Part shown: positions 1-64,000 of the stretch, piece by piece | How positions within the stretch are numbered: the stretch's first letter is position 1 | Layout: every line of letters starts with the position of its first letter | NCBI RefSeq assembly: GCF_012927455.1 | Contig: NZ_JABBPE010000002.1 | Span: forward strand, 248,001-312,000 | Reading direction: 5' to 3' | DNA: 64,000 bases | Source: Polaromonas sp. | Lineage (GTDB): Bacteria > Pseudomonadota > Gammaproteobacteria > Burkholderiales > Burkholderiaceae_C | Translations under genes and position numbers: made by a program | The notes under the pieces: model-generated | The model's database searches: none | What the model saw: only the letters and a program-made list of their open reading frames with translations | Told to the model about the DNA's origin: nothing

Positions 1-5
1 CATCA

Positions 6-1313
6 TCAGGATTTGACAGCCCGGTACCCAATGTCCTTGCGGTATTGCACGCCATCAAAGTCAATTCCCTGGGCCACTTCATAGGCCCGCTGCTGCGCCG
101 CCTTGACGGTACTGCCCAATGCCGTGACACACAGCACGCGGCCGCCCGCGGTCACGCTGATACGTTCTTGTTTAAGCGTTGCAGCATGGAACACCACGGC
201 GTCTTCAGCAGCCTTGGGCAAGCCATGAATGACATCACCCTTGCGCGGCGCGAGCGGGTAACCGAGCGCGGCCATCACGACGCCCAAGGCCGGGCGCCGG
301 TCCCACTCCAGTTCAATATGCTCCAGGCCACCCGATGTGGCCGCCATCATCACCTCGAACAAATCTGTTTTCAGCCGCAACATGATGGGCTGGGTTTCCG
401 GGTCACCCATGCGGCAATTGAACTCCAGCGTCTTGGGCCTTCCCTTCGCGTCGATCATTAGGCCGGCGTACAAAAAACCGGTGTAAGTGATGCCGTCTTT
501 TTCCATGCCCTTGATGGTGGGCAGAATGATCTCGCGCATGGCGCGCGCATGCACTTCGGGCGTCACCACCGGGGCCGGTGAATATGCGCCCATGCCGCCA
601 GTGTTCGGGCCCTGGTCGCCATCGAGCAGGCGCTTGTGGTCCTGGCTGGTGGCCATCGCCACTACGTTTTTACCGTCGCACATGACGATGAAGCTGGCCT
701 CCTCGCCTTGTAAGAATTCCTCAATGACAACGCGCGGCAGGGCCTTGCCGTCTTCACCTTCGTTGTGCTTCACACCCAGCACGTTGTGGTCAGGACTGGT
801 GGCCAGCATGAACTCGATGGCTTCGTGCGCCTCATGCAGCGTCATAGCAACCACCACGCCTTTGCCCGCCGCCAAGCCATCGGCCTTAACCACGATGGGT
901 GCGCCCTTTTCATCAACGTAGGCATGCGCGGCCACCGCATCGGTAAAGGTTTCGTAGTCTGCCGTCGGAATTTGGTGGCGCTTCATGAAGGCCTTGGAAA
1001 AGGCCTTGGAGCTTTCCAGCTGCGCCGCCGCCTTGGTCGGGCCAAATACCCGCAGGCCATGCTTGCGAAATTCATCGACGATGCCGGCAGCCAGCGGCTG
1101 CTCCGGGCCCACCACCGTCAGTGCTATCTTTTCTGTAGCTGCCCACGCCAGTAGCGCCTGGATATCCGTGATATCGACGTTCTCAAGCCGAGGGTCCAAC
1201 GCGGTTCCACCGTTGCCGGGCGCGACATAAACCGCCTGCACCTTGGGCGATTGCGCCAGTTTCCACGCCAGCGCGTGTTCCCGGCCACCGCCGCCCACTA
1301 CTAAAACTTTCAT
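6..1313 (-). CDS. purD: Phosphoribosylamine-glycine ligase
   Basis: Cytosolic ATP-grasp enzyme of purine synthesis that joins phosphoribosylamine and glycine to make GAR. The 435 residues match the usual family length. The N-terminal nucleotide-fold motif VLVVGGGGREHALAWKL is present. The ATP-grasp core follows, with KADGLAAGKGVVVA near residue 145, NTGGMGAYSPAP near 240 and the metal-binding stretch LEFNCRMGDPETQP near 295. The gene is complete, with its stop codon at the window edge. It is followed by yebC-like DNA on the same strand 61 bases upstream, so the two may be cotranscribed. Confidence 0.97.
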   Translation of the reverse strand: MKVLVVGGGGREHALAWKLAQSPKVQAVYVAPGNGGTALDPRLENVDITDIQALLAWAATEKIALTVVGPEQPLAAGIVDEFRKHGLRVFGPTKAAAQLESSKAFSKAFMKRHQIPTADYETFTDAVAAHAYVDEKGAPIVVKADGLAAGKGVVVAMTLHEAHEAIEFMLATSPDHNVLGVKHNEGEDGKALPRVVIEEFLQGEEASFIVMCDGKNVVAMATSQDHKRLLDGDQGPNTGGMGAYSPAPVVTPEVHARAMREIILPTIKGMEKDGITYTGFLYAGLMIDAKGRPKTLEFNCRMGDPETQPIMLRLKTDLFEVMMAATSGGLEHIELEWDRRPALGVVMAALGYPLAPRKGDVIHGLPKAAEDAVVFHAATLKQERISVTAGGRVLCVTALGSTVKAAQQRAYEVAQGIDFDGVQYRKDIGYRAVKS

Positions 1314-1374
1314 GCTGCAGCTTTCATGGTTGTGCTCTTAATCTTGGGTAGCCAGTGCTGCGCTTGGAAAACAA

Positions 1375-2100
1375 TCATTCGGAAAGCGCTGCGTTGTGAA
1401 AGACTTCCTGCGTGTCGTCCAGGTCTTCCAGCACATCCAGCAGCCTTTGCATCTTCTGGGAATCTTCAGGCGTCAGCTCCACCGTGTTGTCGGCCCGCAT
1501 GGTGACTTCAGCCAGTTCGGGCTTCAGCCCCGCAGCTTCTAGCGCTTTCTTGACGGCTTCAAATCCGGTGTAAGGCGTCAGCACTTCTATGGCGCCATCG
1601 TCATGCGTGATCACATCGTCGGCACCCGCATCGAGCGCCACTTCCATGACTTTATCTTCACTGGTGCCGGGGGCAAAAATCATCTGGCCGCAGTGTTTAA
1701 ACTGAAACACCACGGAACCTTCGGCGCCCATGTGGCCGCCGTGCTTGGAAAAGGCATGGCGCACTTCGGCAACGGTACGCACCTTGTTGTCGGTCATGCA
1801 GTCGACCAGAATGGCGGCCCCGCTGACGCCATAGCCTTCATAGCGGATTTCCTCGTAGTGAACGCCTTCCAGGTTGCCCGTGGCCTTGTCAATATTGCGC
1901 TTGACGTTGTCGGCCGGCATGTTGGCCGCCTTGGCTTTGTCCACCGCCAGGCGCAGGCGCGGGTTGGTGTCCAGGTCGCCACCGCCCAGGCGTGCGGCCA
2001 CCATGATCTCGCGGATCACACGCGTCCAGACCTTGCCGCGCTTGTCGTCCTGACGCCCCTTGCGGTGTTGAATATTTGCCCATTTACTATGTCCAGCCAC
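1375..2100 (-). CDS. yebC: YebC/PmpR family regulatory or translation factor
   Basis: Member of the YebC/PmpR family (TACO1 in mitochondria), linked in other bacteria to DNA binding and to relief of ribosome stalling. The 241 residues begin with the family hallmark [17 protein letters not shown]. They also contain [19 protein letters not shown] and end with the typical acidic [14 protein letters not shown]. The start codon is GTG, supported by AAGGGAG just upstream. It lies on the same strand as purD and is divergent from the HerA-like gene; the 78-base gap should hold both promoters. Confidence 0.95.
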
Positions 2101-2178
2101 GACAGACTCCCTTATTCGACGGATTAATTGATTTAATCTACAGCCTGTATTTTACTTTTTCACCTACAGGACACCCAG

Positions 2179-3708
2179 ATGGCCGAAACCTCAATTCCTT
2201 CGTTGCTGATCGCCCGGAACGCTTCCACGCAGTGTGAACTGTTGCCCGCGCTGGCCAATCGTCATGGTTTGATCACGGGTGCCACAGGCACCGGCAAGAC
2301 CGTCACCTTGCAGACACTGGCTGAAAATTTCTCAAAAATTGGCGTACCCGTCTTCATGGCCGACGTCAAGGGCGACCTGACGGGCATCAGCCAGGCCGGC
2401 AGCATGGGCGAAAAAATGGCCGCCATCCTGAAAGAGCGGAGCCTCGACACGCCCGAATCCCTCGCCTGCCCGGTCACGCTGTGGGACGTGTTTGGCGAGC
2501 AGGGGCACCCGGTGCGCGCCACCGTGTCCGACATGGGCCCGCTGTTGCTGGGCCGCATGCTTAACCTCAACGAGACCCAGGCTGGCGTGCTCAACCTGGT
2601 GTTCAAGATCGCCGATGACAACGGCATGCTGCTGCTTGACCTGAAAGACCTGCGCGCCATGCTGCAGTCCGTGGGCGACAACGCCAGCGAGTTCACCACC
2701 AAATACGGCAACGTCAGCGCCGCCAGCGTGGGTGCCATCCAGCGCGGGCTGATGCAGATCGAAAGCCAGGGCGGCGACCAATTTTTTGGCGAGCCCATGC
2801 TCAACATCGACGATTTCATGCAGACTGACAGCGCCGGCCATGGCGTCGTCAACATCCTCAGCGCCGACAAGCTGATGAATTCGCCGCGGCTGTACGCCAC
2901 CTTTCTGCTGTGGATGCTGTCCGAGCTGTTTGAGCAGTTGCCCGAAATTGGCGACCCTGAAAAACCCAAGCTGGTGTTCTTTTTTGACGAAGCGCATTTG
3001 CTGTTCAACGAAGCGCCCAAGGCGCTGATTGAGCGCATCGAGCTGGTGGTGCGGCTGGTGCGCTCCAAGGGAGTGGGGGTTTATTTCGTCACGCAAAACC
3101 CCCTCGACATCCCCGATTCGGTGCTGGCCCAACTGGGCAACCGGGTGCAGCACGCGCTGCGCGCCTACACCCCGCGCGACCAGAAAGCCGTCAAAGCCAC
3201 CGCCCAAACCATGCGGCAAAAGCCCGGGCTCGACATAGAGACCGCCATCACAGAACTGGCAGTCGGCGAAGCCCTCATCAGCCTGCTAGACGCCAAAGGC
3301 CGGCCCAGCGTCACCGAGCGGGTTTACGTACTGCCGCCGGGCAGCCAGATCGGTCCCATCACGTCCCAGCAACGCCAATCGCTGCGGCAGAACTCCTTGG
3401 TGGCCGGTACCTATGAGAAGGACGTCGACCGGGATTCGGCTTACGAAATGCTCAAGGGGCGCGCGGACGCAGCGGCCACTGCAGCAGCGCAGGCCCCCAA
3501 CGGCGGCGCTGCTGGCCAGGCCGAATCGGGCGGTATGCTGGGCGGGCTTAACGACATGCTGTTTGGCAGCACCGGCCCACGCGGCGCCAAACACGACGGC
3601 CTGGCTCAAAGCATGGCCAAGTCGGCGGTCCGCACCATGGGCTCCGCCGTGGGAAGGGAAATCATACGCGGCGTACTGGGCAGCATCTTTGGCGGCAAAA
3701 AACGATAA
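2179..3708 (+). CDS. HerA-like/DUF853 P-loop ATPase (YjgR type)
   Basis: Cytosolic P-loop NTPase of the HerA/FtsK-related DUF853 family; the physiological substrate is not established. Walker A is GATGTGKT near residues 34-41. Walker B is [12 protein letters not shown] near 265-276. A C-terminal low-complexity Ala/Gly linker is followed by a basic tail ending GGKKR. The 509 residues are normal for the family. ATG follows an AGGACACCC ribosome-binding site. It is the first gene of a plus-strand run leading to upp. Confidence 0.88.
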
Positions 3709-3787
3709 ACCACAACGCGGGCGGCCGAAGGTCTGCTGCGAGACCCTCAACACCCGACACTAACCACACAAGGAAAACCCTTAAGTT

Positions 3788-4417
3788 ATGAGCAACGTTC
3801 ACCTGATCAACCACCCGCTGGTGCAGCACAAACTGACACTGATGCGCCGCAAAGACGCCTCCACCAACACCTTTCGCACATTGCTCAATGAACTGAGCAG
3901 CTTGATGGCCTATGAAGTGACGCGCGACATGCCGCTGCAGGATGTTGAAGTCGAAACCCCGCTGGAAACCATGACCGGCAAGGTAATTGACGGCAAAAAG
4001 CTGGTGTTTGTTTCCATCCTGCGCGCCGGCAACGGCATTTTGGAAGGCATGCTCAGCGTGGTGCCGGGCGCCCGGGTCGGCCATGTAGGCCTGTACCGCG
4101 ACCCGAAGACGCTGGAACCGGTGGAGTATTACTTCAAGATGCCGCAGGAAATGGCAGAACGCGACATCGTCATCGTCGACCCCATGCTTGCCACCGGCAA
4201 CTCGGCTATCGCCGCCGTCAACCGGCTCAAAAAGCTCAAGCCCAAATCCATCAAGTTTGTCTGCCTGTTGACCTGCCCCGAAGGCATCGCTGCCTTGCAA
4301 AAAGCCCATCCGGACGTAGCCATCTACACCGCAGCGATTGACCGCCAGCTCAACGAACACGGCTACATACTGCCGGGCCTGGGCGATGCCGGCGACCGCA
4401 TCTTTGGCACCAAATAA
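3788..4417 (+). CDS. upp: Uracil phosphoribosyltransferase, copy 1
   Basis: Salvages uracil with PRPP to form UMP in the cytosol. The 209 residues carry the PRPP-binding loop [14 protein letters not shown] near residue 130 and the C-terminal uracil-binding stretch [17 protein letters not shown] ribosome site AAGGAAAACCC precedes ATG. A close paralogue lies at 9627-10268; the two proteins differ mainly at the N terminus and at scattered conservative positions. This copy is followed after two bases by a TPR gene, so it may be the general salvage enzyme, while the other belongs to the URC operon. That split of roles is inference. Confidence 0.95.
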
Positions 4418-4419
4418 GC

Positions 4420-5655
4420 ATGTTTTGCCTTGACGCACGACCACTGGCCGTGGCATTGCTGCTGGCCTGCGCTTGGCCCGCCCATGCCGCGCCTTACACC
4501 CCCCAAAGCGACAGTGAGGTGGTGGAGCGCCTGCCTCTGACCAGCGACCCGTCGGTGCGGCGCGTTGAATCGCTGCGCAGGCAACTCGCCGCGCGGCCCG
4601 AAGACACCACGCTGCGGGTAGAAATTGCCCGCCGCTATTTCGAGCTGGCCATGGCCCAGGGCGACCCGCGCTTTGTCGGCTATGCCTCGTCAGCCATCGC
4701 GCCGCTGGCGGCCACGCCCCCAGCCAAAGCTGAAGACAGCGCCGGCTACTGGCTGGTGCGCGGACAAATCCAGCAGTTCAGCCATGATTTTGAAGCCGCC
4801 CTGATCAGCCTGGCCAAGGCCAGCCAGCTGGCACCCTCGTCACCCGATCCTTTGTCCTGGCGCATCGCGATTTTCATGGTGCAAGCGCGCTACGCCGAGG
4901 CGCTGGCCGAAGCCGAGCGGCTCACTCCACTGGCCGAGCCGCTGCTGGGCCTGGGCTGGAAAGCCTATGTTGGCGCCACCACGGGCCAGCTGGAAGCCGC
5001 TTTTCAGGAGGTGGCCAACGCCATCAAGCCTGCCACCAGCAACGCGGCCAGCGCCGCCAACACCGCGCCCACGCCGGCCCCCGAATTGCTGCTGTGGCAA
5101 TACACCCGGCTGGCCGACATGGCCTGGCGGCTGCAGCGCATTGAGCTGGCTGAGGACTATTTCAAAAGCGCGCTCAAGCTCGGCCTGACCGATCAGTACC
5201 TGCTCGGCGCGTACGCCGACTTTCTGCTGGCGCGCCAGCGTCCGGCCGAAGTGCTCAAGCTGCTGGCCGGCTGGGAGCGATCTGACATCCTGCTGCTGCG
5301 GCTGGCACTGGCTGGCCGTGCCGCTGGCGACGGGCGGGCGGCCGATTGGGCAGCGCAATTGCGCGACCGCTTCCAGGCCGCTGAACAACGCGGCGACCGG
5401 CTGCACGAACAGGAAGCCGCGCGCTTTGAACTGGATATTGAGCGCAACACCGCCAAAGCGCTGGCGCTTGCAAGCCGAAACTACCAAATCCAGAAGGAGC
5501 CGCGCGATGCCGAAATCCTGCTGCGTGCCGCGCTGGCGGCGAAGCAGCCCAAGGCAGCCCAGCCGGCACTCGACTGGTTGCGCAGCAGTCGCCATGAAGA
5601 CCCCTTGATCGTCAAGCTGGTAGAGCAGCTCGCGGCGCAGGGGGCGACTCGATGA
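4420..5655 (+). CDS. Secreted tetratricopeptide-like protein
   Basis: A 411-residue protein of unknown function with an N-terminal signal peptide ending near AHA. It is rich in amphipathic Ala/Leu helices typical of TPR or SEL1-like solenoids (for example IARRYFELAMAQGD and IELAEDYFKSALKLG). It should be periplasmic. ATG begins two bases after the upp stop, and the gene overlaps the following HupE/UreJ-like gene by four bases (ATGA). The two are therefore almost certainly cotranscribed and may act together. The repeat assignment is by eye; no catalytic motif is visible. Confidence 0.7.
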   Translation: MFCLDARPLAVALLLACAWPAHAAPYTPQSDSEVVERLPLTSDPSVRRVESLRRQLAARPEDTTLRVEIARRYFELAMAQGDPRFVGYASSAIAPLAATPPAKAEDSAGYWLVRGQIQQFSHDFEAALISLAKASQLAPSSPDPLSWRIAIFMVQARYAEALAEAERLTPLAEPLLGLGWKAYVGATTGQLEAAFQEVANAIKPATSNAASAANTAPTPAPELLLWQYTRLADMAWRLQRIELAEDYFKSALKLGLTDQYLLGAYADFLLARQRPAEVLKLLAGWERSDILLLRLALAGRAAGDGRAADWAAQLRDRFQAAEQRGDRLHEQEAARFELDIERNTAKALALASRNYQIQKEPRDAEILLRAALAAKQPKAAQPALDWLRSSRHEDPLIVKLVEQLAAQGATR

Positions 5656-6785
5656 AGCGCTGGCTACTTTTTATCGCGCTGCTGCCTGTGCTGATGTTTC
5701 AAGCTCCAGCCTGGGCTCACAAACCCAGCGACAGCTACCTGACGCTGCGCGCCACCGCCGGCAGCGGCGACATCGCGGTGCGCTGGGACATCGCCCTGCG
5801 CGACCTGGACTATGTGCTCCAGCTCGACCGCAACGGCAATGGCGAGATCAGCTGGGGCGAGGTGCGCCAGCGCAGCGAAGACATTACGCGGCTGGCCACC
5901 AGCCGGCTGCAACTGAGCTCGGCCGACCAGCCTTGCACCTGGACCACCGCCGGCCCCCTGATGCTGGACAAACACAGCGACGGCAGCTACGCGGTACTCA
6001 GCCTCACGGCGCAGTGCGCCAGCCTGTCCAGCGCGCTCAAAGCACGTTATTCGCTGCTGTTCGATGTCGATCCGTCGCACCGCGGTCTGGTTCAATGGAT
6101 TGGCCCAGGCAGCGAGAGCCCCCAGGCGCTCGTCTTCGGGACCGAGTCGGCTGAGCAGACGCTTGCGCTGCAAGCGCAGGGTCCCTGGCAGACACTGCGT
6201 CAATACCTGGTCGACGGCGTCTGGCACATCTGGATTGGCTATGACCACATCCTGTTCCTGCTGGCCCTGCTGCTGCCTGCGGTGCTGGTACGCCGGCAGG
6301 GCCAGTGGGAGGGTGCCCCGCGCTTTTCGGGCGCGGCCAGGGAAGTGGTCAAGGTCGTCACCGCTTTCACGCTGGCGCATTCCATCACGCTAAGCCTGGC
6401 CGCGCTGGGCGTCATCAGCCTGCCCTCGCGCCTGGTGGAGTCCGCCATCGCCGCCTCGGTGGTGCTGGCGGCGCTCAACAACCTGCGCGGCACGATAGAG
6501 GGTAGGCGCTGGGTCATGGCCTTTGTGTTCGGCCTGCTGCATGGTTTCGGCTTTGCCTCGGTGCTGGCCGACCTGGGACTGCCGCAGGGGGCGCTGGCGC
6601 TGGCGCTGGTGGGTTTCAACGTCGGCGTGGAATTGGGTCAACTGGCCATCGTCGCCATCTTCCTGCCAGTGGCGTTTGCGCTGCGCGGCACCGGGTTCTA
6701 CCGGTTCGGTGTGCTGAAAGTCGGCTCGCTGCTGGTGGCGCTGCTGGCGAGCTGGTGGCTGGCCCAGCGGCTGTTTAACCTGTAG
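5652..6785 (+). CDS. HupE/UreJ_2-type membrane protein
   Basis: Inner-membrane protein of 377 residues. A signal peptide ending AWAHKPSDSYL leads to a periplasmic N-terminal domain of about 180 residues, containing an EF-hand-like stretch DRNGNGEISWGE. About six or seven membrane helices follow, with conserved histidines in HIWIGYDHILFLLALLLP, TLAHSITLSLA and GLLHGFGFASV. This is the HupE/UreJ_2 architecture, whose members are suggested to move metals. No hydrogenase or urease gene is nearby, so a role with those enzymes is not supported here. It overlaps the preceding TPR gene by four bases. Confidence 0.8.
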   Translation: MKRWLLFIALLPVLMFQAPAWAHKPSDSYLTLRATAGSGDIAVRWDIALRDLDYVLQLDRNGNGEISWGEVRQRSEDITRLATSRLQLSSADQPCTWTTAGPLMLDKHSDGSYAVLSLTAQCASLSSALKARYSLLFDVDPSHRGLVQWIGPGSESPQALVFGTESAEQTLALQAQGPWQTLRQYLVDGVWHIWIGYDHILFLLALLLPAVLVRRQGQWEGAPRFSGAAREVVKVVTAFTLAHSITLSLAALGVISLPSRLVESAIAASVVLAALNNLRGTIEGRRWVMAFVFGLLHGFGFASVLADLGLPQGALALALVGFNVGVELGQLAIVAIFLPVAFALRGTGFYRFGVLKVGSLLVALLASWWLAQRLFNL

Positions 6786-6801
6786 GCGGGCGGCGGTGAA
6801 A

Positions 6802-6820
6802 GGCTAGCGAACAGCTAGCC
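6802..6820 (+). terminator. Hairpin downstream of the HupE-like gene
   Basis: GGCTAGC and GCTAGCC form a perfect 7-bp stem with a 5-base loop, 16 bases after the stop codon. No strong T-run follows, so it is at best a weak terminator or a mRNA-stabilising end. Confidence 0.35.
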
Positions 6821-6948
6821 CTTCGTTACTGACAGCTGCCGCTCACGCGGGCAGCCTGTCGGCTGTCGCAAATTAGTGACCCATCGCCCACAATCGGCTT
6901 GTCAAGCCCGGGGTTCATCGCTACATTGGATTTTTTAAAGGATCTGCA

Positions 6949-8289
6949 ATGTCTGCTGACGCTGTCTCGAAACCTTTTGATGCGGCGCCCGAATCACCCA
7001 GCTTGGCGGGCGCGCTGCCCACCTCCACCTCCACCGCCATCCTTGCTGCCGAGGCCAGCCAGCACATTCGCCTGACATCCCATGCCAGTGGCCATGGGGC
7101 GCTGCCTATTCATTGGGCGGCTGCCACGGCGATAGAGCGGGGCCCGGTGGTGGGCACCACCACCCGACGCAGTCACCGCAACGTGATTGGCACGCACAGC
7201 GGCTCTTACAGCGTGTACCGGGCGCTCGCGGTGGCCTCGGGCGCGCTGTCGCGCCAGCACAAGGCGGACCTGACCAACACCTCGCCGACCGACATCATCG
7301 GCCCCTACCCGCAATGGAGCGAGCCTGGCCGCATCGTCGCCATGGACCCTTGGGGAGCTGCGGTGGCCGATGTGTTCGCAAACGAGCTGGCTGCCGGCTA
7401 TGACATTCGCCCGACGATTGCGGTGACCCGGGCGCATGTGATCCTGCCCGAGGTGATAGAGGCACTGCAGTCGGGCCGGCTGAAAGCCGACGGCAAATTC
7501 TTGACTGCGGGTGGTGCCGCCATGGTCACCAAAGTGGCGGTGGAGCCCGTGTGGTTCCTGCCAGAGGTCGCCAGACGCTTTGGCTGCAGCGAGGCCAACT
7601 TGCGCCGCGTGCTGTTCGAAGAAACCGGCGGCATGTACCCCGAACTGGTCACACGCAGTGACCTGGAAGTGTTTTTGCCACCGATAGGCGGTTTGACGGC
7701 CTACATTTTTGGCAAGCCGCGCGACCTGGCCAACCCCGACGTCGAACTGACCGCCCGCGTGCACGACGAATGCAACGGTTCGGACGTTTTTGGCTCTGAC
7801 ATCTGCACCTGCCGCCCCTACCTGACGCACGCGATTGAAGAATGCATTCAGGGCGCGCAGCGTGGCGGCGTGGGTTTGGTGTGCTACTTTCGAAAAGAAG
7901 GCCGGGCGCTGGGCGAAGTCACCAAATTCCTGGTTTACAACGCGCGTAAACGGCAGGTGGGCGGCGATTCAGCTGACCAGTATTTCATCCGCACCGAATG
8001 CGTGGCAGGGGTGCAGGACATGCGCTTTCAGGAGCTCATGCCCGACGTGCTGAACTGGCTCGGTATACGCAAAATTCATCGTCTGGTGTCCATGAGCAAT
8101 ATGAAATACGACGCCATCACCCGAGCGGGCATTGAAGTGGTCAAACGCGTCAACATTCCCGACGCCCTGATTCCGGCAGATGCGCGGGTAGAGATGGACG
8201 CCAAGATGGCCGCTGGGTATTTCACGCCGGGTGCCGTGCCTGAGCCGGATGAGCTGAAGAAACCCAAGGGACGTGGCCTTGATGTCTGA
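6949..8289 (+). CDS. URC1-type GTP-cyclohydrolase-II-like protein (uracil catabolism)
   Basis: A 446-residue homologue of GTP cyclohydrolase II carrying an extra N-terminal domain of about 200 residues. The RibA-like core has the zinc cysteines in ECNGSDVFGSDICTC near residues 275-288. In place of the RibA motif QEGRGIG it has KEGRALG. This long form is the URC1 family of the URC uracil-degradation pathway known from yeasts and present in bacteria. Here it is followed by a DUF1688 (URC4) gene and a upp (URC6-like) gene, the diagnostic trio. A riboflavin role is less likely. AAAGGA lies before ATG, and the gene starts a new operon after a 163-base gap. Confidence 0.85.
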   Translation: MSADAVSKPFDAAPESPSLAGALPTSTSTAILAAEASQHIRLTSHASGHGALPIHWAAATAIERGPVVGTTTRRSHRNVIGTHSGSYSVYRALAVASGALSRQHKADLTNTSPTDIIGPYPQWSEPGRIVAMDPWGAAVADVFANELAAGYDIRPTIAVTRAHVILPEVIEALQSGRLKADGKFLTAGGAAMVTKVAVEPVWFLPEVARRFGCSEANLRRVLFEETGGMYPELVTRSDLEVFLPPIGGLTAYIFGKPRDLANPDVELTARVHDECNGSDVFGSDICTCRPYLTHAIEECIQGAQRGGVGLVCYFRKEGRALGEVTKFLVYNARKRQVGGDSADQYFIRTECVAGVQDMRFQELMPDVLNWLGIRKIHRLVSMSNMKYDAITRAGIEVVKRVNIPDALIPADARVEMDAKMAAGYFTPGAVPEPDELKKPKGRGLDV

Positions 8290-8311
8290 AAGCCTGCTCC
8301 CTGGGGGCCGG

Positions 8312-8368
8312 TTGCTATGAATATAATAGCTAGCAGCGCCCGATTGACGGCTTCTGTGGCCGATTTGC
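8312..8368 (+). repeat. R2 short repeat, copy 1 (overlaps the start of the DUF1688 gene)
   Basis: TTGCTAT, ATAATAGCT, GCGCCCG and TTCTGTGGCC match in order the R2 copies at 11888 and 22941, which share ATAATAGCTGCTTGCGCCCG-like cores. It covers the ATG and about the first 17 codons of the next gene. It is probably a short non-autonomous repeat common in this family. Confidence 0.6.
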
Positions 8369-9600
8369 GCTCTACCCACACGATACGTTCGCGTGCCGCG
8401 GCCTTGCTTGAACGGGCGCGCCGCAACGAGTCAGCCTGGTTTGTCGTCAACGACGGCGCCATGGTCAACACCGCAGCGCTGGTGGCCAAGGTGACCCGCG
8501 CCCGTTACCCCGACCTGAAGATCCCGTACCACAGCCGCTGGCGACATTTTGCAGCCGGCGGCGTTGACCGGGCCGGCCAGCTCGACCGGGCACTGGAGAA
8601 AGCTTGCGGCACTGTCTCGGTGGCTGAGCGGGCGCGCGCCCGGATTGACCTGGCGCTGGTCAGCGTGCTGCTCGATGCTGGTGCCGGCCCCGATTGGCGC
8701 TACCGGGAGCCGCCACTGGGTCAACAGCCCGGGCACGAGTACAGCCGCTCAGAAGGCCTCGGCGTGGCCAGCTTTCACGCCTTCATGGCTGGCCTTTTTT
8801 CCAGCAACCCCGCGCAGCCCCTGCAAGCCGACGCGCGCGGATTGCAGAGGCTCACGGCCGGGCAACTCGGCGATGCTTTTCAGGTGAGCGAAAGCAACCC
8901 GCTGGTTGGGCTGGATGGGCGCGCGGCACTGTTGCGCCGCCTGGGTCAGGCGCTGAAGGACCAGCCCGAGACCTTCGGCGAGCCGGGCCGACCCGGTCAT
9001 CTGTTTGATCTGCTGACGCAAGAGCAAAGCGGGCCCGCCGTGATCCGGGCGCATGCCCTGCTGTCGGTACTGCTAACCGGCCTCGCCCCCATCTGGCCTG
9101 CGCAAAACGCTATGAAAAATGTAGCACTCGGTGACTGCTGGCGGCACCCCGCGGCGGGCGACAGCGAGCTGCCAGGCAGTGACAGCCATGGCTGGATGCC
9201 GTTTCACAAGCTGTCGCAGTGGCTGACTTACTCGCTGCTGGAGCCGTTTGAATGGGCCGGTGTGCGGGTTGATGGGCTGGACGAACTGACCGGGCTGCCC
9301 GAATACCGAAACGGCGGCCTGTTTCTCGACGCGGGCGTGCTGCGCCTGAAAGATGCTTCGCAAACAGAGCGCTTGCACGCGCCCGGCGCTGAGCTGATTG
9401 TCGAGTGGCGGGCCCTGACAGTTGCGCTGCTCGACGAGCTGGCGCCAATGGTCCGCGCGCAATTGCGGCTAAGCCTTGGACAGATGCCGCTGGCCTGCGT
9501 TCTTGAGGGCGGCACCTGGGCCGCGGGCCGTGCACTGGCGCAGCAATTGCGCGAAGGCAGGCCGCCTCTGAACATCCAGAGTGATGGCACGGTTTTCTGA
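8317..9600 (+). CDS. DUF1688 / URC4-type protein (uracil catabolism)
   Basis: A 427-residue protein of the DUF1688 (URC4/Urg3) family, required in the URC uracil-catabolism pathway but of unsettled biochemistry. Recognisable blocks are [19 protein letters not shown] near residue 65, the FDLLT block after [10 protein letters not shown], and [20 protein letters not shown] near 290. It sits between URC1 and upp. The first 17 or so residues ([17 protein letters not shown]) are encoded by the R2 repeat, so the native start may have been displaced. Family homology appears to begin near [15 protein letters not shown]. Confidence 0.85.
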
Positions 9601-9626
9601 AAATTCAACAACAAGCGGCCGACAAA

Positions 9627-10268
9627 ATGACCACCTTTCCAGAAAACCTCCACCTTATTGACCACCCGCTGGTGCAGCACAAGCTCACGCTGATGCGCCG
9701 AAAAGACGCCTCGTCCAACACCTTTCGCACCCTGCTCAATGAGGTCAGCATGCTGATGGCCTATGAAGTCACGCGCGACATGCCGATGCAGGACATCGAG
9801 ATTGAAACGCCGCTGGAGACCATGACGGCCAGAGTCATTGACGGCAAGAAACTGGTCTTTGTCTCCATCCTGCGCGCCGGCAACGGCATTTTGGGAGGCA
9901 TGCTAAGCGTGGTGCCGGGCGCCCGCGTAGGCCATGTCGGCCTGTACCGCGACCCAAAAACGCTGACCGCCATCGAGTACTACTTCAAGATGCCGCACGA
10001 CATGCACGAGCGCGATGTCATCGTGGTTGACCCGATGCTGGCCACCGGCAACTCGGCAATTGCCGCCGTGGAGCGAATCAAGGAGCTCAATCCGAAATCT
10101 ATCAAGTTCGTCTGCCTGCTGACCTGCCCCGAAGGCATCGCCGCCCTGCACAAAGCCCATCCGGACGTGCCCCTCTACACCGCGGCGATAGACCGCCAGC
10201 TCGATGAACACGGCTACATCCTGCCCGGCCTGGGCGACGCGGGGGACCGTATTTTTGGAACTAAATGA
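9627..10268 (+). CDS. upp: Uracil phosphoribosyltransferase, copy 2 (URC operon)
   Basis: A 213-residue UPRT, closely similar to the copy at 3788. It has the PRPP loop [14 protein letters not shown] and the same ending [17 protein letters not shown]. It starts 26 bases after the DUF1688 stop and completes the URC1-URC4-UPRT set. In that pathway uracil is first converted to a ribotide, which fits UPRT as the entry step. Functional separation of the two copies is inference. Confidence 0.95.
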
Positions 10269-10325
10269 CCCCCACGGTCGCGCACTGCGTGTCGCTTCCT
10301 GCCCCCCGAGGGGGCTGTGTGCCGC
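10263..10325 (+). repeat. R1 GC-rich intergenic repeat, copy A
   Basis: Contains CACTGCGTGT followed by the palindrome GCCCCCCGAGGGGGC and CTGTG, shared with copies at 11441 and partly 11523. It begins at the stop of upp. The following 110 bases are also GC-rich, with stem-forming segments such as CTCCAAGCC and CTTGGAGG. Confidence 0.6.
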
Positions 10326-10513
10326 GGCTCCAAGCCTGCGATGCAGTCTTGGAGGGCACGCAGAAGGGCTGCGTCTCGCAGCCCGGCGCCTGCGGTCTGG
10401 CGAAGCCAGTCCCGCGGCCCTTGCTTGAAAAATCGGGGAGCTGCGAGCTCTTGAATTTTTGCTAAATTTTTCTATCTGTCAGACCAACGCCTGAACATGA
10501 ACCGGAGAACGCC

Positions 10514-11435
10514 GTGCATCAGACTCTCAAGCGCCGCAAACTCGTCCTGCTCGCCGCCGCGATGGCCGTGCCCTGCCCGGCCCGGCGCTCGCGCTGACAA
10601 AAACCAAGGTCGCGGCGAGATCGAATACAAGGCCAGCGATAACGTCGCCAACGCCGACTACGAGCCCGTCATGCGCGAATACGCCACCGCCGGCAATGCA
10701 CTCATCGTGGGGAAAGCTTTTGCGGTTGAAGCGGCGGCACGCAAGGTCGCTAAAGATTTTTCGAAGGTGTCTTTTTTGTTGGGCTCATCGGGCAAGGTGC
10801 AGGCGCCCAACCTGGCGGTGTTTGACAACTACATCCAGAAGCCAGCATATTTGACCGGCATGGTGGCGGGCGGCATGACCAAGACCAACAAGATCGGCAT
10901 GGTCGGCGGTTTCCCGATTCCCGAAGTCAACCGCCTGATGAACGCCTTCATGGCCGGCGCGAAGGAAACCAACCCCAACGTGGAGTTCAGCGTGAGCTTC
11001 ATCAACAGCTGATTTGACCCGCCCAAAGCCAAGGAAGCCGCGTTCGACATGATAGACAAGGGTGCCGACGTGATGTACGCCGAACGCTTTGGCGTCAGCG
11101 ACGCGGCCAAGGAAAAAGGCAAGCTGGCGATTGGCAACGTGATCAACACCCAGGACAAGTACCCCGACACCGTGGTCGCCTCGGCGCTGTGGCGCATGGA
11201 GCCCAGCATAGACCGCGCCCTCAAGCTGGTGAAAGACGGCAAGTTCACGGCCGAAGACTACGGCCCTTACTCGATGATGAAACACAAAGGCTCCGAACTG
11301 GCAACGTTGGGCACTTTCGAGATGAAGGTTCCGGCGGAGGTGCTGGCCAAGGTCAAGGCCAAAGAGAAGGCGATTCTGGACGGCAAATTCAGCGTCAAGG
11401 TGGACGACAGCCAGCCCAAGTCAAGCTCCAGATAA
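10514..11435 (+). pseudogene. Broken BMP-family ABC transporter substrate-binding protein
   Basis: Remnant of a BMP/Med-type lipoprotein or periplasmic binding protein for nucleosides or nucleobases. A signal peptide can be read from GTG at 10514 (VHQTLKRRKLVLLAAAMA). The reading frame then changes, and the segment that should follow the cleavage site is missing. The body resumes as GEIEYKASDNVANADYEPVM. An in-frame TGA at 11010-11012 interrupts the family motif where SWFDPPKAKEAA is expected (TGG to TGA). The C-terminal part, AFDMIDKGADVMYAERFGVSD to KVDDSQPKSSSR, continues in the same frame to 11435. Frameshift, deletion and nonsense mutation together make it non-functional. Confidence 0.9.
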
Positions 11436-11440
11436 TGGGC

Positions 11441-11500
11441 TCCCACGCTTGCCACTGCGTGTGCTGCGCTGCCCCCCGAGGGGGCTGTGCTTGCTTAGGG
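11441..11500 (+). repeat. R1 GC-rich intergenic repeat, copy B
   Basis: Reads CCCACGCTTGCCACTGCGTG, then TGCTGCGCT and the palindrome GCCCCCCGAGGGGGC, then TGTGCTTGCT. It lies between two dead transporter genes. Confidence 0.65.
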
Positions 11501-11522
11501 CGGCCCGGCGCAGCGCACGGCG

Positions 11523-11560
11523 GCCCCCACACTTGCCACTGCGTGTGCTGCGCGAGGCCT
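11523..11560 (+). repeat. R1 GC-rich intergenic repeat, copy C (partial)
   Basis: CCCACACTTGCCACTGCGTG followed by TGCTGCGCGAG repeats the head of copy B but lacks the CCCCCCGAGGGGGC palindrome. The next 130 bases hold further stem-forming GC-rich sequence such as GGAGCCGCAGGCTCC and end in a GTGCTTGCT-like tail. Confidence 0.55.
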
Positions 11561-11689
11561 TGCAGGCCGCGGCTCGCGAGACGCTTCGCCTCTGTCGCCT
11601 GTCCAACCCTGCACAAGCAGGCTTGGAGCCGCAGGCTCCAGCCCCTCCGGAGCTGTGCTTGCTCGGGGCGCCCTCCCCGCAGCGCGAGT

Positions 11690-11865
11690 GACCCTGTCCT
11701 TGTCTTGTCCGGCATCAGCAAGCACTTTGGCGCCCTGGTGGCCAACGACGACATCTCGCTGCAGCTGCAGGCGGGTGAGGTGCTGGCACCGCTGGGCGAG
11801 AGGCCGGCAAATCGACCCTGGTGTCCATCCTGTTTGGGCAATACCGGCGGATCTGGCGCCAGCGC
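11690..11865 (+). pseudogene. Fragment of the BMP-system ABC ATPase
   Basis: Encodes VLSGISKHFGALVANDDISL and LQAGEVLAPLGE, the N terminus of a sugar/nucleoside-type ABC ATPase. A small deletion then shifts the frame. In the next frame the sequence still reads AGKSTLVSILFGQY, the end of Walker A and its helix. Everything after about residue 55 is gone. It belongs with the BMP remnant upstream and the permease remnant downstream. Confidence 0.85.
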
Positions 11866-11887
11866 ACGCCATGAAATTCAAACAAAA

Positions 11888-11940
11888 AAGGCCTGTAGCC
11901 CAATCAGGACGGGCGCAAGCAGCTATTTATTTTATAGCAA
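11888..11940 (-). repeat. R2 short repeat, copy 2
   Basis: On the minus strand it reads TTGCTATAAAATAAATAGCT, then GCTTGCGCCCGTCC, and ends GGGCTACAGGCC. It matches copies 1 and 3 and lies between the ATPase and permease fragments. Confidence 0.7.
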
Positions 11941-11977
11941 GCGACACGTATTTTACAAGGGCTGCGAGGCTTTTGCG

Positions 11978-12296
11978 ATGACCGAGCTGCTCGACATCCT
12001 GGCCAATCCGCAGTTCTGGAGCGCCGTGCTGCGCATCGCCCCGCCACTACTCCTGGGTGGTGTTTGCCTCGTGGCGCCCCGGCAAGGCGCTGCTGGGCGC
12101 CCTTCTCTTTGCTTTTTTTGACGCCTTGCAGCTGCGGCTGCAAACGTCGGGCATCGCTAACTCGTCGTTTCAGGTGCCCTACCAGCTGTATTTGATGCTG
12201 CCTTATGTGCTGTCCATCCTGGCGTTAGTGCTTGCCGCGCGCAAAGCCGCCTACCCGCAGGCGCTGATGAAACCTTATCGCAAGGGCGAGCGTTAA
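11978..12296 (+). pseudogene. Fragment of the BMP-system permease (N and C termini joined by a deletion)
   Basis: The N terminus MTELLDILANPQFWSAVLRI is typical of the second permease of BMP-type transporters. Near 12048 it jumps, with a frame change, to a C-terminal part WVVFASWRPGKALLGALLFA through YLMLPYVLSILALVLAARKA and ends KPYRKGER. Roughly 200 or more central residues are missing. The other permease gene appears to be entirely lost. Confidence 0.8.
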
Positions 12297-12327
12297 GCTT
12301 GCGCCATCCACCCCAGGAGGTTTCCCC

Positions 12328-13602
12328 ATGCTGGACTTACTGATCAAGAACGCCACCCTGCCCGACGGCAGAACCAATATGGCCGTCGCCGTGCAGGACG
12401 GCCGCATCACAGCCGCAGTGCCCGGCCTGGACGCGCCGGCCCATGAAACGCTGGACGCCGGCGGCTACCTGCTGAGCCCGCATTTTGTCGACCCACATTT
12501 CCACATGGACGCCACGCTGAGCTACGGCCTGCCGCGCGTGAATGAGTCCGGCACGCTGCTCGAAGGCATCGCGCTGTGGGGCGAGCTCAAGCCACTGCTG
12601 ACGCCCGAGGCGCTGATCGAGCGCGCCCTGACCTACTGCGACTGGGCCGTGGCCAAGGGCCTGCTGGCCATCCGCAGCCATGTCGACACCAGCGACCCGA
12701 GCCTGCTGGCGGTGGATGCGCTGCTGGAGGTGAAGAAACAAGTCGCACCCTATATCGATCTGCAGCTGGTGGCTTTTCCGCAAGACGGTGTTCTAAGGAT
12801 AAAGGGCGGCGTGGAGAATCTGAAACGCGCGCTGGACAAGGGGGTGGATGTCGTCGGCGGCATCCCGCACTTTGAACGCACCATGGCCGAGGGCGCCGCC
12901 AGCGTGAAGCTGCTGTGCGAGATCGCGGCCGAGCGCGGCTTGCTGGTGGACATGCACTGCGACGAATCAGACGACCCGCTGTCGCGCCACATAGAGACGC
13001 TGGCTTTTGAGGCCCAGCGCCTGAGCCTGCAGGGCCGCGTCAACGGCTCACACTGTACGTCGATGCACAGCATGGACAACTACTACGTAAGCAAGCTGAT
13101 TCCCCTCATAGCCGAATCACAGGTCAGCGTGATCGCCAACCCGTTGATCAACATCACGCTGCAGGGCCGGCACGACAGCTACCCCAAGCGGCGCGGCATG
13201 ACCCGCGTGCCCGAGCTGATGGCCGCCGGCGTCAACGTCGCTTTCGGCCACGACTGCGTGATGGACCCCTGGTACGGCATGGGCAGCGGCGACATGCTGG
13301 AAGTGGCGCATATGGGCCTGCATGTGGCGCAGATGACCAGCCAGAAAGGCATACGAGCCTGTTTCGACGCAGTGACAACCAACGCAGCGAAGGTGATGCA
13401 TCTGCAGGGCTACGGGCTGGAGGCGGGCTGCGATGCGAGCTTTGTGCTGCTGCAGGCGCGCGACCCGGTTGAGGCGATCCGGCTGCGGGCCAATCGCTTG
13501 AAGGTTTGGAGGAAAGGGACGCTTCTGGCCGAGACTGCGGAGGTGGTGGCGCGGTTGAATCTGCTGGAGCGGCCAGAAAAAGTCAATTTTATGCGCCGCT
13601 AA
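12328..13602 (+). CDS. Cytosine-deaminase-like metal-dependent amidohydrolase
   Basis: A 424-residue cytosolic amidohydrolase of the cytosine deaminase group. Metal and catalytic motifs are visible in order: VDPHFHMDATLSYG (HxH) near residue 55, DMHCDESDD near 210, GSHCTSMHSMDNY near 240 and FGHDCVMDPWYGMG near 308. These match E. coli CodA-type landmarks. Cytosine to uracil is the likely reaction, though another aminated ring (for example isocytosine or ammelide) is possible. AGGAGG precedes ATG. It lies directly after the dead nucleobase transporter and 2 kb from the URC operon, so it may feed uracil into that pathway. Confidence 0.82.
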   Translation: MLDLLIKNATLPDGRTNMAVAVQDGRITAAVPGLDAPAHETLDAGGYLLSPHFVDPHFHMDATLSYGLPRVNESGTLLEGIALWGELKPLLTPEALIERALTYCDWAVAKGLLAIRSHVDTSDPSLLAVDALLEVKKQVAPYIDLQLVAFPQDGVLRIKGGVENLKRALDKGVDVVGGIPHFERTMAEGAASVKLLCEIAAERGLLVDMHCDESDDPLSRHIETLAFEAQRLSLQGRVNGSHCTSMHSMDNYYVSKLIPLIAESQVSVIANPLINITLQGRHDSYPKRRGMTRVPELMAAGVNVAFGHDCVMDPWYGMGSGDMLEVAHMGLHVAQMTSQKGIRACFDAVTTNAAKVMHLQGYGLEAGCDASFVLLQARDPVEAIRLRANRLKVWRKGTLLAETAEVVARLNLLERPEKVNFMRR

Positions 13603-13651
13603 GCTGCTCCTGAGCCGCTTTTTTGCCAGAGCGATTCAGACCTCCAGGAGG

Positions 13652-14065
13652 TCAGCCAAGCGCATTCTCAAACGGGTTAAAAATCTCAACACCAAAATCG
13701 GATAAGTCCGCAACATTGCGCGTCACCACCTTCAGTTGATGGCGAATGGCCGTTGCGGCAATCATCGCGTCCTCATACAAGGTGTCAGAGCGCCGGTGCA
13801 TGAGCTTTGCCCAGTGGCGAAAGCTTGCAGCATCCATCGGCAGCACGTTGTAAGACGCGGCCACCAAGTCGGCCCATTGCTCTATCTCCGCAGCCTTGGC
13901 CGCATCCTGATCGCGTGTGAGCTCAATGCCCGCCTGAATCTCGCCAAGGCTTACAGCCGAAATGTGCAGGTCGCTGTCAGCCACAGACTGAAACCACGCC
14001 AGTACTGCGCCATGCGGCCTGGGGCGACGCAGTTCAGAAATAACGTTCGTATCCAGCAAGTACAT
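13652..14065 (-). CDS. vapC: VapC-type PIN-domain toxin
   Basis: A 137-residue PIN-domain ribonuclease of a type II toxin-antitoxin pair. It starts MYLLDTNVISELRRP with the first catalytic Asp, has SLGEIQAGIEL in the middle, and MHRRSDTLYEDAMIAATAIRH near residue 95 with the later acidic residues. The track ORF is longer, but its extra 45 residues overlap the antitoxin gene. ATG at 14065 begins five bases after the antitoxin stop. A partial second copy of its 3' end lies at 17469. Confidence 0.9.
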   Translation of the reverse strand: MYLLDTNVISELRRPRPHGAVLAWFQSVADSDLHISAVSLGEIQAGIELTRDQDAAKAAEIEQWADLVAASYNVLPMDAASFRHWAKLMHRRSDTLYEDAMIAATAIRHQLKVVTRNVADLSDFGVEIFNPFENALG

Positions 14066-14070
14066 GGCGC

Positions 14071-14328
14071 TTAGCCCAGCGCCATAACCTGCCGCCGGCG
14101 GGCAGAACCACGTGGTGGCACCAGAAATTCGGTGCGGGCAGCATCCGATAAAAGCAACTCCTTCAGCGACGGCCTGGCAGCAGACTGCAAGCGCCGCCAC
14201 TCTGCAGCTGGCACCAACACAGCCGCCTCAGCACCCCGGCGCGTCACCATCTGCGGCCCTTCGGCCAGGCAGGCATCAAGGAATTCACTGAAACGTGCTT
14301 TTGCGTGTTGTACTGGCCATGTGTTCAT
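14071..14328 (-). CDS. Phd/YefM-type antitoxin
   Basis: An 85-residue antitoxin partner of the PIN toxin. The Phd/YefM signature is clear: WPVQHAKARFSEFLDACL followed by GPQMVTRRGAEAAVLVPAAEWRRL. The C-terminal half should neutralise the toxin. It is the first gene of the pair. A direct repeat upstream is a possible operator for autoregulation. Confidence 0.9.
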   Translation of the reverse strand: MNTWPVQHAKARFSEFLDACLAEGPQMVTRRGAEAAVLVPAAEWRRLQSAARPSLKELLLSDAARTEFLVPPRGSARRRQVMALG

Positions 14329-14347
14329 TGAAATACCCCTTATTTAA

Positions 14348-14367
14348 CTAGTCATCTGTCTAGTCAT
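14348..14367. promoter_or_regulatory. Candidate operator of the toxin-antitoxin operon
   Basis: CTAGTCAT occurs twice, at 14348 and 14360, with a 12-base period, inside an AT-rich stretch just upstream of the antitoxin start. This spacing is close to one helical turn and fits a Phd-type autoregulatory site. It was inferred from position only. Confidence 0.45.
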
Positions 14368-14406
14368 TTTAATATAAACCGCAATAGGTTACTGCGGCTT
14401 GCCCCC

Positions 14407-15738
14407 TCAAGGCGCAGGCAACTTAATCTCCACCCGCCCGCCGCCCATCGAGCCGCGCGAAAGCTTCAGCTCCCCCTGGTGGCTGGCCACCAGGTCGCTC
14501 ACCACCGCCAGCCCGACGCCGTGCCCGGGCACGCGCTCGTCGCCCCGCACATGCAGCCGCAGGACGGACTCGGTGTCGCTGAAGCCGGGGCCGTCGTCTT
14601 CGATGCGGATGCACAAGCGCCGTGTTTCGCGCCACACGCGCACCAAAACCCGGCTCTGCGCCCACTTGGCCGCGTTGTCCAGCAGGTTACCCAGCATCTC
14701 GAACAGGTCGCCCTCGTCGATGCGCCAGGCCAGCTCTAGCGGGCACTCGATGCTGAAGTCCAAGGCCTTTTCGGCATAGACCTTGGCCAGCGCGTCGCGA
14801 ATGCGCTCCACGATCGGCGCCAGCGGAAGCGGCGGCGCAAAGCGCGCGGCGCCGCCCGCGATGGCGCGCCCCAGCTGGTGCTGCACGATGTCGTCCATGC
14901 GGTTCACCTGCTGGGCCACGGTGGCTGGCAGTTGGGCCGGCTCGGCCAGGGCGCTGCGCAGCACGGCCAGCGGCGTTTTCAGGCTGTGGGCCAGAAAGCT
15001 CAGTGCGTCGCGCTGCCGGGTCTGGCGCACGCGCTCTTGCTGGATCAAGGTGTTCAGGTTGTCCGTGAGGCCGGAGATTTCGGTGGGGTAGCGGCCCTCA
15101 ATGCGCGATTGCCCGCCCTCTTCGATGCGCCGGATCTCGCTGGCCACCTGCCGCAGCGGCGCCAGGCCCCAGCGCAGCAGCCACAGCTGGGCCAGCAACA
15201 GCAATACGGCGGCGCCGCCCAGCCAGAGCCACAGCGTGCGTGTGAAGGCGCCGACCTCGCGGTCAAAGGCCGCGCGGTCTTCCAGTACCGTAAGCACCAG
15301 CGGCGCCTCACGCGCGGAGGCCTTCCAAGTGACGGCGTAGCTGACCGACAGGAAGGACCCGCTAATCCCCTCCACCGTTTCGTTACGCCACTGACCGGCT
15401 TGCAGGCTGCGCTGGAACGGCGGCTGTTGGCCCAAGGTGGAAGCCGACTGCCATTGCTTCCCCCACGACACGTTGTAGATGCCGGCATACAGGCCGGAAC
15501 CCGGCAGCGAGAGGCGCGGCTCGGCAAACCCCGGCGGCATCACCAGCGCCCCGCCGGCATCGAGTTCGGCCGCTGCCAGCAGCAGGTAGATGGTGCTCTG
15601 CAGCCGGCCGAAATAGGCCGCCCGCACACTTTCAGCATTGGCACGCTGCACCGCCAGCCCTGCGCCCGTTAAAAAGGCCAGCAGCACCAAGGCGGCACCC
15701 AGCAGGAGCCGGGCACGGATGGAGGTGCCGGCCCTCAT
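14407..15738 (-). CDS. PhoQ-like sensor histidine kinase
   Basis: A 443-residue inner-membrane kinase. One N-terminal membrane helix is near residues 10-28 and a second near 170-190 (LWLWLGGAAVLLLLAQLWLL), enclosing a periplasmic sensor of about 140 residues. HAMP-like sequence follows. The phospho-acceptor box is FLAHSLKTPLAVL, the form typical of PhoQ. The ATPase domain has NLLDNAAKW (N box), EDDGPGF and GHGVGLAVV. It overlaps the regulator gene by four bases, so both are translated together. The periplasmic ligand cannot be read from sequence. Confidence 0.9.
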   Translation of the reverse strand: MRAGTSIRARLLLGAALVLLAFLTGAGLAVQRANAESVRAAYFGRLQSTIYLLLAAAELDAGGALVMPPGFAEPRLSLPGSGLYAGIYNVSWGKQWQSASTLGQQPPFQRSLQAGQWRNETVEGISGSFLSVSYAVTWKASAREAPLVLTVLEDRAAFDREVGAFTRTLWLWLGGAAVLLLLAQLWLLRWGLAPLRQVASEIRRIEEGGQSRIEGRYPTEISGLTDNLNTLIQQERVRQTRQRDALSFLAHSLKTPLAVLRSALAEPAQLPATVAQQVNRMDDIVQHQLGRAIAGGAARFAPPLPLAPIVERIRDALAKVYAEKALDFSIECPLELAWRIDEGDLFEMLGNLLDNAAKWAQSRVLVRVWRETRRLCIRIEDDGPGFSDTESVLRLHVRGDERVPGHGVGLAVVSDLVASHQGELKLSRGSMGGGRVEIKLPAP

Positions 15739-16406
15739 TCCAGGGTGAACCGGTAGCCCCGTCCGCGCACGGTCTCGATCGGACCGAGGCTGCCTTCCGG
15801 GTCAAGCTTGCGCCGCAGCCGGCCCACCAGCACCTCCAGCACGTTGCTGTCGCGGTCTTCGCCGTGCGGGTACAGGTAGTCCGACAGCGCCTGCCGGGTG
15901 ACGATGGCCGGGCGCTGACGCACCAGGGTTTCGAGCAGGCGGTACTCAAAGGCCGTAAGCTCCAGCGCCGCGCCATTAAGCCGCACCGCCTGCGCCGTCA
16001 GGTCAATGCTGAGGGGGCCGAGCATTAGCACGTCGGACGCGGTCTTAAGCGAGCGCCGCAGCAAGGCCTTAAGACGCGCCGCCAGCTCCGGGTATTCGAA
16101 AGGCTTGACCAGGTAGTCGTCGGCGCCGGCTTCCAGGCCGACCACCTTGTCTTGCCAGCTGCCGCGCGCGGTGAGGATCAGGATGGGCAGGGCGCTCCCG
16201 TCCTGGCGCAGGTGCTGCACGATGGTCAGCCCATTCAGCTTCGGCAGTCCCAAGTCAACGATGGCCAGATCGACCGGGTACTCGCGCGCCAGGAACAGGC
16301 CCTCTTCGCCGTCTTTGGCCTGGTCAACCCGGTAGCCATCGGCCTCCAGCTGGCGGGCCAGGGTGAGCCGCAGCGCGGCATCGTCCTCGATCAGCAACAG
16401 GCGCAT
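15735..16406 (-). CDS. OmpR/PhoP-type response regulator
   Basis: A 223-residue DNA-binding regulator. The receiver domain has IEDDAALR at the acidic pocket, the phospho-acceptor in LAIVDLGLPKLNG near residue 51, and VKPFEYPELAARL. The C-terminal winged helix ends VRGRGYRFTLE. It is the partner of the adjacent PhoQ-like kinase. PepSY and glycine-zipper genes lie immediately upstream on the same strand and are probably in its operon or regulon. Confidence 0.93.
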   Translation of the reverse strand: MRLLLIEDDAALRLTLARQLEADGYRVDQAKDGEEGLFLAREYPVDLAIVDLGLPKLNGLTIVQHLRQDGSALPILILTARGSWQDKVVGLEAGADDYLVKPFEYPELAARLKALLRRSLKTASDVLMLGPLSIDLTAQAVRLNGAALELTAFEYRLLETLVRQRPAIVTRQALSDYLYPHGEDRDSNVLEVLVGRLRRKLDPEGSLGPIETVRGRGYRFTLE

Positions 16407-16432
16407 GAGATTTGGGCTGCCGCAAGCCGGCC

Positions 16433-16669
16433 TTAGCGGACCTGGCCGGTGGCAACGTCCACCTGGATCACGCGGACTTCACCCGCTGGCGTAACCACCT
16501 TGACGCGCCAGACCGGTTGGCCCGAAGACTCGGACTTCTCGACCGACAACACGCGGCCACCACTGGCCTGCTGGGCCACCGTGGCCGCGTCGTCGCGGCT
16601 CAGGTCGGCCCAAGCCAGGTTGGATGCCAGCAGCAAGGTGGCGCAGAGCAGTTTGGCAAATGCGTTCAT
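16433..16669 (-). CDS. Small secreted PepSY-domain protein
   Basis: A 78-residue periplasmic protein with a signal peptide ending NLAWA. One PepSY-like unit follows: DAATVAQQASGGRVLSVEKS, then VWRVKVVTPAGEVRVIQVD. PepSY proteins often sit beside PhoPQ-like systems and may act as inhibitors or envelope sensors. Its ATG overlaps the stop of the glycine-zipper gene (ATGA). Confidence 0.8.
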   Translation of the reverse strand: MNAFAKLLCATLLLASNLAWADLSRDDAATVAQQASGGRVLSVEKSESSGQPVWRVKVVTPAGEVRVIQVDVATGQVR

Positions 16670-17283
16670 CGGTTGTAGGCACCATAGTACTCGCGACCGC
16701 CACGGTCATCGCGCTTGCCCTGGTATTCGCGTGCGCCCTGATAACCCTGGTAATCGCCCCCCGCCGGCTCTACCGGGGCCACCGAAACGCGCACGGGCAG
16801 GGTGCGGCCCGGGTTCTCGCGGGTCACCGTGCTGTAGACCTGACCGCGGTACTCGTACTCGACCTGGTAGCCCGTGAGCCGTGACTGCACGTCATTGACG
16901 GTGCGACAGTTCTGCACCTGGCGCTGCTGCTGCTGCGCTGCCTGTTGGTAGCCGCCCCAGCCGTTCTGGTTAGCAAAGTGCTCGCCGGTCAGCGCGCCGA
17001 CCACGGCACCGACGGCGGTGGCGGCGTCGCGGCCGCGGCCCCCGCCGACCTGGTTGCCCAGCAACGCGCCGGCCACACCGCCAATCGCCAGCCCGCCGTA
17101 ATTGCGCGAAGCCGGCACGGCTTGCTGCTCGGTTACCCACTGGCTGGTGCACTCGTTGCGCGGCACGGAGATGCTCTCGTGCTGTGGGGTGACATTGCGC
17201 ACGCGGGCAGTGTCGTTGAAGGTCTGGGCCTGGACGCCCGCTGCCAGCAGCGTGGTCAGGCAAAGAATGGCAGAACGTTTCAT
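16666..17283 (-). CDS. Glycine-zipper 2TM-domain outer envelope protein
   Basis: A 205-residue exported protein. The track ORF begins further upstream, but ATG at 17283 has AAGGAG seven bases before it and opens a good signal peptide (MKRSAILCLTTLLAAGVQAQ). The glycine zipper GGLAIGGVAGALLGNQVGGG and AVGAVVGALTGEHF lies near residues 65-110. The C-terminal part is rich in Tyr, Gly and Arg. The family is associated with the outer membrane or periplasm. It is the first gene of the operon with the PepSY protein and the two-component system. Confidence 0.82.
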   Translation of the reverse strand: MKRSAILCLTTLLAAGVQAQTFNDTARVRNVTPQHESISVPRNECTSQWVTEQQAVPASRNYGGLAIGGVAGALLGNQVGGGRGRDAATAVGAVVGALTGEHFANQNGWGGYQQAAQQQQRQVQNCRTVNDVQSRLTGYQVEYEYRGQVYSTVTRENPGRTLPVRVSVAPVEPAGGDYQGYQGAREYQGKRDDRGGREYYGAYNR

Positions 17284-17468
17284 GGAGAGCTCCTTGGTTG
17301 ATGTGATACAGAGCTTACGAAGGAGTGGGTGAATGGAAGCTGAACGAAATCGATAAAAGGTTGTTTTCTGCTTTTTGTGCAGGCGCACCCGGCTTGAGTG
17401 CCCCGAGAGCGTCAGGCTGCTCTGCGAGATCGCGCCGTTGGCCAAGTCCGATTCAGACTCTCCAGAAG

Positions 17469-17630
17469 TCAGCTACGGCAGATTCGAACGGGTGACTCAG
17501 ATGGGTTTAGCAACTGAACGCCAAAAGCAGAAAAATCTGCGCCTTTGCACGTGACCACCGCCAGCTGATGTCGAACTGCCGTCGCTGCGATCATCGCATC
17601 CTCATACAAGGTGTCGGCGCGGCGGTGCAT
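17469..17630 (-). pseudogene. Duplicated 3' fragment of vapC
   Basis: MHRRADTLYEDAMIAATAVR through VTCKGADFSAFGVQLLNPSE matches the last 45 residues of the toxin at 13652. The similarity continues past the stop codon (GATTCAGAC near 17450 versus 13634), so DNA rather than just a domain was copied. The PIN N terminus is missing, so the fragment cannot be an active toxin. Confidence 0.8.
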
Positions 17631-17789
17631 GGCGTTTTTATTCAAGGCTTTACTGGAAAGCTGCCGTGCGTCGCCGGCGACCGGCACCACGCTTTGCCAC
17701 CTTGGGCTCCGACTGCATGATGCGCTCCGATGGCGAGTTAAGCATCTTGCTTCCAATTTCAACGCCTGGTTTTGGTTAAGAATTCCTGC

Positions 17790-17933
17790 ATGCGTCAGGC
17801 CAGGGACCTGGTTGACCCGGCCAGCCTGGCCCCCGCTCACCGGAAGGAGCTTAAAGCTTTCCTGGCTGCCATCGATGCAAACGACAATGTGCAGAATATG
17901 TTTTGTCGGCTTGGCGGAGTAAGGAAACTTTGA
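17790..17933 (+). pseudogene. Possible C-terminal remnant of a YebC-family gene
   Basis: A 47-codon reading frame holds LVDPASLAPAHRKELKAFLA then AIDANDNVQNMFCRLGG. This resembles the C-terminal helix of YebC/YeeN proteins, which usually end with an acidic DDVQNVY-like motif. No N-terminal part is present. Its TGA overlaps the ATG of pagL. The zone 17284-17932 otherwise holds only the vapC fragment and an unassigned AT-richer leader before the glycine-zipper gene. Confidence 0.4.
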
Positions 17934-18544
17934 TGCAAAAAATCTCGTGGCACCCAGCGTTTTGGCTTTTGCTCGCCTTGCTGGGAGGCTTCCAACAAGT
18001 TCAGGCCCAAGAGGTTCAGGCCCGGCACCCCGCAGACCATTGGGAGTTCGCAGTGGAGACGGGTTACCTGAGAAAGATTAGAAACAACTCACCGCTCGAC
18101 TACCGCATCGTCCCGACGCAGGCGGTCTGGCGCAGCCCCCCGCTGTTCGATCTGTGGCGAGGCGAAAGTGGCGCCAGGTTGACAGTGCGCAATCGGCTGG
18201 CGCTGGTGGCTGAGACATTTGTCAGAGGGCCGGAGGACTACTATGTCGCGTTTGCCGGTTCGCCAACCTTCGAGCTGTGGTCGGCCGACCAGAAAACCGC
18301 GCTTTTCTATGAAATAGGCGGCGGCGTTGGCCTGTTGAATTCAAAGGGCGTGCCGGGCGGGCAAGGGCAGGATCTGGCTTTCAACTGGTTCACCCAACTG
18401 GGTCTGCGCCGTCAACTGAGCAACAAGCTGGGCCTGACGGGCGGCGTCTATTTCACGCACCATTCCAATCTCGGCATGACTGACCCCAATCCAGGCATTG
18501 ACGTGCTGGGCGTCAATTTCGGTGTGGTCTGGCAGCTCGATTGA
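17933..18544 (+). CDS. pagL: PagL-type lipid A 3-O-deacylase
   Basis: A 203-residue outer-membrane enzyme that removes the 3-O acyl chain of lipid A. The start at 17933 is chosen because AAGGAAA precedes it and a signal peptide ending VQAQ follows. Alternating beta strands form the barrel. The catalytic region FTHHSNLGMTDPNPGIDVLG has the family His-x-Ser-Asn arrangement, and the protein ends in an aromatic-rich strand, FGVVWQLD. PagL is PhoP-controlled in Salmonella, and a PhoPQ-like pair lies 1.5 kb away; regulation here is inference. Confidence 0.85.
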   Translation: MQKISWHPAFWLLLALLGGFQQVQAQEVQARHPADHWEFAVETGYLRKIRNNSPLDYRIVPTQAVWRSPPLFDLWRGESGARLTVRNRLALVAETFVRGPEDYYVAFAGSPTFELWSADQKTALFYEIGGGVGLLNSKGVPGGQGQDLAFNWFTQLGLRRQLSNKLGLTGGVYFTHHSNLGMTDPNPGIDVLGVNFGVVWQLD

Positions 18545-18636
18545 TGGCGAGATGCAACTACCTTGCCTGGGTCGTTTTTAACGCCATAGGTCGAACGCCG
18601 GCATGCTGCGTTGAGGTGCAACCGGGCCGCTCGCAA

Positions 18637-20694
18637 TCAACGTGACCGGACGACCTTCCCGGCATTGAGCCGCAAGTTCTGCGCAGGCACCGGCCATGCG
18701 CCTTGCTCGATGACACGCCCGTCCTGAAACAAAAGCCAGCTCTGCCGCCCATAGTGCGGCAGCGAGCGCTGCAGCGTGCCGAGTAAGTCCGGGCTGTCAG
18801 CCATCACGAAGGCGAAGGTCCTGCCGCTTGGCGCACGCGCGGTCCATGCCTGGGCGGACCCCTTGAGCGGCCGCTGCCCAACTGGATTGGCCGGGTTCGC
18901 CTGCAGTAGAACATCAGGCAATCCGCCAATGCCCAAGCGAGGCAGCAAACGACGGATGCTGTTCGCGTCTCCAATAACAAGGGTCGGCAGCGCCGATGCA
19001 GACAGCAATTCCGCCTCGCGCACCTCGCGGGCCTGCGCGTCCAGCAGTCGGGCCGCCAGAGCCGTGGCTGGAACCTTCCACTGGAGTGCCTGGTTGGCGA
19101 GAAACAGCTTTGGTCGCGGAGAAATAAAGATCTCCCTGAAAATCGGCGGCACCGTCGCAGGGTCCAGCCGGCGCCACAGCCGCAACTCGGGATCGAGCTC
19201 GACCTGCGCCGCGTCTGGCGCAGCGTGTATTGAAGCCAGGTCGACCACTGTTTCCCAATCCCGCACACGCACACCGATATCACGGCTTGCACCAGAGGCC
19301 GGGCGCACGCGCAAAGGCACGAGCATGTCAAACACCCCACCCTGCTGAATCAGGCGAAAGCTGCCTTTGGAGTCGGTATTGCGGCGTGGCGCAAGGACCA
19401 GTTGGGCCGATGATGGCCGATGCACCCATTGCGCGAAAAAGCGCGACAAGTCTCGCCCGGCGGCCAGTGAAAACGCCGCTTCGAGATCTTTCCAGCTGGC
19501 GGCCTTGAAGCGCTGTCCTTGCCAGAACAGGCGAATTGCCTTGTCGAACGCCGCTGCTCCGATCTCATCGCGCAGCATGAAAAACAGCATGGCCGATTTG
19601 GAGTACCCGACGACGGAGGAGATGCCGTGCTGGCGTGATTTGAAGTCCGCCAGCGCTGTCTCATCGGGCGCTGCAATGGCCGTCAGGTCCCTGAGCCAAT
19701 TAAGCCGCATCTCGCGGGCGGACGGTTCGGACTGGTCCTCGCGGAAGGCGTAATCGGCCATGAAGGTCGTCAGCCCCTCGGACCAGTTGCCGCTGGACCA
19801 TTCGGGATACACGCCATTGCCCCACCAGTTGTGCAAGACCTCATGACCGAGTGAGGTGGCACGAATGAATGGCAGGCGCAAGACGTCGCGTCCGAGGTAG
19901 GTCAGGCTGGGCATGCCAAGGCCGTGCGACAGCGGGCTGGAGACCACGCTGAAATCGTCGAAAGGATAGTCGCCGATGAGGCGGCTGTAGCGCTGGATGT
20001 AGCGGGCGCTGTCCTGCAAGTAGCCGCCGGCCAGGCCAGCAAGCTCGGCATGAAACCAGGTCCGGACCGTCACGATTTTGCCGTTGTCCAGCGCAACGGA
20101 TTGTTGCGCCACCTCGTAAGGTCCGGCCATGATCCAGACACCTTCAGCAGGCTGCGCAAACTCGTACTCTGCGACGGTGCGCGCGCCGATTTCACTCACG
20201 CGCTGCTGGCTGCCCGGTGCGAGCCCCTTCTGGCCTGTTGGCAGCGACAACTTGAGCGTGTACGTGAAGGGCACGCCCGGGTCGGGATACCAGCCCGCGC
20301 CGGGCGACAGGTAACTGCCCTCGGGTGAAGCAAACAGCGCGGCCTGAACCGAGGCGTCGCGCTGATCGCTTTTGGGAAGGGCCGGCAAGGTCCCCGAATA
20401 CGCCATGCTGAAATGTTGCGGTGTTTCGGGTGCTGAGGCCTGGGGCGGTGACGGCTTTCTCCCGGAATCCGTCGACCCGGCAACGGACATTGCCACGCCG
20501 TTCAACGTGACACTGGAAACCCTGAATAGCGGGTTCAGCTGCAGCTGCGGCGGCCCTGCGGCCGTTGTCAATTCCGCCCTGGCGTTGAAGGCCCGGGTGT
20601 CGGGGTCGAGCGTAACTTCCAAATCAAGGTGCGGCGGCGCGGCGTGGGCACTGTGAAACAAGACCAGCAGCGCAAATCCCGCCAACCACTTCAT
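18637..20694 (-). CDS. Secreted M1-like metallopeptidase
   Basis: A 685-residue exported gluzincin-type peptidase. The track ORF is 66 residues longer but would overlap panE. ATG at 20694 opens a signal peptide MKWLAGFALLVLFHSAHA. The zinc motif is GHEVLHNWWGNG near residue 285, followed by the glutamate of NWSEGLTTFMADY. I count 17 residues between the second His and this Glu, against the usual 18 in M1 enzymes. The C-terminal half is weakly conserved and carries a possible regulatory domain. The substrate is unknown. Confidence 0.78.
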   Translation of the reverse strand: MKWLAGFALLVLFHSAHAAPPHLDLEVTLDPDTRAFNARAELTTAAGPPQLQLNPLFRVSSVTLNGVAMSVAGSTDSGRKPSPPQASAPETPQHFSMAYSGTLPALPKSDQRDASVQAALFASPEGSYLSPGAGWYPDPGVPFTYTLKLSLPTGQKGLAPGSQQRVSEIGARTVAEYEFAQPAEGVWIMAGPYEVAQQSVALDNGKIVTVRTWFHAELAGLAGGYLQDSARYIQRYSRLIGDYPFDDFSVVSSPLSHGLGMPSLTYLGRDVLRLPFIRATSLGHEVLHNWWGNGVYPEWSSGNWSEGLTTFMADYAFREDQSEPSAREMRLNWLRDLTAIAAPDETALADFKSRQHGISSVVGYSKSAMLFFMLRDEIGAAAFDKAIRLFWQGQRFKAASWKDLEAAFSLAAGRDLSRFFAQWVHRPSSAQLVLAPRRNTDSKGSFRLIQQGGVFDMLVPLRVRPASGASRDIGVRVRDWETVVDLASIHAAPDAAQVELDPELRLWRRLDPATVPPIFREIFISPRPKLFLANQALQWKVPATALAARLLDAQAREVREAELLSASALPTLVIGDANSIRRLLPRLGIGGLPDVLLQANPANPVGQRPLKGSAQAWTARAPSGRTFAFVMADSPDLLGTLQRSLPHYGRQSWLLFQDGRVIEQGAWPVPAQNLRLNAGKVVRSR

Positions 20695-20840
20695 GCAGTC
20701 CGCCCAGTTCAGCACGCGCCACGCTCCCCATGCTTGCGCCTGCAGGGCAGACCGCTGTGCCGGTGTGGCCGAAGCCGTGGCGTCAACGCTGGCGTGACCT
20801 TCAGCAACTTCGCTGAAGTCGAAATTTGGGTGGTTCAGAG

Positions 20841-21755
20841 TCATTGGGAGGAATGGGAAGGCTTTCCCTCCATCAACTTCACCAACGCCCATAGCACCCG
20901 ATTTGCCGGCGTCGCAATACCCAGCGCCTTGCCGCGCCGCACGATCAGGCCATTGAGGTAATCAATCTCGCTGCGTTTGCCGCGCGCCAGATCTTGTGCG
21001 GTGGATGAAAACTGACTGGGCATGCTGGCGGCGAGCTTGGCCACGGACGCATGCACATCGCCCGCCACCTGCACGCCATCGGCCTGGGCCACGGCCAGGC
21101 ATTCGGCCACCACGTCGCGCATCACGTCCTTGATGCCCTCGCCTGCCACCGTCTTGCCATAAGGCAGCTGGGCAATGGCCGAGACGGCGTTGTAGGCGCA
21201 GTTGAGGATCAGCTTGGCCCACAACTCGCCGCGCACGTTGTCTGAAATTTCGGTGGGCACGGCGGCGGCGATCAGCGCCTGCGCGACGGCTTCGCTGGCG
21301 CTTGAAGGCTCGATCACCAGTTCGCCGCGGCCATGGTGTTTGACGTGTCCAGGGCCGGCCATTTCAGTGGCAACGTAAACCACGGCGGCAGCCACCGCGT
21401 GCTCCGGCAGCACGGTGCGCAGCCGGTCGGCGTTGTCCACGCCGTTTTGCAGGCACAGCACCAGCGCATCGGACGCGAGGTGCGGCCGCAGCAGCGCGCC
21501 GGCGGCTTCGGTATCAAGCGACTTGACGCAGAACAGCACCAGCTTGGCGCCCTGCACCGCGGCCGGCTCGCTGCTGGCAGCCAGGCACACGCGTTCGTCG
21601 AAGGTTGTGGTCTGCATGCGCAGGCCGTCTTTAGCTATGGCTTCGACATGCAGGGGCCGCGCTATCAGCACCACCTCATGCCTGGCGCGCGCCAGCATGC
21701 CGCCGAAGTAACAACCGACGGCGCCTGCGCCCATGACGGCGACCTTGAAACTCAT
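20841..21755 (-). CDS. panE: 2-dehydropantoate 2-reductase family protein
   Basis: A 304-residue NADPH-dependent ketopantoate reductase of CoA synthesis, or a close paralogue. It begins MSFKVAVMGAGAVGCYFGGM, a Rossmann loop GxGxxG. It contains the Asn-Gly-Val-Asp block LCLQNGVDNADRL near residue 100, and ELWAKLILNCAYNAVSAIAQ with the catalytic Lys near 175. The start at 21755 is preferred over the longer track start because family homology begins there. Because PanE paralogues exist, pantothenate function is likely but not certain. Confidence 0.88.
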   Translation of the reverse strand: MSFKVAVMGAGAVGCYFGGMLARARHEVVLIARPLHVEAIAKDGLRMQTTTFDERVCLAASSEPAAVQGAKLVLFCVKSLDTEAAGALLRPHLASDALVLCLQNGVDNADRLRTVLPEHAVAAAVVYVATEMAGPGHVKHHGRGELVIEPSSASEAVAQALIAAAVPTEISDNVRGELWAKLILNCAYNAVSAIAQLPYGKTVAGEGIKDVMRDVVAECLAVAQADGVQVAGDVHASVAKLAASMPSQFSSTAQDLARGKRSEIDYLNGLIVRRGKALGIATPANRVLWALVKLMEGKPSHSSQ

Positions 21756-21888
21756 TTTTGCTGCGTGCGGTTCGGTGAGCGGGATGCCGACCATGGTGGA
21801 CCTCTCGTGGGTGGAACAGAAAAAGCCATTTTAGGGAGGGCGGAAGAAGCGCGTGCAATGTGGGCCCGACGCTGGCAAACTTGAGACG

Positions 21889-22359
21889 ATGAACTACTGG
21901 CTGATGAAATCCGAGCCCAAAGAATGCTCGGTGGACGATGCGCTCGCCGCGCCCGATGCCACGGTGCCCTGGACAGGCGTGCGCAACTACCAGGCCCGCA
22001 ACTTTATGAAGGGCGCCATGCACGTAGGCGACGGCGTGCTTTTCTACCACTCAAGCTGTGACCAGCCGGGCATCGTAGGCATCGCACGCGTGGCTTCCAC
22101 GCCCTACCCCGACCCGACCCAGTTCGACCCGAAGTCGCCCTACTTCGATCCGGCTTCAAAACCCGACGCGCCGCGCTGGTTGCTGGTGGACGTGCAACTG
22201 CTGCGCAAGATCCCCACCTTGAGCTTGCCCGCGCTACGCGCCCGGCCCGAGCTGGCCGATCTGCTGGTGCTGAAAAAGGGCAATCGCCTGTCCATCACGC
22301 CAGTAGAGCCGCGCCACTGGCAAGCCATCACGGGAAGTCGCTCATGTGGGCTTGTTTGA
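21889..22359 (+). CDS. EVE-domain protein
   Basis: A 156-residue single-domain EVE (PUA-like) protein, a family that binds modified bases in nucleic acids. The start MNYWLMKSEPKECSVDD is diagnostic. WTGVRNYQARNFMKGAMHVGD and VGIARVASTPYPDPTQFDP follow. The track ORF starts 12 codons earlier, without homology. The last ten residues (ITGSRSCGLV) depart from the usual ending. It is divergent from panE. Confidence 0.9.
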   Translation: MNYWLMKSEPKECSVDDALAAPDATVPWTGVRNYQARNFMKGAMHVGDGVLFYHSSCDQPGIVGIARVASTPYPDPTQFDPKSPYFDPASKPDAPRWLLVDVQLLRKIPTLSLPALRARPELADLLVLKKGNRLSITPVEPRHWQAITGSRSCGLV

Positions 22360-22440
22360 ACGCTGACGTTCATGCTTAAAATTGGTCTTGACCCATATGG
22401 AATCGGCGCGGGTAGCTATTAATTCAGGAGTAGTTCAGCC

Positions 22441-22953
22441 ATGAAAATCATCGGATACGTTGCCCTGCTGGCGCTTGTGCTGGTTGTCGTTATTTTTGCC
22501 GCCGGCCAGCTCGGCTTTCTGCGCGGCCAGCCGCCACCTGGGCTGGGCGTGCAGCAAGACCGGCTCAAAACGCCGTCCCTGACGCCCAATAGCGTCTCCA
22601 GCCAGGCCGGACTCTATCCCGACCATCCGCAGCGCAGCTACGCCGAAGTGACGCCGTTCAAGTTCGTGGGCGATGGCAAGGCAGCCCTGCACAGTCTGGC
22701 CGCGTTGCTGGAGGCCAACGAGGGCTGCGTGCTGGTCAAGCGCGAACCTGACTACCTGTACGCGCAATGCACGACTCGCTGGCTGAAATTCACCGACGAC
22801 GTGGAGTTCTTTCTGGACAAAGCGGCCGCTGTGATTCACGTCCGCTCGGCCAGCCGACTGGGCCAGAAAGACCTTGGCGTCAACCGGGCGCGGGTGGAGG
22901 CCTTGCGCGCACGCTTTGAGCAGAACGCCACCACCAATCTGCTACAAAAATAA
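22441..22953 (+). CDS. DUF1499 protein
   Basis: A 170-residue protein with one N-terminal membrane helix (IGYVALLALVLVVVIFAAGQ) and a DUF1499 domain. Family landmarks include PNSVSSQAGLYPDHPQRSYAEV and the C-rich strand EGCVLVKREPDYLYAQCTTRW, then DDVEFFLD. The function is unknown. The last codons and TAA stop lie in repeat R2 copy 3, so the C terminus may have been reset by the repeat. Confidence 0.85.
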   Translation: MKIIGYVALLALVLVVVIFAAGQLGFLRGQPPPGLGVQQDRLKTPSLTPNSVSSQAGLYPDHPQRSYAEVTPFKFVGDGKAALHSLAALLEANEGCVLVKREPDYLYAQCTTRWLKFTDDVEFFLDKAAAVIHVRSASRLGQKDLGVNRARVEALRARFEQNATTNLLQK

Positions 22954-22989
22954 TAGCTGCTTGCGCCCGTAGCTATTGGGCTAGAGGCA
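22941..22989 (+). repeat. R2 short repeat, copy 3 (overlaps the end of the DUF1499 gene)
   Basis: Reads GCTACAAAAATAATAGCTGC, then TTGCGCCCGTAGC, TATTGGGC and TAGAGGC. Same layout as copies 1 and 2. It supplies the stop codon of the preceding gene. Confidence 0.7.
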
Positions 22990-23088
22990 TATTCGATCAC
23001 TTTTTTACCTACGGATGCTCAAAAACGCAACCTCAGCATTCGGCGGCAGCATCGCGACGTTGCGAGCTATGCCGGAACACGGGCCCTG

Positions 23089-24246
23089 TCAGGGCTTGGG
23101 CACTAGCGCAATTCGCCGGTGCAGCGCAAAAAAAGTCCACATCAGCAGCGTCGCGTCAGGGCCTTCCCGCGCGCTGAAGGCCAGCCGCTCGTCCCCGCCG
23201 CTCCAGGCGTGGCCCAGCGCATCAATCTGGCAGCGCAGCAGCTGTGGTTTTCTGCCGGCATAGTAGCTGGTGGTCTGGTAGCCGTGACGCGGGCTGCGCC
23301 CACCCCTGCGCGCCGCATAGCTGCGGCGCACCGGCTGGTCGCGGGTGATGAAGGCGGCATTGATGATTTCGAACTGCCGGGTCAGCTGCTCGGCATTGAT
23401 GCGCCGCACCACCGCATCGCGCTCGCCGTGGATCAGTACCGCCGGCATGCCGGGGAATTGCGGCAGCGCTTCGGCAAAGGCAGTCGCCTCACTGTGCGCC
23501 CGGCCAGAGCCCTGCTGCATGGCGCGAAAAGCGCTCATCGGCGAGTCGCTGGTGCCAAACACCGGCGTCGAGTGCAGCCCCACTGCGGCAATCATGTGGG
23601 GGTAGCGCAGCGCCACGATGGTGGCCAGCGCCGCGCCGGCCGACAGCCCCGTCACATAAGTGCGAGACGCATCCAAGCCGTGCTTGCCCTGGACCTGCGC
23701 AATCATGGCGGCAATCAGTCCGGCCTCGCCCTGCCCCTGTTGCGTGGCGCGCTGGTACCAGTGCCAGCAGCGGTGTGAATCGCTGGCCACGGATTGCTGT
23801 GGATACAGCACGGCAAAGCCCTTGCGTTCGGCCAGTTCGTTCATGCGCGTGGCGGCGGCAAAATCGGTTGCTGTCTGCTGGCAGCCGTGCAGCATGACCA
23901 CCAGCGGGCGCGGCGTTGGGGCTTTGCCCGCAGGCTGGTAGAGCCAGTACAGCAGGCGCCGCGCGGGCGCCAGCTGGCCTGCGCCGGGCACGGAAAAGTA
24001 CGATTTTTGCCAGCTCCCGGGCAAGCCAGGGACGGGGGGCACCGGCTTGGCTACCACTTGGCGGCTGCGCTTGACCGCTTTGGGCGCTGCGGTTTTGACT
24101 GGCTTGGCACGCCGCACTGGCGCCGCGCGCACGGCCTTGGGCAGCAGGCTTTTGATAAGCTTGCGGCCGCGCGCCTGCTGCGTCTTCTGGACTTTGCTCA
24201 GGCGCCGCACGCTCTTGAGCCACAGGCTGCTCAGGCTCTTGGCCAT
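23089..24246 (-). CDS. PHB-depolymerase-family (LpqC-like) esterase
   Basis: A 385-residue alpha/beta hydrolase of the poly(3-hydroxybutyrate) depolymerase family. The start at 24246 (MAKSLSSLWLKSVRRL) replaces an unsupported 46-residue extension. A basic N-terminal region of about 90 residues is followed by VVMLHGCQQTATDFA (oxyanion region), the lipase box [11 protein letters not shown] with the nucleophilic Ser, and HGERDAVV for the acid. The catalytic His lies in DALGHAWSGGD. No clear signal peptide is visible, so intracellular PHB or another ester is the likely substrate. Confidence 0.85.
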   Translation of the reverse strand: MAKSLSSLWLKSVRRLSKVQKTQQARGRKLIKSLLPKAVRAAPVRRAKPVKTAAPKAVKRSRQVVAKPVPPVPGLPGSWQKSYFSVPGAGQLAPARRLLYWLYQPAGKAPTPRPLVVMLHGCQQTATDFAAATRMNELAERKGFAVLYPQQSVASDSHRCWHWYQRATQQGQGEAGLIAAMIAQVQGKHGLDASRTYVTGLSAGAALATIVALRYPHMIAAVGLHSTPVFGTSDSPMSAFRAMQQGSGRAHSEATAFAEALPQFPGMPAVLIHGERDAVVRRINAEQLTRQFEIINAAFITRDQPVRRSYAARRGGRSPRHGYQTTSYYAGRKPQLLRCQIDALGHAWSGGDERLAFSAREGPDATLLMWTFFALHRRIALVPKP

Positions 24247-24532
24247 GGCGCGGAGCACGGGGTGGGAGTGGGAGTGGACGATGTCATGGGGGGGGGCGCC
24301 ATGCCTGCGTAGGACGGTGCCAAGACTAACTTTTGATGACTGGAAATAAGCATAACTCATTTTGCTGCACTGCAACAAATTCACCTGAACACACGCGGGA
24401 AACTTAAAATCTGGTGTTTCTGGCGAGACTCCCCAGCTATTGTCCTCAGCGGCTCGCGCTTGGCGGTCAAGCCGTTACGATTGAGACTGCGGGCTTTTTG
24501 CCCGCCACCCTCTTCACCTGTCCCTTCATCCC

Positions 24533-25516
24533 ATGCCTGACTTCCTGACCGCCGCACTGTACAAATTCGTCGAGCTGCCCGACTTTGCCGAACTGCAGGC
24601 GCCGCTGCTGGCGTGCTGTGAAGCGCACGGCGTGAAAGGCACGCTGCTGCTGGCGTCGGAGGGCATTAACGGCACCATCGCTGGACGCGTTGACGGCGTG
24701 TATGCCGTACTGGCATTTCTGCGCCGCGACCCACGCCTGGCTTCGCTGGAGCACAAAGAGGCCTCTACCAAGCTGCTACCGTTTTACCGCATGAAAGTAC
24801 GCCTCAAACGCGAAATCGTCACCCTGGGCGTGCCCGGCGTGCACCCCGCCCTCATGGCGGGCCAGTACGTCAAGCCGGCCGACTGGAACCAGTTGCTCGA
24901 CGACCCGGGCGTGGTGCTGGTCGACACGCGCAACGACTACGAAGTGGCCATCGGCACGTTTAAAGGAGCGGTCAACCCGGCCACCCGCAGCTTTTCAGAG
25001 CTGCCTGGCTGGGTTGAGCGCGAAATGCGTGAGGGCGGCAAGCTGGCTGCGGCTAACGGCCAAAAGCCCAAGGTGGCGATGTTCTGCACCGGCGGCATTC
25101 GATGCGAAAAATCCACGGCGTTCTTGCGGGCGCAGGGCTTTGAGGAGGTCTACCACCTCGAAGGCGGCATCCTGAAATACCTGGAAACCGTGCCCCAGGC
25201 GCAAAGCCGCTGGCAGGGCGAATGTTTTGTATTTGATGAGCGCGTATCGGTCGGCCAGGGGCTGAGCGCGGGCCACTACACGCTGTGCCGCTCTTGTCGC
25301 GACCCCTTGAGCGAGAAGGACCGAGCCTCGGCGTTGTTTGAATTGGGCGTCAGTTGCGCACGCTGCCATGCTACGACCACCGAGCAGCAAAAGCGCGGAT
25401 ACCGGGAGCGCCAGCGCCAGGTCGGGCTGGCAGAGGCGCGCGAGCAGGGCCATATCGGCATGCGCGCAGCGACCGAGGCGGCGCCCCAAGCAGCGACTCC
25501 AGACAGCGCCGATTGA
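24533..25516 (+). CDS. trhO: tRNA uridine(34) hydroxylase, rhodanese-like
   Basis: A 327-residue cytosolic protein of the YceA/TrhO family, which makes 5-hydroxyuridine at the tRNA wobble base in an oxygen-dependent way. An N-terminal acylphosphatase-like part is followed by a rhodanese domain with active Cys in VAMFCTGGIRCEKSTAFLR near residue 185. A C-terminal zinc-like cysteine cluster follows (CRSCRDPLSE, CARCH). Length and order are typical. Confidence 0.92.
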   Translation: MPDFLTAALYKFVELPDFAELQAPLLACCEAHGVKGTLLLASEGINGTIAGRVDGVYAVLAFLRRDPRLASLEHKEASTKLLPFYRMKVRLKREIVTLGVPGVHPALMAGQYVKPADWNQLLDDPGVVLVDTRNDYEVAIGTFKGAVNPATRSFSELPGWVEREMREGGKLAAANGQKPKVAMFCTGGIRCEKSTAFLRAQGFEEVYHLEGGILKYLETVPQAQSRWQGECFVFDERVSVGQGLSAGHYTLCRSCRDPLSEKDRASALFELGVSCARCHATTTEQQKRGYRERQRQVGLAEAREQGHIGMRAATEAAPQAATPDSAD

Positions 25517-25537
25517 CAGCACCGATCAAGCGACAAC

Positions 25538-26224
25538 GTGCCGGCCAGCCTGCCCATCCTGTATTCCTTTCGGCGCTGCCCGTATGCCATGCGGGCGCGT
25601 CTGGCGCTGGCAGTTAGCGGCGTGGTCTGCGAGTTGCGCGAAGTGATGTTGCGAAGCAAGCCACAGGGGCTGCTGGAGGCTTCGCCCAAAGGCACGGTGC
25701 CGGTACTGATCACGCGGCACGGTCAAGTGCTGGACCAAAGCCTGGACATCATGCGCTGGGCGTTGGAGCAGCATGATCCCGACCACTGGCTGATGCCAGA
25801 GCTTGGCTCACTGCCAGACATGCAGGCGTTGATCGCCGAATGTGATGGCGGTTTCAAGCGACAGCTGGACCGCTACAAATACCCCGGACGCTTTGCGAGT
25901 GAACGTGTCGACGAAACCATCGAACAGAACGGGTGCACAGCTGCGCAGTTTCAGCGCACCGAAGGCGCGCGCTTTCTGGCACAGCTCGATGCGCAGCTGG
26001 CCAAGACAAGCCACCTTTTCGGCGAGCGCGCGGCGTGGGCGGACATGGCGGTTGCGCCGTTTGTGCGACAGTTTGCGCAAACCGACCAAGCCTGGTTTGA
26101 CCAGCAGCCCTGGCCAGACCTGCAGCGCTGGCTGACGAACTGGCTGGCGTCCGATCTGTATAGCTGCACGATGGACAAGTATCCGCCCTGGGTGCCGGGT
26201 GCGGCGGCGGTTCGCTTTCCTTGA
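25538..26224 (+). CDS. Glutathione S-transferase
   Basis: A 228-residue GST-fold protein. The start is GTG at 25538, 21 bases after trhO. The N-terminal thioredoxin fold has the redox-type motif FRRCPYAMRARLAL and the GSH-binding block PKGTVPVLI. The C-terminal helical domain runs from about residue 90. The CPYA motif suggests glutaredoxin-like or dehydroascorbate-reductase-like chemistry. The substrate is unknown; it may be cotranscribed with trhO. Confidence 0.85.
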   Translation: MPASLPILYSFRRCPYAMRARLALAVSGVVCELREVMLRSKPQGLLEASPKGTVPVLITRHGQVLDQSLDIMRWALEQHDPDHWLMPELGSLPDMQALIAECDGGFKRQLDRYKYPGRFASERVDETIEQNGCTAAQFQRTEGARFLAQLDAQLAKTSHLFGERAAWADMAVAPFVRQFAQTDQAWFDQQPWPDLQRWLTNWLASDLYSCTMDKYPPWVPGAAAVRFP

Positions 26225-26357
26225 GCACGCGATGGCTTAATTCCGTTTCCAGAACATTGGTTAACGCGAAGGCGAAACGACTACAGCACAGACGTTCGGC
26301 TAAACGAAGCCGACAAAGTGTACGAACGATCTGAAAATGAAATAAGGGATTCGCTCA

Positions 26358-26400
26358 GCTTTTGCTGATCAATCCTGAATAGAACCGGGTCAGCAAAAGC
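26358..26400. terminator. Inverted repeat between convergent genes
   Basis: GCTTTTGCTGA at 26358 and its reverse complement TCAGCAAAAGC at 26390 are separated by 21 bases, between the converging GST and propeller genes. The long loop and absence of a T-run make it a weak terminator candidate. Confidence 0.3.
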
Positions 26401-26423
26401 GGCGAGACTCCAGCGCTATCACG

Positions 26424-27701
26424 CTATTTTGGCGGCGCCTTCAAATGGGCGACACCACCGAAACTGCCGATCCACTGATCACCAGCCGGGCCGGTCGCCA
26501 TCGAAAATACATTGTCTGAAAACAGGCCCTGCTCGGTCGTCATGACAGTGAATTTATCGCCGTCCATGCGAGCCAAACCGGCGTTTGTGCCAACCCACAG
26601 TTTTCCCTTGGGGTCCTGATGCAGCATGAACACGTGGTTGCCCGGCAAGCCTTCGGCCACCGTGTAATTGCGCCAGGTCTTGCCATCGAAGCGCGCCAGC
26701 CCGCCGCCCCAGGTACCGGCCCAGACCACGCCGTCGTTATCGACCTGCAAGGCAACAATATAGTTGGGGTTGTAGGCGACCGTGATGCCTTTCAGTCCCA
26801 TCTCCTCTTTTTGCTTGGCATGGTGCTCCGAAACCTGAGCCGGATCAGTGTTGAACTTGATGTCGTCCTTCACCTTTTCAAACGGTGCACCGAGGCCTTT
26901 GGCGTGGTTCCAGTTGTCCCACTTGTTGTCTTTATAGCGTGCCAGACCGCCTTCGGTGGCCAACCATATTTCGCCATTCTTACCTTCGGCCACGCCATAG
27001 ACCCAATCGTTGGGCAAACCGTTTTTGGTGTTTTCGACGGTATATAGATCCCATTTTGAGCGGTCTTTGAGCGCGCCGCCGCGTATCCGGTTGACGCCTG
27101 ACCAGGTCGCCACCCAGACGTCGCCGTTCTTGACCGTCAGCGCACCGTATACAAAGGCATCGCCCAGGCCGTCTGGAATGTTGTAGTTTTCCCAGGTGTC
27201 TTTGACTGGATCGTACAAAGACATGCCGCCGCCATAAGTTCCGGCCAGTATCTTGTCGCCCAGTTTACTGACGTGGAAGATGCCGTTTGACAATAAGCCG
27301 TTGCGGGCATCGAACAAGCGATAGTTATCGGTACTGGTGTCATAACGAATTACGCCGCCAGAGGTGCCAACCCACAGCACTTTTTCCTCCAGAAACATGG
27401 ACTTGACATTGCGGTTGCCGACTCTGAAATGGGTGAACTTGGCGTTTGGGTCAACCTGCACCTTGCCAGCCTGCGCTGGTGGCGCGTTCGCGCCCGCGCT
27501 CGCACTGGCATTGGCTTGGGGATGCGATGGCGGCGTCTGCGCGCCAGCTTTGAGTTGCCCAGCGACCGGCAACTGCATCGCCGATTCCGGCGCCTTTTGC
27601 GTCTGTTTCATGCCGCTGTAATAGGCCGCGCCCACCAAAGCCGCCACACCAACCACACTGGCCGCGATAATACTTGCCGATTTTGTGTTCATTTTCGCCA
27701 T
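26424..27701 (-). CDS. Membrane-anchored regulator-type beta-propeller protein
   Basis: A 425-residue protein. The start MAKMNTKSASI at 27701 has AGGAAG before it; the track ORF is longer. One N-terminal helix (IIAASVVGVAALVGAAYY) anchors or exports it, followed by a Pro/Ala-rich linker. Repeated units of the W-x-GT-x-GG-x-R / GLPxNxV kind follow (for example VWAGTWGGGLARFDG and LWVGTNAGLARMDG). These are the propeller repeats normally fused to hybrid histidine kinases, but here no kinase is attached. It is paralogous to the upstream propeller gene and is the last gene of the 26-kb minus-strand cluster. Confidence 0.82.
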   Translation of the reverse strand: MAKMNTKSASIIAASVVGVAALVGAAYYSGMKQTQKAPESAMQLPVAGQLKAGAQTPPSHPQANASASAGANAPPAQAGKVQVDPNAKFTHFRVGNRNVKSMFLEEKVLWVGTSGGVIRYDTSTDNYRLFDARNGLLSNGIFHVSKLGDKILAGTYGGGMSLYDPVKDTWENYNIPDGLGDAFVYGALTVKNGDVWVATWSGVNRIRGGALKDRSKWDLYTVENTKNGLPNDWVYGVAEGKNGEIWLATEGGLARYKDNKWDNWNHAKGLGAPFEKVKDDIKFNTDPAQVSEHHAKQKEEMGLKGITVAYNPNYIVALQVDNDGVVWAGTWGGGLARFDGKTWRNYTVAEGLPGNHVFMLHQDPKGKLWVGTNAGLARMDGDKFTVMTTEQGLFSDNVFSMATGPAGDQWIGSFGGVAHLKAPPK

Positions 27702-27708
27702 GTTCTTC

Positions 27709-28803
27709 CTATTTACCTTTTGATTGACCCACATGCGCGACGCCGCGCCGGGTTCCGGCCCAGATGTCCCCGTTAGGGCCAACCGCGACGGCATATACGT
27801 TGTTGTCGAGCAGTCCGGTCGTGCTGTCGATGCTGGTCCAGGTTTTGCCGTCGTAACGACTCAGTCCTTTGTTGGTACCAAACCAAAATACGCCCTTGGC
27901 ATCCTGCGCGATGCTGTACACGATGTCGCCGGCCAAGCCATCCTTGACCGTGAAATTTTTCCATGTCTTGCCGTCGAAGCGGCTGACTCCGCCACCCCAA
28001 GTGCCAGCCCAGACCGATTGATCCTGCGCCACCTGAATCGAAAACACATAGTTGGGGTTGTAAGACGGTGCTCCGTCTTTCGAAGCCATTCCAAGGTCAT
28101 GGCGTGAACGTGTTCCCAACCCGGTATTCGGGCTGGCCAGCAACTTGTTGGGGTTGCCCGCTCCCAAGCCATCCTTGTGCGTCCATGACTTCCAGGTCTT
28201 GCCGTCCAACATGGAGACACCGCCCTCGGTGCCAAACCACACACGGTCCTTGGCATCAACGCCAAGACCGTACACCCACTCATTGATAAGCTCTTTGACA
28301 TAGGTCTTGAATTTCAGATTCTTCATGTCGACCACATTGGCGCCGGCCCAGGTACCTATCCACAAATCGCCATTCTTCTGGCTGGCAAATGAGTAAATCC
28401 AATAATCGGCTAGGCCGTGCATCGGGAAATAGGTTTTCCATTTGCCGTCGCGGTAGCGCGATACGCCACCCGCATTGGTGCCAAACCACTTGTAGCCTTC
28501 GTGGTCAATGCCGATGGCGAACACGTATTCGTTGGCCAGCCCGCTGTCGCGGTTAAAAGTCTGTCGCAGCTTGCCGGAATTCACATCTATTTCGTGAACC
28601 CCCTTGGATGTTCCCACCCACAGGGCGTTGGTTTTTTGCTCGACTGTCAGAGCGCGGACATAGACGTTGTCGCCAACGTCAAAAGTCTCAATCACATTGA
28701 GCGGCGTCACGCTGTCGGCCTTTTTTCCTTGCTGCGCATGAGTGACATGAGCGGACGTTGCAAGCAGTGCGCTTAACAATAAGTATTTAAACGAACGGAT
28801 CAA
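27709..28803 (-). CDS. Secreted regulator-type beta-propeller protein
   Basis: A 364-residue exported protein. A signal peptide ends HVTHAQQ. About seven propeller units follow, such as LWVGTSKGVHEIDV, KWFGTNAGGVSRYRDG and FWFGTNKGLSRYDG. It is similar in design to the 425-residue neighbour, from which it is seven bases away. Its ATG overlaps the stop of the monoheme cytochrome gene (ATGA). The propeller may be a periplasmic scaffold or sensor for the cytochrome system; no partner domain is present to tell. Confidence 0.82.
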   Translation of the reverse strand: MIRSFKYLLLSALLATSAHVTHAQQGKKADSVTPLNVIETFDVGDNVYVRALTVEQKTNALWVGTSKGVHEIDVNSGKLRQTFNRDSGLANEYVFAIGIDHEGYKWFGTNAGGVSRYRDGKWKTYFPMHGLADYWIYSFASQKNGDLWIGTWAGANVVDMKNLKFKTYVKELINEWVYGLGVDAKDRVWFGTEGGVSMLDGKTWKSWTHKDGLGAGNPNKLLASPNTGLGTRSRHDLGMASKDGAPSYNPNYVFSIQVAQDQSVWAGTWGGGVSRFDGKTWKNFTVKDGLAGDIVYSIAQDAKGVFWFGTNKGLSRYDGKTWTSIDSTTGLLDNNVYAVAVGPNGDIWAGTRRGVAHVGQSKGK

Positions 28804-29150
28804 TGCAAGGTCCTCATGTAGGCGATGACATCCATGATGTCGCGGTCGGACAGAATGCCCCGGAAGGCAGGCATGGCGTTTTTGCCGGAGCGAATGGCGT
28901 TAAGCAGGGTGAAATCGGGGCGCATCATGCCGTCGCCCAGACCTAAATTGGGGGCGCCCGGAATCACGCTTTTGCCGGTTGCGCCGTGACAAGTCACACA
29001 GTTGGTTGTATACAGCTGCCTGCCTTTAAAGGTGTCGGCGGCATGCAGCGCGCCACCCGCCGTCAGCAACACGTATCCGATCACCGCCGCGCCGGCTAGC
29101 CGCCCCGCTCCGGGCATTGTGCTGGCCCGGCCTTTCATATCTGGTTTCAT
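28800..29150 (-). CDS. Monoheme class I cytochrome c
   Basis: A 116-residue periplasmic electron carrier. It has an N-terminal hydrophobic export segment ending ALHAADT, heme motif CVTCHGATGKSV near residue 50, and a likely axial Met in KNAMPAFRG. The C-terminal helix DIMDVIAYMRTLH is typical of class I. It overlaps genes on both sides by four bases, so it is translationally coupled to the Sel1 and propeller genes. Confidence 0.92.
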   Translation of the reverse strand: MKPDMKGRASTMPGAGRLAGAAVIGYVLLTAGGALHAADTFKGRQLYTTNCVTCHGATGKSVIPGAPNLGLGDGMMRPDFTLLNAIRSGKNAMPAFRGILSDRDIMDVIAYMRTLH

Positions 29151-29731
29151 TTACCGTTTACCTTTTTCGGTTTGCCCTGAGTGCTCACAGGATCTTTTTT
29201 GTAGGTTGGAGAAAGCGCGACCAACTTTGCTTCCCATGCATCGGCTTGCGCTGCATCGGGAGTCACACCCAGGCCACCAACTCTGTAAGCTCCCATCATC
29301 ACCATCATCGCGGGCAGATGGTTCTTTTCGGCAGCGAGCAAAATATGCGATCGCGCTTCCACCAAATCCTTTTTCACCCCTTCGCCTTTGGCGTACATCT
29401 GTCCCAATCCATATTCACCGGCGGCATCACCCTGCGCAGCGGCCTTGCGGTACCACTCAACAGCTTCTGCATCCTCCTCGGATTTATCGAGGACATCGCC
29501 GAGCCAGACTTGCGCCGGCGCGTAACCCGCGTTGGCGGCCTTTCGCCACAAAGCTATTGAAGCGACCAGATCACCTCGGTTAAATTCCTTGACGGCCTGT
29601 TCGTTGTCTTGCTCCGGCCCAGCCATCGCCAAAGGCGCGACAAGCCCCAACATCAGCGTCAGCGCACCCAACAGTAGCCATTTGTTGTGCATGCCATGCT
29701 TCGTGCCAGTTTGCTTTTTGCTAGTTTTCAT
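29147..29731 (-). CDS. Sel1-repeat periplasmic protein
   Basis: A 194-residue exported protein. I place the start at 29731 (MKTSKKQTGTKHG) because GGAGAAGC lies just upstream; the track start is four codons earlier. A signal segment ends LAMAGPEQ. Sel1-like repeats follow (GYAPAQVWLGDVLDKSEEDA, EWYRKAAAQGDAAGEYGLGQ). Such solenoids mediate protein contacts. The exact role in the cytochrome cluster is unknown. Confidence 0.8.
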   Translation of the reverse strand: MKTSKKQTGTKHGMHNKWLLLGALTLMLGLVAPLAMAGPEQDNEQAVKEFNRGDLVASIALWRKAANAGYAPAQVWLGDVLDKSEEDAEAVEWYRKAAAQGDAAGEYGLGQMYAKGEGVKKDLVEARSHILLAAEKNHLPAMMVMMGAYRVGGLGVTPDAAQADAWEAKLVALSPTYKKDPVSTQGKPKKVNGK

Positions 29732-29761
29732 ATGCTTCTCCATTCCGATTCAAACGATCTC

Positions 29762-29781
29762 GCTTGACCACCGGGTCAAGC
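29762..29781 (-). terminator. Intercistronic hairpin at the regulator stop codon
   Basis: GCTTGACC and GGTCAAGC form an 8-bp stem with a 4-base loop across the stop codon of the sigma-54 regulator gene. With no T-run it may only reduce read-through or stabilise mRNA. Confidence 0.35.
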
Positions 29782-31194
29782 CTGACGAGGGTCGTCTTGT
29801 AGCGCTGCGCTGACCTGCAACAGTCCCAACGTTTCATACTCTTCCAATTTCCGGTAAAGACTGGACAAACCAATTCCCAGCTTTTGCGCCGCTATTCGCC
29901 TGTCACCGTCGGCATCACTGATAGCCTTTCCAATTAGCGCACTTTCAAAGCTTCTCACCTGCTCGCGCAAGTTGTTGCCCGAATCCAGCGGCGTCGTGAC
30001 CGTCGTTCCCACGCCCTTGCCCTTGGCAATCTGCGGCGGAAGATCGGCGCAAGTCACGTGTCCGTCGTCCGCCAGGATCAGCGCACGATCAATCACATTT
30101 TCCATTTCCCGTACGTTGCCCGGCCATTCATAAGCTGCAAGAAGCTCTTCCACTTCAGGATCGATCAGAATCGGAGCGCCTTCGAGCAAACGCTTGGCAC
30201 CTCTTTGAAGCAAGAATCGCACCAATCCGGGGATATCTTGCCGCCGCTCGCGCAATGGGGGCGCATGGATCTGAAAGACGCTCAAACGGAAATACAGATC
30301 CTCGCGAAACTTGCCTTCGGCGACCATCTGCGCCAAATTGCGATTGGTCGCCGCCACGATACGTACGTCGGCGCGCTTGGCCTGCTCACTCCCCACCGGC
30401 CGGATCGACTTCTCCTCAATGACATGCAATAGCTTGACCTGCAGCTGCAGCGGCAACTCACCAATCTCGTCAAGAAAAATGGTTCCCTTGTCAGCCTCCA
30501 GAAAAAGTCCCTTCCTGGCCCTGTCGGCGCCGGTGAATGCGCCCTTGGTATGACCAAATAATTCGCTTTCCATGAGGTTCTCTGGCAGCGCACCGCAATT
30601 GACCGGAATGAAGGCCTCGCTGGCCCGGGGACTCTGCTGATGAATACGCCGCGCAATAACGCCCTTGCCCGTGCCACTTTCGCCTGTTATAAGAACGGTG
30701 CTGTCTGTCGGCGAGACTTTGTCTATCAATCGCTCCAGATCGCGCATAGGCGCTGACGCGAAGCCGAACAAATCCTTTTTCTTACCTAACACCAGGCTCC
30801 GCAAAACACGATTTTCGGCACGCAAACCGCGCAGGTCCGCTATTTTCACGAGCCGGTGCAAAACTTCCTCGTTTCGCACCGGCTTAATCATGTAATCGGC
30901 AGCGCCGGCCTGAATGGCTTCGATCGCGGTATCGACCGACGCAAACGCAGTCATCATGATGAAACTTGTGTCGATGCCGGCAGCGCGCGCGCGCCTCACC
31001 AGCTCGATGCCACTGATGTCTGGCATTTTGATATCGCAAATTGCGACATCAATATCACCTTTGGAGAGCAACTCGAAGGCGTTCAACCCGTTCGATGCCT
31101 GCAGCACGTTGTAGCCTGCCCGGCTTAAATGCGCTGTCAATATCTGTCGGATCGCCGGCTCATCATCAATCACCATGACGTCCATCGATTTCAT
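29776..31194 (-). CDS. Sigma-54-dependent NtrC-family response regulator
   Basis: A 472-residue activator. The receiver has acidic DDEPAI, phospho-acceptor D54 in AICDIKMPD, and KPVRNEE. The AAA+ domain has Walker A GESGTGKG near 168, the sigma-54 contact loop GAFTGA near 218 and Walker B GTIFLDEIGE. The Fis-type helix-turn-helix RRIAAQKLGIGLSSLYRKLEE is near 445. The intact GAFTGA loop means it should activate -24/-12 promoters, several of which I find in front of cytochrome units in this window. Its ATG overlaps the kinase stop. Confidence 0.95.
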   Translation of the reverse strand: MKSMDVMVIDDEPAIRQILTAHLSRAGYNVLQASNGLNAFELLSKGDIDVAICDIKMPDISGIELVRRARAAGIDTSFIMMTAFASVDTAIEAIQAGAADYMIKPVRNEEVLHRLVKIADLRGLRAENRVLRSLVLGKKKDLFGFASAPMRDLERLIDKVSPTDSTVLITGESGTGKGVIARRIHQQSPRASEAFIPVNCGALPENLMESELFGHTKGAFTGADRARKGLFLEADKGTIFLDEIGELPLQLQVKLLHVIEEKSIRPVGSEQAKRADVRIVAATNRNLAQMVAEGKFREDLYFRLSVFQIHAPPLRERRQDIPGLVRFLLQRGAKRLLEGAPILIDPEVEELLAAYEWPGNVREMENVIDRALILADDGHVTCADLPPQIAKGKGVGTTVTTPLDSGNNLREQVRSFESALIGKAISDADGDRRIAAQKLGIGLSSLYRKLEEYETLGLLQVSAALQDDPRQA

Positions 31195-32786
31195 ATGGAG
31201 TTCGCTTGGTTGTAGGCAGTTTCAGACAAAGGGAAAAAAACTTGCACCCGGGTTCCCACACCAGGTGTCGACTCAATCTCGATGGTGCCGCCATGTTTTT
31301 TCATAATGGAGTAACACAGGGACAGCCCCAAGCCAGTACCCTTGCCCGCCGGCTTGGTCGTGAAGAAAGCTTCAAACACGCGCACCAAGGTGGCCTGGTC
31401 CATGCCATGGCCGTTGTCTTCAACTTTCATGACGATCCGTTCCAAGTCGCAACGTGTCGAAATGGTGATTGCCGCCGCGCGTCCCTGCATGCCGTCCAGC
31501 GCATCCATGGCGTTGATGAGAAGGTTCATGATGAGTTGAGTCAATTGGTCGGCGACACCATAAATAGCCGGTAACTGCGGGTCAAGGTCGAGCTTCAGTG
31601 CCACGCGCTGAAGACGTTTGTCGTAGCGAATCAAGCTGCTTGTGCTGCGCAATTGGCCATTCAAGTCCAGGAACTGCGGTTCAACAGCCTGCGGCGATGC
31701 GAACTCCGAGATCTCCCGCGTAATGGCGGTCAGGCGCTGCGTCTGCGCATAAATCAGGTCAGGCCTGCATTCGTGGCAGGCCTTCAGCTTCTCCATTTTG
31801 CGTTCGGCCATCTCTTGCGCAATGCCCGAAATAGCGGCGATCGGATTGCCAATTTCGTGCGCCACACCGGCCGCAAGAGTGCCGATTGCCGCCATCTTTT
31901 CTTGATGGAAATACTTTTGTCGTTCCACCATGAGCTCCTTTTCGCGCGTATCCAAAGCACGCTCCATCCCATTGACGGCTGATATCAGTTGCCCGACCTC
32001 GTCATGACGCGTGACTGGAATCGGCGCACCTCGATAGCCTTTCACAATGTCCAGCGCTCTGGCTTGCAAAGTCCGCAAATCGTCTGTCAATCGCCGGAAA
32101 AAGAGCCCAATAATTGCGCCCAGCAAAGCCAGGCCCAACATGCCCAGCATGAATGTAGTGATAGCCACCGAATCGCTATGGGTGCGGTAACGTTCCGACA
32201 ATTGCTTGCGCCGGTCTTGCGATTGTTCGGTCATCGCCCCAACCGAATTTTTTATCTTGATCAATTCCACCACCAGACGATTCAGGTTGTTTCTGGACGG
32301 GTCCTGGCGCGCATCGTCCCAGGCAGCATTCATGTTCACCAAACTCAGTTCTAATTTCGGCAAGCGGCTGACAAGCTCTGCGTGGCGACTCAGAATTGAT
32401 TGCTGATGCATTGCGATGCGTTGCAGTCCAGCACCGCGATCTGGCGCGTCAAAATTAGCAAATATCGCCATCACTGTGTGGAATGTCGAAACATCCACTT
32501 GCTTCAACAGGCCTTCGGCTTCGAGTGTTTGTTGAATTTCATCAAAATCACGAAGCAATAATTCTTTTTGGTGATAAATGAATGCATCTACTATGAGCGT
32601 GTAAATCATCAGCGCCGCAAAAACTATCAGGCCTTTGGTGCGAATCGACAAATTGAAACGGGACGGCTTGCGCGAAGCAGGAAGCATCTGGGTTGGTAGA
32701 TCTGGCGTCGGCGTTCCCGAGGCCGATTTGGCCAGCTCTGCAGAATTAGTAACGGGGACGATTTTTATGAATTTAATTGCGGACAT
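31191..32786 (-). CDS. Membrane sensor histidine kinase, partner of the sigma-54 regulator
   Basis: A 531-residue kinase. Membrane helices lie near residues 50-70 (TKGLIVFAALMIYTLIVDAF) and 205-230, enclosing a periplasmic helical sensor of about 130 residues. HAMP follows. The H-box is AAGVAHEIGNPIAAISG near residue 310. N-box NLLINAMDAL, then VEDNGHGMD and GKGTGLGLSLCYSIMKKHGG complete the ATPase. The dimerisation helix contains KACHECRPDL, a C-H-E-C cluster unusual for this place that could sense redox or bind metal or heme. The gene overlaps tlpA upstream and the regulator downstream. Confidence 0.92.
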   Translation of the reverse strand: MSAIKFIKIVPVTNSAELAKSASGTPTPDLPTQMLPASRKPSRFNLSIRTKGLIVFAALMIYTLIVDAFIYHQKELLLRDFDEIQQTLEAEGLLKQVDVSTFHTVMAIFANFDAPDRGAGLQRIAMHQQSILSRHAELVSRLPKLELSLVNMNAAWDDARQDPSRNNLNRLVVELIKIKNSVGAMTEQSQDRRKQLSERYRTHSDSVAITTFMLGMLGLALLGAIIGLFFRRLTDDLRTLQARALDIVKGYRGAPIPVTRHDEVGQLISAVNGMERALDTREKELMVERQKYFHQEKMAAIGTLAAGVAHEIGNPIAAISGIAQEMAERKMEKLKACHECRPDLIYAQTQRLTAITREISEFASPQAVEPQFLDLNGQLRSTSSLIRYDKRLQRVALKLDLDPQLPAIYGVADQLTQLIMNLLINAMDALDGMQGRAAAITISTRCDLERIVMKVEDNGHGMDQATLVRVFEAFFTTKPAGKGTGLGLSLCYSIMKKHGGTIEIESTPGVGTRVQVFFPLSETAYNQANSI

Positions 32787-33366
32787 TGCTACCCCGCTCA
32801 GTTCGATAAATATCCTCCAGCAAGGCTAACATCTCCGGACTGCTCCAGTCTTGCAGACCAGTAACGCGCCGCACCAAAGTACCGTCTGGCGCAATCAGAA
32901 AAGTCTCTGGATAAACCCTTAGCCCAAGCTGCTTGGACATTTTTCCGTTCGGGTCAAAAAAGTTGCTGAAAGTGACGCCGCCTTGCGCAAGGAACTCGGT
33001 TGCCAACAGAGCGTCGCGGTCGGTAGACAAACCTATCACCGAGAAGCGTTTCGGATCGAGCGTCTGACTCAAGCGTTGCAGGCTGGGCATCTCCTTGCGG
33101 CACGGCGGACACCAAGTGGCCCAAACATTGAGCACCAACACCTTCCCCTGGAAAGCCGGTGTATTGGCGTTTTCGCCCAGCACGTAATTCAACATGAACG
33201 ATGGAAATGCCTGCCCTTCCACCAACTGAGGAGCTACGGATTCCGGCCTTTTACACCCAGCAACCGACATCAACAATACAGCCATGATGGACAGGGCTAT
33301 TCGCTGCGATTTCCTTCGCACAGGAGCCTCCAATATAGCGCCAAAGCAGCGACAAAACCTGACCAT
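32773..33366 (-). CDS. TlpA/ResA-type thioredoxin lipoprotein
   Basis: A 197-residue periplasmic thiol-disulfide protein. I choose ATG at 33366, one base after the ccsB stop; the track start is eight codons earlier. A lipobox-like LLMSVAGCKRP is present. The active site is NVWATWCPPCRKEMPSL near residue 95, and FLIAPDGTLVRRVTG follows. In System II cytochrome maturation, such proteins reduce apocytochrome CXXCH cysteines, which fits its place directly after a CcsA-type gene. Confidence 0.88.
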   Translation of the reverse strand: MVRFCRCFGAILEAPVRRKSQRIALSIMAVLLMSVAGCKRPESVAPQLVEGQAFPSFMLNYVLGENANTPAFQGKVLVLNVWATWCPPCRKEMPSLQRLSQTLDPKRFSVIGLSTDRDALLATEFLAQGGVTFSNFFDPNGKMSKQLGLRVYPETFLIAPDGTLVRRVTGLQDWSSPEMLALLEDIYRTERGSNVRN

Positions 33367-33367
33367 C

Positions 33368-34414
33368 TCAATGCGCGCCCAGGATTGCATCGGGGAGCCA
33401 CAAGCTCAATTGATCATATGAATGCAAGCCTGAAAATATCAAATTAACGCCGAAGAAACAAAATACGGTTACGGCAAATCCGATGATTGCCCACCACGCC
33501 GCGCGCATGCCACTCCAGTGATTGACGTAGCGCAAGTAAAAATAAAACGCATAGGTTAACCAGACAACCAGTGCCCACGTTTCCTTGGGGTCCCATGCCC
33601 AAAATCGTCCCCAGACCTCGTAGGCCGAAACGGCGCCCAGGATGGTTGCAAACGTAAACAGCGGAAATCCCACCAAGATTGCCTGATGTATCAACCGGTC
33701 AATCTTCCACAAATCCGGCAACGATCGCATCGCAAATCCTTCAGTAACACCGTGGCGCTCGGCACGATGACGCAGCAAGTACACCCCACCCAATAGCGCG
33801 GCAACAGCAAACGCGCCATAGCCAAGGAAATTGGTCAAGACATGCGCATGGATCCAGTAACTCTTGAATAATGGCACCTGATAGTCAGGAGCCGCCTGGT
33901 CATTGGAGACCAGCCAAATCTCGAACAACACCGCGCTAACAACAATGGGCATGACAAAAGCGCCTGCCGAACGGGTCCTATAAACCTTCTCCATGACGAG
34001 ATAGATCACTACGGTAATAGCGCTGAACAGCGACATAACTTCGTACAAACCAGCAATCGGCGCCTGACCTACCGGATGCACGTAGAAAGCTTCAACCCTG
34101 CGCACCAGCATACCCAGCGTGAGGCAGATTGCACCGACTGTAGCGAAGCCCGATGCCCAGCGCCCGACCCTTTCAGAAGTGAAGCGAAGATGGCTTAAAT
34201 AAAGGATGGTAGAACCAATCAGCAGCAAATTGGCATAACTAACCAACTGATAGGAAACTAATCGTTCAAACGGCATGCCCAAGCGGGAAGTTCTTGTTGC
34301 CAAATACTCCACCAAAATCATGAGACCCAAGGCAACAACAGCCAATCCAATCCAGAACACCACAGCGGGCATGGAACGGGCCTGCCCCCCATCACGTAAG
34401 CGTTCTGTATTCAT
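33368..34414 (-). CDS. ccsB: CcsA/CcsB-type System II cytochrome c synthase subunit
   Basis: A 348-residue multispanning protein. ATG at 34414 is preferred because GGAGGAAACCAGG precedes it. The heme-handling WWD loop WGRFWAWDPKETWALVVWLT is near residue 265, and histidines on flanking helices (SYWIHAHVLTNFLGYGA, IHQAILVG) are present. It joins with a ResB partner to attach heme to apocytochromes outside the membrane. A second, shorter CcsA-type gene lies at 36772, so this locus has two. It is followed by tlpA. Confidence 0.9.
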   Translation of the reverse strand: MNTERLRDGGQARSMPAVVFWIGLAVVALGLMILVEYLATRTSRLGMPFERLVSYQLVSYANLLLIGSTILYLSHLRFTSERVGRWASGFATVGAICLTLGMLVRRVEAFYVHPVGQAPIAGLYEVMSLFSAITVVIYLVMEKVYRTRSAGAFVMPIVVSAVLFEIWLVSNDQAAPDYQVPLFKSYWIHAHVLTNFLGYGAFAVAALLGGVYLLRHRAERHGVTEGFAMRSLPDLWKIDRLIHQAILVGFPLFTFATILGAVSAYEVWGRFWAWDPKETWALVVWLTYAFYFYLRYVNHWSGMRAAWWAIIGFAVTVFCFFGVNLIFSGLHSYDQLSLWLPDAILGAH

Positions 34415-34735
34415 GACCTGGTTTCCTCCTAGCCCTTGCAATGGCTGATTCTGCGGCACGGGCTCTTTATCTCGTCCCGACGCGATCCGGGCGACGTTCG
34501 CAGTTGACATCCGATTTCCACGCAGACCGTGCCAGTCGGCATCGACGGCGCGTGAAGAATTAGGTTACTTCACCGCGTTTTGCGAGGCGGTTAATCGCTC
34601 GATGCCAGGCCTGTGAAAGACGTTGGGCGGCACTGTTGACCTAAACAAGTTGGAAATCATGCAATTTTTACGCCAACGTTACGTTTATTCGTACTTATTG
34701 TTGAGCTTGCGTCACATTGTTTGCCAAGAATTCCA
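34415..34735. other. 320-base gap between the oxidase-like gene and ccsB
   Basis: No credible gene. It separates two tightly packed minus-strand gene blocks and contains a candidate sigma-54 promoter at 34660-34675, so it probably carries the promoter of the ccsB-to-propeller operon. Confidence 0.6.
34660..34675 (-). promoter_or_regulatory. Candidate sigma-54 promoter upstream of ccsB
   Basis: Minus strand TGGCGTAAAAATTGCA. GG and GC are 12 bases apart as in TGGCACG-N4-TTGCW, with three -24 mismatches (A to G, C to T, G to A). It is about 235 bases before ccsB. Confidence 0.5.
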
Positions 34736-36769
34736 TCAGGGTGACTTTTTCTCGGTAATGGGACGGGGGACCGGGATTTTCTCAATTGCGGGAAGTGACT
34801 TATTGGTGAGCACTGTGGCCACCGACCCTTGTTTTTTCAAGTCCTCTTCCCATTCCCAAATTGCTGCATTGGCCTTGCGCAAATACGGATCGTCTGACTT
34901 GCTCAAATGTACGTAACTGCGCATTGCGCCCAACGCACCTTGCAAATCGCGCAAGCCTTCAAGCGCAACTGCCAGGCCAAAATACGCATTAAGTTGATCC
35001 CGCTTCAAGGCAGTGGCATTTTCAAACGATGTCCTGGCCATGTCGTAACGCTGCAAACCCAACAAGGCGAATCCCATGTTGACATGCGCTTCCGGCATCT
35101 TCGGGGCCAATTCGAGCACCCGATGCAATTGACTTGCCGCGGCGTCGTACTGCTTTAAATTGAGTGAGGCAACACCCTGAGAGAAAAGATGATCAATTTC
35201 GGACTTGCTTTTCAGTGTGGCCGGACCGATTGCATCTTTGCGCGGATCCGCGCCCTGCGCCGTAACGACGCCGCCACTGTCGGCTGGCCAATAAGCTAGC
35301 AGGGTGCCAAGCGTTACAGTCAATGCGGCCGTGAGCGCGATGGCCGACCACCGCACATCGCGCCGGTCCCGGCGTAGCGGTGTTGGCCGCGCCTTGGCTC
35401 GCAGGCTGCGCAAAATATTCAAGACAAACAGCGCAGCCCCGCTGATAGCCAGAAAGCCGCCCAGCCCGGCCAGGCTCATGGCTGCAAAATACGCCGGGTA
35501 CTGAACGATGACATCAACATGCAAGGTTTTGCGCGGCACGCCAAGCCAACCCGACCAGGCAAGAGCCAGTGCCAGAATTACCAAGCCTGAGCCGTACAAC
35601 ACTGGCTGCCAGCGAACCAGACGCCCTTGATAGCCAACCAGCCCGAACGCCGGCAACAACTGGTAGCCGAGCGCCATATAGGCTAGGGTTACCGCGCCGA
35701 CGGTGCCGTGGTAATGAGCGGGCACCATGGTCGTGTCGTTACGAATCATCGCGCCCAAAACGCATCCTAGCAAGAACAGCAGAATCGACATCAACAACGC
35801 TGGCGCTTGCGGCGCCGACCAAACGGCGCGCCCCGCCCGCTTGAGCTGCAGCAACAGGCGCAGCGCCAGCAGCGCGGCTGCTGGCCAGACGCCCAGAGCC
35901 ATTAGCAGCGTGAAGGCACGCCGAAAATCAGGGCTGTCAATGGGATAGGCGAGGTAAATGAAAGGCACGACCAGAACCGGCGCAGCGGCCAGCACCAGCA
36001 GGCCAGCCAGCCACCGGCGCGGCGCAATAGGTTGCTCCAGTACCTGCTCGCCCAGAACGGTCCAGACACTCATCAGCAAGATCACATGGAGGAACTGCAG
36101 GACGTGGCCCGGACCCCACGCCAAAATCTCAAATGCCGCTTGGCTGGGCGGCCACTGCGCCTTGGCGATGGAGGTGATCAATGCGCCCAGCGCTGCCGCT
36201 GCGACAAGCAGTGACAGCAATGCGCCCAGACGCCAGGCCGGTGCTTCTTTTAATCGGCGCACCATGCCGCGCAAAGAAGCTACGCCGCACAGCGCAACAG
36301 CGGCAAGAAACAGCAACAGACCCGTGAGAAACATCGGATGATTGAGAACCGGCACGTAGTTGGCCAGCACCGGCGCGGCGGCGCCAAAAAATAGCGGTGT
36401 CACCATCGAGGCCAGTCCCGCCGCTGCCAGCGCCAGAACAGCCCAGCGTAAAGGGCTCGCCGCAACGCCAGCTGCCAGCGACCAAAAGCCGGAAGCGCAC
36501 GCTAGAAACCAGACCACCACCGCGAGGCTGACATGAAGCACCAGGGCTCGGCCAAACAATTCGCCAGAAGTGGCGACTGTTCCGAACAAGGGTGTGCGCG
36601 CGGCAATCAGCAGCACGGCACACAGTGTCGAGAGCGCGAGTGCGCTCAACGCCAGCAGCAGCCAGCCCCCCGCCACGCCGCGCACATCGGGATGCACCCT
36701 TAGCGCGGACGGCCTATCTGTATCAGTGCCGCGAAAACCTGGCCGGTCGTATTGGGTTGCTGCAGGCAT
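34736..36769 (-). CDS. Heme-copper-oxidase-subunit-I-like membrane protein fused to TPRs
   Basis: A 677-residue protein. ATG at 36769, two bases after the ccsA stop, is preferred to the track start. About 12 membrane helices are followed by a periplasmic TPR domain (residues about 523-640, AASQLHRVLELAPKMPEAHV). Oxidase landmarks are a His in RALVLHVSLAVVVWF near 79, GPGHVLQFLHVILLM near 221 (position of the first CuB His), and VPAHYHGTVGAVTLAYM near 351 (both heme ligands). The His-His pair expected on the next helix is absent; that helix reads LVVPFIYLAYPIDSP. A normal oxygen or NO reductase is therefore doubtful; a heme-binding quinol or cytochrome c interaction module is possible. Confidence 0.75.
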   Translation of the reverse strand: MPAATQYDRPGFRGTDTDRPSALRVHPDVRGVAGGWLLLALSALALSTLCAVLLIAARTPLFGTVATSGELFGRALVLHVSLAVVVWFLACASGFWSLAAGVAASPLRWAVLALAAAGLASMVTPLFFGAAAPVLANYVPVLNHPMFLTGLLLFLAAVALCGVASLRGMVRRLKEAPAWRLGALLSLLVAAAALGALITSIAKAQWPPSQAAFEILAWGPGHVLQFLHVILLMSVWTVLGEQVLEQPIAPRRWLAGLLVLAAAPVLVVPFIYLAYPIDSPDFRRAFTLLMALGVWPAAALLALRLLLQLKRAGRAVWSAPQAPALLMSILLFLLGCVLGAMIRNDTTMVPAHYHGTVGAVTLAYMALGYQLLPAFGLVGYQGRLVRWQPVLYGSGLVILALALAWSGWLGVPRKTLHVDVIVQYPAYFAAMSLAGLGGFLAISGAALFVLNILRSLRAKARPTPLRRDRRDVRWSAIALTAALTVTLGTLLAYWPADSGGVVTAQGADPRKDAIGPATLKSKSEIDHLFSQGVASLNLKQYDAAASQLHRVLELAPKMPEAHVNMGFALLGLQRYDMARTSFENATALKRDQLNAYFGLAVALEGLRDLQGALGAMRSYVHLSKSDDPYLRKANAAIWEWEEDLKKQGSVATVLTNKSLPAIEKIPVPRPITEKKSP

Positions 36770-36771
36770 TT

Positions 36772-37584
36772 TCAAAACGTCCCTTGATGGGGTCGATCCG
36801 ACAGAAATGGCACACCGAAAAACGTCAAAAAAGCAATGACAAACACTGCAAACGCCATCACCGACGACAGCCGGGGCGATGGCTTGTACGTCATGCGCAG
36901 ATGCAATGCGAGTGCCAGCAACAGCCAAGTGATGAAGGCCCAGGTTTCAAGTGGATCCCAAGCCCAATAGCGCCCCCATGCGTCCTGCGCCCAAATAGCG
37001 CCGGCCACCAGCATCAAGCCGTTGAATATCAGCGCCAGCGCCATGAAGCGATAGGCCAGGTCATCAAGCCGCTTGTCTTCGGGCAGACGCAGAAACCAGG
37101 ACGAGCCCGAAGCCGTGCGTCGCATCTGGATCACACCTGCCAGTCCAACCGCCACCAGCATCGAGCCCAGAAAAACTTTACCCAAGCCGACATGAATATA
37201 CAACCAGGGCGTGCGAAACGTGCGCGGAAAATGCACTTCGCCAGGGCTCGACAGCATCAGCCAACCCATCATCACAAACAGTATGGGCATGACCACTGCC
37301 GCCGATGGCCGGATCGACGGAATACGCCAATAGGTGATGACGAACACCAGTACCAAACTCCAGATATTGCTCGACAGTATCTCGAACATGGAGACGAACG
37401 GCCCCTGCCCCAGCCGCTCCCAGCGGATCAGCAGTGCTGCGGTATGCAGCAACCAGCCGAACGCAATCAGCGCCAGCACGACTCGCTCCGGACACCTTTT
37501 CAGCACCACCGCGCCTATCGCCAGCGAGCCGCCCAGCACATAACAGATGATGGCTGCCCACAAGGTTCTCAGTTCAAGTTCCAT
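36772..37584 (-). CDS. ccsA: CcsA-type cytochrome c assembly protein
   Basis: A 270-residue membrane protein with the WWD loop WGRYWAWDPLETWAFITWLL near residue 205 and about eight helices. It has histidines in GWLLHTAALLIR and TPWLYIHVGLGKV. AGGAAAG precedes ATG. With ResB directly upstream on the same strand it forms a complete System II pair, distinct from the longer CcsB at 33368. Confidence 0.9.
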   Translation of the reverse strand: MELELRTLWAAIICYVLGGSLAIGAVVLKRCPERVVLALIAFGWLLHTAALLIRWERLGQGPFVSMFEILSSNIWSLVLVFVITYWRIPSIRPSAAVVMPILFVMMGWLMLSSPGEVHFPRTFRTPWLYIHVGLGKVFLGSMLVAVGLAGVIQMRRTASGSSWFLRLPEDKRLDDLAYRFMALALIFNGLMLVAGAIWAQDAWGRYWAWDPLETWAFITWLLLALALHLRMTYKPSPRLSSVMAFAVFVIAFLTFFGVPFLSDRPHQGTF

Positions 37585-37708
37585 TTAGTCTTTCCTGACG
37601 GGATGCTTTACTTTAAATTTATACAATTTTAGCCTCTAACGCTTATGCAGTATGCGTATCCCGCTATCAATTTAAGAGCTAATCGGCAAAATACATGCGC
37701 CATTCGGA

Positions 37709-38677
37709 TTAATTTCTTTCTGTATTCCAGGGTGTTGACTCAAATTTGCGCCAAAAGTGCCAAGACAGACTCAGCACGCCAACCGCGCAGGCTGCCAGCA
37801 TCCATGAAATGGTCCAGTCGTAAAAGAAACGGTATCCCATCCAGGTGCGCAGTTCCCGATACTCCAGCGTTCCATCGGCCAATGCGATGCGCTCACCGGG
37901 CTGCATTTCCCAGCGCGTTCCCTGATAACGCACGACAATTTTTCGCTGGTCCGGCAACTGAAAGCGCGAGGCGCGGTCCGACGGAATCAGGTTCTCTTCG
38001 ACGTTGAGCATTACCCAGATATCTTCTTTGCTGCCGGCCGGTCGCCAACTCTGCGCCTGTCCGGTGGCATTGGCCGGGTAGCTCGGCAAGTGGACCGCCG
38101 CCAGCAACGCCTCGCCGTTCACCGGACGCCACAAAAACAAAGGAGCAAAGCCCTTGTTGGAAGTGGGATAGATGCGGTATCCGAGCAGCACCAGCGGTTT
38201 ATTGATCTCTATCTCGCCAAAACGTTCCTCGCCATTGCTATCGTGCCAGCGCAGCCGGTTGATCAGCCGATCCAATATCGGGCCGGCCATGTAGGCGATC
38301 TCAAAGCCGTCGTTAACAAAATCAACTTCATCAATCCGCCCCATATGCAAAGGCCCTGCGTCCCGCGACTTCAAACCGGTAAAAGCCGCACCATCGGTGA
38401 CCTCGGCGGTCCCTTTCAAGTACATCAATTGGCCAGCAGCCGCCAGCAGCACCAGCGCGATCAGCGCCAGATGAAAAACCAACAGTGGCATTTGCCTGCG
38501 AAACACACCATTGGTAACGACCGCAGCGATCAGATTAATGGCCAGTAACAGCAGCGGCGCAGCCAGCCAGGGCGCGGCAGCCTGATCGAGCTTATAAACA
38601 GCGACAGAGGCGATACCAAGCAGCAGCAGTCCAACCGGTGTGAATTTGAGTGATGCCAGCGCCAGAATCAGTCGCAT
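37709..38677 (-). CDS. resB: ResB-like cytochrome c biogenesis protein
   Basis: A 322-residue ResB-domain membrane protein, partner of CcsA in System II. Helices lie near the N terminus (FTPVGLLLLGIASVAVYKLD, LLVFHLALIALVLLAAAGQL) and at the C-terminal end (WTISWMLAACAVGVLSLSWH). Between them is a periplasmic beta-rich domain with the family motif GYRIYPTSNKGFAPLF. Its start overlaps the stop of the 11-heme cytochrome gene by one base (TGATG), so its production is coupled to that cytochrome. Confidence 0.85.
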   Translation of the reverse strand: MRLILALASLKFTPVGLLLLGIASVAVYKLDQAAAPWLAAPLLLLAINLIAAVVTNGVFRRQMPLLVFHLALIALVLLAAAGQLMYLKGTAEVTDGAAFTGLKSRDAGPLHMGRIDEVDFVNDGFEIAYMAGPILDRLINRLRWHDSNGEERFGEIEINKPLVLLGYRIYPTSNKGFAPLFLWRPVNGEALLAAVHLPSYPANATGQAQSWRPAGSKEDIWVMLNVEENLIPSDRASRFQLPDQRKIVVRYQGTRWEMQPGERIALADGTLEYRELRTWMGYRFFYDWTISWMLAACAVGVLSLSWHFWRKFESTPWNTERN

Positions 38678-41274
38678 CAGGGCGGCGAGTCGCAGGTGTT
38701 TCTCATGCCGTCTCTACCACCGTTGCAATTGTTCTCCGTCCAGTTGCTACCGCTTGGGAAGGAAGTGACCTTAATGAAGGCCTTACGGTAATACGGCCCG
38801 TTGGTGTAGCCGACGTTCTGGGCGGGAGTCACCGAGGTGCCCGCCGCAAGCCCGGCTTCAGGTCCAACGTCGTTGAGGTTGGCCAGCAAACCGCGGTTCT
38901 TCCAGCCATGGGGGACCGCCACATGGCAATAATTGCACTTGATGCCGCCACCGATTTTGTCCGAATGTATCCCATGGCCGTCGCCCTTGTCGGTGCTGAA
39001 TCCGGTTCCACCGCCGTCCCTTGTCGCGTAATTAGTGGCATTGTGGCACTTGAAGCACAGAGCATCCGCTTGGCCTGTGCCGGTGGCGGCGTCATATTTT
39101 CCTTTAAGCAAAAAGTTGTTTTCCGAACCGTGCGGCCCCCAGGGTTTGCCGTTCTCGCTGGTGTTGGTGTTGCCCGCAGGCATAACAGTCCCCTGGCCCG
39201 TGGCCGAACCATGGCAGTCGGAGCAATACATGGTCTGAGTGCCGAGCGCCCCTGAATTGTTCCACGGCGGAAGCCACCTGCCTAAGCGGTTAACACCACG
39301 GCCGGTGGGCGCCATAACCGGGTGCCACGACCGGTGGTTGTTGTTGTTGGTCGTCGTAGCCACTGCAGAGGCGCCCGCGCCGCCATCGAAGCCGTTGCTG
39401 ACCGTGCCGACTGGAACAGCATGCGTTAAAGGCGCCTGGAACTCCTTGGCCTGATTGGTGTAACGCGTGAAGTTGTTATGACCGTTTGAATTTGGTGGCG
39501 TCAACCCCAAACCGCCGAGCAGCGGGCGCGTTGCACCGTTCGGATAGATGTTGTCATCCGCGTATGCGTAGTTGGAATGGCACTTCAGGCAGATCTGGTA
39601 TTCGCGCGTGACGTACTTTTCGCCCACCAGGTTGCTGGCACTTGCGCCAGGGTCCCCACGTTTGGCGTTAAAGCTCAGCGGCATTGACTGGAACGAATTT
39701 CCCCCGTAGACCGGCTCGACCCCAAACGATCCGCGCAGCACGCCGGAGATGACGTTGGTGTGCACATAGCCAGCGGCATCTTCATGGCGGTGAGTACCCG
39801 CCTTTTCGTTCGTATTGCCAGCGGAAAGAGGGCCCGGCAGCCCGTTTTGCGTCTTGATCACACGATGCGGATTGTGGCAATCGGAGCATTCAGCATGGCG
39901 GTTATTGGGATTATCCAGGCCGAGGCCGCTACGTGACTCCAGCAAGTCCTTGCCGCATTTGCCGGTAAGCTTGCTGCAATTGGTGTCGGGTCCATCGTTG
40001 AAAACACCACCGACGTTGTGCGTTTCGGTTCCTGCGGCCTGCTCGCTTGACTTGATAGGCATGTGTCGGCCGAGCGCGAAATCCGACTTGATATCCGGAA
40101 TTGCGTTCGAGGATTGCGTGATGTAGCTCACCGCTGAATCGGCGCTGGTGGTGTGGCATTGGTAGCAGGTTTCTTCGAGCGCGGCGGCGCCACCGATCTT
40201 TGGTTTAGCGGCACTGTCGGTGCCTTCGCGCAGCAAACGGCGTGCGCCCTGCACAGTGTGCGTGTCGTGGCAATTCAGACAGCCGACCTGCCAGACTGGC
40301 GGATTGGCATTGGCAGGAATTCCAATTGACGAAGGAAATTCACGCTGCTTTGCCGCCTCAGGCGTATAGGTCTGCGTTGCAACCAGACTGTTGGCGTGCG
40401 CCGAAAAGGCCCAGGCACTGCCGCCCTTGTCATGGCAAGCCAGGCAGATGATGTCATTGGTCGCACTGAAGGCGCCGCCGACAGGCTGGGTTACCTGAAA
40501 GCGATTCATGCGCAAAAATTTGGCGTTGCCGTTGGTGGTGGTCTTGTCGCGTAAATGCGGATCATGGCAAGTCGAGCACTGCATCTGGTTGTTTTCCAGC
40601 GGCAGTTGAGGTTTCGCGGCCCCGGTGACGCGATTCCCGACGAGTGAACCATCGGGACTACGCAACTCGCCGTCCAGATTGGCAAGTGCAGCGTTATACG
40701 TGAATGAAATCGGATGATCGGCACTCAGATCAGTCCCCAGATTGCGGGTAAAGCCAGTCGCCGCGTTGCCCGGCACCTTGACGGGTGTGGGTGTGTTCAT
40801 TGCAATCGTGGCGTTCTTCGCGCCATTGAGCGCATTGACTTTGTCGATGGCCATAGTGCCGTCATGGCAGGACAGGCAGAGCTTGGAACTGCCACCGGGC
40901 TGCGTAGCCAGTTCCGCCGCGTCGGCTTCCATTGAGGTGGAGGAGTAAAGCGTATAGGTCTGGCCGGACAATTTTCGGTTCCAGAGCGGCGCTCCTAGCG
41001 CAGTCGAGCCACCGCCAAAACTGATGGTTTCGGCTTCATGCGGTGTGTGGCAGAACACACAAACCTGCGTTTCCGAAGTCGCCTTTACGCTACGCGCCGG
41101 CACTGTGCCCCCAGATGGCGTAGCCGATCCGTCCGGCACGGCAGAGAAATTGTGTTTGGTTCCCCGCACGTCCGGAATTTTGTTAGTAGGAGCGATTTGG
41201 GCGTGCGTAAAGTTACCCACCAGCAGAAGAGCCAACATAAGCAAGGCCGCTGCAGGATATTTGGGTAACTGCAT
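38677..41274 (-). CDS. Undecaheme (11 CXXCH) cytochrome c
   Basis: An 865-residue secreted cytochrome with 11 CXXCH motifs: CVFCH, CLSCH, CSTCH, CLACH, CLNCH, CYQCH, CSDCH, CLKCH, CSDCH, CFKCH and CNYCH. A signal peptide ends NFTHAQ. The first 270 residues mirror the tetraheme cytochrome at 51617 (TKHNFSA, CVFCHTPHE, NLGTDLSADHPISFTY, CSTCHDPH), so it is that module plus a seven-heme extension. There is no lipobox, so it should be periplasmic or secreted. GGAGGTACC lies before ATG, which overlaps the propeller stop. A terminal or outer-surface electron transfer role is inferred. Confidence 0.93.
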   Translation of the reverse strand: MQLPKYPAAALLMLALLLVGNFTHAQIAPTNKIPDVRGTKHNFSAVPDGSATPSGGTVPARSVKATSETQVCVFCHTPHEAETISFGGGSTALGAPLWNRKLSGQTYTLYSSTSMEADAAELATQPGGSSKLCLSCHDGTMAIDKVNALNGAKNATIAMNTPTPVKVPGNAATGFTRNLGTDLSADHPISFTYNAALANLDGELRSPDGSLVGNRVTGAAKPQLPLENNQMQCSTCHDPHLRDKTTTNGNAKFLRMNRFQVTQPVGGAFSATNDIICLACHDKGGSAWAFSAHANSLVATQTYTPEAAKQREFPSSIGIPANANPPVWQVGCLNCHDTHTVQGARRLLREGTDSAAKPKIGGAAALEETCYQCHTTSADSAVSYITQSSNAIPDIKSDFALGRHMPIKSSEQAAGTETHNVGGVFNDGPDTNCSKLTGKCGKDLLESRSGLGLDNPNNRHAECSDCHNPHRVIKTQNGLPGPLSAGNTNEKAGTHRHEDAAGYVHTNVISGVLRGSFGVEPVYGGNSFQSMPLSFNAKRGDPGASASNLVGEKYVTREYQICLKCHSNYAYADDNIYPNGATRPLLGGLGLTPPNSNGHNNFTRYTNQAKEFQAPLTHAVPVGTVSNGFDGGAGASAVATTTNNNNHRSWHPVMAPTGRGVNRLGRWLPPWNNSGALGTQTMYCSDCHGSATGQGTVMPAGNTNTSENGKPWGPHGSENNFLLKGKYDAATGTGQADALCFKCHNATNYATRDGGGTGFSTDKGDGHGIHSDKIGGGIKCNYCHVAVPHGWKNRGLLANLNDVGPEAGLAAGTSVTPAQNVGYTNGPYYRKAFIKVTSFPSGSNWTENNCNGGRDGMRNTCDSPP

Positions 41275-42350
41275 CAGGTACCTCCTAAAAGCTGAAAAAT
41301 AGCAATCCGTCCATTGAACATATCGGCCACATAAATTCGTCCACGCGGGTCACTCCAGACGCCGGCCGGCAAGTAGAACTGGCCCACTTCTTTTCCGGTT
41401 CCACCGAGAGGCATCAAAAAGCTTCCTTCGCTGTTGAACACCAGTAAATTGTCGTAAAAAGATTCCACCACGTAAATGTTGCCTGAAGCATCCACCGTCA
41501 CGCCCTTGGGCCGGGTGAAATTGCCAATAAACAGCCCGCGCTGCCCAAGCGTTCCTGTCACCTGACCCCGTGTGTCGTAGATTTGAACGCGAGCATTCAT
41601 GCCGTCGGTCACGTACAGCTTGTCGGCGGCAAAAGCCAGATGGGTCGGAAAGTTCAGTTCACCTTCGCCCTCCCCGCGATGGCCTATGGTTTCCAGCAAA
41701 ATACCGTTGTCATCAAAGACCTTGACGTCATGCGCGTGGGTATCAGACACGTAGATCCGGCCGCGTTGCGCATCGCGCGCCAAACCAGTGGGCCGCGTCA
41801 ATACACCCTGGCCAAAACTTCCGATCGGCTTGCCTTCCCGGTCCAGGCGAAACACACCACCCAATTCGGCATCGGCGACCAGAATCTGCCCGCCCGCACC
41901 CATGGCGATCCCTATGGGCGTGACGAATCGTTTGTTTGGCATAGCCCGGTTCCACACCAGCAACTTGCCAGCCGCCTGGTCAAACACAAACACCGCATGG
42001 TTGCTGACGTCGGTGACGTAGATGCGGCCGTCGGCATCAACCGTCCCGCTTTGTGGCCGCTTTAATGCGGTACGGTCCTCGTCACCATCGAACAGCCCGA
42101 CCAGCCAGGCCAGCACTTTCATGCCCTTGCTGCGTGTATCACCTGTTTCGGGGACGAAATTCTGTTCACCGACCAATTCGCCAACATAACCGTAGCGAGG
42201 CGTTTCCGGAGCTGCCGGCCAGGTTGCCGTCGTACCGCCAGCCCGCTGCTCCGGGTCGAAGCGCATGACGTATTTGGTCTCGGCACAGCCGGACAGCGCC
42301 AGCCACGACGCGAGCAATAGCAAAAATGGACCGAAAATCAGCCTATTCAC
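41274..42350 (-). CDS. NHL-repeat propeller lipoprotein 1
   Basis: A 358-residue lipoprotein. The likely start is GTG at 42350 (VNRLIFGPFLLLLASWLALSGC), since the lipobox LSGC then falls at residue 22; the track ORF begins 48 codons earlier. Six NHL-type blades follow, such as GQFYLPAGVWSDPRGRIYVAD and RPKGVTVDASGNIYVVE. The start overlaps the next upstream gene by eight bases. NHL propellers are regular members of multiheme-cytochrome loci and may scaffold filament or complex assembly. Confidence 0.82.
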   Translation of the reverse strand: MNRLIFGPFLLLLASWLALSGCAETKYVMRFDPEQRAGGTTATWPAAPETPRYGYVGELVGEQNFVPETGDTRSKGMKVLAWLVGLFDGDEDRTALKRPQSGTVDADGRIYVTDVSNHAVFVFDQAAGKLLVWNRAMPNKRFVTPIGIAMGAGGQILVADAELGGVFRLDREGKPIGSFGQGVLTRPTGLARDAQRGRIYVSDTHAHDVKVFDDNGILLETIGHRGEGEGELNFPTHLAFAADKLYVTDGMNARVQIYDTRGQVTGTLGQRGLFIGNFTRPKGVTVDASGNIYVVESFYDNLLVFNSEGSFLMPLGGTGKEVGQFYLPAGVWSDPRGRIYVADMFNGRIAIFQLLGGT

Positions 42351-43347
42351 TTGAGGAAGCCTTCTTTTGGGGAGGTGCGATGCGAAATATTTGGATGCGC
42401 GCATGCACACTGTCCGCAACATGAAGCATGTTTTGTTCCACCCACAAGCCAGTGATGCGGTTGAAACTGGGCGGTACCGCACCACCGCCGACAAAGCTTG
42501 TCAGCAATTCCCCATTTTCAAAGACTTTGATCGTATTGTCGAAACTGTCACTTACAAAAACGCGGTTAAAGCGGTCAACTGCAATAACGCCAGGCATTTT
42601 CAATAAACCGGAACCAAGCGTATATCGATCCCGCCCGTCTCGACCGATGACCACAATTTTGCGGCCAACACGGTCGACAAGGTACAGGCCATCAGGTCCG
42701 CTCGCCAGCGCTTCGATACTTCGGCTCTCATCAGAGCGAAGGACCGACAAGACGCGGCCCAGGCTATTAAAAACGACGACATGATTGCGCAAACTATCGG
42801 CGACCAGCACCTCCCCATTGGACGCGTCCACCAGAACCCCAACGGGACGAGCGATCTCAAGCGCATTGTCAAAGCTGCGCAGCAGTCTGCCATCTACAGA
42901 GTAGTGCAACACCTTTTGCGACCCAATGTCGGCCACATAAAGTGACAGGTCCGACGCGACCGCGATGTTGCCCATTGCCCCGCCAGCATAGTCAGCAAAC
43001 GAGGTCATGCTCTGCTGGGCGGTGTCATAGCGATAGATCTTTCGGCGACCGGCATCGGCCACAAAGACGTAATTGCCACGCGCTGCCACCGCAGCAAGAG
43101 ATATCCACTGAAGATTTCCGGAAAAGTCGGGCTTGCGTGCAAAGGGGCTCAGCGGATCGGGAAGCGCACTGACGCGCGCACCTGTCAACGTTGACCAATG
43201 CGTCAACAACGATTGCTTACCCGCTTCGCCACTGGAACGCGGCGCTGATGGCGATGCGGCGCAGCCCAGCGTCAACGCACCGGCCCCAAACAGCATACCG
43301 AGGCACCATGCGCGGCGAGGGTGAAGAAGCTCGGATTTTTTCATCAT
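42343..43347 (-). CDS. NHL-repeat propeller lipoprotein 2
   Basis: A 334-residue lipoprotein: the signal MMKKSELLHPRRAWCLGMLF leads to lipobox TLGCAAS near residue 29. Blades include RPVGVLVDASNGEVLVADSL and MPGVIAVDRFNRVFVSDSFD. It is more divergent than the other two NHL proteins. It lies between a triheme cytochrome and NHL protein 1, all on one transcript. Confidence 0.82.
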   Translation of the reverse strand: MMKKSELLHPRRAWCLGMLFGAGALTLGCAASPSAPRSSGEAGKQSLLTHWSTLTGARVSALPDPLSPFARKPDFSGNLQWISLAAVAARGNYVFVADAGRRKIYRYDTAQQSMTSFADYAGGAMGNIAVASDLSLYVADIGSQKVLHYSVDGRLLRSFDNALEIARPVGVLVDASNGEVLVADSLRNHVVVFNSLGRVLSVLRSDESRSIEALASGPDGLYLVDRVGRKIVVIGRDGRDRYTLGSGLLKMPGVIAVDRFNRVFVSDSFDNTIKVFENGELLTSFVGGGAVPPSFNRITGLWVEQNMLHVADSVHARIQIFRIAPPQKKASSSE

Positions 43348-43380
43348 GAACGCTCAGTTTCTTTCTAATGGCAATTTACG

Positions 43381-43815
43381 CTACCACTTCCCCGGGCCCG
43401 TTGTGGAGTCGCCGCCATAGATGCCACTGGGCAGGCCAGGTTTTCCTGAATGGCACAAGTCGCAATTCGCCGCCCCCCATGCGACCTGGTCGTTATGGCA
43501 CATGCCGCAAAACTTGCCATTGATGATGTCGGACATCAACACATCGTTGCTCCCAGCGCGCATCTTGAAGCCAAGTTCGGAATGACAGACTTTGCAGCGA
43601 AAGCGGATGCGATGAAACCAATGCGGAAAAACCACCGGTCGAACACCCTCTTTTTCTGCGCGCTTGTTTAGCACCACATCTCCATATTCGGCATGCACCG
43701 GAATAGAGACGGCAGCCAGCCAGAGCGCAAGCGCACTGCCCAGCGCGCACTTGACCAAGTGTGTGCACCTTGTCGCGCCCCTGCTGTATTTGCGCCAGAG
43801 ACAGACGGCTTTCAT
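43381..43815 (-). CDS. Triheme c7-type cytochrome (type A, downstream copy)
   Basis: A 144-residue periplasmic cytochrome. Signal peptide ends IPVHAEYGDVV. Heme motifs CKVCH, CGMCH and CDLCH are preceded by the family strand FPHWFHRIRFRCKVCHSELGFK. Close homologue of the gene at 47872 (same order and same flanking His). ATG overlaps the stop of the type B triheme gene (ATGA). Confidence 0.92.
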   Translation of the reverse strand: MKAVCLWRKYSRGATRCTHLVKCALGSALALWLAAVSIPVHAEYGDVVLNKRAEKEGVRPVVFPHWFHRIRFRCKVCHSELGFKMRAGSNDVLMSDIINGKFCGMCHNDQVAWGAANCDLCHSGKPGLPSGIYGGDSTTGPGKW

Positions 43816-44345
43816 TTCCGCTCCACGCTATGGCAACGCTTGCACTCGGTCAGCGGAAAAGAAACCGCTCCGTGACACACGCCGCAATATTCGCCTTGCA
43901 GTATCTGAAACATGTTCATCTGCTTGGTGCCACCGGCCTTGGACTTGAACAGCTGCTCATGGCAATTGCTACAGTCCAGCCATTCGGTATGCTGCTTGTG
44001 GGGGAAGCGCACCATAGGCATTTCGCCGGTGCGCGGCATGATCACATCCTGATCCAACACCTTGATCTTGGTATCCGGCAAGATATTGGTTCGCGGAGCG
44101 ATCAGGCCCTGCTCAAGCGCCTGAACCCAACGGACGCGATTGCCCACCGCATCGGGAGGCAGTTTTGCCAGCGCCTCTGCAGGTTCCTGCAGTAGCTTGA
44201 TAGCAGGATTGGCGGGATCATGCACGCCGTCTTTGGCCAAGGGAAGGCGGTCAGCAGCCAAGGCGGCGCCTGCAAACAAACACGCGGTCACGACCCAAAG
44301 CCGGATTGATATGCTGCGAAGGATGTGCCCTGAAAGCATCGACAT
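43812..44345 (-). CDS. Triheme c7-type cytochrome (type B)
   Basis: A 177-residue exported cytochrome. The track ORF has 102 unrelated extra residues; ATG at 44345 opens a signal peptide ending ALAADRLPL. After a 90-residue heme-free part (KDGVHDPANPAI, VGNRVRWVQALEQG) come FPHKQHTEWLDCSNCHEQLF, CGVCH and CKRCH. The same layout forms the C-terminal half of the hexaheme protein at 46268, showing duplication. Confidence 0.92.
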   Translation of the reverse strand: MSMLSGHILRSISIRLWVVTACLFAGAALAADRLPLAKDGVHDPANPAIKLLQEPAEALAKLPPDAVGNRVRWVQALEQGLIAPRTNILPDTKIKVLDQDVIMPRTGEMPMVRFPHKQHTEWLDCSNCHEQLFKSKAGGTKQMNMFQILQGEYCGVCHGAVSFPLTECKRCHSVERK

Positions 44346-44361
44346 GACCGCCTCTATTTTT

Positions 44362-45306
44362 CTATCCTGGAATATAGACACCAGCACTGCGGATGGCGCG
44401 CACCAACTCTTTGGTCGAGTCCTCCAACAGCTTGACCCCCGACTCGTAATCTTTCTTGGCCGCCATCCCTTCGGCATTTCCGCGTAAAACCGCCGCCTGT
44501 TCAAGGGACTTCTGCACCATCCCATCGAGTCCCGCATTACTGGCACGCTTCTCATCAAGCAAGACCTTGACCAGCATCTTGTGCGTATCGTTGCGATCAA
44601 CCTCGTAGCGATACTCTTCTTCCTTGCTCGCAAAATTAAGCGAACGCACAAGGGTATCGCCTTCGCGCAAACCTTCTATTGCCTTTCTGGCCGTTACATA
44701 AACTTTATCAAGCAAGACGCGGCCCTGGTCGATTTTTCCGGCGGCGGCAAGCGCGGCGGCTTCGCGTGCCTGCGCTTCCATCGCGCTTGTGTTTTCCGCG
44801 CCCTTTGAGCCCTGATTCTTTTCCGTATTTATGCGCTTCAATGCTGCCAGCAAGGCCTTTACACTCTCCATACGCCCGTCAAAGTCGCTTTTATCTTTCG
44901 CCCCGGTGACCTGTCCCGGAGAAGCCAGATGAACACCCTCAAACATCAGTTTTGCTGCCTGATCCAGCATGCGGGACGCTTCAACAGCGTTGCCCGCCTT
45001 GTACGCATCTTCTGCCTGCTTACGCAATTCACGCGCTTTAACGCGCAAAGCAAGAGCCTCAGGGACCGCACTACTTTCAATCTGCTTCGCAGCCGACGAT
45101 TTTTCAATCAATGTTGAAACCGATGCCAAACGGCGCTCTAACTGCTCCTTGTCCTCCGGCGTGCGGGCAGGACGTGCTGCGGGTACGGCAGGCGGATTGA
45201 CAACCTGCGCCGGTTCGGCGGCGCCCGCTGATGCCATGGGTAGACTGGCACTCCACAGCATCAGCATCATGCTTTTTTTGAGATTTTTTTTCATAATAGA
45301 CTTCAC
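44362..45306 (-). CDS. Helical periplasmic protein of the cytochrome cluster, paralogue 2
   Basis: A 314-residue protein of unknown function. Signal peptide ends ASAGAAEPA. The rest is almost entirely charged alpha helix with heptad-like patterns (RRLASVSTLIEKSSAAKQIE). It ends with GDTLVRSLNFASKEEEYRYEVDRND and VRAIRSAGVYIPG, which match the neighbour at 45303. No heme motif. It starts inside the end of that neighbour (ATGA overlap). A spacer, adaptor or chaperone role in a periplasmic complex is only a guess. Confidence 0.75.
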   Translation of the reverse strand: MKSIMKKNLKKSMMLMLWSASLPMASAGAAEPAQVVNPPAVPAARPARTPEDKEQLERRLASVSTLIEKSSAAKQIESSAVPEALALRVKARELRKQAEDAYKAGNAVEASRMLDQAAKLMFEGVHLASPGQVTGAKDKSDFDGRMESVKALLAALKRINTEKNQGSKGAENTSAMEAQAREAAALAAAGKIDQGRVLLDKVYVTARKAIEGLREGDTLVRSLNFASKEEEYRYEVDRNDTHKMLVKVLLDEKRASNAGLDGMVQKSLEQAAVLRGNAEGMAAKKDYESGVKLLEDSTKELVRAIRSAGVYIPG

Positions 45307-46271
45307 GGAGGGACCTCGGATGAATGCGGTACGACCACTCCAGCAATGCGCAATGAGCGCTGCAAATGGCTGGTCGCGCCTTCTATCGTTTTCACGGCAG
45401 CGATGTAGTCTTGACCGCTTGCCTGCTTCTGCGCAATAACGCGAAGGTCGCGGCTCTGCTGCGCGTAGTGCTCGGCAACTACAGCCGTTTCACGCACCGT
45501 ATTGAGCTGTGCGATGGCGATCGGAATCAATTCTTCGTAACTGCGGTTGCGAGCCAATTCGTGTCTAAACTCCTCAGCCGGCAAATCGAACTTCAGCCCG
45601 TACACAATTGTTTCTGCCGCAAGTATCTTATTCAATGTCGCGACGACGCTCTGGTAGGCGCTATTCAATACCACGTTAGCTTCGTCCTGATTGCCACCCA
45701 GAATCAGCGCGTCGGCCTTGTCCACCATGCCGTCAATTCGGTCGACATCGGCAACGACCGTGGAGGCCTGCAGTTTTTTGGGGGACATGCGGCTTGAAAG
45801 GCCCTTTTGCTGCATTTGAAACGTACGTATCGCTTCGCGCAATTGCGTATTGCGGCTGCGTTTTTGCGCAAGCTGTTGCACAGGATCAGGTACCAGAGAT
45901 GATGCTGCAGCGATTTGCCGCAACGACTCATCGAGTAGCAGCATCGCAGCTTCCCCGCGACTGGCATTGAACTCGGTTTCCGCCTTTGCATACCGAGCCT
46001 GTGCCTCAGCCAGTTTCCTTTTCGCTTGAGCGTTGTTGCTCTGGGGTATGCGCAGGACTGCCGGTGATAGCGACAGCAATTGCTTGACCAATCGCAGTTT
46101 GCGCTCCAGCGTCGCACGGAAAGAATTGGCGCGGACCTCGACGCCGCCTGTCGCATCGGGTTTGGCAAGTACAACAGAAACCGGTTCGGCAGCCGCGGCC
46201 GCATCCGCAGCCGCACCAGCCAGCATCAGACCGAACCATGCAAAAGACGCGGTTATCCGAAAATTTCTCAT
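45303..46271 (-). CDS. Helical periplasmic protein of the cytochrome cluster, paralogue 1
   Basis: A 322-residue exported protein with start at 46271 (MRNFRITASFAWFGLMLAGA); the track ORF is 33 residues longer. Long helices dominate, with AETIVYGLKFDLPAEEFRHE and SLRIAGVVVPHS shared with paralogue 2. No CXXCH, no enzyme motif. Its ATG overlaps the hexaheme stop. Both paralogues sit between two matching pairs of triheme genes. Confidence 0.75.
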   Translation of the reverse strand: MRNFRITASFAWFGLMLAGAAADAAAAAEPVSVVLAKPDATGGVEVRANSFRATLERKLRLVKQLLSLSPAVLRIPQSNNAQAKRKLAEAQARYAKAETEFNASRGEAAMLLLDESLRQIAAASSLVPDPVQQLAQKRSRNTQLREAIRTFQMQQKGLSSRMSPKKLQASTVVADVDRIDGMVDKADALILGGNQDEANVVLNSAYQSVVATLNKILAAETIVYGLKFDLPAEEFRHELARNRSYEELIPIAIAQLNTVRETAVVAEHYAQQSRDLRVIAQKQASGQDYIAAVKTIEGATSHLQRSLRIAGVVVPHSSEVPP

Positions 46272-47863
46272 GGCTTGGCTGCCGCCTTCACAACTGGCGT
46301 TTTGGTCTTCGAATGGCAACGACGGCAGTCCGATACTGGAAAAGCAACTTTGCCGTGGCAAACGCCACATTTCTGACCGAGCAGAATGGCCGCCATGCTG
46401 ATCTGGTTAGCGCCCTTTTGCGGGATAAAAATTGCAGGATGACAGTTCGAGCAATCCAGCCACTGCGTGTGCTCTTTGTGGGGATAGACCACATCTGGCA
46501 TCGAGCCTTTGACTTCACGCACGATGTTCATGTCCATCACCATCGGCTTGGCATTCGGGTCGATGCGGTCAAAGCGCGGATTGATCTTGTTTTCATTGAG
46601 AGACTTGACCCAGTCCACCCGATTCCCATCATTGCTCTTGGTCAGCGCCCCGAACGCGGCCAGCGGCGGCTGCAGCGACAGCGTGCCGTCGTTCGCGGGG
46701 TCGTGAATGCCATCTTCAGCCGGTGGCAGGTTTCGCTTTGCTGCCGGCTGCATGAGTCGATTAAAGGTATTCACACCGCCTGCGGCTGCAACCGTTGGTG
46801 GACCTGCAGGGGCTGCGGCCGCGGGTGGTGCTTCAGCTGGGGCCGCAACCGGCGCTGCAGCTGCGATTTTGGTCGAAGCATCTGCCGGTGGCGCGGCGGC
46901 CTCGACGCTCTTCGCGCCAGAACCCGATTGACTGACGATGTATTTGACCGCAGACTGCATTTCGGCATCGGTCAGCTTGGCGTTTCCGCCTTTTGCTGGC
47001 ATCGCGCCCTTGCCCTTGGTTGCATTGGCGACCATAGCAGCCTGACCGGCTTTGATGCGTGGCGCCCATGCAGCAGCGTCGCCAAGTTTGGGCGCACCCG
47101 CCGCGCCAGTTGCATGACAAGCTCCGCAGGTGCTGTCGTAAACAGCCTTGCCGTTAGCATCTCCACCGGCCGCAGCCACCACCGCTGGCGCCGCAGGGGC
47201 TGACGGAGCAGCCGCCTCGGCATTCTTCGTACCAGAACCCGATTGACTGACGATGTATTTGACCGCAGACTGCATTTCGGCATCGGTCAGCTTGGCGTTT
47301 CCGCCTTTTGCTGGCATCGCGCCCTTGCCCTTGGTTGCATTGGCGACCATAGCAGCCTGACCGGCTTTGATGCGCGGCGCCCATGCGGCAGCGTCGCCGA
47401 GTTTGGGCGCACCCGCCGCGCCGGTCGCATGACAAGCACCGCAGGTACTGTCGTAGACAGTCTTGCCGTTGGCATCGCCACCGACCGCAGCTACAACCGC
47501 GGGCGCACCAGCTGCTGCTGGGGCGGCCGCCTCGGCACTCTTCGCGCCCGAACCCGATTGACTGACGATGTAATTTACCGCAGCCTGCACCTCGGCATTG
47601 GACAAGCTGGCGTTTCCGCCTTTTGCCGGCATCACGCCCTTGCCTTTGATGGCGCTGGCAACCAGAGCTTTTGAACCGGCCTTGATACGCGGCGCCCACG
47701 CAGCAGCATCACCCAGCTTGGGCGCGCCCGTAGCGCCCGTGCCATGACAGGCGACACAGGTGCGGTCGTAAATGGCTTTTCCGTCTGGCGGGCTCGCTGC
47801 ATTGACCTGCACACAGAGCAGCGACAACAAAACTGCCCCAAGCCGCACAATTAATTTATTCAT
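46268..47863 (-). CDS. Hexaheme fusion cytochrome: three c5-like domains plus triheme type B
   Basis: A 531-residue exported cytochrome; ATG at 47863 opens a signal peptide ending CVQVNAAS. Three monoheme domains come first (CVACH, CGACH, CGACH), joined by Ala/Pro linkers. Domains two and three are nearly identical (TCGACHATGAAGAPKLGDAA in both). Axial Met candidates sit in KGAMPAKGG. The C-terminal part is a triheme type B domain (CSNCH, CGVCH, CRRCH). It is a beads-on-string carrier that could bridge the periplasm. Its upstream neighbour is the type A triheme gene, eight bases away. Confidence 0.93.
   Translation of the reverse strand: MNKLIVRLGAVLLSLLCVQVNAASPPDGKAIYDRTCVACHGTGATGAPKLGDAAAWAPRIKAGSKALVASAIKGKGVMPAKGGNASLSNAEVQAAVNYIVSQSGSGAKSAEAAAPAAAGAPAVVAAVGGDANGKTVYDSTCGACHATGAAGAPKLGDAAAWAPRIKAGQAAMVANATKGKGAMPAKGGNAKLTDAEMQSAVKYIVSQSGSGTKNAEAAAPSAPAAPAVVAAAGGDANGKAVYDSTCGACHATGAAGAPKLGDAAAWAPRIKAGQAAMVANATKGKGAMPAKGGNAKLTDAEMQSAVKYIVSQSGSGAKSVEAAAPPADASTKIAAAAPVAAPAEAPPAAAAPAGPPTVAAAGGVNTFNRLMQPAAKRNLPPAEDGIHDPANDGTLSLQPPLAAFGALTKSNDGNRVDWVKSLNENKINPRFDRIDPNAKPMVMDMNIVREVKGSMPDVVYPHKEHTQWLDCSNCHPAIFIPQKGANQISMAAILLGQKCGVCHGKVAFPVSDCRRCHSKTKTPVVKAAAKP
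46925..47840 (-). repeat. 315-bp tandem repeat encoding the c5-like domains
   Basis: The anchor ACTGACGATGTA occurs at 46931, 47246 and 47561, giving an exact 315-base (105-codon) period. The first two units by coordinate are almost identical at DNA level; the third is more diverged. Confidence 0.85.
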
Positions 47864-47871
47864 GATGCGTC

Positions 47872-48321
47872 CTATTTCTTCTGCTGGGTTTGCGGCTTCG
47901 CAGGCGCAGCTGCGGCAGCCGGCGCCACCAGCGAATTGATGGTGCTTTGGTGCACCTGGGTCGGCGTGCGGGGTTTGCCGGAGTGGCACAGGTCGCAATT
48001 TTCTACCGACCACGCTATGCTGCCGTTGTGACAAGCGCCACAATACTGGCCATCAATAATCTTGACCATGTCAATTTCATTGCCGCCCGCTTTGAACTTG
48101 AAGCCCAGGTCGGCGTGACATACTTTGCAGCGAAATCGGATACGGTGAAACCAATGAGGAAATACGGCAGGTCGCATGCCAGCAGCATCGGAATAGTTGT
48201 TGATGACAATGTCACCATACTCGGCGTTAGCCGTCTGCATGGTGAACAGGCCGCCCACCAAGATCATAAGTATTAGCAGCCCCCTTTTGATGGCTGAGCC
48301 GTATATCTTCAACGTTATCAT
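47872..48321 (-). CDS. Triheme c7-type cytochrome (type A, upstream copy)
   Basis: A 149-residue exported cytochrome. ATG at 48321 has AGAGGA upstream; the track start is 16 codons earlier. Signal peptide ends TANAEYGDIV. Heme motifs CKVCH, CGACH and CDLCH follow FPHWFHRIRFRCKVCHADLGFK. It has an extra Pro/Ala/Gln-rich tail (APAKPQTQQKK) not seen in the copy at 43381. Confidence 0.92.
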   Translation of the reverse strand: MITLKIYGSAIKRGLLILMILVGGLFTMQTANAEYGDIVINNYSDAAGMRPAVFPHWFHRIRFRCKVCHADLGFKFKAGGNEIDMVKIIDGQYCGACHNGSIAWSVENCDLCHSGKPRTPTQVHQSTINSLVAPAAAAAPAKPQTQQKK

Positions 48322-48365
48322 TCCAATAATCCTCTCATAGATACCAAAAGCAAAAATCAAAAGAC

Positions 48366-50444
48366 TCAAAACGTGCGAGTCACGGAAAATAATATGGACC
48401 GGTTCAGGGTCGTGGCGCGCTGCACGGCTGCTGTAGTGGCCCTGGGGACGGAGTTTCTCGCTATCAGCATGTTCAACCTCAACTGGGTGCGCCCAATTGA
48501 GTAGTCAAAACGGTTTTCCCATGCCGCGGTTTCCTGGTCTTGCGGGCCGCCCAGCAGCGGCAGCAATGCCTGACTGTTCAGCCGCAGGTCCGATACGAAG
48601 CGCAGACGCCGGACGCCGAATACGCGTTGGTGTTGATAGGTCAATGAACCGCCGGAGGTCGTTACAAAACCATGCTGCTCGCTGGAGTTCTGTTGCAGGA
48701 TTCCCAGCTCGGTCGTGTTACCAAGGATCGCGAATTCTTGACGCACCCCTTGAATAGTAAGATTTCCGGTCCACGAGCTGTACTCGCCAGTCGGCAGATT
48801 GCTTGACGCCTGCAAATTGATAAGCTGGAAAAACTCCTTCCGGCCGCTTACGGTGCGCGAATCACTCGCACTGAGCCGTATCATCGCGTCCCCTGGCTCC
48901 TTGCTAATGTTCCATGACAAGGAACCGCTGTGGGTCAATCGCAAGGTCGATCCGGAATCCTCGCTGAAAGTACCGTCACTCAAAGTAGTGCGATTTGAAT
49001 TTCCGCTGCTCGCCACAGCTGCAACGCTTTGCGACAAGTCCATAGAAACCGTCGATATCGGGCTGACAGTGAAACTGCGACTCAGGCCGTGGCTCAATTG
49101 CAGGGAGACCTGACGGCTTGCCTCTTCGCTGCCCGTGGTGTTGGTAAAGCTGCTCCCGGCGGACCAGTTGTAGCGGAACTTGCCCAGCTCGGTGAAATCG
49201 GGTTGATAGGTTGCACCGATGGTTTGATTCGTGTTGTTGCTTCGCAGTCCGTTAGTTGTAATCAGATTTACATTGGCGCCCGCATTGAGTCGGGTAAATC
49301 TGCTGAGTTCGTAGTTGATGCCCAGATTGACGTTCGCGTTGCTGTTGCGGGCTCCAGCAGAGTTGCCGTCAAATCCAAAACTGGTATCGCGAAAGCCAGT
49401 GCTGTCAGATGCCAGCGTGAACAGCCGGGCACCGCCAGTAACCGTCAACGGCTGATCGTCCGGGCGCCAGAAAGCCAGAGTACTCAGTTGCGTAATGCGG
49501 GTGTTATTGTCCCCACTTACAAGGTGATAGTTGGACCGACTGATGTTGCTCATGCTCTCCACCGAAAGTGACGAGCTCGGTGTGTAGCTGTGCTGTAAGG
49601 TCAAATTGTTTTGAACCGCAGACTCATCAGTATCCTCATGCGTGTTGACCGAGCGGTTGCCAATCAACTGCATGCGCTGATTTTGCAGCGCGTGCGAAAT
49701 ACTCAGTTGCCAACTGTCTTGCTGGTCGCGACCATTCAGGTCGCTGTCTTGCGTGCTACGGTCCCAGCCAAACATCGAGTCGCCCTGCGACTGTGTGTAA
49801 TGCTGAGAAAAGCCGTAGCGTTGACTGGCGTACCCATTGCCGATAGCCAGTTGGCTGGAGATACGGCTGTCATTGCGATTGAAATGCGCTTCGAACGGAA
49901 ATCGGCTTTGCGGCAGTATCGACAATTGTCCGCCGCCGGTCAGAATGACGTTGCGGCTTTTGTTGCTATTGCTGTTGCCGAACTCCGTCGCATTGCTGTC
50001 GCTGCTGGACTTTGCAAACGTCAGTCCGACGTTGCCGGTCAGTTGCGAAAACCACGGCTGCCAAATAAAAGTTTGGGTACTGGCGTTCAGCGTCGTGCTG
50101 AATCCATGCTGCGTCCTGGTTTGATCTCCAACGGTATCGCGCCTAAGGTCGTAGGACACCGCGCCGCCAATGCGCACCGGGGGCAAGGCCCAAACGTTTC
50201 CCTGTGTCGTTTCTCCATCAGCAGTGCCGCCACTCTGCAAAGGCCCCGGTTGCTCGATAGGACCGGAATCTCTATTTTGTGAAGCCCCATCCGCTGAAGG
50301 CAAGGCCGAGCGACCTACACCCGGCCACAGCAAAGCCACCACTGCCATCAACAAAGTCGGCGAGAAGACCCCATGCTTTACCAGTCGATCAGACACACTA
50401 CACCTTGCTTGTTTAAGCAGGCACAACCACGCGCCTGCCGGCAT
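48366..50444 (-). CDS. Outer-membrane beta-barrel protein (putative cytochrome conduit or secretion channel)
   Basis: A 692-residue exported protein. A hydrophobic segment (SPTLLMAVVALLWPG) near residues 28-42 serves as signal peptide; a GTG at 50396 is a reasonable alternative start. From about residue 90 it is built of alternating amphipathic strands with Ser/Asn/Thr-rich loops and ends in SILFSVTRTF, a typical barrel-insertion strand with final Phe. No CXXC motif of MtrB type is visible. Lying between the prolyl isomerase and cytochromes, it is the best candidate for the pore through which electrons or cytochromes cross the outer membrane. Confidence 0.8.
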   Translation of the reverse strand: MPAGAWLCLLKQARCSVSDRLVKHGVFSPTLLMAVVALLWPGVGRSALPSADGASQNRDSGPIEQPGPLQSGGTADGETTQGNVWALPPVRIGGAVSYDLRRDTVGDQTRTQHGFSTTLNASTQTFIWQPWFSQLTGNVGLTFAKSSSDSNATEFGNSNSNKSRNVILTGGGQLSILPQSRFPFEAHFNRNDSRISSQLAIGNGYASQRYGFSQHYTQSQGDSMFGWDRSTQDSDLNGRDQQDSWQLSISHALQNQRMQLIGNRSVNTHEDTDESAVQNNLTLQHSYTPSSSLSVESMSNISRSNYHLVSGDNNTRITQLSTLAFWRPDDQPLTVTGGARLFTLASDSTGFRDTSFGFDGNSAGARNSNANVNLGINYELSRFTRLNAGANVNLITTNGLRSNNTNQTIGATYQPDFTELGKFRYNWSAGSSFTNTTGSEEASRQVSLQLSHGLSRSFTVSPISTVSMDLSQSVAAVASSGNSNRTTLSDGTFSEDSGSTLRLTHSGSLSWNISKEPGDAMIRLSASDSRTVSGRKEFFQLINLQASSNLPTGEYSSWTGNLTIQGVRQEFAILGNTTELGILQQNSSEQHGFVTTSGGSLTYQHQRVFGVRRLRFVSDLRLNSQALLPLLGGPQDQETAAWENRFDYSIGRTQLRLNMLIARNSVPRATTAAVQRATTLNRSILFSVTRTF

Positions 50445-50471
50445 GACCTAACGGTGCCCCGTGCCCTCCAA

Positions 50472-51521
50472 TTACTTTGACTTTGCCTTTGCCTTTGCCA
50501 GCGGCAGAAAACCCGACTGATCAACCTCCGCCGGGGTTTTTTTCTTCAGATCTGCCACGAAGGTGTTCCATGCCGCCTCGCTCTGATCTCTTTGCGCCAA
50601 TTCCTGCGCACGCACCTTGACCTCGTCAAACGGGTGTGCCTGTGCTGGTTTGCGATCAACCATTCGAAACACGGCGATTCCCTCCAGCAAGCGCAACGTC
50701 TCCGTGGTCTCGCCGGCCTTTAGTTTACTAAGCACCTCCTGAGTACCGTCGGGCAGCATGCCTTCGTGCAGGTAACCCATGTCGCCGCCCTGCTTGGCAG
50801 AGGGGTCCGCCGAATGCTTGCGCGCCAGCTCTGCAAAATCGGCACCGCCGCGCAATAGCTTGACTAGACTTTTCGCTTCTTCATCGGTCTTGACCCATGT
50901 CTCTTTTGGCGACGATGGATCGACCTTCAACAATATTGCTGAAACACGAAGCTTCTCAGGCTCGGTGAATTTTTCGGGATGCTTGAGAAAATACGTTTTC
51001 GCATCCTTCACGTCAGCCTTGACATTGGCGCGCGTTGCGGCCTCAAGCTGACCCAGAATGTTGTCTTCTTCCAGACGCGCTGTGAGGCCCGGCAGCACTT
51101 GCGCACGGTTCTTTTTCCACTGCTCGCTGTTGGCATAACGCTGCTCATAAGTCTGCATAGTCTTCTGAATTTCGGCAGCATCCGGGCGCAGGCCGCGCCG
51201 TTTGGCTTCGCGCAGCAGCAGCACGCGCGCAACCAGCTTGTCGCCTACTTCACGTTGCAGCACTGCGATTTCGTTCTCAGGCGGTTTGCCGTGATAGAAC
51301 TTGCCGCGCGAGGCGGTACCGAAAGCTTCGTCGTATTCTTTGCGGGTAATGACCGTGTCGCCTACCTTGGCGAACACACTGTTCGGCCCGGCTGTGCTGC
51401 CGGCTTTGGCCGGAGTTGCAGAAGCTGCTGGAGCTGCTGGAGCTGCAACAATATTGCTGGTGCCCAGCATAGCGAACGACAGCATAGCTGCGTTGCATAG
51501 ATATTTTTTCGCTATTCTCAT
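50472..51521 (-). CDS. Periplasmic parvulin-type peptidyl-prolyl isomerase
   Basis: A 349-residue SurA/PpiD-like chaperone. Start at 51521 has AAAGG upstream; signal peptide ends NIVAAPAAP. An N-terminal helical SurA-like region (residues 50-185) precedes a parvulin domain with KLRVSAILLKVDPSSP, GGADFAELARKHSADPSAKQ and GGDMGYLHEGML. The C-terminal tail is basic. It is placed directly after the tetraheme cytochrome gene, suggesting a dedicated folding factor. Confidence 0.9.
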   Translation of the reverse strand: MRIAKKYLCNAAMLSFAMLGTSNIVAAPAAPAASATPAKAGSTAGPNSVFAKVGDTVITRKEYDEAFGTASRGKFYHGKPPENEIAVLQREVGDKLVARVLLLREAKRRGLRPDAAEIQKTMQTYEQRYANSEQWKKNRAQVLPGLTARLEEDNILGQLEAATRANVKADVKDAKTYFLKHPEKFTEPEKLRVSAILLKVDPSSPKETWVKTDEEAKSLVKLLRGGADFAELARKHSADPSAKQGGDMGYLHEGMLPDGTQEVLSKLKAGETTETLRLLEGIAVFRMVDRKPAQAHPFDEVKVRAQELAQRDQSEAAWNTFVADLKKKTPAEVDQSGFLPLAKAKAKSK

Positions 51522-51563
51522 ATTCAAGAAACCTTTCGTTCTCGGGCAAAACCTGCCCCAAAC

Positions 51564-51594
51564 AAGAGGGAGACAAGATGCTTGTCTCCCTCTT
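51564..51594 (-). terminator. Strong intercistronic hairpin after the tetraheme gene
   Basis: AAGAGGGAGACAAG and CTTGTCTCCCTCTT form a perfect 14-bp stem with a 3-base loop, 22 bases after the cytochrome stop and 42 bases before the isomerase ATG. Only GTTTG follows, so partial termination or 3'-end protection is likelier than full termination. Confidence 0.7.
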
Positions 51595-51616
51595 AGGTGC
51601 CTTAGCAATCCACTAT

Positions 51617-52489
51617 TTATTTAATGTGGCAAGCCAGGCAAACTGCGCTGTTGGTATTGGCAACACGCAGGAAAGTCGGGTTCTCGCTATGGGGGTCATG
51701 GCAGCTCGCGCATTCAACCAGAGCCTGGTTGCCAGTAGCCCCGGGGACCGGGCTGGTACCAGTTGCAAGACGGGTGTAAAGCTGCATGTCGGTCTTCTCA
51801 CGAGTGCCGGCAGCTCCGGTCCCTGGAGTATCAACCCACCAGACGTCATTACCGTTCAGGTTTGACCACTGGACGCCACGGAAATCTTTATCCCTGAATC
51901 CGCCGTCTGCGACTGCGGCTGCAGGATACGCAATGTTTCCGGGCATACCGCCACCATACTGAATACCGATCGGATGATCGTTCCTCAGATCCGTTCCAAT
52001 ATTGGTAATAACCCCTGCACCAATTTTGCCGTCGGCGGTCAGGTTTCCTTGACCAGTCACGGGAGTGATGTTGAGGCCAGCAACTGTAGTGCCTGATCCA
52101 GGCTGATTGATCATCACGTTCATGGCCTGCCCGCCATCATGACAGGACAGACAAGCCAGCGAAACCGAACCTACCGGAGCCGTCGCTCCGTCTAAGCTGG
52201 AAGTGCCCAGACTGTTGTAGGTCTGATATGTAGTCGGCGCCGCCAGAACACGATTCCACAAAGGCACAGCGGCGGAGATATCCGCGCCGTGCGGCGTATG
52301 GCAGAACACGCAGATTTCCTGGGTACCGGTAAACTTGTTAGCACCAGTACCGAGGGCTCCAAGGTTGTGCTTGGTATTAGCAATACCCGCCAACGCCGGC
52401 GCACTGCCCAGCACTCCCAGCGCCAGCAACGCAGTGGCTACGCCACCTGCCCAGCGCGCTCGCCCATCTTTAAATAAACTCATTTTCAT
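51617..52489 (-). CDS. Secreted tetraheme cytochrome c, candidate filament subunit
   Basis: A 290-residue exported cytochrome. Signal peptide ends SAPALAGI. Heme motifs are CVFCH (60-64), CLSCH (113-117), CASCHDPH (260-264) and CLACH (284-288). The protein stops two residues after the last motif (CLACHIK), a terminal layout like that of OmcS-type filament cytochromes. Additional His residues (TKHN, NDHPIG) can ligate hemes. It is paralogous to the first 270 residues of the 11-heme protein. It is the first gene of the minus-strand cluster, behind a consensus FNR-type box and a -24/-12-like promoter, and followed by a strong hairpin that could raise its mRNA level. Confidence 0.92.
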   Translation of the reverse strand: MKMSLFKDGRARWAGGVATALLALGVLGSAPALAGIANTKHNLGALGTGANKFTGTQEICVFCHTPHGADISAAVPLWNRVLAAPTTYQTYNSLGTSSLDGATAPVGSVSLACLSCHDGGQAMNVMINQPGSGTTVAGLNITPVTGQGNLTADGKIGAGVITNIGTDLRNDHPIGIQYGGGMPGNIAYPAAAVADGGFRDKDFRGVQWSNLNGNDVWWVDTPGTGAAGTREKTDMQLYTRLATGTSPVPGATGNQALVECASCHDPHSENPTFLRVANTNSAVCLACHIK

Positions 52490-52572
52490 GATTTCCTAAC
52501 CTACCTTTCTTGGTAACCACGTTTTCAAGACCACTCTCTCCAACCCGGATTGTTTAAGTACACCTTAAAGCA

Positions 52573-52588
52573 TGCAAATAACAGGCCA
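52573..52588 (-). promoter_or_regulatory. Candidate sigma-54 promoter of the tetraheme operon
   Basis: Minus strand TGGCCTGTTATTTGCA. GG-GC spacing is 12 and the -12 half TTGCA is perfect; the -24 half differs at two positions. A sigma-70 class II promoter using the nearby FNR box is an alternative. Confidence 0.45.
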
Positions 52589-52597
52589 AGTGCCTAC

Positions 52598-52611
52598 TTG
52601 ATCCACATCAA
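52598..52611. promoter_or_regulatory. FNR/ANR-type binding site before the tetraheme gene
   Basis: TTGATCCACATCAA is a perfect TTGAT-N4-ATCAA palindrome, about 110 bases before the tetraheme start. It predicts control by a Crp/Fnr protein, such as the one at 57644. Confidence 0.75.
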
Positions 52612-52732
52612 GGAATTTCTGTGACACACTGATTTTTCTACGCATCGGCACCTCCCTAATTCCTGAAAACGAGAATCACATCCCAAAGACTGGAAACTTC
52701 TCCGGGCAGAGGAGGGGCTTTAAACCACACAG

Positions 52733-53842
52733 CTACTTTTTCGCCGCGGCTTGCTTCTTCACTGCGAAGCCGGCATCGGCCGCGAGTTTGGCGGGCCGGT
52801 AAATGTCTACCTTGCGATAGAACTGGTCGACCACATAGACTCGGCCGTCACCATCAATCGCGATGCCTGAGGGAAGCAGGTATTTCGCCATACCGTCCTT
52901 TTCCGCACGGTTACCCACTGACAGCAACAACTTGCCATCGGGTGTAAAAATCTGAAAGTTACCGAATGCGCTGTCGACGATATAGACATTGCCGTCCGGG
53001 TCAGTGGCAACTTCCTTGGGTCGGGAAAATTGCCCGCCCTGCCTTCCTATGCCACCAAACACCCGGACAAACGTACCGTCTGACTTAAACACTTGCACAC
53101 GGAAATTGGCGCCATCAACGACGTACAGCAAGCCGTCTTTTCCAATTGTCACGTCTCTCGGCAAATTGAACTCTCCCGGGGCCGAACCGCGCTTACCGAT
53201 GTCGAGCAAGTGCTTGCCGCTTTGCGCGTCGAACACACGCACCCGATGGTTTTCGCTGTCGATGCCGCCGGCATCTACTACGTAAATCCGGCTTCCCTCT
53301 GCGTCCACCGCAATGCCCACCGGCCGGGAGAACATTTTCGCCTCGCCTACAGTACGCAGGAATTTACCGTCCTTGTCGTACACCTGAACATGTTTGGCGG
53401 AACTGTCGACCACATACAGATTGCCCTGACCATCGACGTCAAGACCCAACGGCGTCTCCAGTCGGCCCAACTCGTCCTCGCCGATCTTGAAATAGCGCTG
53501 ATTCGGGATATCGAATACCGAGACATAGCGAAGGGCCGTGTCACTGACAAAAACACGACCATGGAAGACCGCAACACCATACGGCTTACCCATGCCTTCG
53601 CCAATCCTGGGTTCGCCGGTAAACAGCCGCCTTAAATTGGCATTCTTGTCTTCAGCAACGACATCAGCGCTGGTGTAAATGGAGCGTTCAAAAAAGAACC
53701 GCGCTTCGTCGGGCGGCGGCGGAAACACCGGAATTTCCTGCTCTTTGAGAGACTGCTGTGGCAGCGCGCAACCCGCAACGAGCACTACGAAAATCAGTTG
53801 AAGGATGCCCAGGGAGGTTTTGCTGGAAGTTGGAATTCTCAT
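52733..53842 (-). CDS. NHL-repeat propeller lipoprotein 3
   Basis: A 369-residue lipoprotein. ATG at 53842 has GAAGGAAAG upstream; the track ORF is 43 codons longer. Lipobox LVAGCALPQ follows a good signal. Six NHL blades, for example TPLGLDVDGQGNLYVVDSSA, RPKEVATDPDGNVYIVDSAF and LPSGIAIDGDGRVYVVDQF. It resembles NHL protein 1 and is transcribed from its own promoter region ahead of the tetraheme gene. Confidence 0.85.
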   Translation of the reverse strand: MRIPTSSKTSLGILQLIFVVLVAGCALPQQSLKEQEIPVFPPPPDEARFFFERSIYTSADVVAEDKNANLRRLFTGEPRIGEGMGKPYGVAVFHGRVFVSDTALRYVSVFDIPNQRYFKIGEDELGRLETPLGLDVDGQGNLYVVDSSAKHVQVYDKDGKFLRTVGEAKMFSRPVGIAVDAEGSRIYVVDAGGIDSENHRVRVFDAQSGKHLLDIGKRGSAPGEFNLPRDVTIGKDGLLYVVDGANFRVQVFKSDGTFVRVFGGIGRQGGQFSRPKEVATDPDGNVYIVDSAFGNFQIFTPDGKLLLSVGNRAEKDGMAKYLLPSGIAIDGDGRVYVVDQFYRKVDIYRPAKLAADAGFAVKKQAAAKK

Positions 53843-53908
53843 TTTCGTCTTTCCTTCGTCAGGTTGTGGCGGACACAACCGCAAAACGGTTGTGAGAGGG
53901 CACTTGCA

Positions 53909-53924
53909 AGCAAACACCGTACCA
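53909..53924 (-). promoter_or_regulatory. Candidate sigma-54 promoter of NHL protein 3
   Basis: Minus strand TGGTACGGTGTTTGCT matches TGGCACG-N4-TTGCW with one mismatch. The predicted start is about 55 bases before the ATG. Confidence 0.65.
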
Positions 53925-53994
53925 CCTGACAACACTCTCTTGGATTGTGCGAGATCCCATGAGCTGGTCATTTCAGTGTGAGACCTTTCCCGTT

Positions 53995-54010
53995 AGGCAT
54001 TGTTCTTGCG
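53995..54010 (+). promoter_or_regulatory. Candidate sigma-54 promoter of the plus-strand triheme genes
   Basis: AGGCATTGTTCTTGCG has the GG-GC spacing of 12 and a perfect TTGC, with two -24 mismatches. It is divergent from the promoter at 53909. Confidence 0.4.
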
Positions 54011-54087
54011 TGCGCCATCAATCAATATCAAACAGCTGCAGAAGGTCACGTCGTCCAGCCCGTGATCGCCACCTCGCTTTTATAAAA

Positions 54088-55209
54088 ATGACCAAAACTA
54101 ACACCCTGTTTCTAACCAACTGCTGGCGACTCGTTTTATTACTCATAGTCTGGTTTGCCTCCGGCTCGACGCCAGCCATGGCGGGCGAAAAAAGTGCTCC
54201 CTCCTCCTCAAAAGGCGAGATCCGTCCGGCCGTGCTTTACCATGACTACTGCTCTGTTTGTCACGGTGACAAAGGCGACGGCCGCAGCCGAGCCCAGAAC
54301 AGCCTGGTGCCGCCGCCGCGCGACTTCACGACAACTGACTCAACCTCACAACTGACACGTGCCCGCATGATCGAGTCGATAACCAACGGTCGTGCCGGCA
54401 CCGCCATGACTGCCTACAAAACGCAGCTCAATCCGAAAGAAATCGAAGCGCTCACTGACTATGTACGCAGTTCTTTCATGCAAGGCTCGGCTGCGCCAGA
54501 CAACAGCCGTGGTCGCATGGTGTTTTCCAAGAACTGCTCGGTTTGCCACGGCGAGAAAGGTGACGGACGCAGCCGCGCACAAGCTAGCCTAATGCCCCCG
54601 CCGCGCGACTTCACATCCCCTGCGTCCAAATCAGACCTGACACAACAACGCATGATCGCCTCAGTGACCTACGGTCGCCCTGACACCGCGATGGCCGGAT
54701 TCAAAGGCCAGCTAAGTGCGAGTGATATAAATGCTGTCGTCGACTACATTCGCACCGGCTTTATGGCAGCCCCTTACACAGAGGGCATTTCGGGTATCAA
54801 GAACGGCCGGCGCGCGGCACCACCGGAGGCGACCGCACCGCCCGACAAGCCCGTCGCTGTCAACATGTCACTGCCGATGCCGAGCGCCTTGAAAGGCGAT
54901 GCAGTCAAGGGCGCGGCCTTCTACATGAGCAACTGTGCGACCTGCCACGGCACCACCGGCGACGGCCGCGGCCCTCGCGCCTATTTTATCAATCCGAAAC
55001 CGCGCAACTTCCTGCATCCTGCATCACGCCAGCAATTCAATCGGGTCGCAATATTTGATGCAGTTTCAGCCGGCAAGCAAGGCACCGAAATGCCGGCGTG
55101 GCGCCAGGTACTGAACCAGCAAGAGATGGCCGATGTTTCCGAATTTGTGTTCAAGCGCTTCATTCAGCCGGTACCAGGAAACTCTAAACCAGCAAAAACA
55201 TCGAAGTAA
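54088..55209 (+). CDS. Triheme cytochrome with three tandem monoheme domains
   Basis: A 373-residue exported cytochrome; start at 54088 (MTKTNTLFLTNCWRLVLLLI) gives a signal peptide ending PAMAGEK. Three class I-like domains have CSVCHGDKGDGRSRAQ, CSVCHGEKGDGRSRAQ and CATCHGTTGDGRGPR. Each is followed by a PxPRDF or PKPRNF motif and an axial Met candidate (GTAMTAYK, DTAMAGFK, GTEMPAWR). The first two domains are close duplicates. Its stop overlaps the start of the next cytochrome (TAATG). Confidence 0.92.
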   Translation: MTKTNTLFLTNCWRLVLLLIVWFASGSTPAMAGEKSAPSSSKGEIRPAVLYHDYCSVCHGDKGDGRSRAQNSLVPPPRDFTTTDSTSQLTRARMIESITNGRAGTAMTAYKTQLNPKEIEALTDYVRSSFMQGSAAPDNSRGRMVFSKNCSVCHGEKGDGRSRAQASLMPPPRDFTSPASKSDLTQQRMIASVTYGRPDTAMAGFKGQLSASDINAVVDYIRTGFMAAPYTEGISGIKNGRRAAPPEATAPPDKPVAVNMSLPMPSALKGDAVKGAAFYMSNCATCHGTTGDGRGPRAYFINPKPRNFLHPASRQQFNRVAIFDAVSAGKQGTEMPAWRQVLNQQEMADVSEFVFKRFIQPVPGNSKPAKTSK

Positions 55210-56288
55210 TGAGAATCGCGCTTTTTATGGCACTGCTGGTGTCGCTAACAGCCTGTTTCGATTCAACAGCGCCTGCCAACGTTGCACTCAAGACATCAAG
55301 CGTTGCCCAGCCGGCGGCGACGCCAAACGATCATGAGCTGGGGCGCAGCATTTATAACTTTCGCTGCTATTTCTGCCACGGTTATTCTGGCGATGCGCAG
55401 ACATTGGCCAGCAGCTACCTTGAACCTCGCCCGCGCGACTTTAACGCAACATCTGCCGATAAGCTGAGCCGGGATAGCATGCTTGACGCCGTGAAGAACG
55501 GACGTTCCGGCACGGCAATGAAAGGTTTTGAAGGCATATTGAAGCCGGCTGAGATCGCTTTAGTTACGGATTTCGTTCGCCGTGAGTTCATGATCGACAA
55601 ATCACCAAATACCCGTTATCACACGACAGAAAACGGCTGGCCTAATCATGAGCGGTATGCTGCAGCATTTCCATTTGCCACCGGCACAATCATGCTCGAC
55701 GCTCCGGTCGAATCAATGACACCCGAACAACGCGCGGGCCGCCGATTGTTCATGTCAAGCTGCGTTAGTTGTCACGACCGCGCAAAAGTCAGCGAGCCTG
55801 GCGCGCCCTGGGAATCGCGTCCGCTGTCTTATCCGCGAAATGGATTTTCGCCCGGCGACAATTACGCTTCGCCTGGCCGAACCGGGCCCGGCGCGACACC
55901 TGGAGTGGACGCCGTCACCAGTGCCACGCCCTACCATTTGCATGACAAAGTGCCGCAACTTGCAGGCTTGTCGGCGCAACAGCGAATGGGCGAATCCCTG
56001 TACCAAGAGAATTGTGCGTTCTGCCATGCAGCCGACGGCACCGGTCGCAACTGGATTGGCAGTTTTCTGGAGCCGCATCCACGAGACCTGACTTCGAAAG
56101 TAGTCATGTCTGCCATGACGCCTGAGCGTCTGTCGGGCGTGATTCGCGATGGCCTGCCCGAAACGTCCATGCCCGCATGGAAATCCGTCCTCAAGGAGGA
56201 CGAAATTGAGGCCGTCGTCGCTTACGTTGGCAGAGCCTTTCACCCCTTGTCGCAAAGCCCATCGGTCGCTGCCAGCGGCGCCCGCTGA
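55209..56288 (+). CDS. Triheme cytochrome lipoprotein
   Basis: A 359-residue protein with lipobox VSLTACFDS, hence membrane-attached. Heme motifs CYFCHGYSGDAQ near residue 54, CVSCHDRAKV near 185 and CAFCHAADGTGR near 270. Domains one and three have the same EPRPRDF/EPHPRDL and Met (GTAMKGFE, ETSMPAWK) pattern as the preceding triheme protein; the middle heme region is different and has TPYHLHDKVPQL. The two genes form one operon and probably one complex. Confidence 0.92.
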   Translation: MRIALFMALLVSLTACFDSTAPANVALKTSSVAQPAATPNDHELGRSIYNFRCYFCHGYSGDAQTLASSYLEPRPRDFNATSADKLSRDSMLDAVKNGRSGTAMKGFEGILKPAEIALVTDFVRREFMIDKSPNTRYHTTENGWPNHERYAAAFPFATGTIMLDAPVESMTPEQRAGRRLFMSSCVSCHDRAKVSEPGAPWESRPLSYPRNGFSPGDNYASPGRTGPGATPGVDAVTSATPYHLHDKVPQLAGLSAQQRMGESLYQENCAFCHAADGTGRNWIGSFLEPHPRDLTSKVVMSAMTPERLSGVIRDGLPETSMPAWKSVLKEDEIEAVVAYVGRAFHPLSQSPSVAASGAR

Positions 56289-56405
56289 CAACGCCACGTC
56301 CTGTTGCTTAACTCAGGTCCACGCGTCGGACCAAGCGCGATCGAAAAGGCAACTGAATTTATAAAGAGAGAACTTGCCACCAGCTGCGGCGCATGCATTA
56401 ATTGG

Positions 56406-56421
56406 TGGCACATTTATTGCT
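56406..56421 (+). promoter_or_regulatory. Candidate sigma-54 promoter of the cytochrome c5-like gene
   Basis: TGGCACATTTATTGCT matches TGGCAC-N5-TTGCW exactly, with GG-GC spacing 12. The predicted start is near 56432, about 53 bases before the ATG. Confidence 0.75.
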
Positions 56422-56484
56422 GATCATTTCTGCAGCAGTTCAACACTACCTGTTGGCATTATTTGTTCACTTCAAAGAAAGCAT

Positions 56485-56793
56485 ATGAAAACCTATCTCC
56501 TGAGCAGCATCGTTGTAGCTGGATCATTGTTAGTAGCCACTCAAGCCTATGCCGCCAGCGGCAAGGATGTTTACGAAGCCAGCTGCGTCGCTTGCCACGC
56601 CAGCGGCGCTGCCGGTGCCCCCAAGCTTGAGGACAAGGCTGCCTGGGCACCGCGCCTTACAACAGGTGCCGCCGCCCTTCACACATCCGCACTTAAAGGC
56701 AAGGGTGCCATGCCGGCCAAAGGTGGCAATGCCGCGCTTTCCGATGCAGATGTCATTTCGGCCGTGGACTTCATGATGAGCAAAGCCAAATAA
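56485..56793 (+). CDS. Monoheme cytochrome c5-like protein
   Basis: A 102-residue periplasmic cytochrome; start at 56485 gives a signal peptide ending QAYAASG. Heme motif SCVACHASGAAGAPKLEDKA and Met in KGAMPAKGG. Nearly the same domain as the three N-terminal units of the hexaheme protein at 46268, so it may be its soluble relative or donor. Confidence 0.93.
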   Translation: MKTYLLSSIVVAGSLLVATQAYAASGKDVYEASCVACHASGAAGAPKLEDKAAWAPRLTTGAAALHTSALKGKGAMPAKGGNAALSDADVISAVDFMMSKAK

Positions 56794-56815
56794 GCCGTTT
56801 TTTTCTTTAACTGAC

Positions 56816-56851
56816 GTTGAAAGGCATGCGTAAAAGCTCGGGCCTTTCAAC
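56816..56851 (+). terminator. Probable terminator of the cytochrome c5-like gene
   Basis: GTTGAAAGGC and GCCTTTCAAC form a 10-bp stem with a 16-base loop 22 bases after the stop, followed by a pyrimidine-rich tract. Confidence 0.5.
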
Positions 56852-57643
56852 CTTTCCTACTCTCTTTCTCTTTCGAAATATTTCTCTGCGCTGATATATC
56901 GCAGTTTGTGCGCTTTTACCCTGCGCTGTTAAACACTCGCCATCGCACGACACCTGATTCGCCCGCGACAGGATGGACGCCATCTGGGCGAAGAGTTCGC
57001 AATCTATGGCGAAGGCCATCCGACCAAAGCGCCTGGTCCGCTTGAAAAATCGGGCTACTCTACAGTGCAACGAAATTCCGCATTCGATTGAGTACCCGCA
57101 AGCCAACTAACGCCTGCAGTAATGAAGCCCAACGCTGTCCCACCAGTTTCTGTGATCAGGCGCATCAGCGCAAAATTCTGTTCTCCAGAATCGACGTCAT
57201 CGCGCTTGCAACGCTGGGTGTGGTGAGAGTGGACAGCAACGCTTCTCGCTATAACGCTACGGGTTCGCGTAGCGCCTAAAAACGGTAGTGCTAAATTCAA
57301 CGCCATCATGTTTGAGGTGGAAGCTCATGATGGCAGCAAGCCATCAATCACGATGCAGTTTTTGTGATGCCACTAGATACTTTTTGACAAACTTACCCAC
57401 TCAGGGGTTGGCCGGCATAGCGACCCCTGCGCCCATTGCGACCCATTTCGCCTCATATCCTGAAATTTTGCTTTTAAATGATTATGGATGGACGTTGATT
57501 GGCCAAAAATTGATTTGCATCAACAAGCACAATAGCCATGCCGCTACTATGCAAGCTCATTCCATCAATCAAGGGAATCTACGTTTTCGGTGGTTTTTAA
57601 GCTCTTGAGTCGCCGGGTAAATGTTTGAAATTATCAAAATGTA
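56852..57643. other. Gene-poor interval
   Basis: About 790 bases without a gene I can support. The track ORFs here (for example 57055-57309 minus and 57288-57608 plus) show no family motif and no ribosome site. The right end holds the FNR-type box and promoter of the Crp/Fnr gene. Decayed coding DNA is possible in the left half. Confidence 0.5.
57510..57523. promoter_or_regulatory. FNR/ANR-type binding site before the Crp/Fnr gene
   Basis: TTGATTTGCATCAA is a perfect TTGAT-N4-ATCAA palindrome. TACTAT at 57545-57550 could be the -10 element, putting the box near -40.5 (class II activation), which suggests autoregulation. Confidence 0.75.
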
Positions 57644-58336
57644 ATGCCTGAGTTAACGCCGATGAATAACTCCACGCACACCTTGAAAAAAACTCTTGCG
57701 GACTCCTGGTTGTTCCGGATGCTCGATGACGAGCAACTTGACCAGATGGTTTCCCACACCTGTGTTTTGCCGGTCAGCCAGAACATGTGCGTGGTCAAGC
57801 AAGGCGATGCGCCAGAGGGTACCTATTGGATAGTCTCCGGGCAGGTAAAAATCGTTTTGCAGAGCAAAAAAGGCGGTGAAAAAACACTGGAGATATTAGG
57901 ACCGAACACGTGTTTCGGATTAGGTGAGATGCTTCTGAATCGGCCGCATCTGGCTTTCGCGAAGACCACGACAGACTCACTGATACTGCACATTGATCGC
58001 GATGCGATGCTCCAGGCCGCAAAAATGAATTTTGGCTTCGCCCGTGAACTGATGACCTGTGTTGGACGCCAATTCTATGGGCTGGTGCGCGACATCAAAA
58101 GCTATTCTCAAACCGCCAAACAGCGACTGGCCGGCTATTTGCTGCGACAAAGCCTACGCGAGGCCAGCGACGATATCGAATTGGTGGCAAACAAATCATT
58201 GATCGCCTCGCGCCTCAGCCTGACACCCGAGACCTTATCCCGCCTGTTTCATGACCTTGCGCAAGAAGGCATGATTTCCATTTCCGGGCGCCAGATCAGG
58301 ATACTCGACATCGAGAAGATGTCATTGATCGCGTAG
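57644..58336 (+). CDS. Crp/Fnr-family transcription regulator
   Basis: A 230-residue regulator; ATG at 57662 (MNNSTHTLKK) is an alternative start. The cyclic-nucleotide-binding fold occupies residues 20-130 (VVKQGDAPEGTYWIVSGQVK, NTCFGLGEMLLNRPH). The C-terminal helix-turn-helix SLIASRLSLTPETLSRLFHD has the E-x-x-S-R recognition pattern of FNR, which reads TTGAT/ATCAA. The four N-terminal cysteines of a [4Fe-4S] FNR are absent, so it may sense NO, heme or another cue, like DNR-type proteins. It lies between the cytochrome genes and ccm. Confidence 0.92.
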   Translation: MPELTPMNNSTHTLKKTLADSWLFRMLDDEQLDQMVSHTCVLPVSQNMCVVKQGDAPEGTYWIVSGQVKIVLQSKKGGEKTLEILGPNTCFGLGEMLLNRPHLAFAKTTTDSLILHIDRDAMLQAAKMNFGFARELMTCVGRQFYGLVRDIKSYSQTAKQRLAGYLLRQSLREASDDIELVANKSLIASRLSLTPETLSRLFHDLAQEGMISISGRQIRILDIEKMSLIA

Positions 58337-58428
58337 CCTCACATGGGCAATAGCCTGACGCACAAAGCGTCCTTCGCTGCTGCGTGTTCGAACCTGCTGT
58401 ACCATCCGTTTCCCAAGAGAGGACACCC

Positions 58429-59064
58429 ATGACTTTGCAGGCGTTCGAGCTGATTTGCACACGTGGCGACCGGCAACTGTTTAACAATGTAAATTTTGAG
58501 ATTCATCCAGGTGAAGCGCTGCGCGTGGCTGGCACCAATGGTAGCGGCAAGACCAGCTTGCTACGCATGCTGTGTGGCCTTGCATCGCCTGCTGCCGGAG
58601 AAGTCCGGTGGAGCGGCCGCAATATCCGGTCTGTGCGCGAAGAGTTCGCCAGCCAGCTCCTTTATATGGGACACGCCAACGGTGTAAAAGATGACTTGAC
58701 TGCTTGGGAGAATGTAGTGGTTGCTGCAACCTTGTCCGGCAACAGCGTGACGCGCACCGATGCGTATCAGGCGTTAGACCAACTCGGTTTGGGCAAAGCT
58801 GCCGATTTACCCACCAGGGCACTGTCGCAAGGCCAGCGCAAACGCGTGGCGCTAGCGCGGCTCCCGCTTGGCATGGCGACCCCTCTGTGGATTCTCGATG
58901 AGCCATTTACCGCCCTAGACCAGAAAGCAGTGACTGAGCTATGCGGCACACTCAACCACCACCTCGCCCACGGCGGCATGGTGATTTACACCACACATCA
59001 GGAAATTGAGCTCACCGCGCAGCGCACGCAGCTTCTGGACCTCAATCTGGCCAGCGCATGTTGA
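58429..59064 (+). CDS. ccmA: Cytochrome c maturation ABC ATPase CcmA
   Basis: A 211-residue ATPase of System I cytochrome maturation; with CcmB and CcmC it releases holo-CcmE. Walker A is AGTNGSGKTSLLRMLCGL near residue 35. The signature is RALSQGQRKRVALARL and Walker B LWILDEPFTALD. The start at 58429 has AGAGAGGA before it; the track start is 15 codons upstream. It overlaps ccmB by seven bases. Confidence 0.95.
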   Translation: MTLQAFELICTRGDRQLFNNVNFEIHPGEALRVAGTNGSGKTSLLRMLCGLASPAAGEVRWSGRNIRSVREEFASQLLYMGHANGVKDDLTAWENVVVAATLSGNSVTRTDAYQALDQLGLGKAADLPTRALSQGQRKRVALARLPLGMATPLWILDEPFTALDQKAVTELCGTLNHHLAHGGMVIYTTHQEIELTAQRTQLLDLNLASAC

Positions 59065-59726
59065 AGGCCCTGCGATGCGTGATACAGCGGGACCTGCTGC
59101 TAGCCTTCCGGCGCCGCTCGGATGTGTTGACCACCTTATTCTTCTTTGTCATTGTCGCCACCCTGTTTCCCCTGGGCGTAGGACCAGAGCAGGCGCTGTT
59201 ACGCACGATGGCGCCTGGCATTCTTTGGGTGGCAGCTTTGTTGGCCTCGATGCTGGCGCTGGGCAGGCTGTTTGCACTTGACTATGCGGACGGTACGCTG
59301 GAACAAATGGCTTTGTCATCCGAACCGCTGACGGTCATCGTAATCGGCAAGGTGATCGCGCATTGGCTGGTTTCGGGCTTCCCTCTGGTTTTGCTGGCGC
59401 CACTGCTCGCAGTGCAGTTCGACCTGCCGCGCGGATCGGTCGGCGTACTATTTTTGAGTTTGTTAATCGGAACGCCGGTGTTGAGCCTTATCGGCTCGAT
59501 CGGGGCAGCGCTGACACTGGGCGTGCGCGGCGGCGGGGTGCTGGTTTCACTCTTGGTGCTGCCTCTTTATATTCCCGTGCTGATCTTTGGCGCTGGTGCG
59601 GTTGGCGCCGAAGCCAGCGGGCTTGGCAGCAGCGCCCATTTGTTGTTGCTGGGCGGTCTATTGGCGGGCGCTGCGGCTTTGGCACCCTGGGCAACCGCTG
59701 CGGCGGTACGCATCGCTCTGGAATAA
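59058..59726 (+). CDS. ccmB: Heme exporter membrane protein CcmB
   Basis: A 222-residue protein with six predicted membrane helices. Family opening VIQRDLLLAFRRRSDVLTTLFF and FALDYADGTLEQMALSSEPL are diagnostic. It is translationally coupled to ccmA. Unlike most ccm operons, 237 bases separate it from ccmC. Confidence 0.94.
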   Translation: MLKALRCVIQRDLLLAFRRRSDVLTTLFFFVIVATLFPLGVGPEQALLRTMAPGILWVAALLASMLALGRLFALDYADGTLEQMALSSEPLTVIVIGKVIAHWLVSGFPLVLLAPLLAVQFDLPRGSVGVLFLSLLIGTPVLSLIGSIGAALTLGVRGGGVLVSLLVLPLYIPVLIFGAGAVGAEASGLGSSAHLLLLGGLLAGAAALAPWATAAAVRIALE

Positions 59727-59730
59727 CCTA

Positions 59731-59746
59731 TGGCACGAAAATTGCG
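59731..59746 (+). promoter_or_regulatory. Candidate sigma-54 promoter between ccmB and ccmC
   Basis: TGGCACGAAAATTGCG matches TGGCACG-N4-TTGC exactly. It starts five bases after the ccmB stop, in a 237-base gap without a gene, and would drive ccmC-H separately. Confidence 0.75.
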
Positions 59747-59963
59747 GAAATTAAAGAACTTTTACCCAGGTTGCGTATCTACGCTTATGACCAACTCTAT
59801 GGCATTGAATGCCACGAAGAATGGCGTTAATTAGGCATTAAGCTCTTTTTACGGGTTTTTGGGATCGGTAACGCAGAGCTCGTCTCAATTTCGGGAATGC
59901 TGATGTACTGCAATGTCGCCTCACCGGGTAACCGCAGAAACTTTTTTTTGGATCATTACTACA

Positions 59964-60746
59964 GTGTCAATCTCCAACAACGCGCCCTCCAGCTTGCGTC
60001 CTTCGAATGGCTTTCACTGGTTCAAGTACGCGTCGCCGCAGACGTTTTTCCCACTTGCAGGAAAACTGATTCCCTGGTTTGTGTCCATCGCGGTGGTTCT
60101 GTCCGTAGTTGGACTGTATGTCGGGTTTTTCGTCGCGCCTACCGATCACCAACAGGGCGATGCCTATCGCATCATCTTCCTGCATGTGCCGGCCGCCTGG
60201 ATGTCGATGTTCATCTACCTCGTGATGGCTTTCTGGGCGGGTATTGGGCTGGCTTTCAACACCAGGATGTCGTCGATGATGGCAAGCGCCCTGGCACCGA
60301 CAGGTGCCATATTCACCTTTCTCGCGCTGTGGACGGGTGCTCTGTGGGGCAAGCCGACCTGGGGAGCTTGGTGGGTCTGGGACGCACGGCTGACGTCTGA
60401 ACTGATCCTGTTGTTTTTGTATGTCGGCTTCATGGCTCTGCAGGCATCGATAGATGAGCCTCGGCGTGCCGACAAGGCCGGTGCGGTGCTCGCGCTGGTC
60501 GGTGTGGTCAACGTTCCCGTGATCTACTTCTCAGTTCAGTGGTGGAACACTCTGCACCAAGGTTCATCCATCAATCTGCGCAGCGCGCCGTCCATGGCCA
60601 TGACCATGCTGCTGGGAATGTTGATCATGGCGCTCGCATTTTGGGCGTACACGATTGCGGTATCACTGACTCGCGCGCGCTGCATTCTTCTTGAGCGCGA
60701 ACGGCACACCGATTGGGTCAAGCACTACATGGAGAGCAACAAATGA
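59964..60746 (+). CDS. ccmC: Heme-handling protein CcmC
   Basis: A 260-residue membrane protein that loads heme onto CcmE. The WWD loop [20 protein letters not shown] is near residue 135, and His ligands lie in [13 protein letters not shown] and [14 protein letters not shown] at 59964 gives a usual-length protein; the track ATG at 59913 is 17 codons earlier and cannot be excluded. Its stop overlaps the ccmD start. Confidence 0.93.
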
Positions 60747-60919
60747 TTTGGAACAGCTGGAGCGATTTTTTCGCCATGGGCGGATACGCCCTTTACGTAT
60801 GGGGTTCGTTTGTCGTGGTTTTCGGTTCGATGCTGTGGGAAGTCGCCGCGCTAAAACTGCGCGGCAAGTCCATCCGCAAAGAACTCGCGCGCACAAGTTA
60901 CATGGGAGGCCGCCCATGA
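60743..60919 (+). CDS. ccmD: Small heme exporter protein CcmD
   Basis: A 58-residue single-span protein, [20 protein letters not shown] then a hydrophobic helix and a basic C-terminal tail ([10 protein letters not shown]). This is the usual CcmD form. It is contained in track ORF 60713-60919 with start at 60743 overlapping the ccmC stop. Confidence 0.92.
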
Positions 60920-61410
60920 AACCCAGACACAAACGCATGGTTCTGATTTCCGCCGGTCTGGCAACACTGGGCGTAGCGGCCTGGCTGGTCCTGTCAGCGG
61001 CGCAAAAAAACCTCGTTTTCTTCTTTACACCGACTCAGATCATGGCGGGTGAGGCGCCGCAAGGCCGCAGTTTTCGTGTGGGTGGCATGGTCGAAAACGG
61101 CAGCCTGAAACGGCAGGCCGATGGCATGACAGTCAGCTTCCTGGTGACCGACAACGCACAGACCATTCGCGTTAACTACCGCGGCATGCTGCCCGATTTG
61201 TTCAAAGAAGGTAAAGGCGTGGTCGCCCAAGGAAAACTTGGCGACGACAAGCTCTTTGTTGCGGATGAAGTATTGGCCAAGCATGATGAAAATTACATGC
61301 CGCCGGATGCCGCCTATGCGCTCAAAAAGGGCAGCGAAGGCAAAGCACCGAATCAAAATAACGGTGCTTCGGTGATCACCGGCGGCGACAAGACAAAGGA
61401 AAGCAAATGA
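60916..61410 (+). CDS. ccmE: Heme chaperone CcmE
   Basis: A 164-residue periplasmic heme chaperone anchored by an N-terminal helix ([19 protein letters not shown]). The OB-fold motifs [19 protein letters not shown] and [20 protein letters not shown] are present. The heme-binding His and Tyr are in [10 protein letters not shown] near residues 128-132. ATG at 60916 overlaps ccmD by four bases; the long track ORF start is wrong. Confidence 0.95.
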
Positions 61411-63401
61411 TTCCGGAACTCGGTAATTTTTCATTGATGCTGGGGCTATTCCTGGCGCTGGTTCAAGGCATTCTTCCTATTGCCGGTTCGTTTCGCGGCA
61501 ATGCCCGCTGGATGTCAGTGGCTCGACCGGCTGCCGCCGGCCAGTTCGTATTTGTCACGCTGGCTTTCGTCTGCCTGGTCTATGCGTTCGTCAGCAACGA
61601 TTTTTCAGTGACCTACGTCGCGTCCAATTCGAACTCGATGTTGCCTGTCTATTACCGGATCGCGGGTACATGGGGCGGCCATGAGGGATCTCTGCTGCTG
61701 TGGAGCTGGATGCTGGTGGTATGGACCTTTGCCGTTGCCACATTCAGCCGCCAGTTGCCTGACGAAACCGTGGCGCGCGTACTCGGCGTAATGGGTCTGG
61801 TGAGCGTCGGCTTTCTGAGCTTCATGCTGTTCACCTCCAACCCATTTGACCGCCTTCTGCCCGCCGCCATTGACGGACGCGACCTGAACCCGCTGTTGCA
61901 GGATTTCGGCATGATCATTCATCCACCGTTGCTCTACATGGGTTACGTCGGCTTTTCGGTGGCGTTTTCTTTCGCCTTGGCCGCTCTGATGGGCGGGCAA
62001 CTTGACGCCGCCTGGGCGCGTTGGTCACGGCCGTGGACGCTGGTAGCGTGGTCGTTCCTGACGCTCGGCATTTTTATGGGCAGCTTCTGGGCCTACTATG
62101 AACTGGGCTGGGGCGGCTGGTGGTTTTGGGATGCGGTAGAAAACGCTTCTTTCATGCCGTGGCTGGTGGGCACTGCGTTGGTCCATTCATTGGCAGTTAC
62201 TGAAAAGCGTGGTTCCTTCAAGAACTGGACGGTGCTGCTTGCCATCATCGCGTTCTCCTTGTCATTGCTTGGCACCTTCCTAGTTCGTTCTGGCGTGTTG
62301 ACTTCGGTCCATTCCTTTGCCACCGACCCACGCCGCGGTTTGTTCATTCTGGTGTTTCTGGCGATCGTCATTGGCGGCTCCCTGCTGCTGTACGCATGGC
62401 GCGCACCCAAGGTCGGTCTGGGCGGAAAGTTCAGCCTGTTTTCCCGCGAATCCATGCTGCTGATGAATAATGTCTTGTTGCTTGTGGCGGCGGGAACCGT
62501 CTTGCTGGGAACACTTTATCCGCTGTTCCTAGACGCCCTCAACCTCGGGAAAATTTCAGTCGGCCCTCCGTATTTTGAAACGGTATTCGTGCCTTTGATG
62601 ATCCCCGTCCTGCTGCTGATGGCCATCGCCCCGTTCGTACGCTGGAAGGAAGCTTCATTGCCTGAAGTGCTGCGTCGTATGCGCTGGATTGCGCTTGTGA
62701 CACTCTTGCTGGGAGGTGCGGTCGCACTGTTGCTGGCAGCATCGCCCATGGTGATGCTCGGGATTACTTTTGCATTTTGGATATTGCTTGCGACCGCCTT
62801 TCAGCTGGTGCAGCGCTTGCGCCATGCAGCCGCAGGGACCTCGCTCTGGAAGCGGGTTTCCAGTCAGCCGCGCAGTTTCTGGGGCATGGTGGTGGCACAC
62901 GCCGGCATTGCCATCTTTGTGATTGGCGTTACGCTGGTCAAGGGCTTGGAGGCCGCCAATGATCTCACCATGCGAGTGGGTGACACCACCAGCGTCGCCG
63001 GCTACACCTTCCGCTTTGCCGATCTGAAGGAAATCAAGGGCCCGAACTACATCTCAGCGCAAGGCACCTTCGAGGTTACACGCGGCCAGACAAAAATCGC
63101 GACCCTGATGCCGGAAAAACGGCTATACACCGTGCAGCAAATGCCGCAGACGGAAGCGGGCATTGATCGAGGCTTTACGCGCGACCTGTATGTGTCCATG
63201 GGTGAATCCATCGGCAAGGATTTATGGGTCGTGCGGGTTCAGCACAAACCCTTCATTGGTTGGATCTGGGGGGGGTGCCTGATCATTGCATTCGGCGGTT
63301 TCCTGGCCGCATCTGATCGTCGCTACCGCGTGGCGTCGCGCAAGCGGCAAGTCGAGGCGCAAGAGGCGCTCGGCACACCACCCCTCAATGTTGCCACTTA
63401 A
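61407..63401 (+). CDS. ccmF: Cytochrome c heme lyase subunit CcmF
   Basis: A 664-residue membrane protein that ligates heme to apocytochromes. The WWD domain [20 protein letters not shown] is near residue 240, and SGGH-like sequence [11 protein letters not shown] near 95. Many membrane helices with His in [14 protein letters not shown] and [13 protein letters not shown]. The family ending with a periplasmic domain ([15 protein letters not shown]) is intact. Length is normal. Confidence 0.96.
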
Positions 63402-63404
63402 GTC

Positions 63405-63932
63405 ATGAAACGCTTTCTTCTACCTTTTGCCGTCTTCCTCACGTTGGTGTTGTTTCTGGGTATCGGGCTGCGCTTGAACCCGCGCGAAATACCCTCGCCT
63501 TTTATTGGCAAGCCCGCTCCGGCCTTCAAGTTGGCACAACTGCACGAACCCGGCAAGACCATTTCGCCGCAGGACATGGTGGGCCAGGTCTGGCTTCTCA
63601 ATGTGTGGGCATCGTGGTGTGTCGCGTGCCGCCAGGAGCACCCGGTGCTGATGGATTTCGCCAAGCAGGGCGCGGTGCCGCTGCTCGGACTCAACTACAA
63701 GGATGGCACTGAAAACGGTGCCATCTGGCTGCGTCAGTTCGGCAATCCTTACTCGATTTCTGGCGTCGATGCCGACGGCAGAGTAGGCATTGACTACGGC
63801 GTCTACGGCGTACCAGAAACGTTTGTCATCGATAAAAAAGGCGTGATTCGCATGAAGCATATCGGACCCGTTACACCGGAAGTCATCACGGAAAAACTTC
63901 TGCCTTTGATCAAAGAGTTGAACCGTGCGTAA
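63405..63932 (+). CDS. ccmG: Thiol-disulfide protein CcmG/DsbE
   Basis: A 175-residue membrane-anchored thioredoxin that reduces apocytochrome cysteines. N-terminal helix MKRFLLPFAVFLTLVLFLGI. Active site NVWASWCVACRQEHPVL near residue 70; the dipeptide VA replaces the PT of E. coli CcmG. GVYGVPETFVIDKKG contains the cis-Pro. It functionally overlaps with the TlpA protein at 32773. Confidence 0.95.
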   Translation: MKRFLLPFAVFLTLVLFLGIGLRLNPREIPSPFIGKPAPAFKLAQLHEPGKTISPQDMVGQVWLLNVWASWCVACRQEHPVLMDFAKQGAVPLLGLNYKDGTENGAIWLRQFGNPYSISGVDADGRVGIDYGVYGVPETFVIDKKGVIRMKHIGPVTPEVITEKLLPLIKELNRA

Positions 63933-64000
63933 GTTATTTCTTGCCTGCCTGCTGGTATTGACGACAGCAACGGCCGCAACGGCCTATGCGAGAGAAGCGC
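63925..64000 (+). CDS. ccmH: CcmH-like apocytochrome reductase subunit, start only
   Basis: GTG at 63925 overlaps the ccmG stop by eight bases and opens a signal peptide VRKLFLACLLVLTTATAATA. The gene runs off the window. CcmH is called from operon position and the signal; no catalytic motif is visible yet. Confidence 0.7.
   Translation, partial: MRKLFLACLLVLTTATAATAYAREA

Follow-up and report, generated by a model that had tools for sequence, protein, structure and literature searches.

A uet operon of Polaromonas sp. with an OmcE-related tetraheme cytochrome as a candidate system for building cytochrome filaments

Judged by gene content and gene order, which match uetABCDEFGHIJ, the locus of Polaromonas sp. 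analyzed here is a uet (undecaheme electron transfer) operon, an already named gene cluster, and its tetraheme cytochrome UetA is clearly related in sequence to Geobacter OmcE. Since UetA is homologous to OmcE with all eight heme-ligand histidines kept, the idea of a filament is supported, and the uet cluster is a good, albeit unproven, candidate for building cytochrome filaments. As read from its sequence, the undecaheme cytochrome UetJ consists of an OmcE-like tetraheme unit and seven more hemes, an architecture which is new as far as the searched literature shows. While the uet cluster itself is already known, the link to OmcE and the architecture of UetJ are of interest, the idea of UetJ as an end subunit being the foremost lead. 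The cluster was reportedly named by Eddie in 2022 in 'Candidatus Tenderia electrophaga'/Tenderiales.

The uet operon and its distribution

The window, i.e. the whole stretch of DNA analyzed, comprises 64 kb. The initial annotation had described four genes at 48366-53842 as a possible module for the assembly of cytochrome filaments. In the ORF list, all four genes (NHL lipoprotein, tetraheme cytochrome, parvulin-type peptidyl-prolyl isomerase (PPIase), and beta-barrel) were found in this order on the minus strand, and the tetraheme protein, with CXXCH motifs at residues 60, 113, 260, and 284 of 290, indeed ends exactly two residues after the last motif. These genes form one end of the operon; nine further genes continue on the same strand to position 38677 (Table 1). 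The window contains 44 CXXCH-type DNA patterns compared to 6.6 expected from shuffles, and the same gene order is present in tens of other genomes; therefore, the four-gene arrangement is not due to chance. With respect to start codons, the ORF of the NHL lipoprotein spans 52733-53971, the ATG at 53842 being the likelier start, which gives the lipobox LVAGC, and the listed ORF start of uetE is probably too far upstream.

Table 1. Features of the uet operon in the window, in the order of transcription except for the predicted regulatory site.
Feature	Position	Strand	Evidence and remarks
NHL beta-propeller lipoprotein	52733..53842	-	PF01436 NHL, E=3.4e-31; third propeller of the cluster, just upstream of uetA
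uetA, tetraheme cytochrome (OmcE family), secreted; putative subunit of a filament	51617..52489	-	4 CXXCH; OmcE 7TFS matches
uetB, periplasmic parvulin-type PPIase	50472..51608	-	PF00639, E=2.3e-14; SurA-like N-terminal domain
uetC, predicted outer-membrane beta-barrel	48366..50444	-	AlphaFold2; no heme motif
uetD, c7-type periplasmic triheme cytochrome	47872..48369	-	TIGR04257, E=1.1e-17; 3 CXXCH
uetE, three class-I monoheme domains fused to a c7-type triheme domain	46268..48043	-	PF13442 x3, PF14522, TIGR04257; 6 CXXCH
uetF-like secreted protein 1, helical	45303..46370	-	Position of uetF; synteny; no Pfam/NCBIfam match
uetF-like secreted protein 2, helical	44362..45306	-	Present in 51 fetched loci; no Pfam/NCBIfam match
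uetG, c7-type triheme cytochrome	43812..44651	-	TIGR04257, E=7.1e-17
G2, additional c7-type triheme cytochrome	43381..43815	-	TIGR04257, E=7.3e-18; present in 56 fetched loci
uetH, NHL propeller lipoprotein	42343..43347	-	NHL/ScyF-type match; synteny
uetI, NHL propeller lipoprotein	41274..42494	-	NHL/ScyF-type match, E=4.8e-39; synteny
uetJ, undecaheme cytochrome, 865 residues	38677..41274	-	11 CXXCH; OmcE/UetA-like tetraheme unit at residues ~35-283, 7 more hemes after it
Perfect FNR/Crp-type box TTGATGTGGATCAA	52598..52611	-	About 110 bp upstream of the uetA start codon

According to PMC10734462 and PMC12575090, uetABCDEFGHIJ is known from Tenderiales and six Gallionella genomes, and the former source lists UetA as tetraheme cytochrome, UetB as PPIase, UetC as barrel, UetD/E/G as trihemes, UetH/I as NHL proteins, and UetJ as undecaheme cytochrome. 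The triheme genes, the TPR gene (uetF), and the undecaheme gene of Tenderia are given in PMC5371394. In the Polaromonas locus, uetA, uetB, and uetC are adjacent in the described order, an arrangement recurring in relatives, and the trihemes UetD/E/G and the NHL proteins UetH/I (TIGR04257 and NHL matches) as well as the undecaheme UetJ (11 CXXCH in 38677-41274) are present. Compared by description, the order tetraheme, PPIase, barrel, trihemes, TPR/helical protein, NHL pair, undecaheme is the same as in Tenderiales and Gallionella. Differences, again by description and possibly shared by Tenderia, are two F-like genes, an extra triheme gene, a UetE with three monoheme domains, and the extra upstream NHL lipoprotein. 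The nearest Tenderia proxies with the same order are gammaproteobacterial loci, e.g. L021, and L044 from 'Biocath_Gamma_008'. The proposal of a betaproteobacterial counterpart to the Geobacter systems therefore stands in so far as this copy is betaproteobacterial, but it is not a new system, since content and order match the described cluster.

When one genome was scanned for each species, 118 UetA relatives were obtained, the best 80 of which were used. They originate from Beta- and Gammaproteobacteria and Magnetococcales and include isolated strains of Ramlibacter, Leptothrix, Aromatoleum, and Dechloromonas. Among these best 80 of 118, UetA is accompanied by UetB and UetC in 75 and adjoined by the extra NHL gene in 68, and in most loci with a long enough contig D-E-F-G-H-I-J are found in order. 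Of 369 evenly sampled genomes of the class, 51 have a match at E<=1e-20, and full-length UetA was counted manually in 39 (E<=1e-75). Most of these genomes have a second match, an ORF of the UetJ type with ~800-960 residues.

UetA and UetJ as relatives of OmcE

In a phmmer search against the PDB, UetA matched OmcE (7TFS) with E=2.3e-25, while the best match was chain N of 9yuq (E=5.5e-27); besides these two entries, no chain was found below E=0.2. Entry 9yuq, a 'putative multiheme cytochrome c' composed of 16 chains of one sequence, has ends and histidines as in UetA; a literature search for this entry found no paper. With a profile built from 65 UetA sequences, 7TFS was matched with E=3.9e-39 and both halves were aligned through the last residue, the next cytochrome being 6r2q with E=0.0055. 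The alignments with 7TFS and 9yuq begin at the N-terminal TKH, reach the final K, and cover the non-heme residues PLWNR, TDLxNDHP, and FLR as well as the last CxxCHxK. Exactly eight histidines (41, 64, 67, 117, 172, 264, 267, and 288) are invariant in the 65 sequences, four of them located in the CXXCH motifs and four distal, in TKH, CHTPH, NDHP, and CHDPH, and all of them align with histidines of OmcE.

In the fetched loci, the C-terminal tail of two residues is a family trait. The C-terminus lies two residues past the last heme motif, with Lys as the last residue, in all of the best 80 of 118 UetA relatives (L037 counted separately). The same tail is present in 40 other multiheme ORFs of the fetched loci, 36 of which belong to the OmcE/UetA family, and among the 347 other multiheme ORFs without it only four match the UetA profile, all of them large with 11 or 18 hemes. 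This result and the full-span matches to 7TFS and 9yuq including non-heme residues, together with the distance in E-value between 7TFS and 6r2q, make it very improbable that the likeness to OmcE just reflects the generic doubled-CXXCH pattern of many multiheme cytochromes, as might be assumed from Pfam, where Paired_CXXCH_1 was the only match of UetA above the cut-off.

UetA and OmcE of Geobacter sulfurreducens (7TFS) share four CXXCH motifs, four distal histidines, TKH, the two-residue tail, and homology in both halves. UetA differs from OmcE by its operon context and by an insertion of ~50 residues between hemes 2 and 3 for which beta strands are predicted, and its filament is putative. The apo AlphaFold model of UetA, which was modelled without heme, is poor (pLDDT 60), and Foldseek gave no useful fold match for it; this beta-rich insert (about residues 180-250) is its best-predicted part, the remainder being unreliable. 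The insert is missing from OmcE as well as from the unit in UetJ and could alter or prevent subunit packing.

The proposed kinship to filament cytochromes was correct in that UetA is homologous to a filament cytochrome of known structure and is encoded together with a PPIase, a barrel, and a propeller, but the relative is OmcE and not OmcS, both of which the initial annotation had named for comparison. No OmcS chain was among the PDB matches at E<=1, and UetA has four hemes versus six. OmcS is without sequence similarity to OmcE (PMC9473688). The reading in that annotation is partly supported, and its core is right, namely a tetraheme subunit of the filament type accompanied by likely partners for assembly. 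Subunits of OmcE and OmcS filaments contribute a histidine ligand to a heme of their neighbor (PMC9473688, PMC12307469), and the helical rise of OmcE is 34 A (PMC12954529). A homologue of a wire-forming cytochrome does not necessarily form wires itself (PMC12977616), and it is disputed what cytochrome filaments do physiologically (PMC11077965). Based on its homology to OmcE, we consider the formation of filaments by UetA to be moderately probable.

The N-terminal part of UetJ was also matched to OmcE (7TFS; E=5.9e-18). Aligning UetA with this N-terminus by hhalign resulted in a probability of 100 and E=4.5e-52, the match extending as far as the heme-4 motif CLACHDK, which corresponds to the end of UetA. 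The eight UetA-type histidine positions are kept in the UetJ unit in 13 of 13 longer sequences, and in all 13 the unit is followed by a heme-5 motif CxxCHDxH resembling the CHTPH of a next subunit. A protein with 18 hemes carrying an OmcE-like unit is encoded in three loci (L021, L027, and L031). From these sequence features, UetJ may serve as the cap or the anchor of a UetA filament. It would be placed at one filament end only, because its N-terminal face could dock on UetA while its C-terminal face would be occupied in cis. The further-reaching idea that UetJ is a chimera, with its N-terminal third as one OmcE-type filament subunit and the remainder as a seven-heme contact domain, and serves as an anchor joining UetA filaments electrically to a cell-surface machine or as their tip cap, in about one in ten of the genomes sampled from the class, is tentative.

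Partner proteins, proposed mechanism, and competing explanations

For UetC, AlphaFold2 with 54 relatives predicted a 28-strand barrel (mean pLDDT 84; strands counted by hand from residue 91 on), and the C-terminal residue is Phe. Searches of Pfam and NCBIfam assigned no family. Foldseek yielded only generic large barrels, with MtrB (6r2q_B) at rank 4 and a TM of 0.34 and with similarly low values for TonB receptors and LptD. Since TonB receptors, MtrB, and LptD score alike, UetC is predicted to be a barrel but is not demonstrably an MtrB; a profile search gave no significant match to MtrB, and the likeness in Foldseek is at the level of unrelated barrels, so that UetC was rejected as an MtrB homologue.

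Three known systems can be compared with uet. The Geobacter osc operon is proposed to encode proteins for folding (OscH), secretion (OscE, F, G), and morphology (OscD) (PMC13194489), and by description the OmcS/osc system is alike in outline, with a filament cytochrome and proposed folding, secretion, and morphology partners. The SEEP-SRB/QYQD01 operons have the trio of multiheme cytochrome, PPIase, and beta-propeller in common with uet, but their cytochromes carry 12-26 hemes and an OmcE-like subunit is not reported there (PMC12246660). By analogy with the SEEP-SRB operons and the proposed osc roles, UetB, UetC, and the NHL proteins may assemble the filament. The MtrAB/MtoAB and PCC3 porin-cytochrome complexes, like uet, combine a large outer-membrane barrel with multiheme cytochromes, but in uet the barrel is without a Pfam/NCBIfam family and the operon without a compact decaheme partner.

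In our opinion, the best explanation, which we hold with a moderate degree of confidence, is that the uet operon builds an OmcE-type UetA filament with UetJ as end subunit. Starting from the gene content, the gene order, the OmcE homology of UetA and of the UetJ N-terminus, and the predicted barrel, we infer the remaining steps as follows. UetA would be exported across the inner membrane and loaded with four hemes, its folding would be aided by the PPIase UetB, and it would be handed to or through the 28-strand barrel UetC. Outside the cell, UetA would polymerise into a filament of the OmcE type, each subunit providing one distal histidine as ligand to a heme of its neighbor. The c7-type trihemes UetD, E, and G (and G2) might move electrons across the periplasm, and the NHL lipoproteins might be an envelope scaffold or assembly factors. 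The OmcE-like unit of UetJ would dock on the UetA filament and the seven-heme extension would stop further growth, UetJ being located either at the filament base, where it would serve as anchor and connect the filament electrically with the barrel, or at the tip. An inward electron flow (iron or electrode oxidation) has been proposed for Tenderiales and Gallionella. As an observation against this explanation, UetJ has a spacing of ~76 residues per heme, unlike the compact MtrA-type wires inside barrels.

Alternatively, the operon might encode a porin-cytochrome conduit, in which UetC holds a periplasmic or extracellular cytochrome (trihemes and UetJ) and UetA is a soluble or surface tetraheme acceptor or donor that never polymerises. 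The Uet complex was described in this way, as a porin-MHC complex (PMC10734462), the number of strands of UetC is similar to that of MtrB, which is among the top fold matches, albeit weakly, and the existence of nanowire cytochrome homologues that are no nanowires would agree with such a role for UetA. However, UetA retains all ligand histidines of OmcE together with the exact C-terminal end, and the operon encodes no compact cytochrome of the MtrA kind (about 33 aa per heme, ten hemes), so that we judge a conduit of this kind to be rather unlikely. Doubtful in our view, but to be weighed, is the explanation that the role of UetB, UetC, and the NHL proteins is limited to secreting and folding UetA and UetJ, as proposed for OscH and OscE/F/G, and that they do not carry electrons, with the outer-membrane conduit encoded elsewhere, e.g. 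by an Mtr/Mto-type cluster on contig C12. For this speak the absence of a heme motif in UetC, the separate decaheme MtrA/MtoA-type gene in the genome, and the proposal that Osc proteins fold and secrete OmcS (PMC13194489), whereas the periplasmic triheme genes are located directly behind uetC in the same operon, and therefore electrical continuity is suggested. Such a secretion machine is compatible with the formation of filaments.

Secretion and anchoring of cytochrome nanowires are still speculative (PMC12307469). A widespread operon with an OmcE-type subunit, a PPIase, a barrel, propellers, and UetJ provides named candidates for both processes, and these candidate genes occur in bacteria including isolated strains. 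With a UetA filament, Uet would have to be read as a possible wire-building system instead of a simple porin complex, and filament-based electron transfer would extend to betaproteobacteria.

Genome context and regulation

The genome contains an orphan second uetA (77% identical) and an orphan second uetJ (67% identical), and a gene pair encoding an NHL protein and a five-heme OmcE-like protein is located 2-4 kb past the right edge of the window. Genes for cytochrome maturation are found beside the operon (ResB/CcsA, 33368-38677) and, read from the ORFs, across the right edge of the window (CcmE-CcmF-DsbE-CcmH). RuBisCO and the MtrA/MtoA-type decaheme gene (contig C12) are present in the genome, which is consistent with extracellular electron transfer, iron oxidation or reduction alike. 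Because uet is absent from all 36 congeners of the source organism and the GC content in the window falls at about 28 kb, from values of about 0.60-0.65 to values of 0.54-0.58, a horizontal origin of the operon is plausible; a search for plasmid-borne uet copies found none.

Upstream of uetA, TTGAY-N4-RTCAA boxes were detected in 6 of 78 relatives compared to 0.12 expected. An FNR box common to all uetA genes was therefore rejected, and with only these six the site would be lineage-specific or degenerate. A second FNR box is located upstream of a Crp/Fnr gene, and the predicted FNR boxes suggest an oxygen-linked control.

Genes adjoining the uet operon

The ResB and CcsA-type genes, behind which a thioredoxin-like gene is found, possibly provide heme loading dedicated to the uet operon. 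Within this block, the membrane part of the COX1-type fusion protein is heme-copper oxidase-like or NO reductase-like. Perfect FNR boxes occur only twice in the window, one of them upstream of uetA and the other upstream of a Crp/Fnr regulator gene.

Features around the uet operon and elsewhere in the same genome (window positions unless a fetched locus is named)
Feature	Position	Remark
Paired genes for a sensor histidine kinase and a sigma-54 response regulator	29776-32786	adjoins maturation genes
Cytochrome c maturation genes: ResB, and two of CcsA type	33368-38677	same strand as uetJ, directly downstream
COX1-type membrane protein fused to TPR domain	34736-36928	within maturation gene block
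FNR box	52598-52611	upstream of uetA
Genes encoding two larger proteins, each having three CXXCH, and a small monoheme cytochrome	53947-56793	plus strand, divergent
FNR box	57510-57523	upstream of Crp/Fnr regulator gene (57644-58336)
NHL lipoprotein gene, then five-heme OmcE-family gene	L090:4859-6960	contig C9, 2-4 kb right of window
Orphan second uetA	L091:14057-14911	77% identical
Orphan second uetJ	L092:6531-9083	67% identical

Base composition and occurrence in the genus

The GC content of the window drops from about 0.60-0.65 to 0.54-0.58 around position 28000 and stays low as far as the right end, and this low-GC part takes in the cytochrome genes. In 36 congeners, uetA was absent.

Additional OmcE-family and UetJ-like genes

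In the stretches fetched around the orphan uetA and the orphan uetJ, no further uet genes were found. The five-heme OmcE-family protein encoded just beyond the right edge of the window ends with CLTCHAK. A second OmcE-like gene close to uet, mostly encoding a four-heme and in some cases a five-heme protein, is present in approximately half of the fetched relatives (the best 80 of 118 UetA relatives). Three relatives' loci (L021, L027, and L031) encode UetJ-like proteins that are about 800 residues long, contain an OmcE-like unit and have 18 heme motifs.
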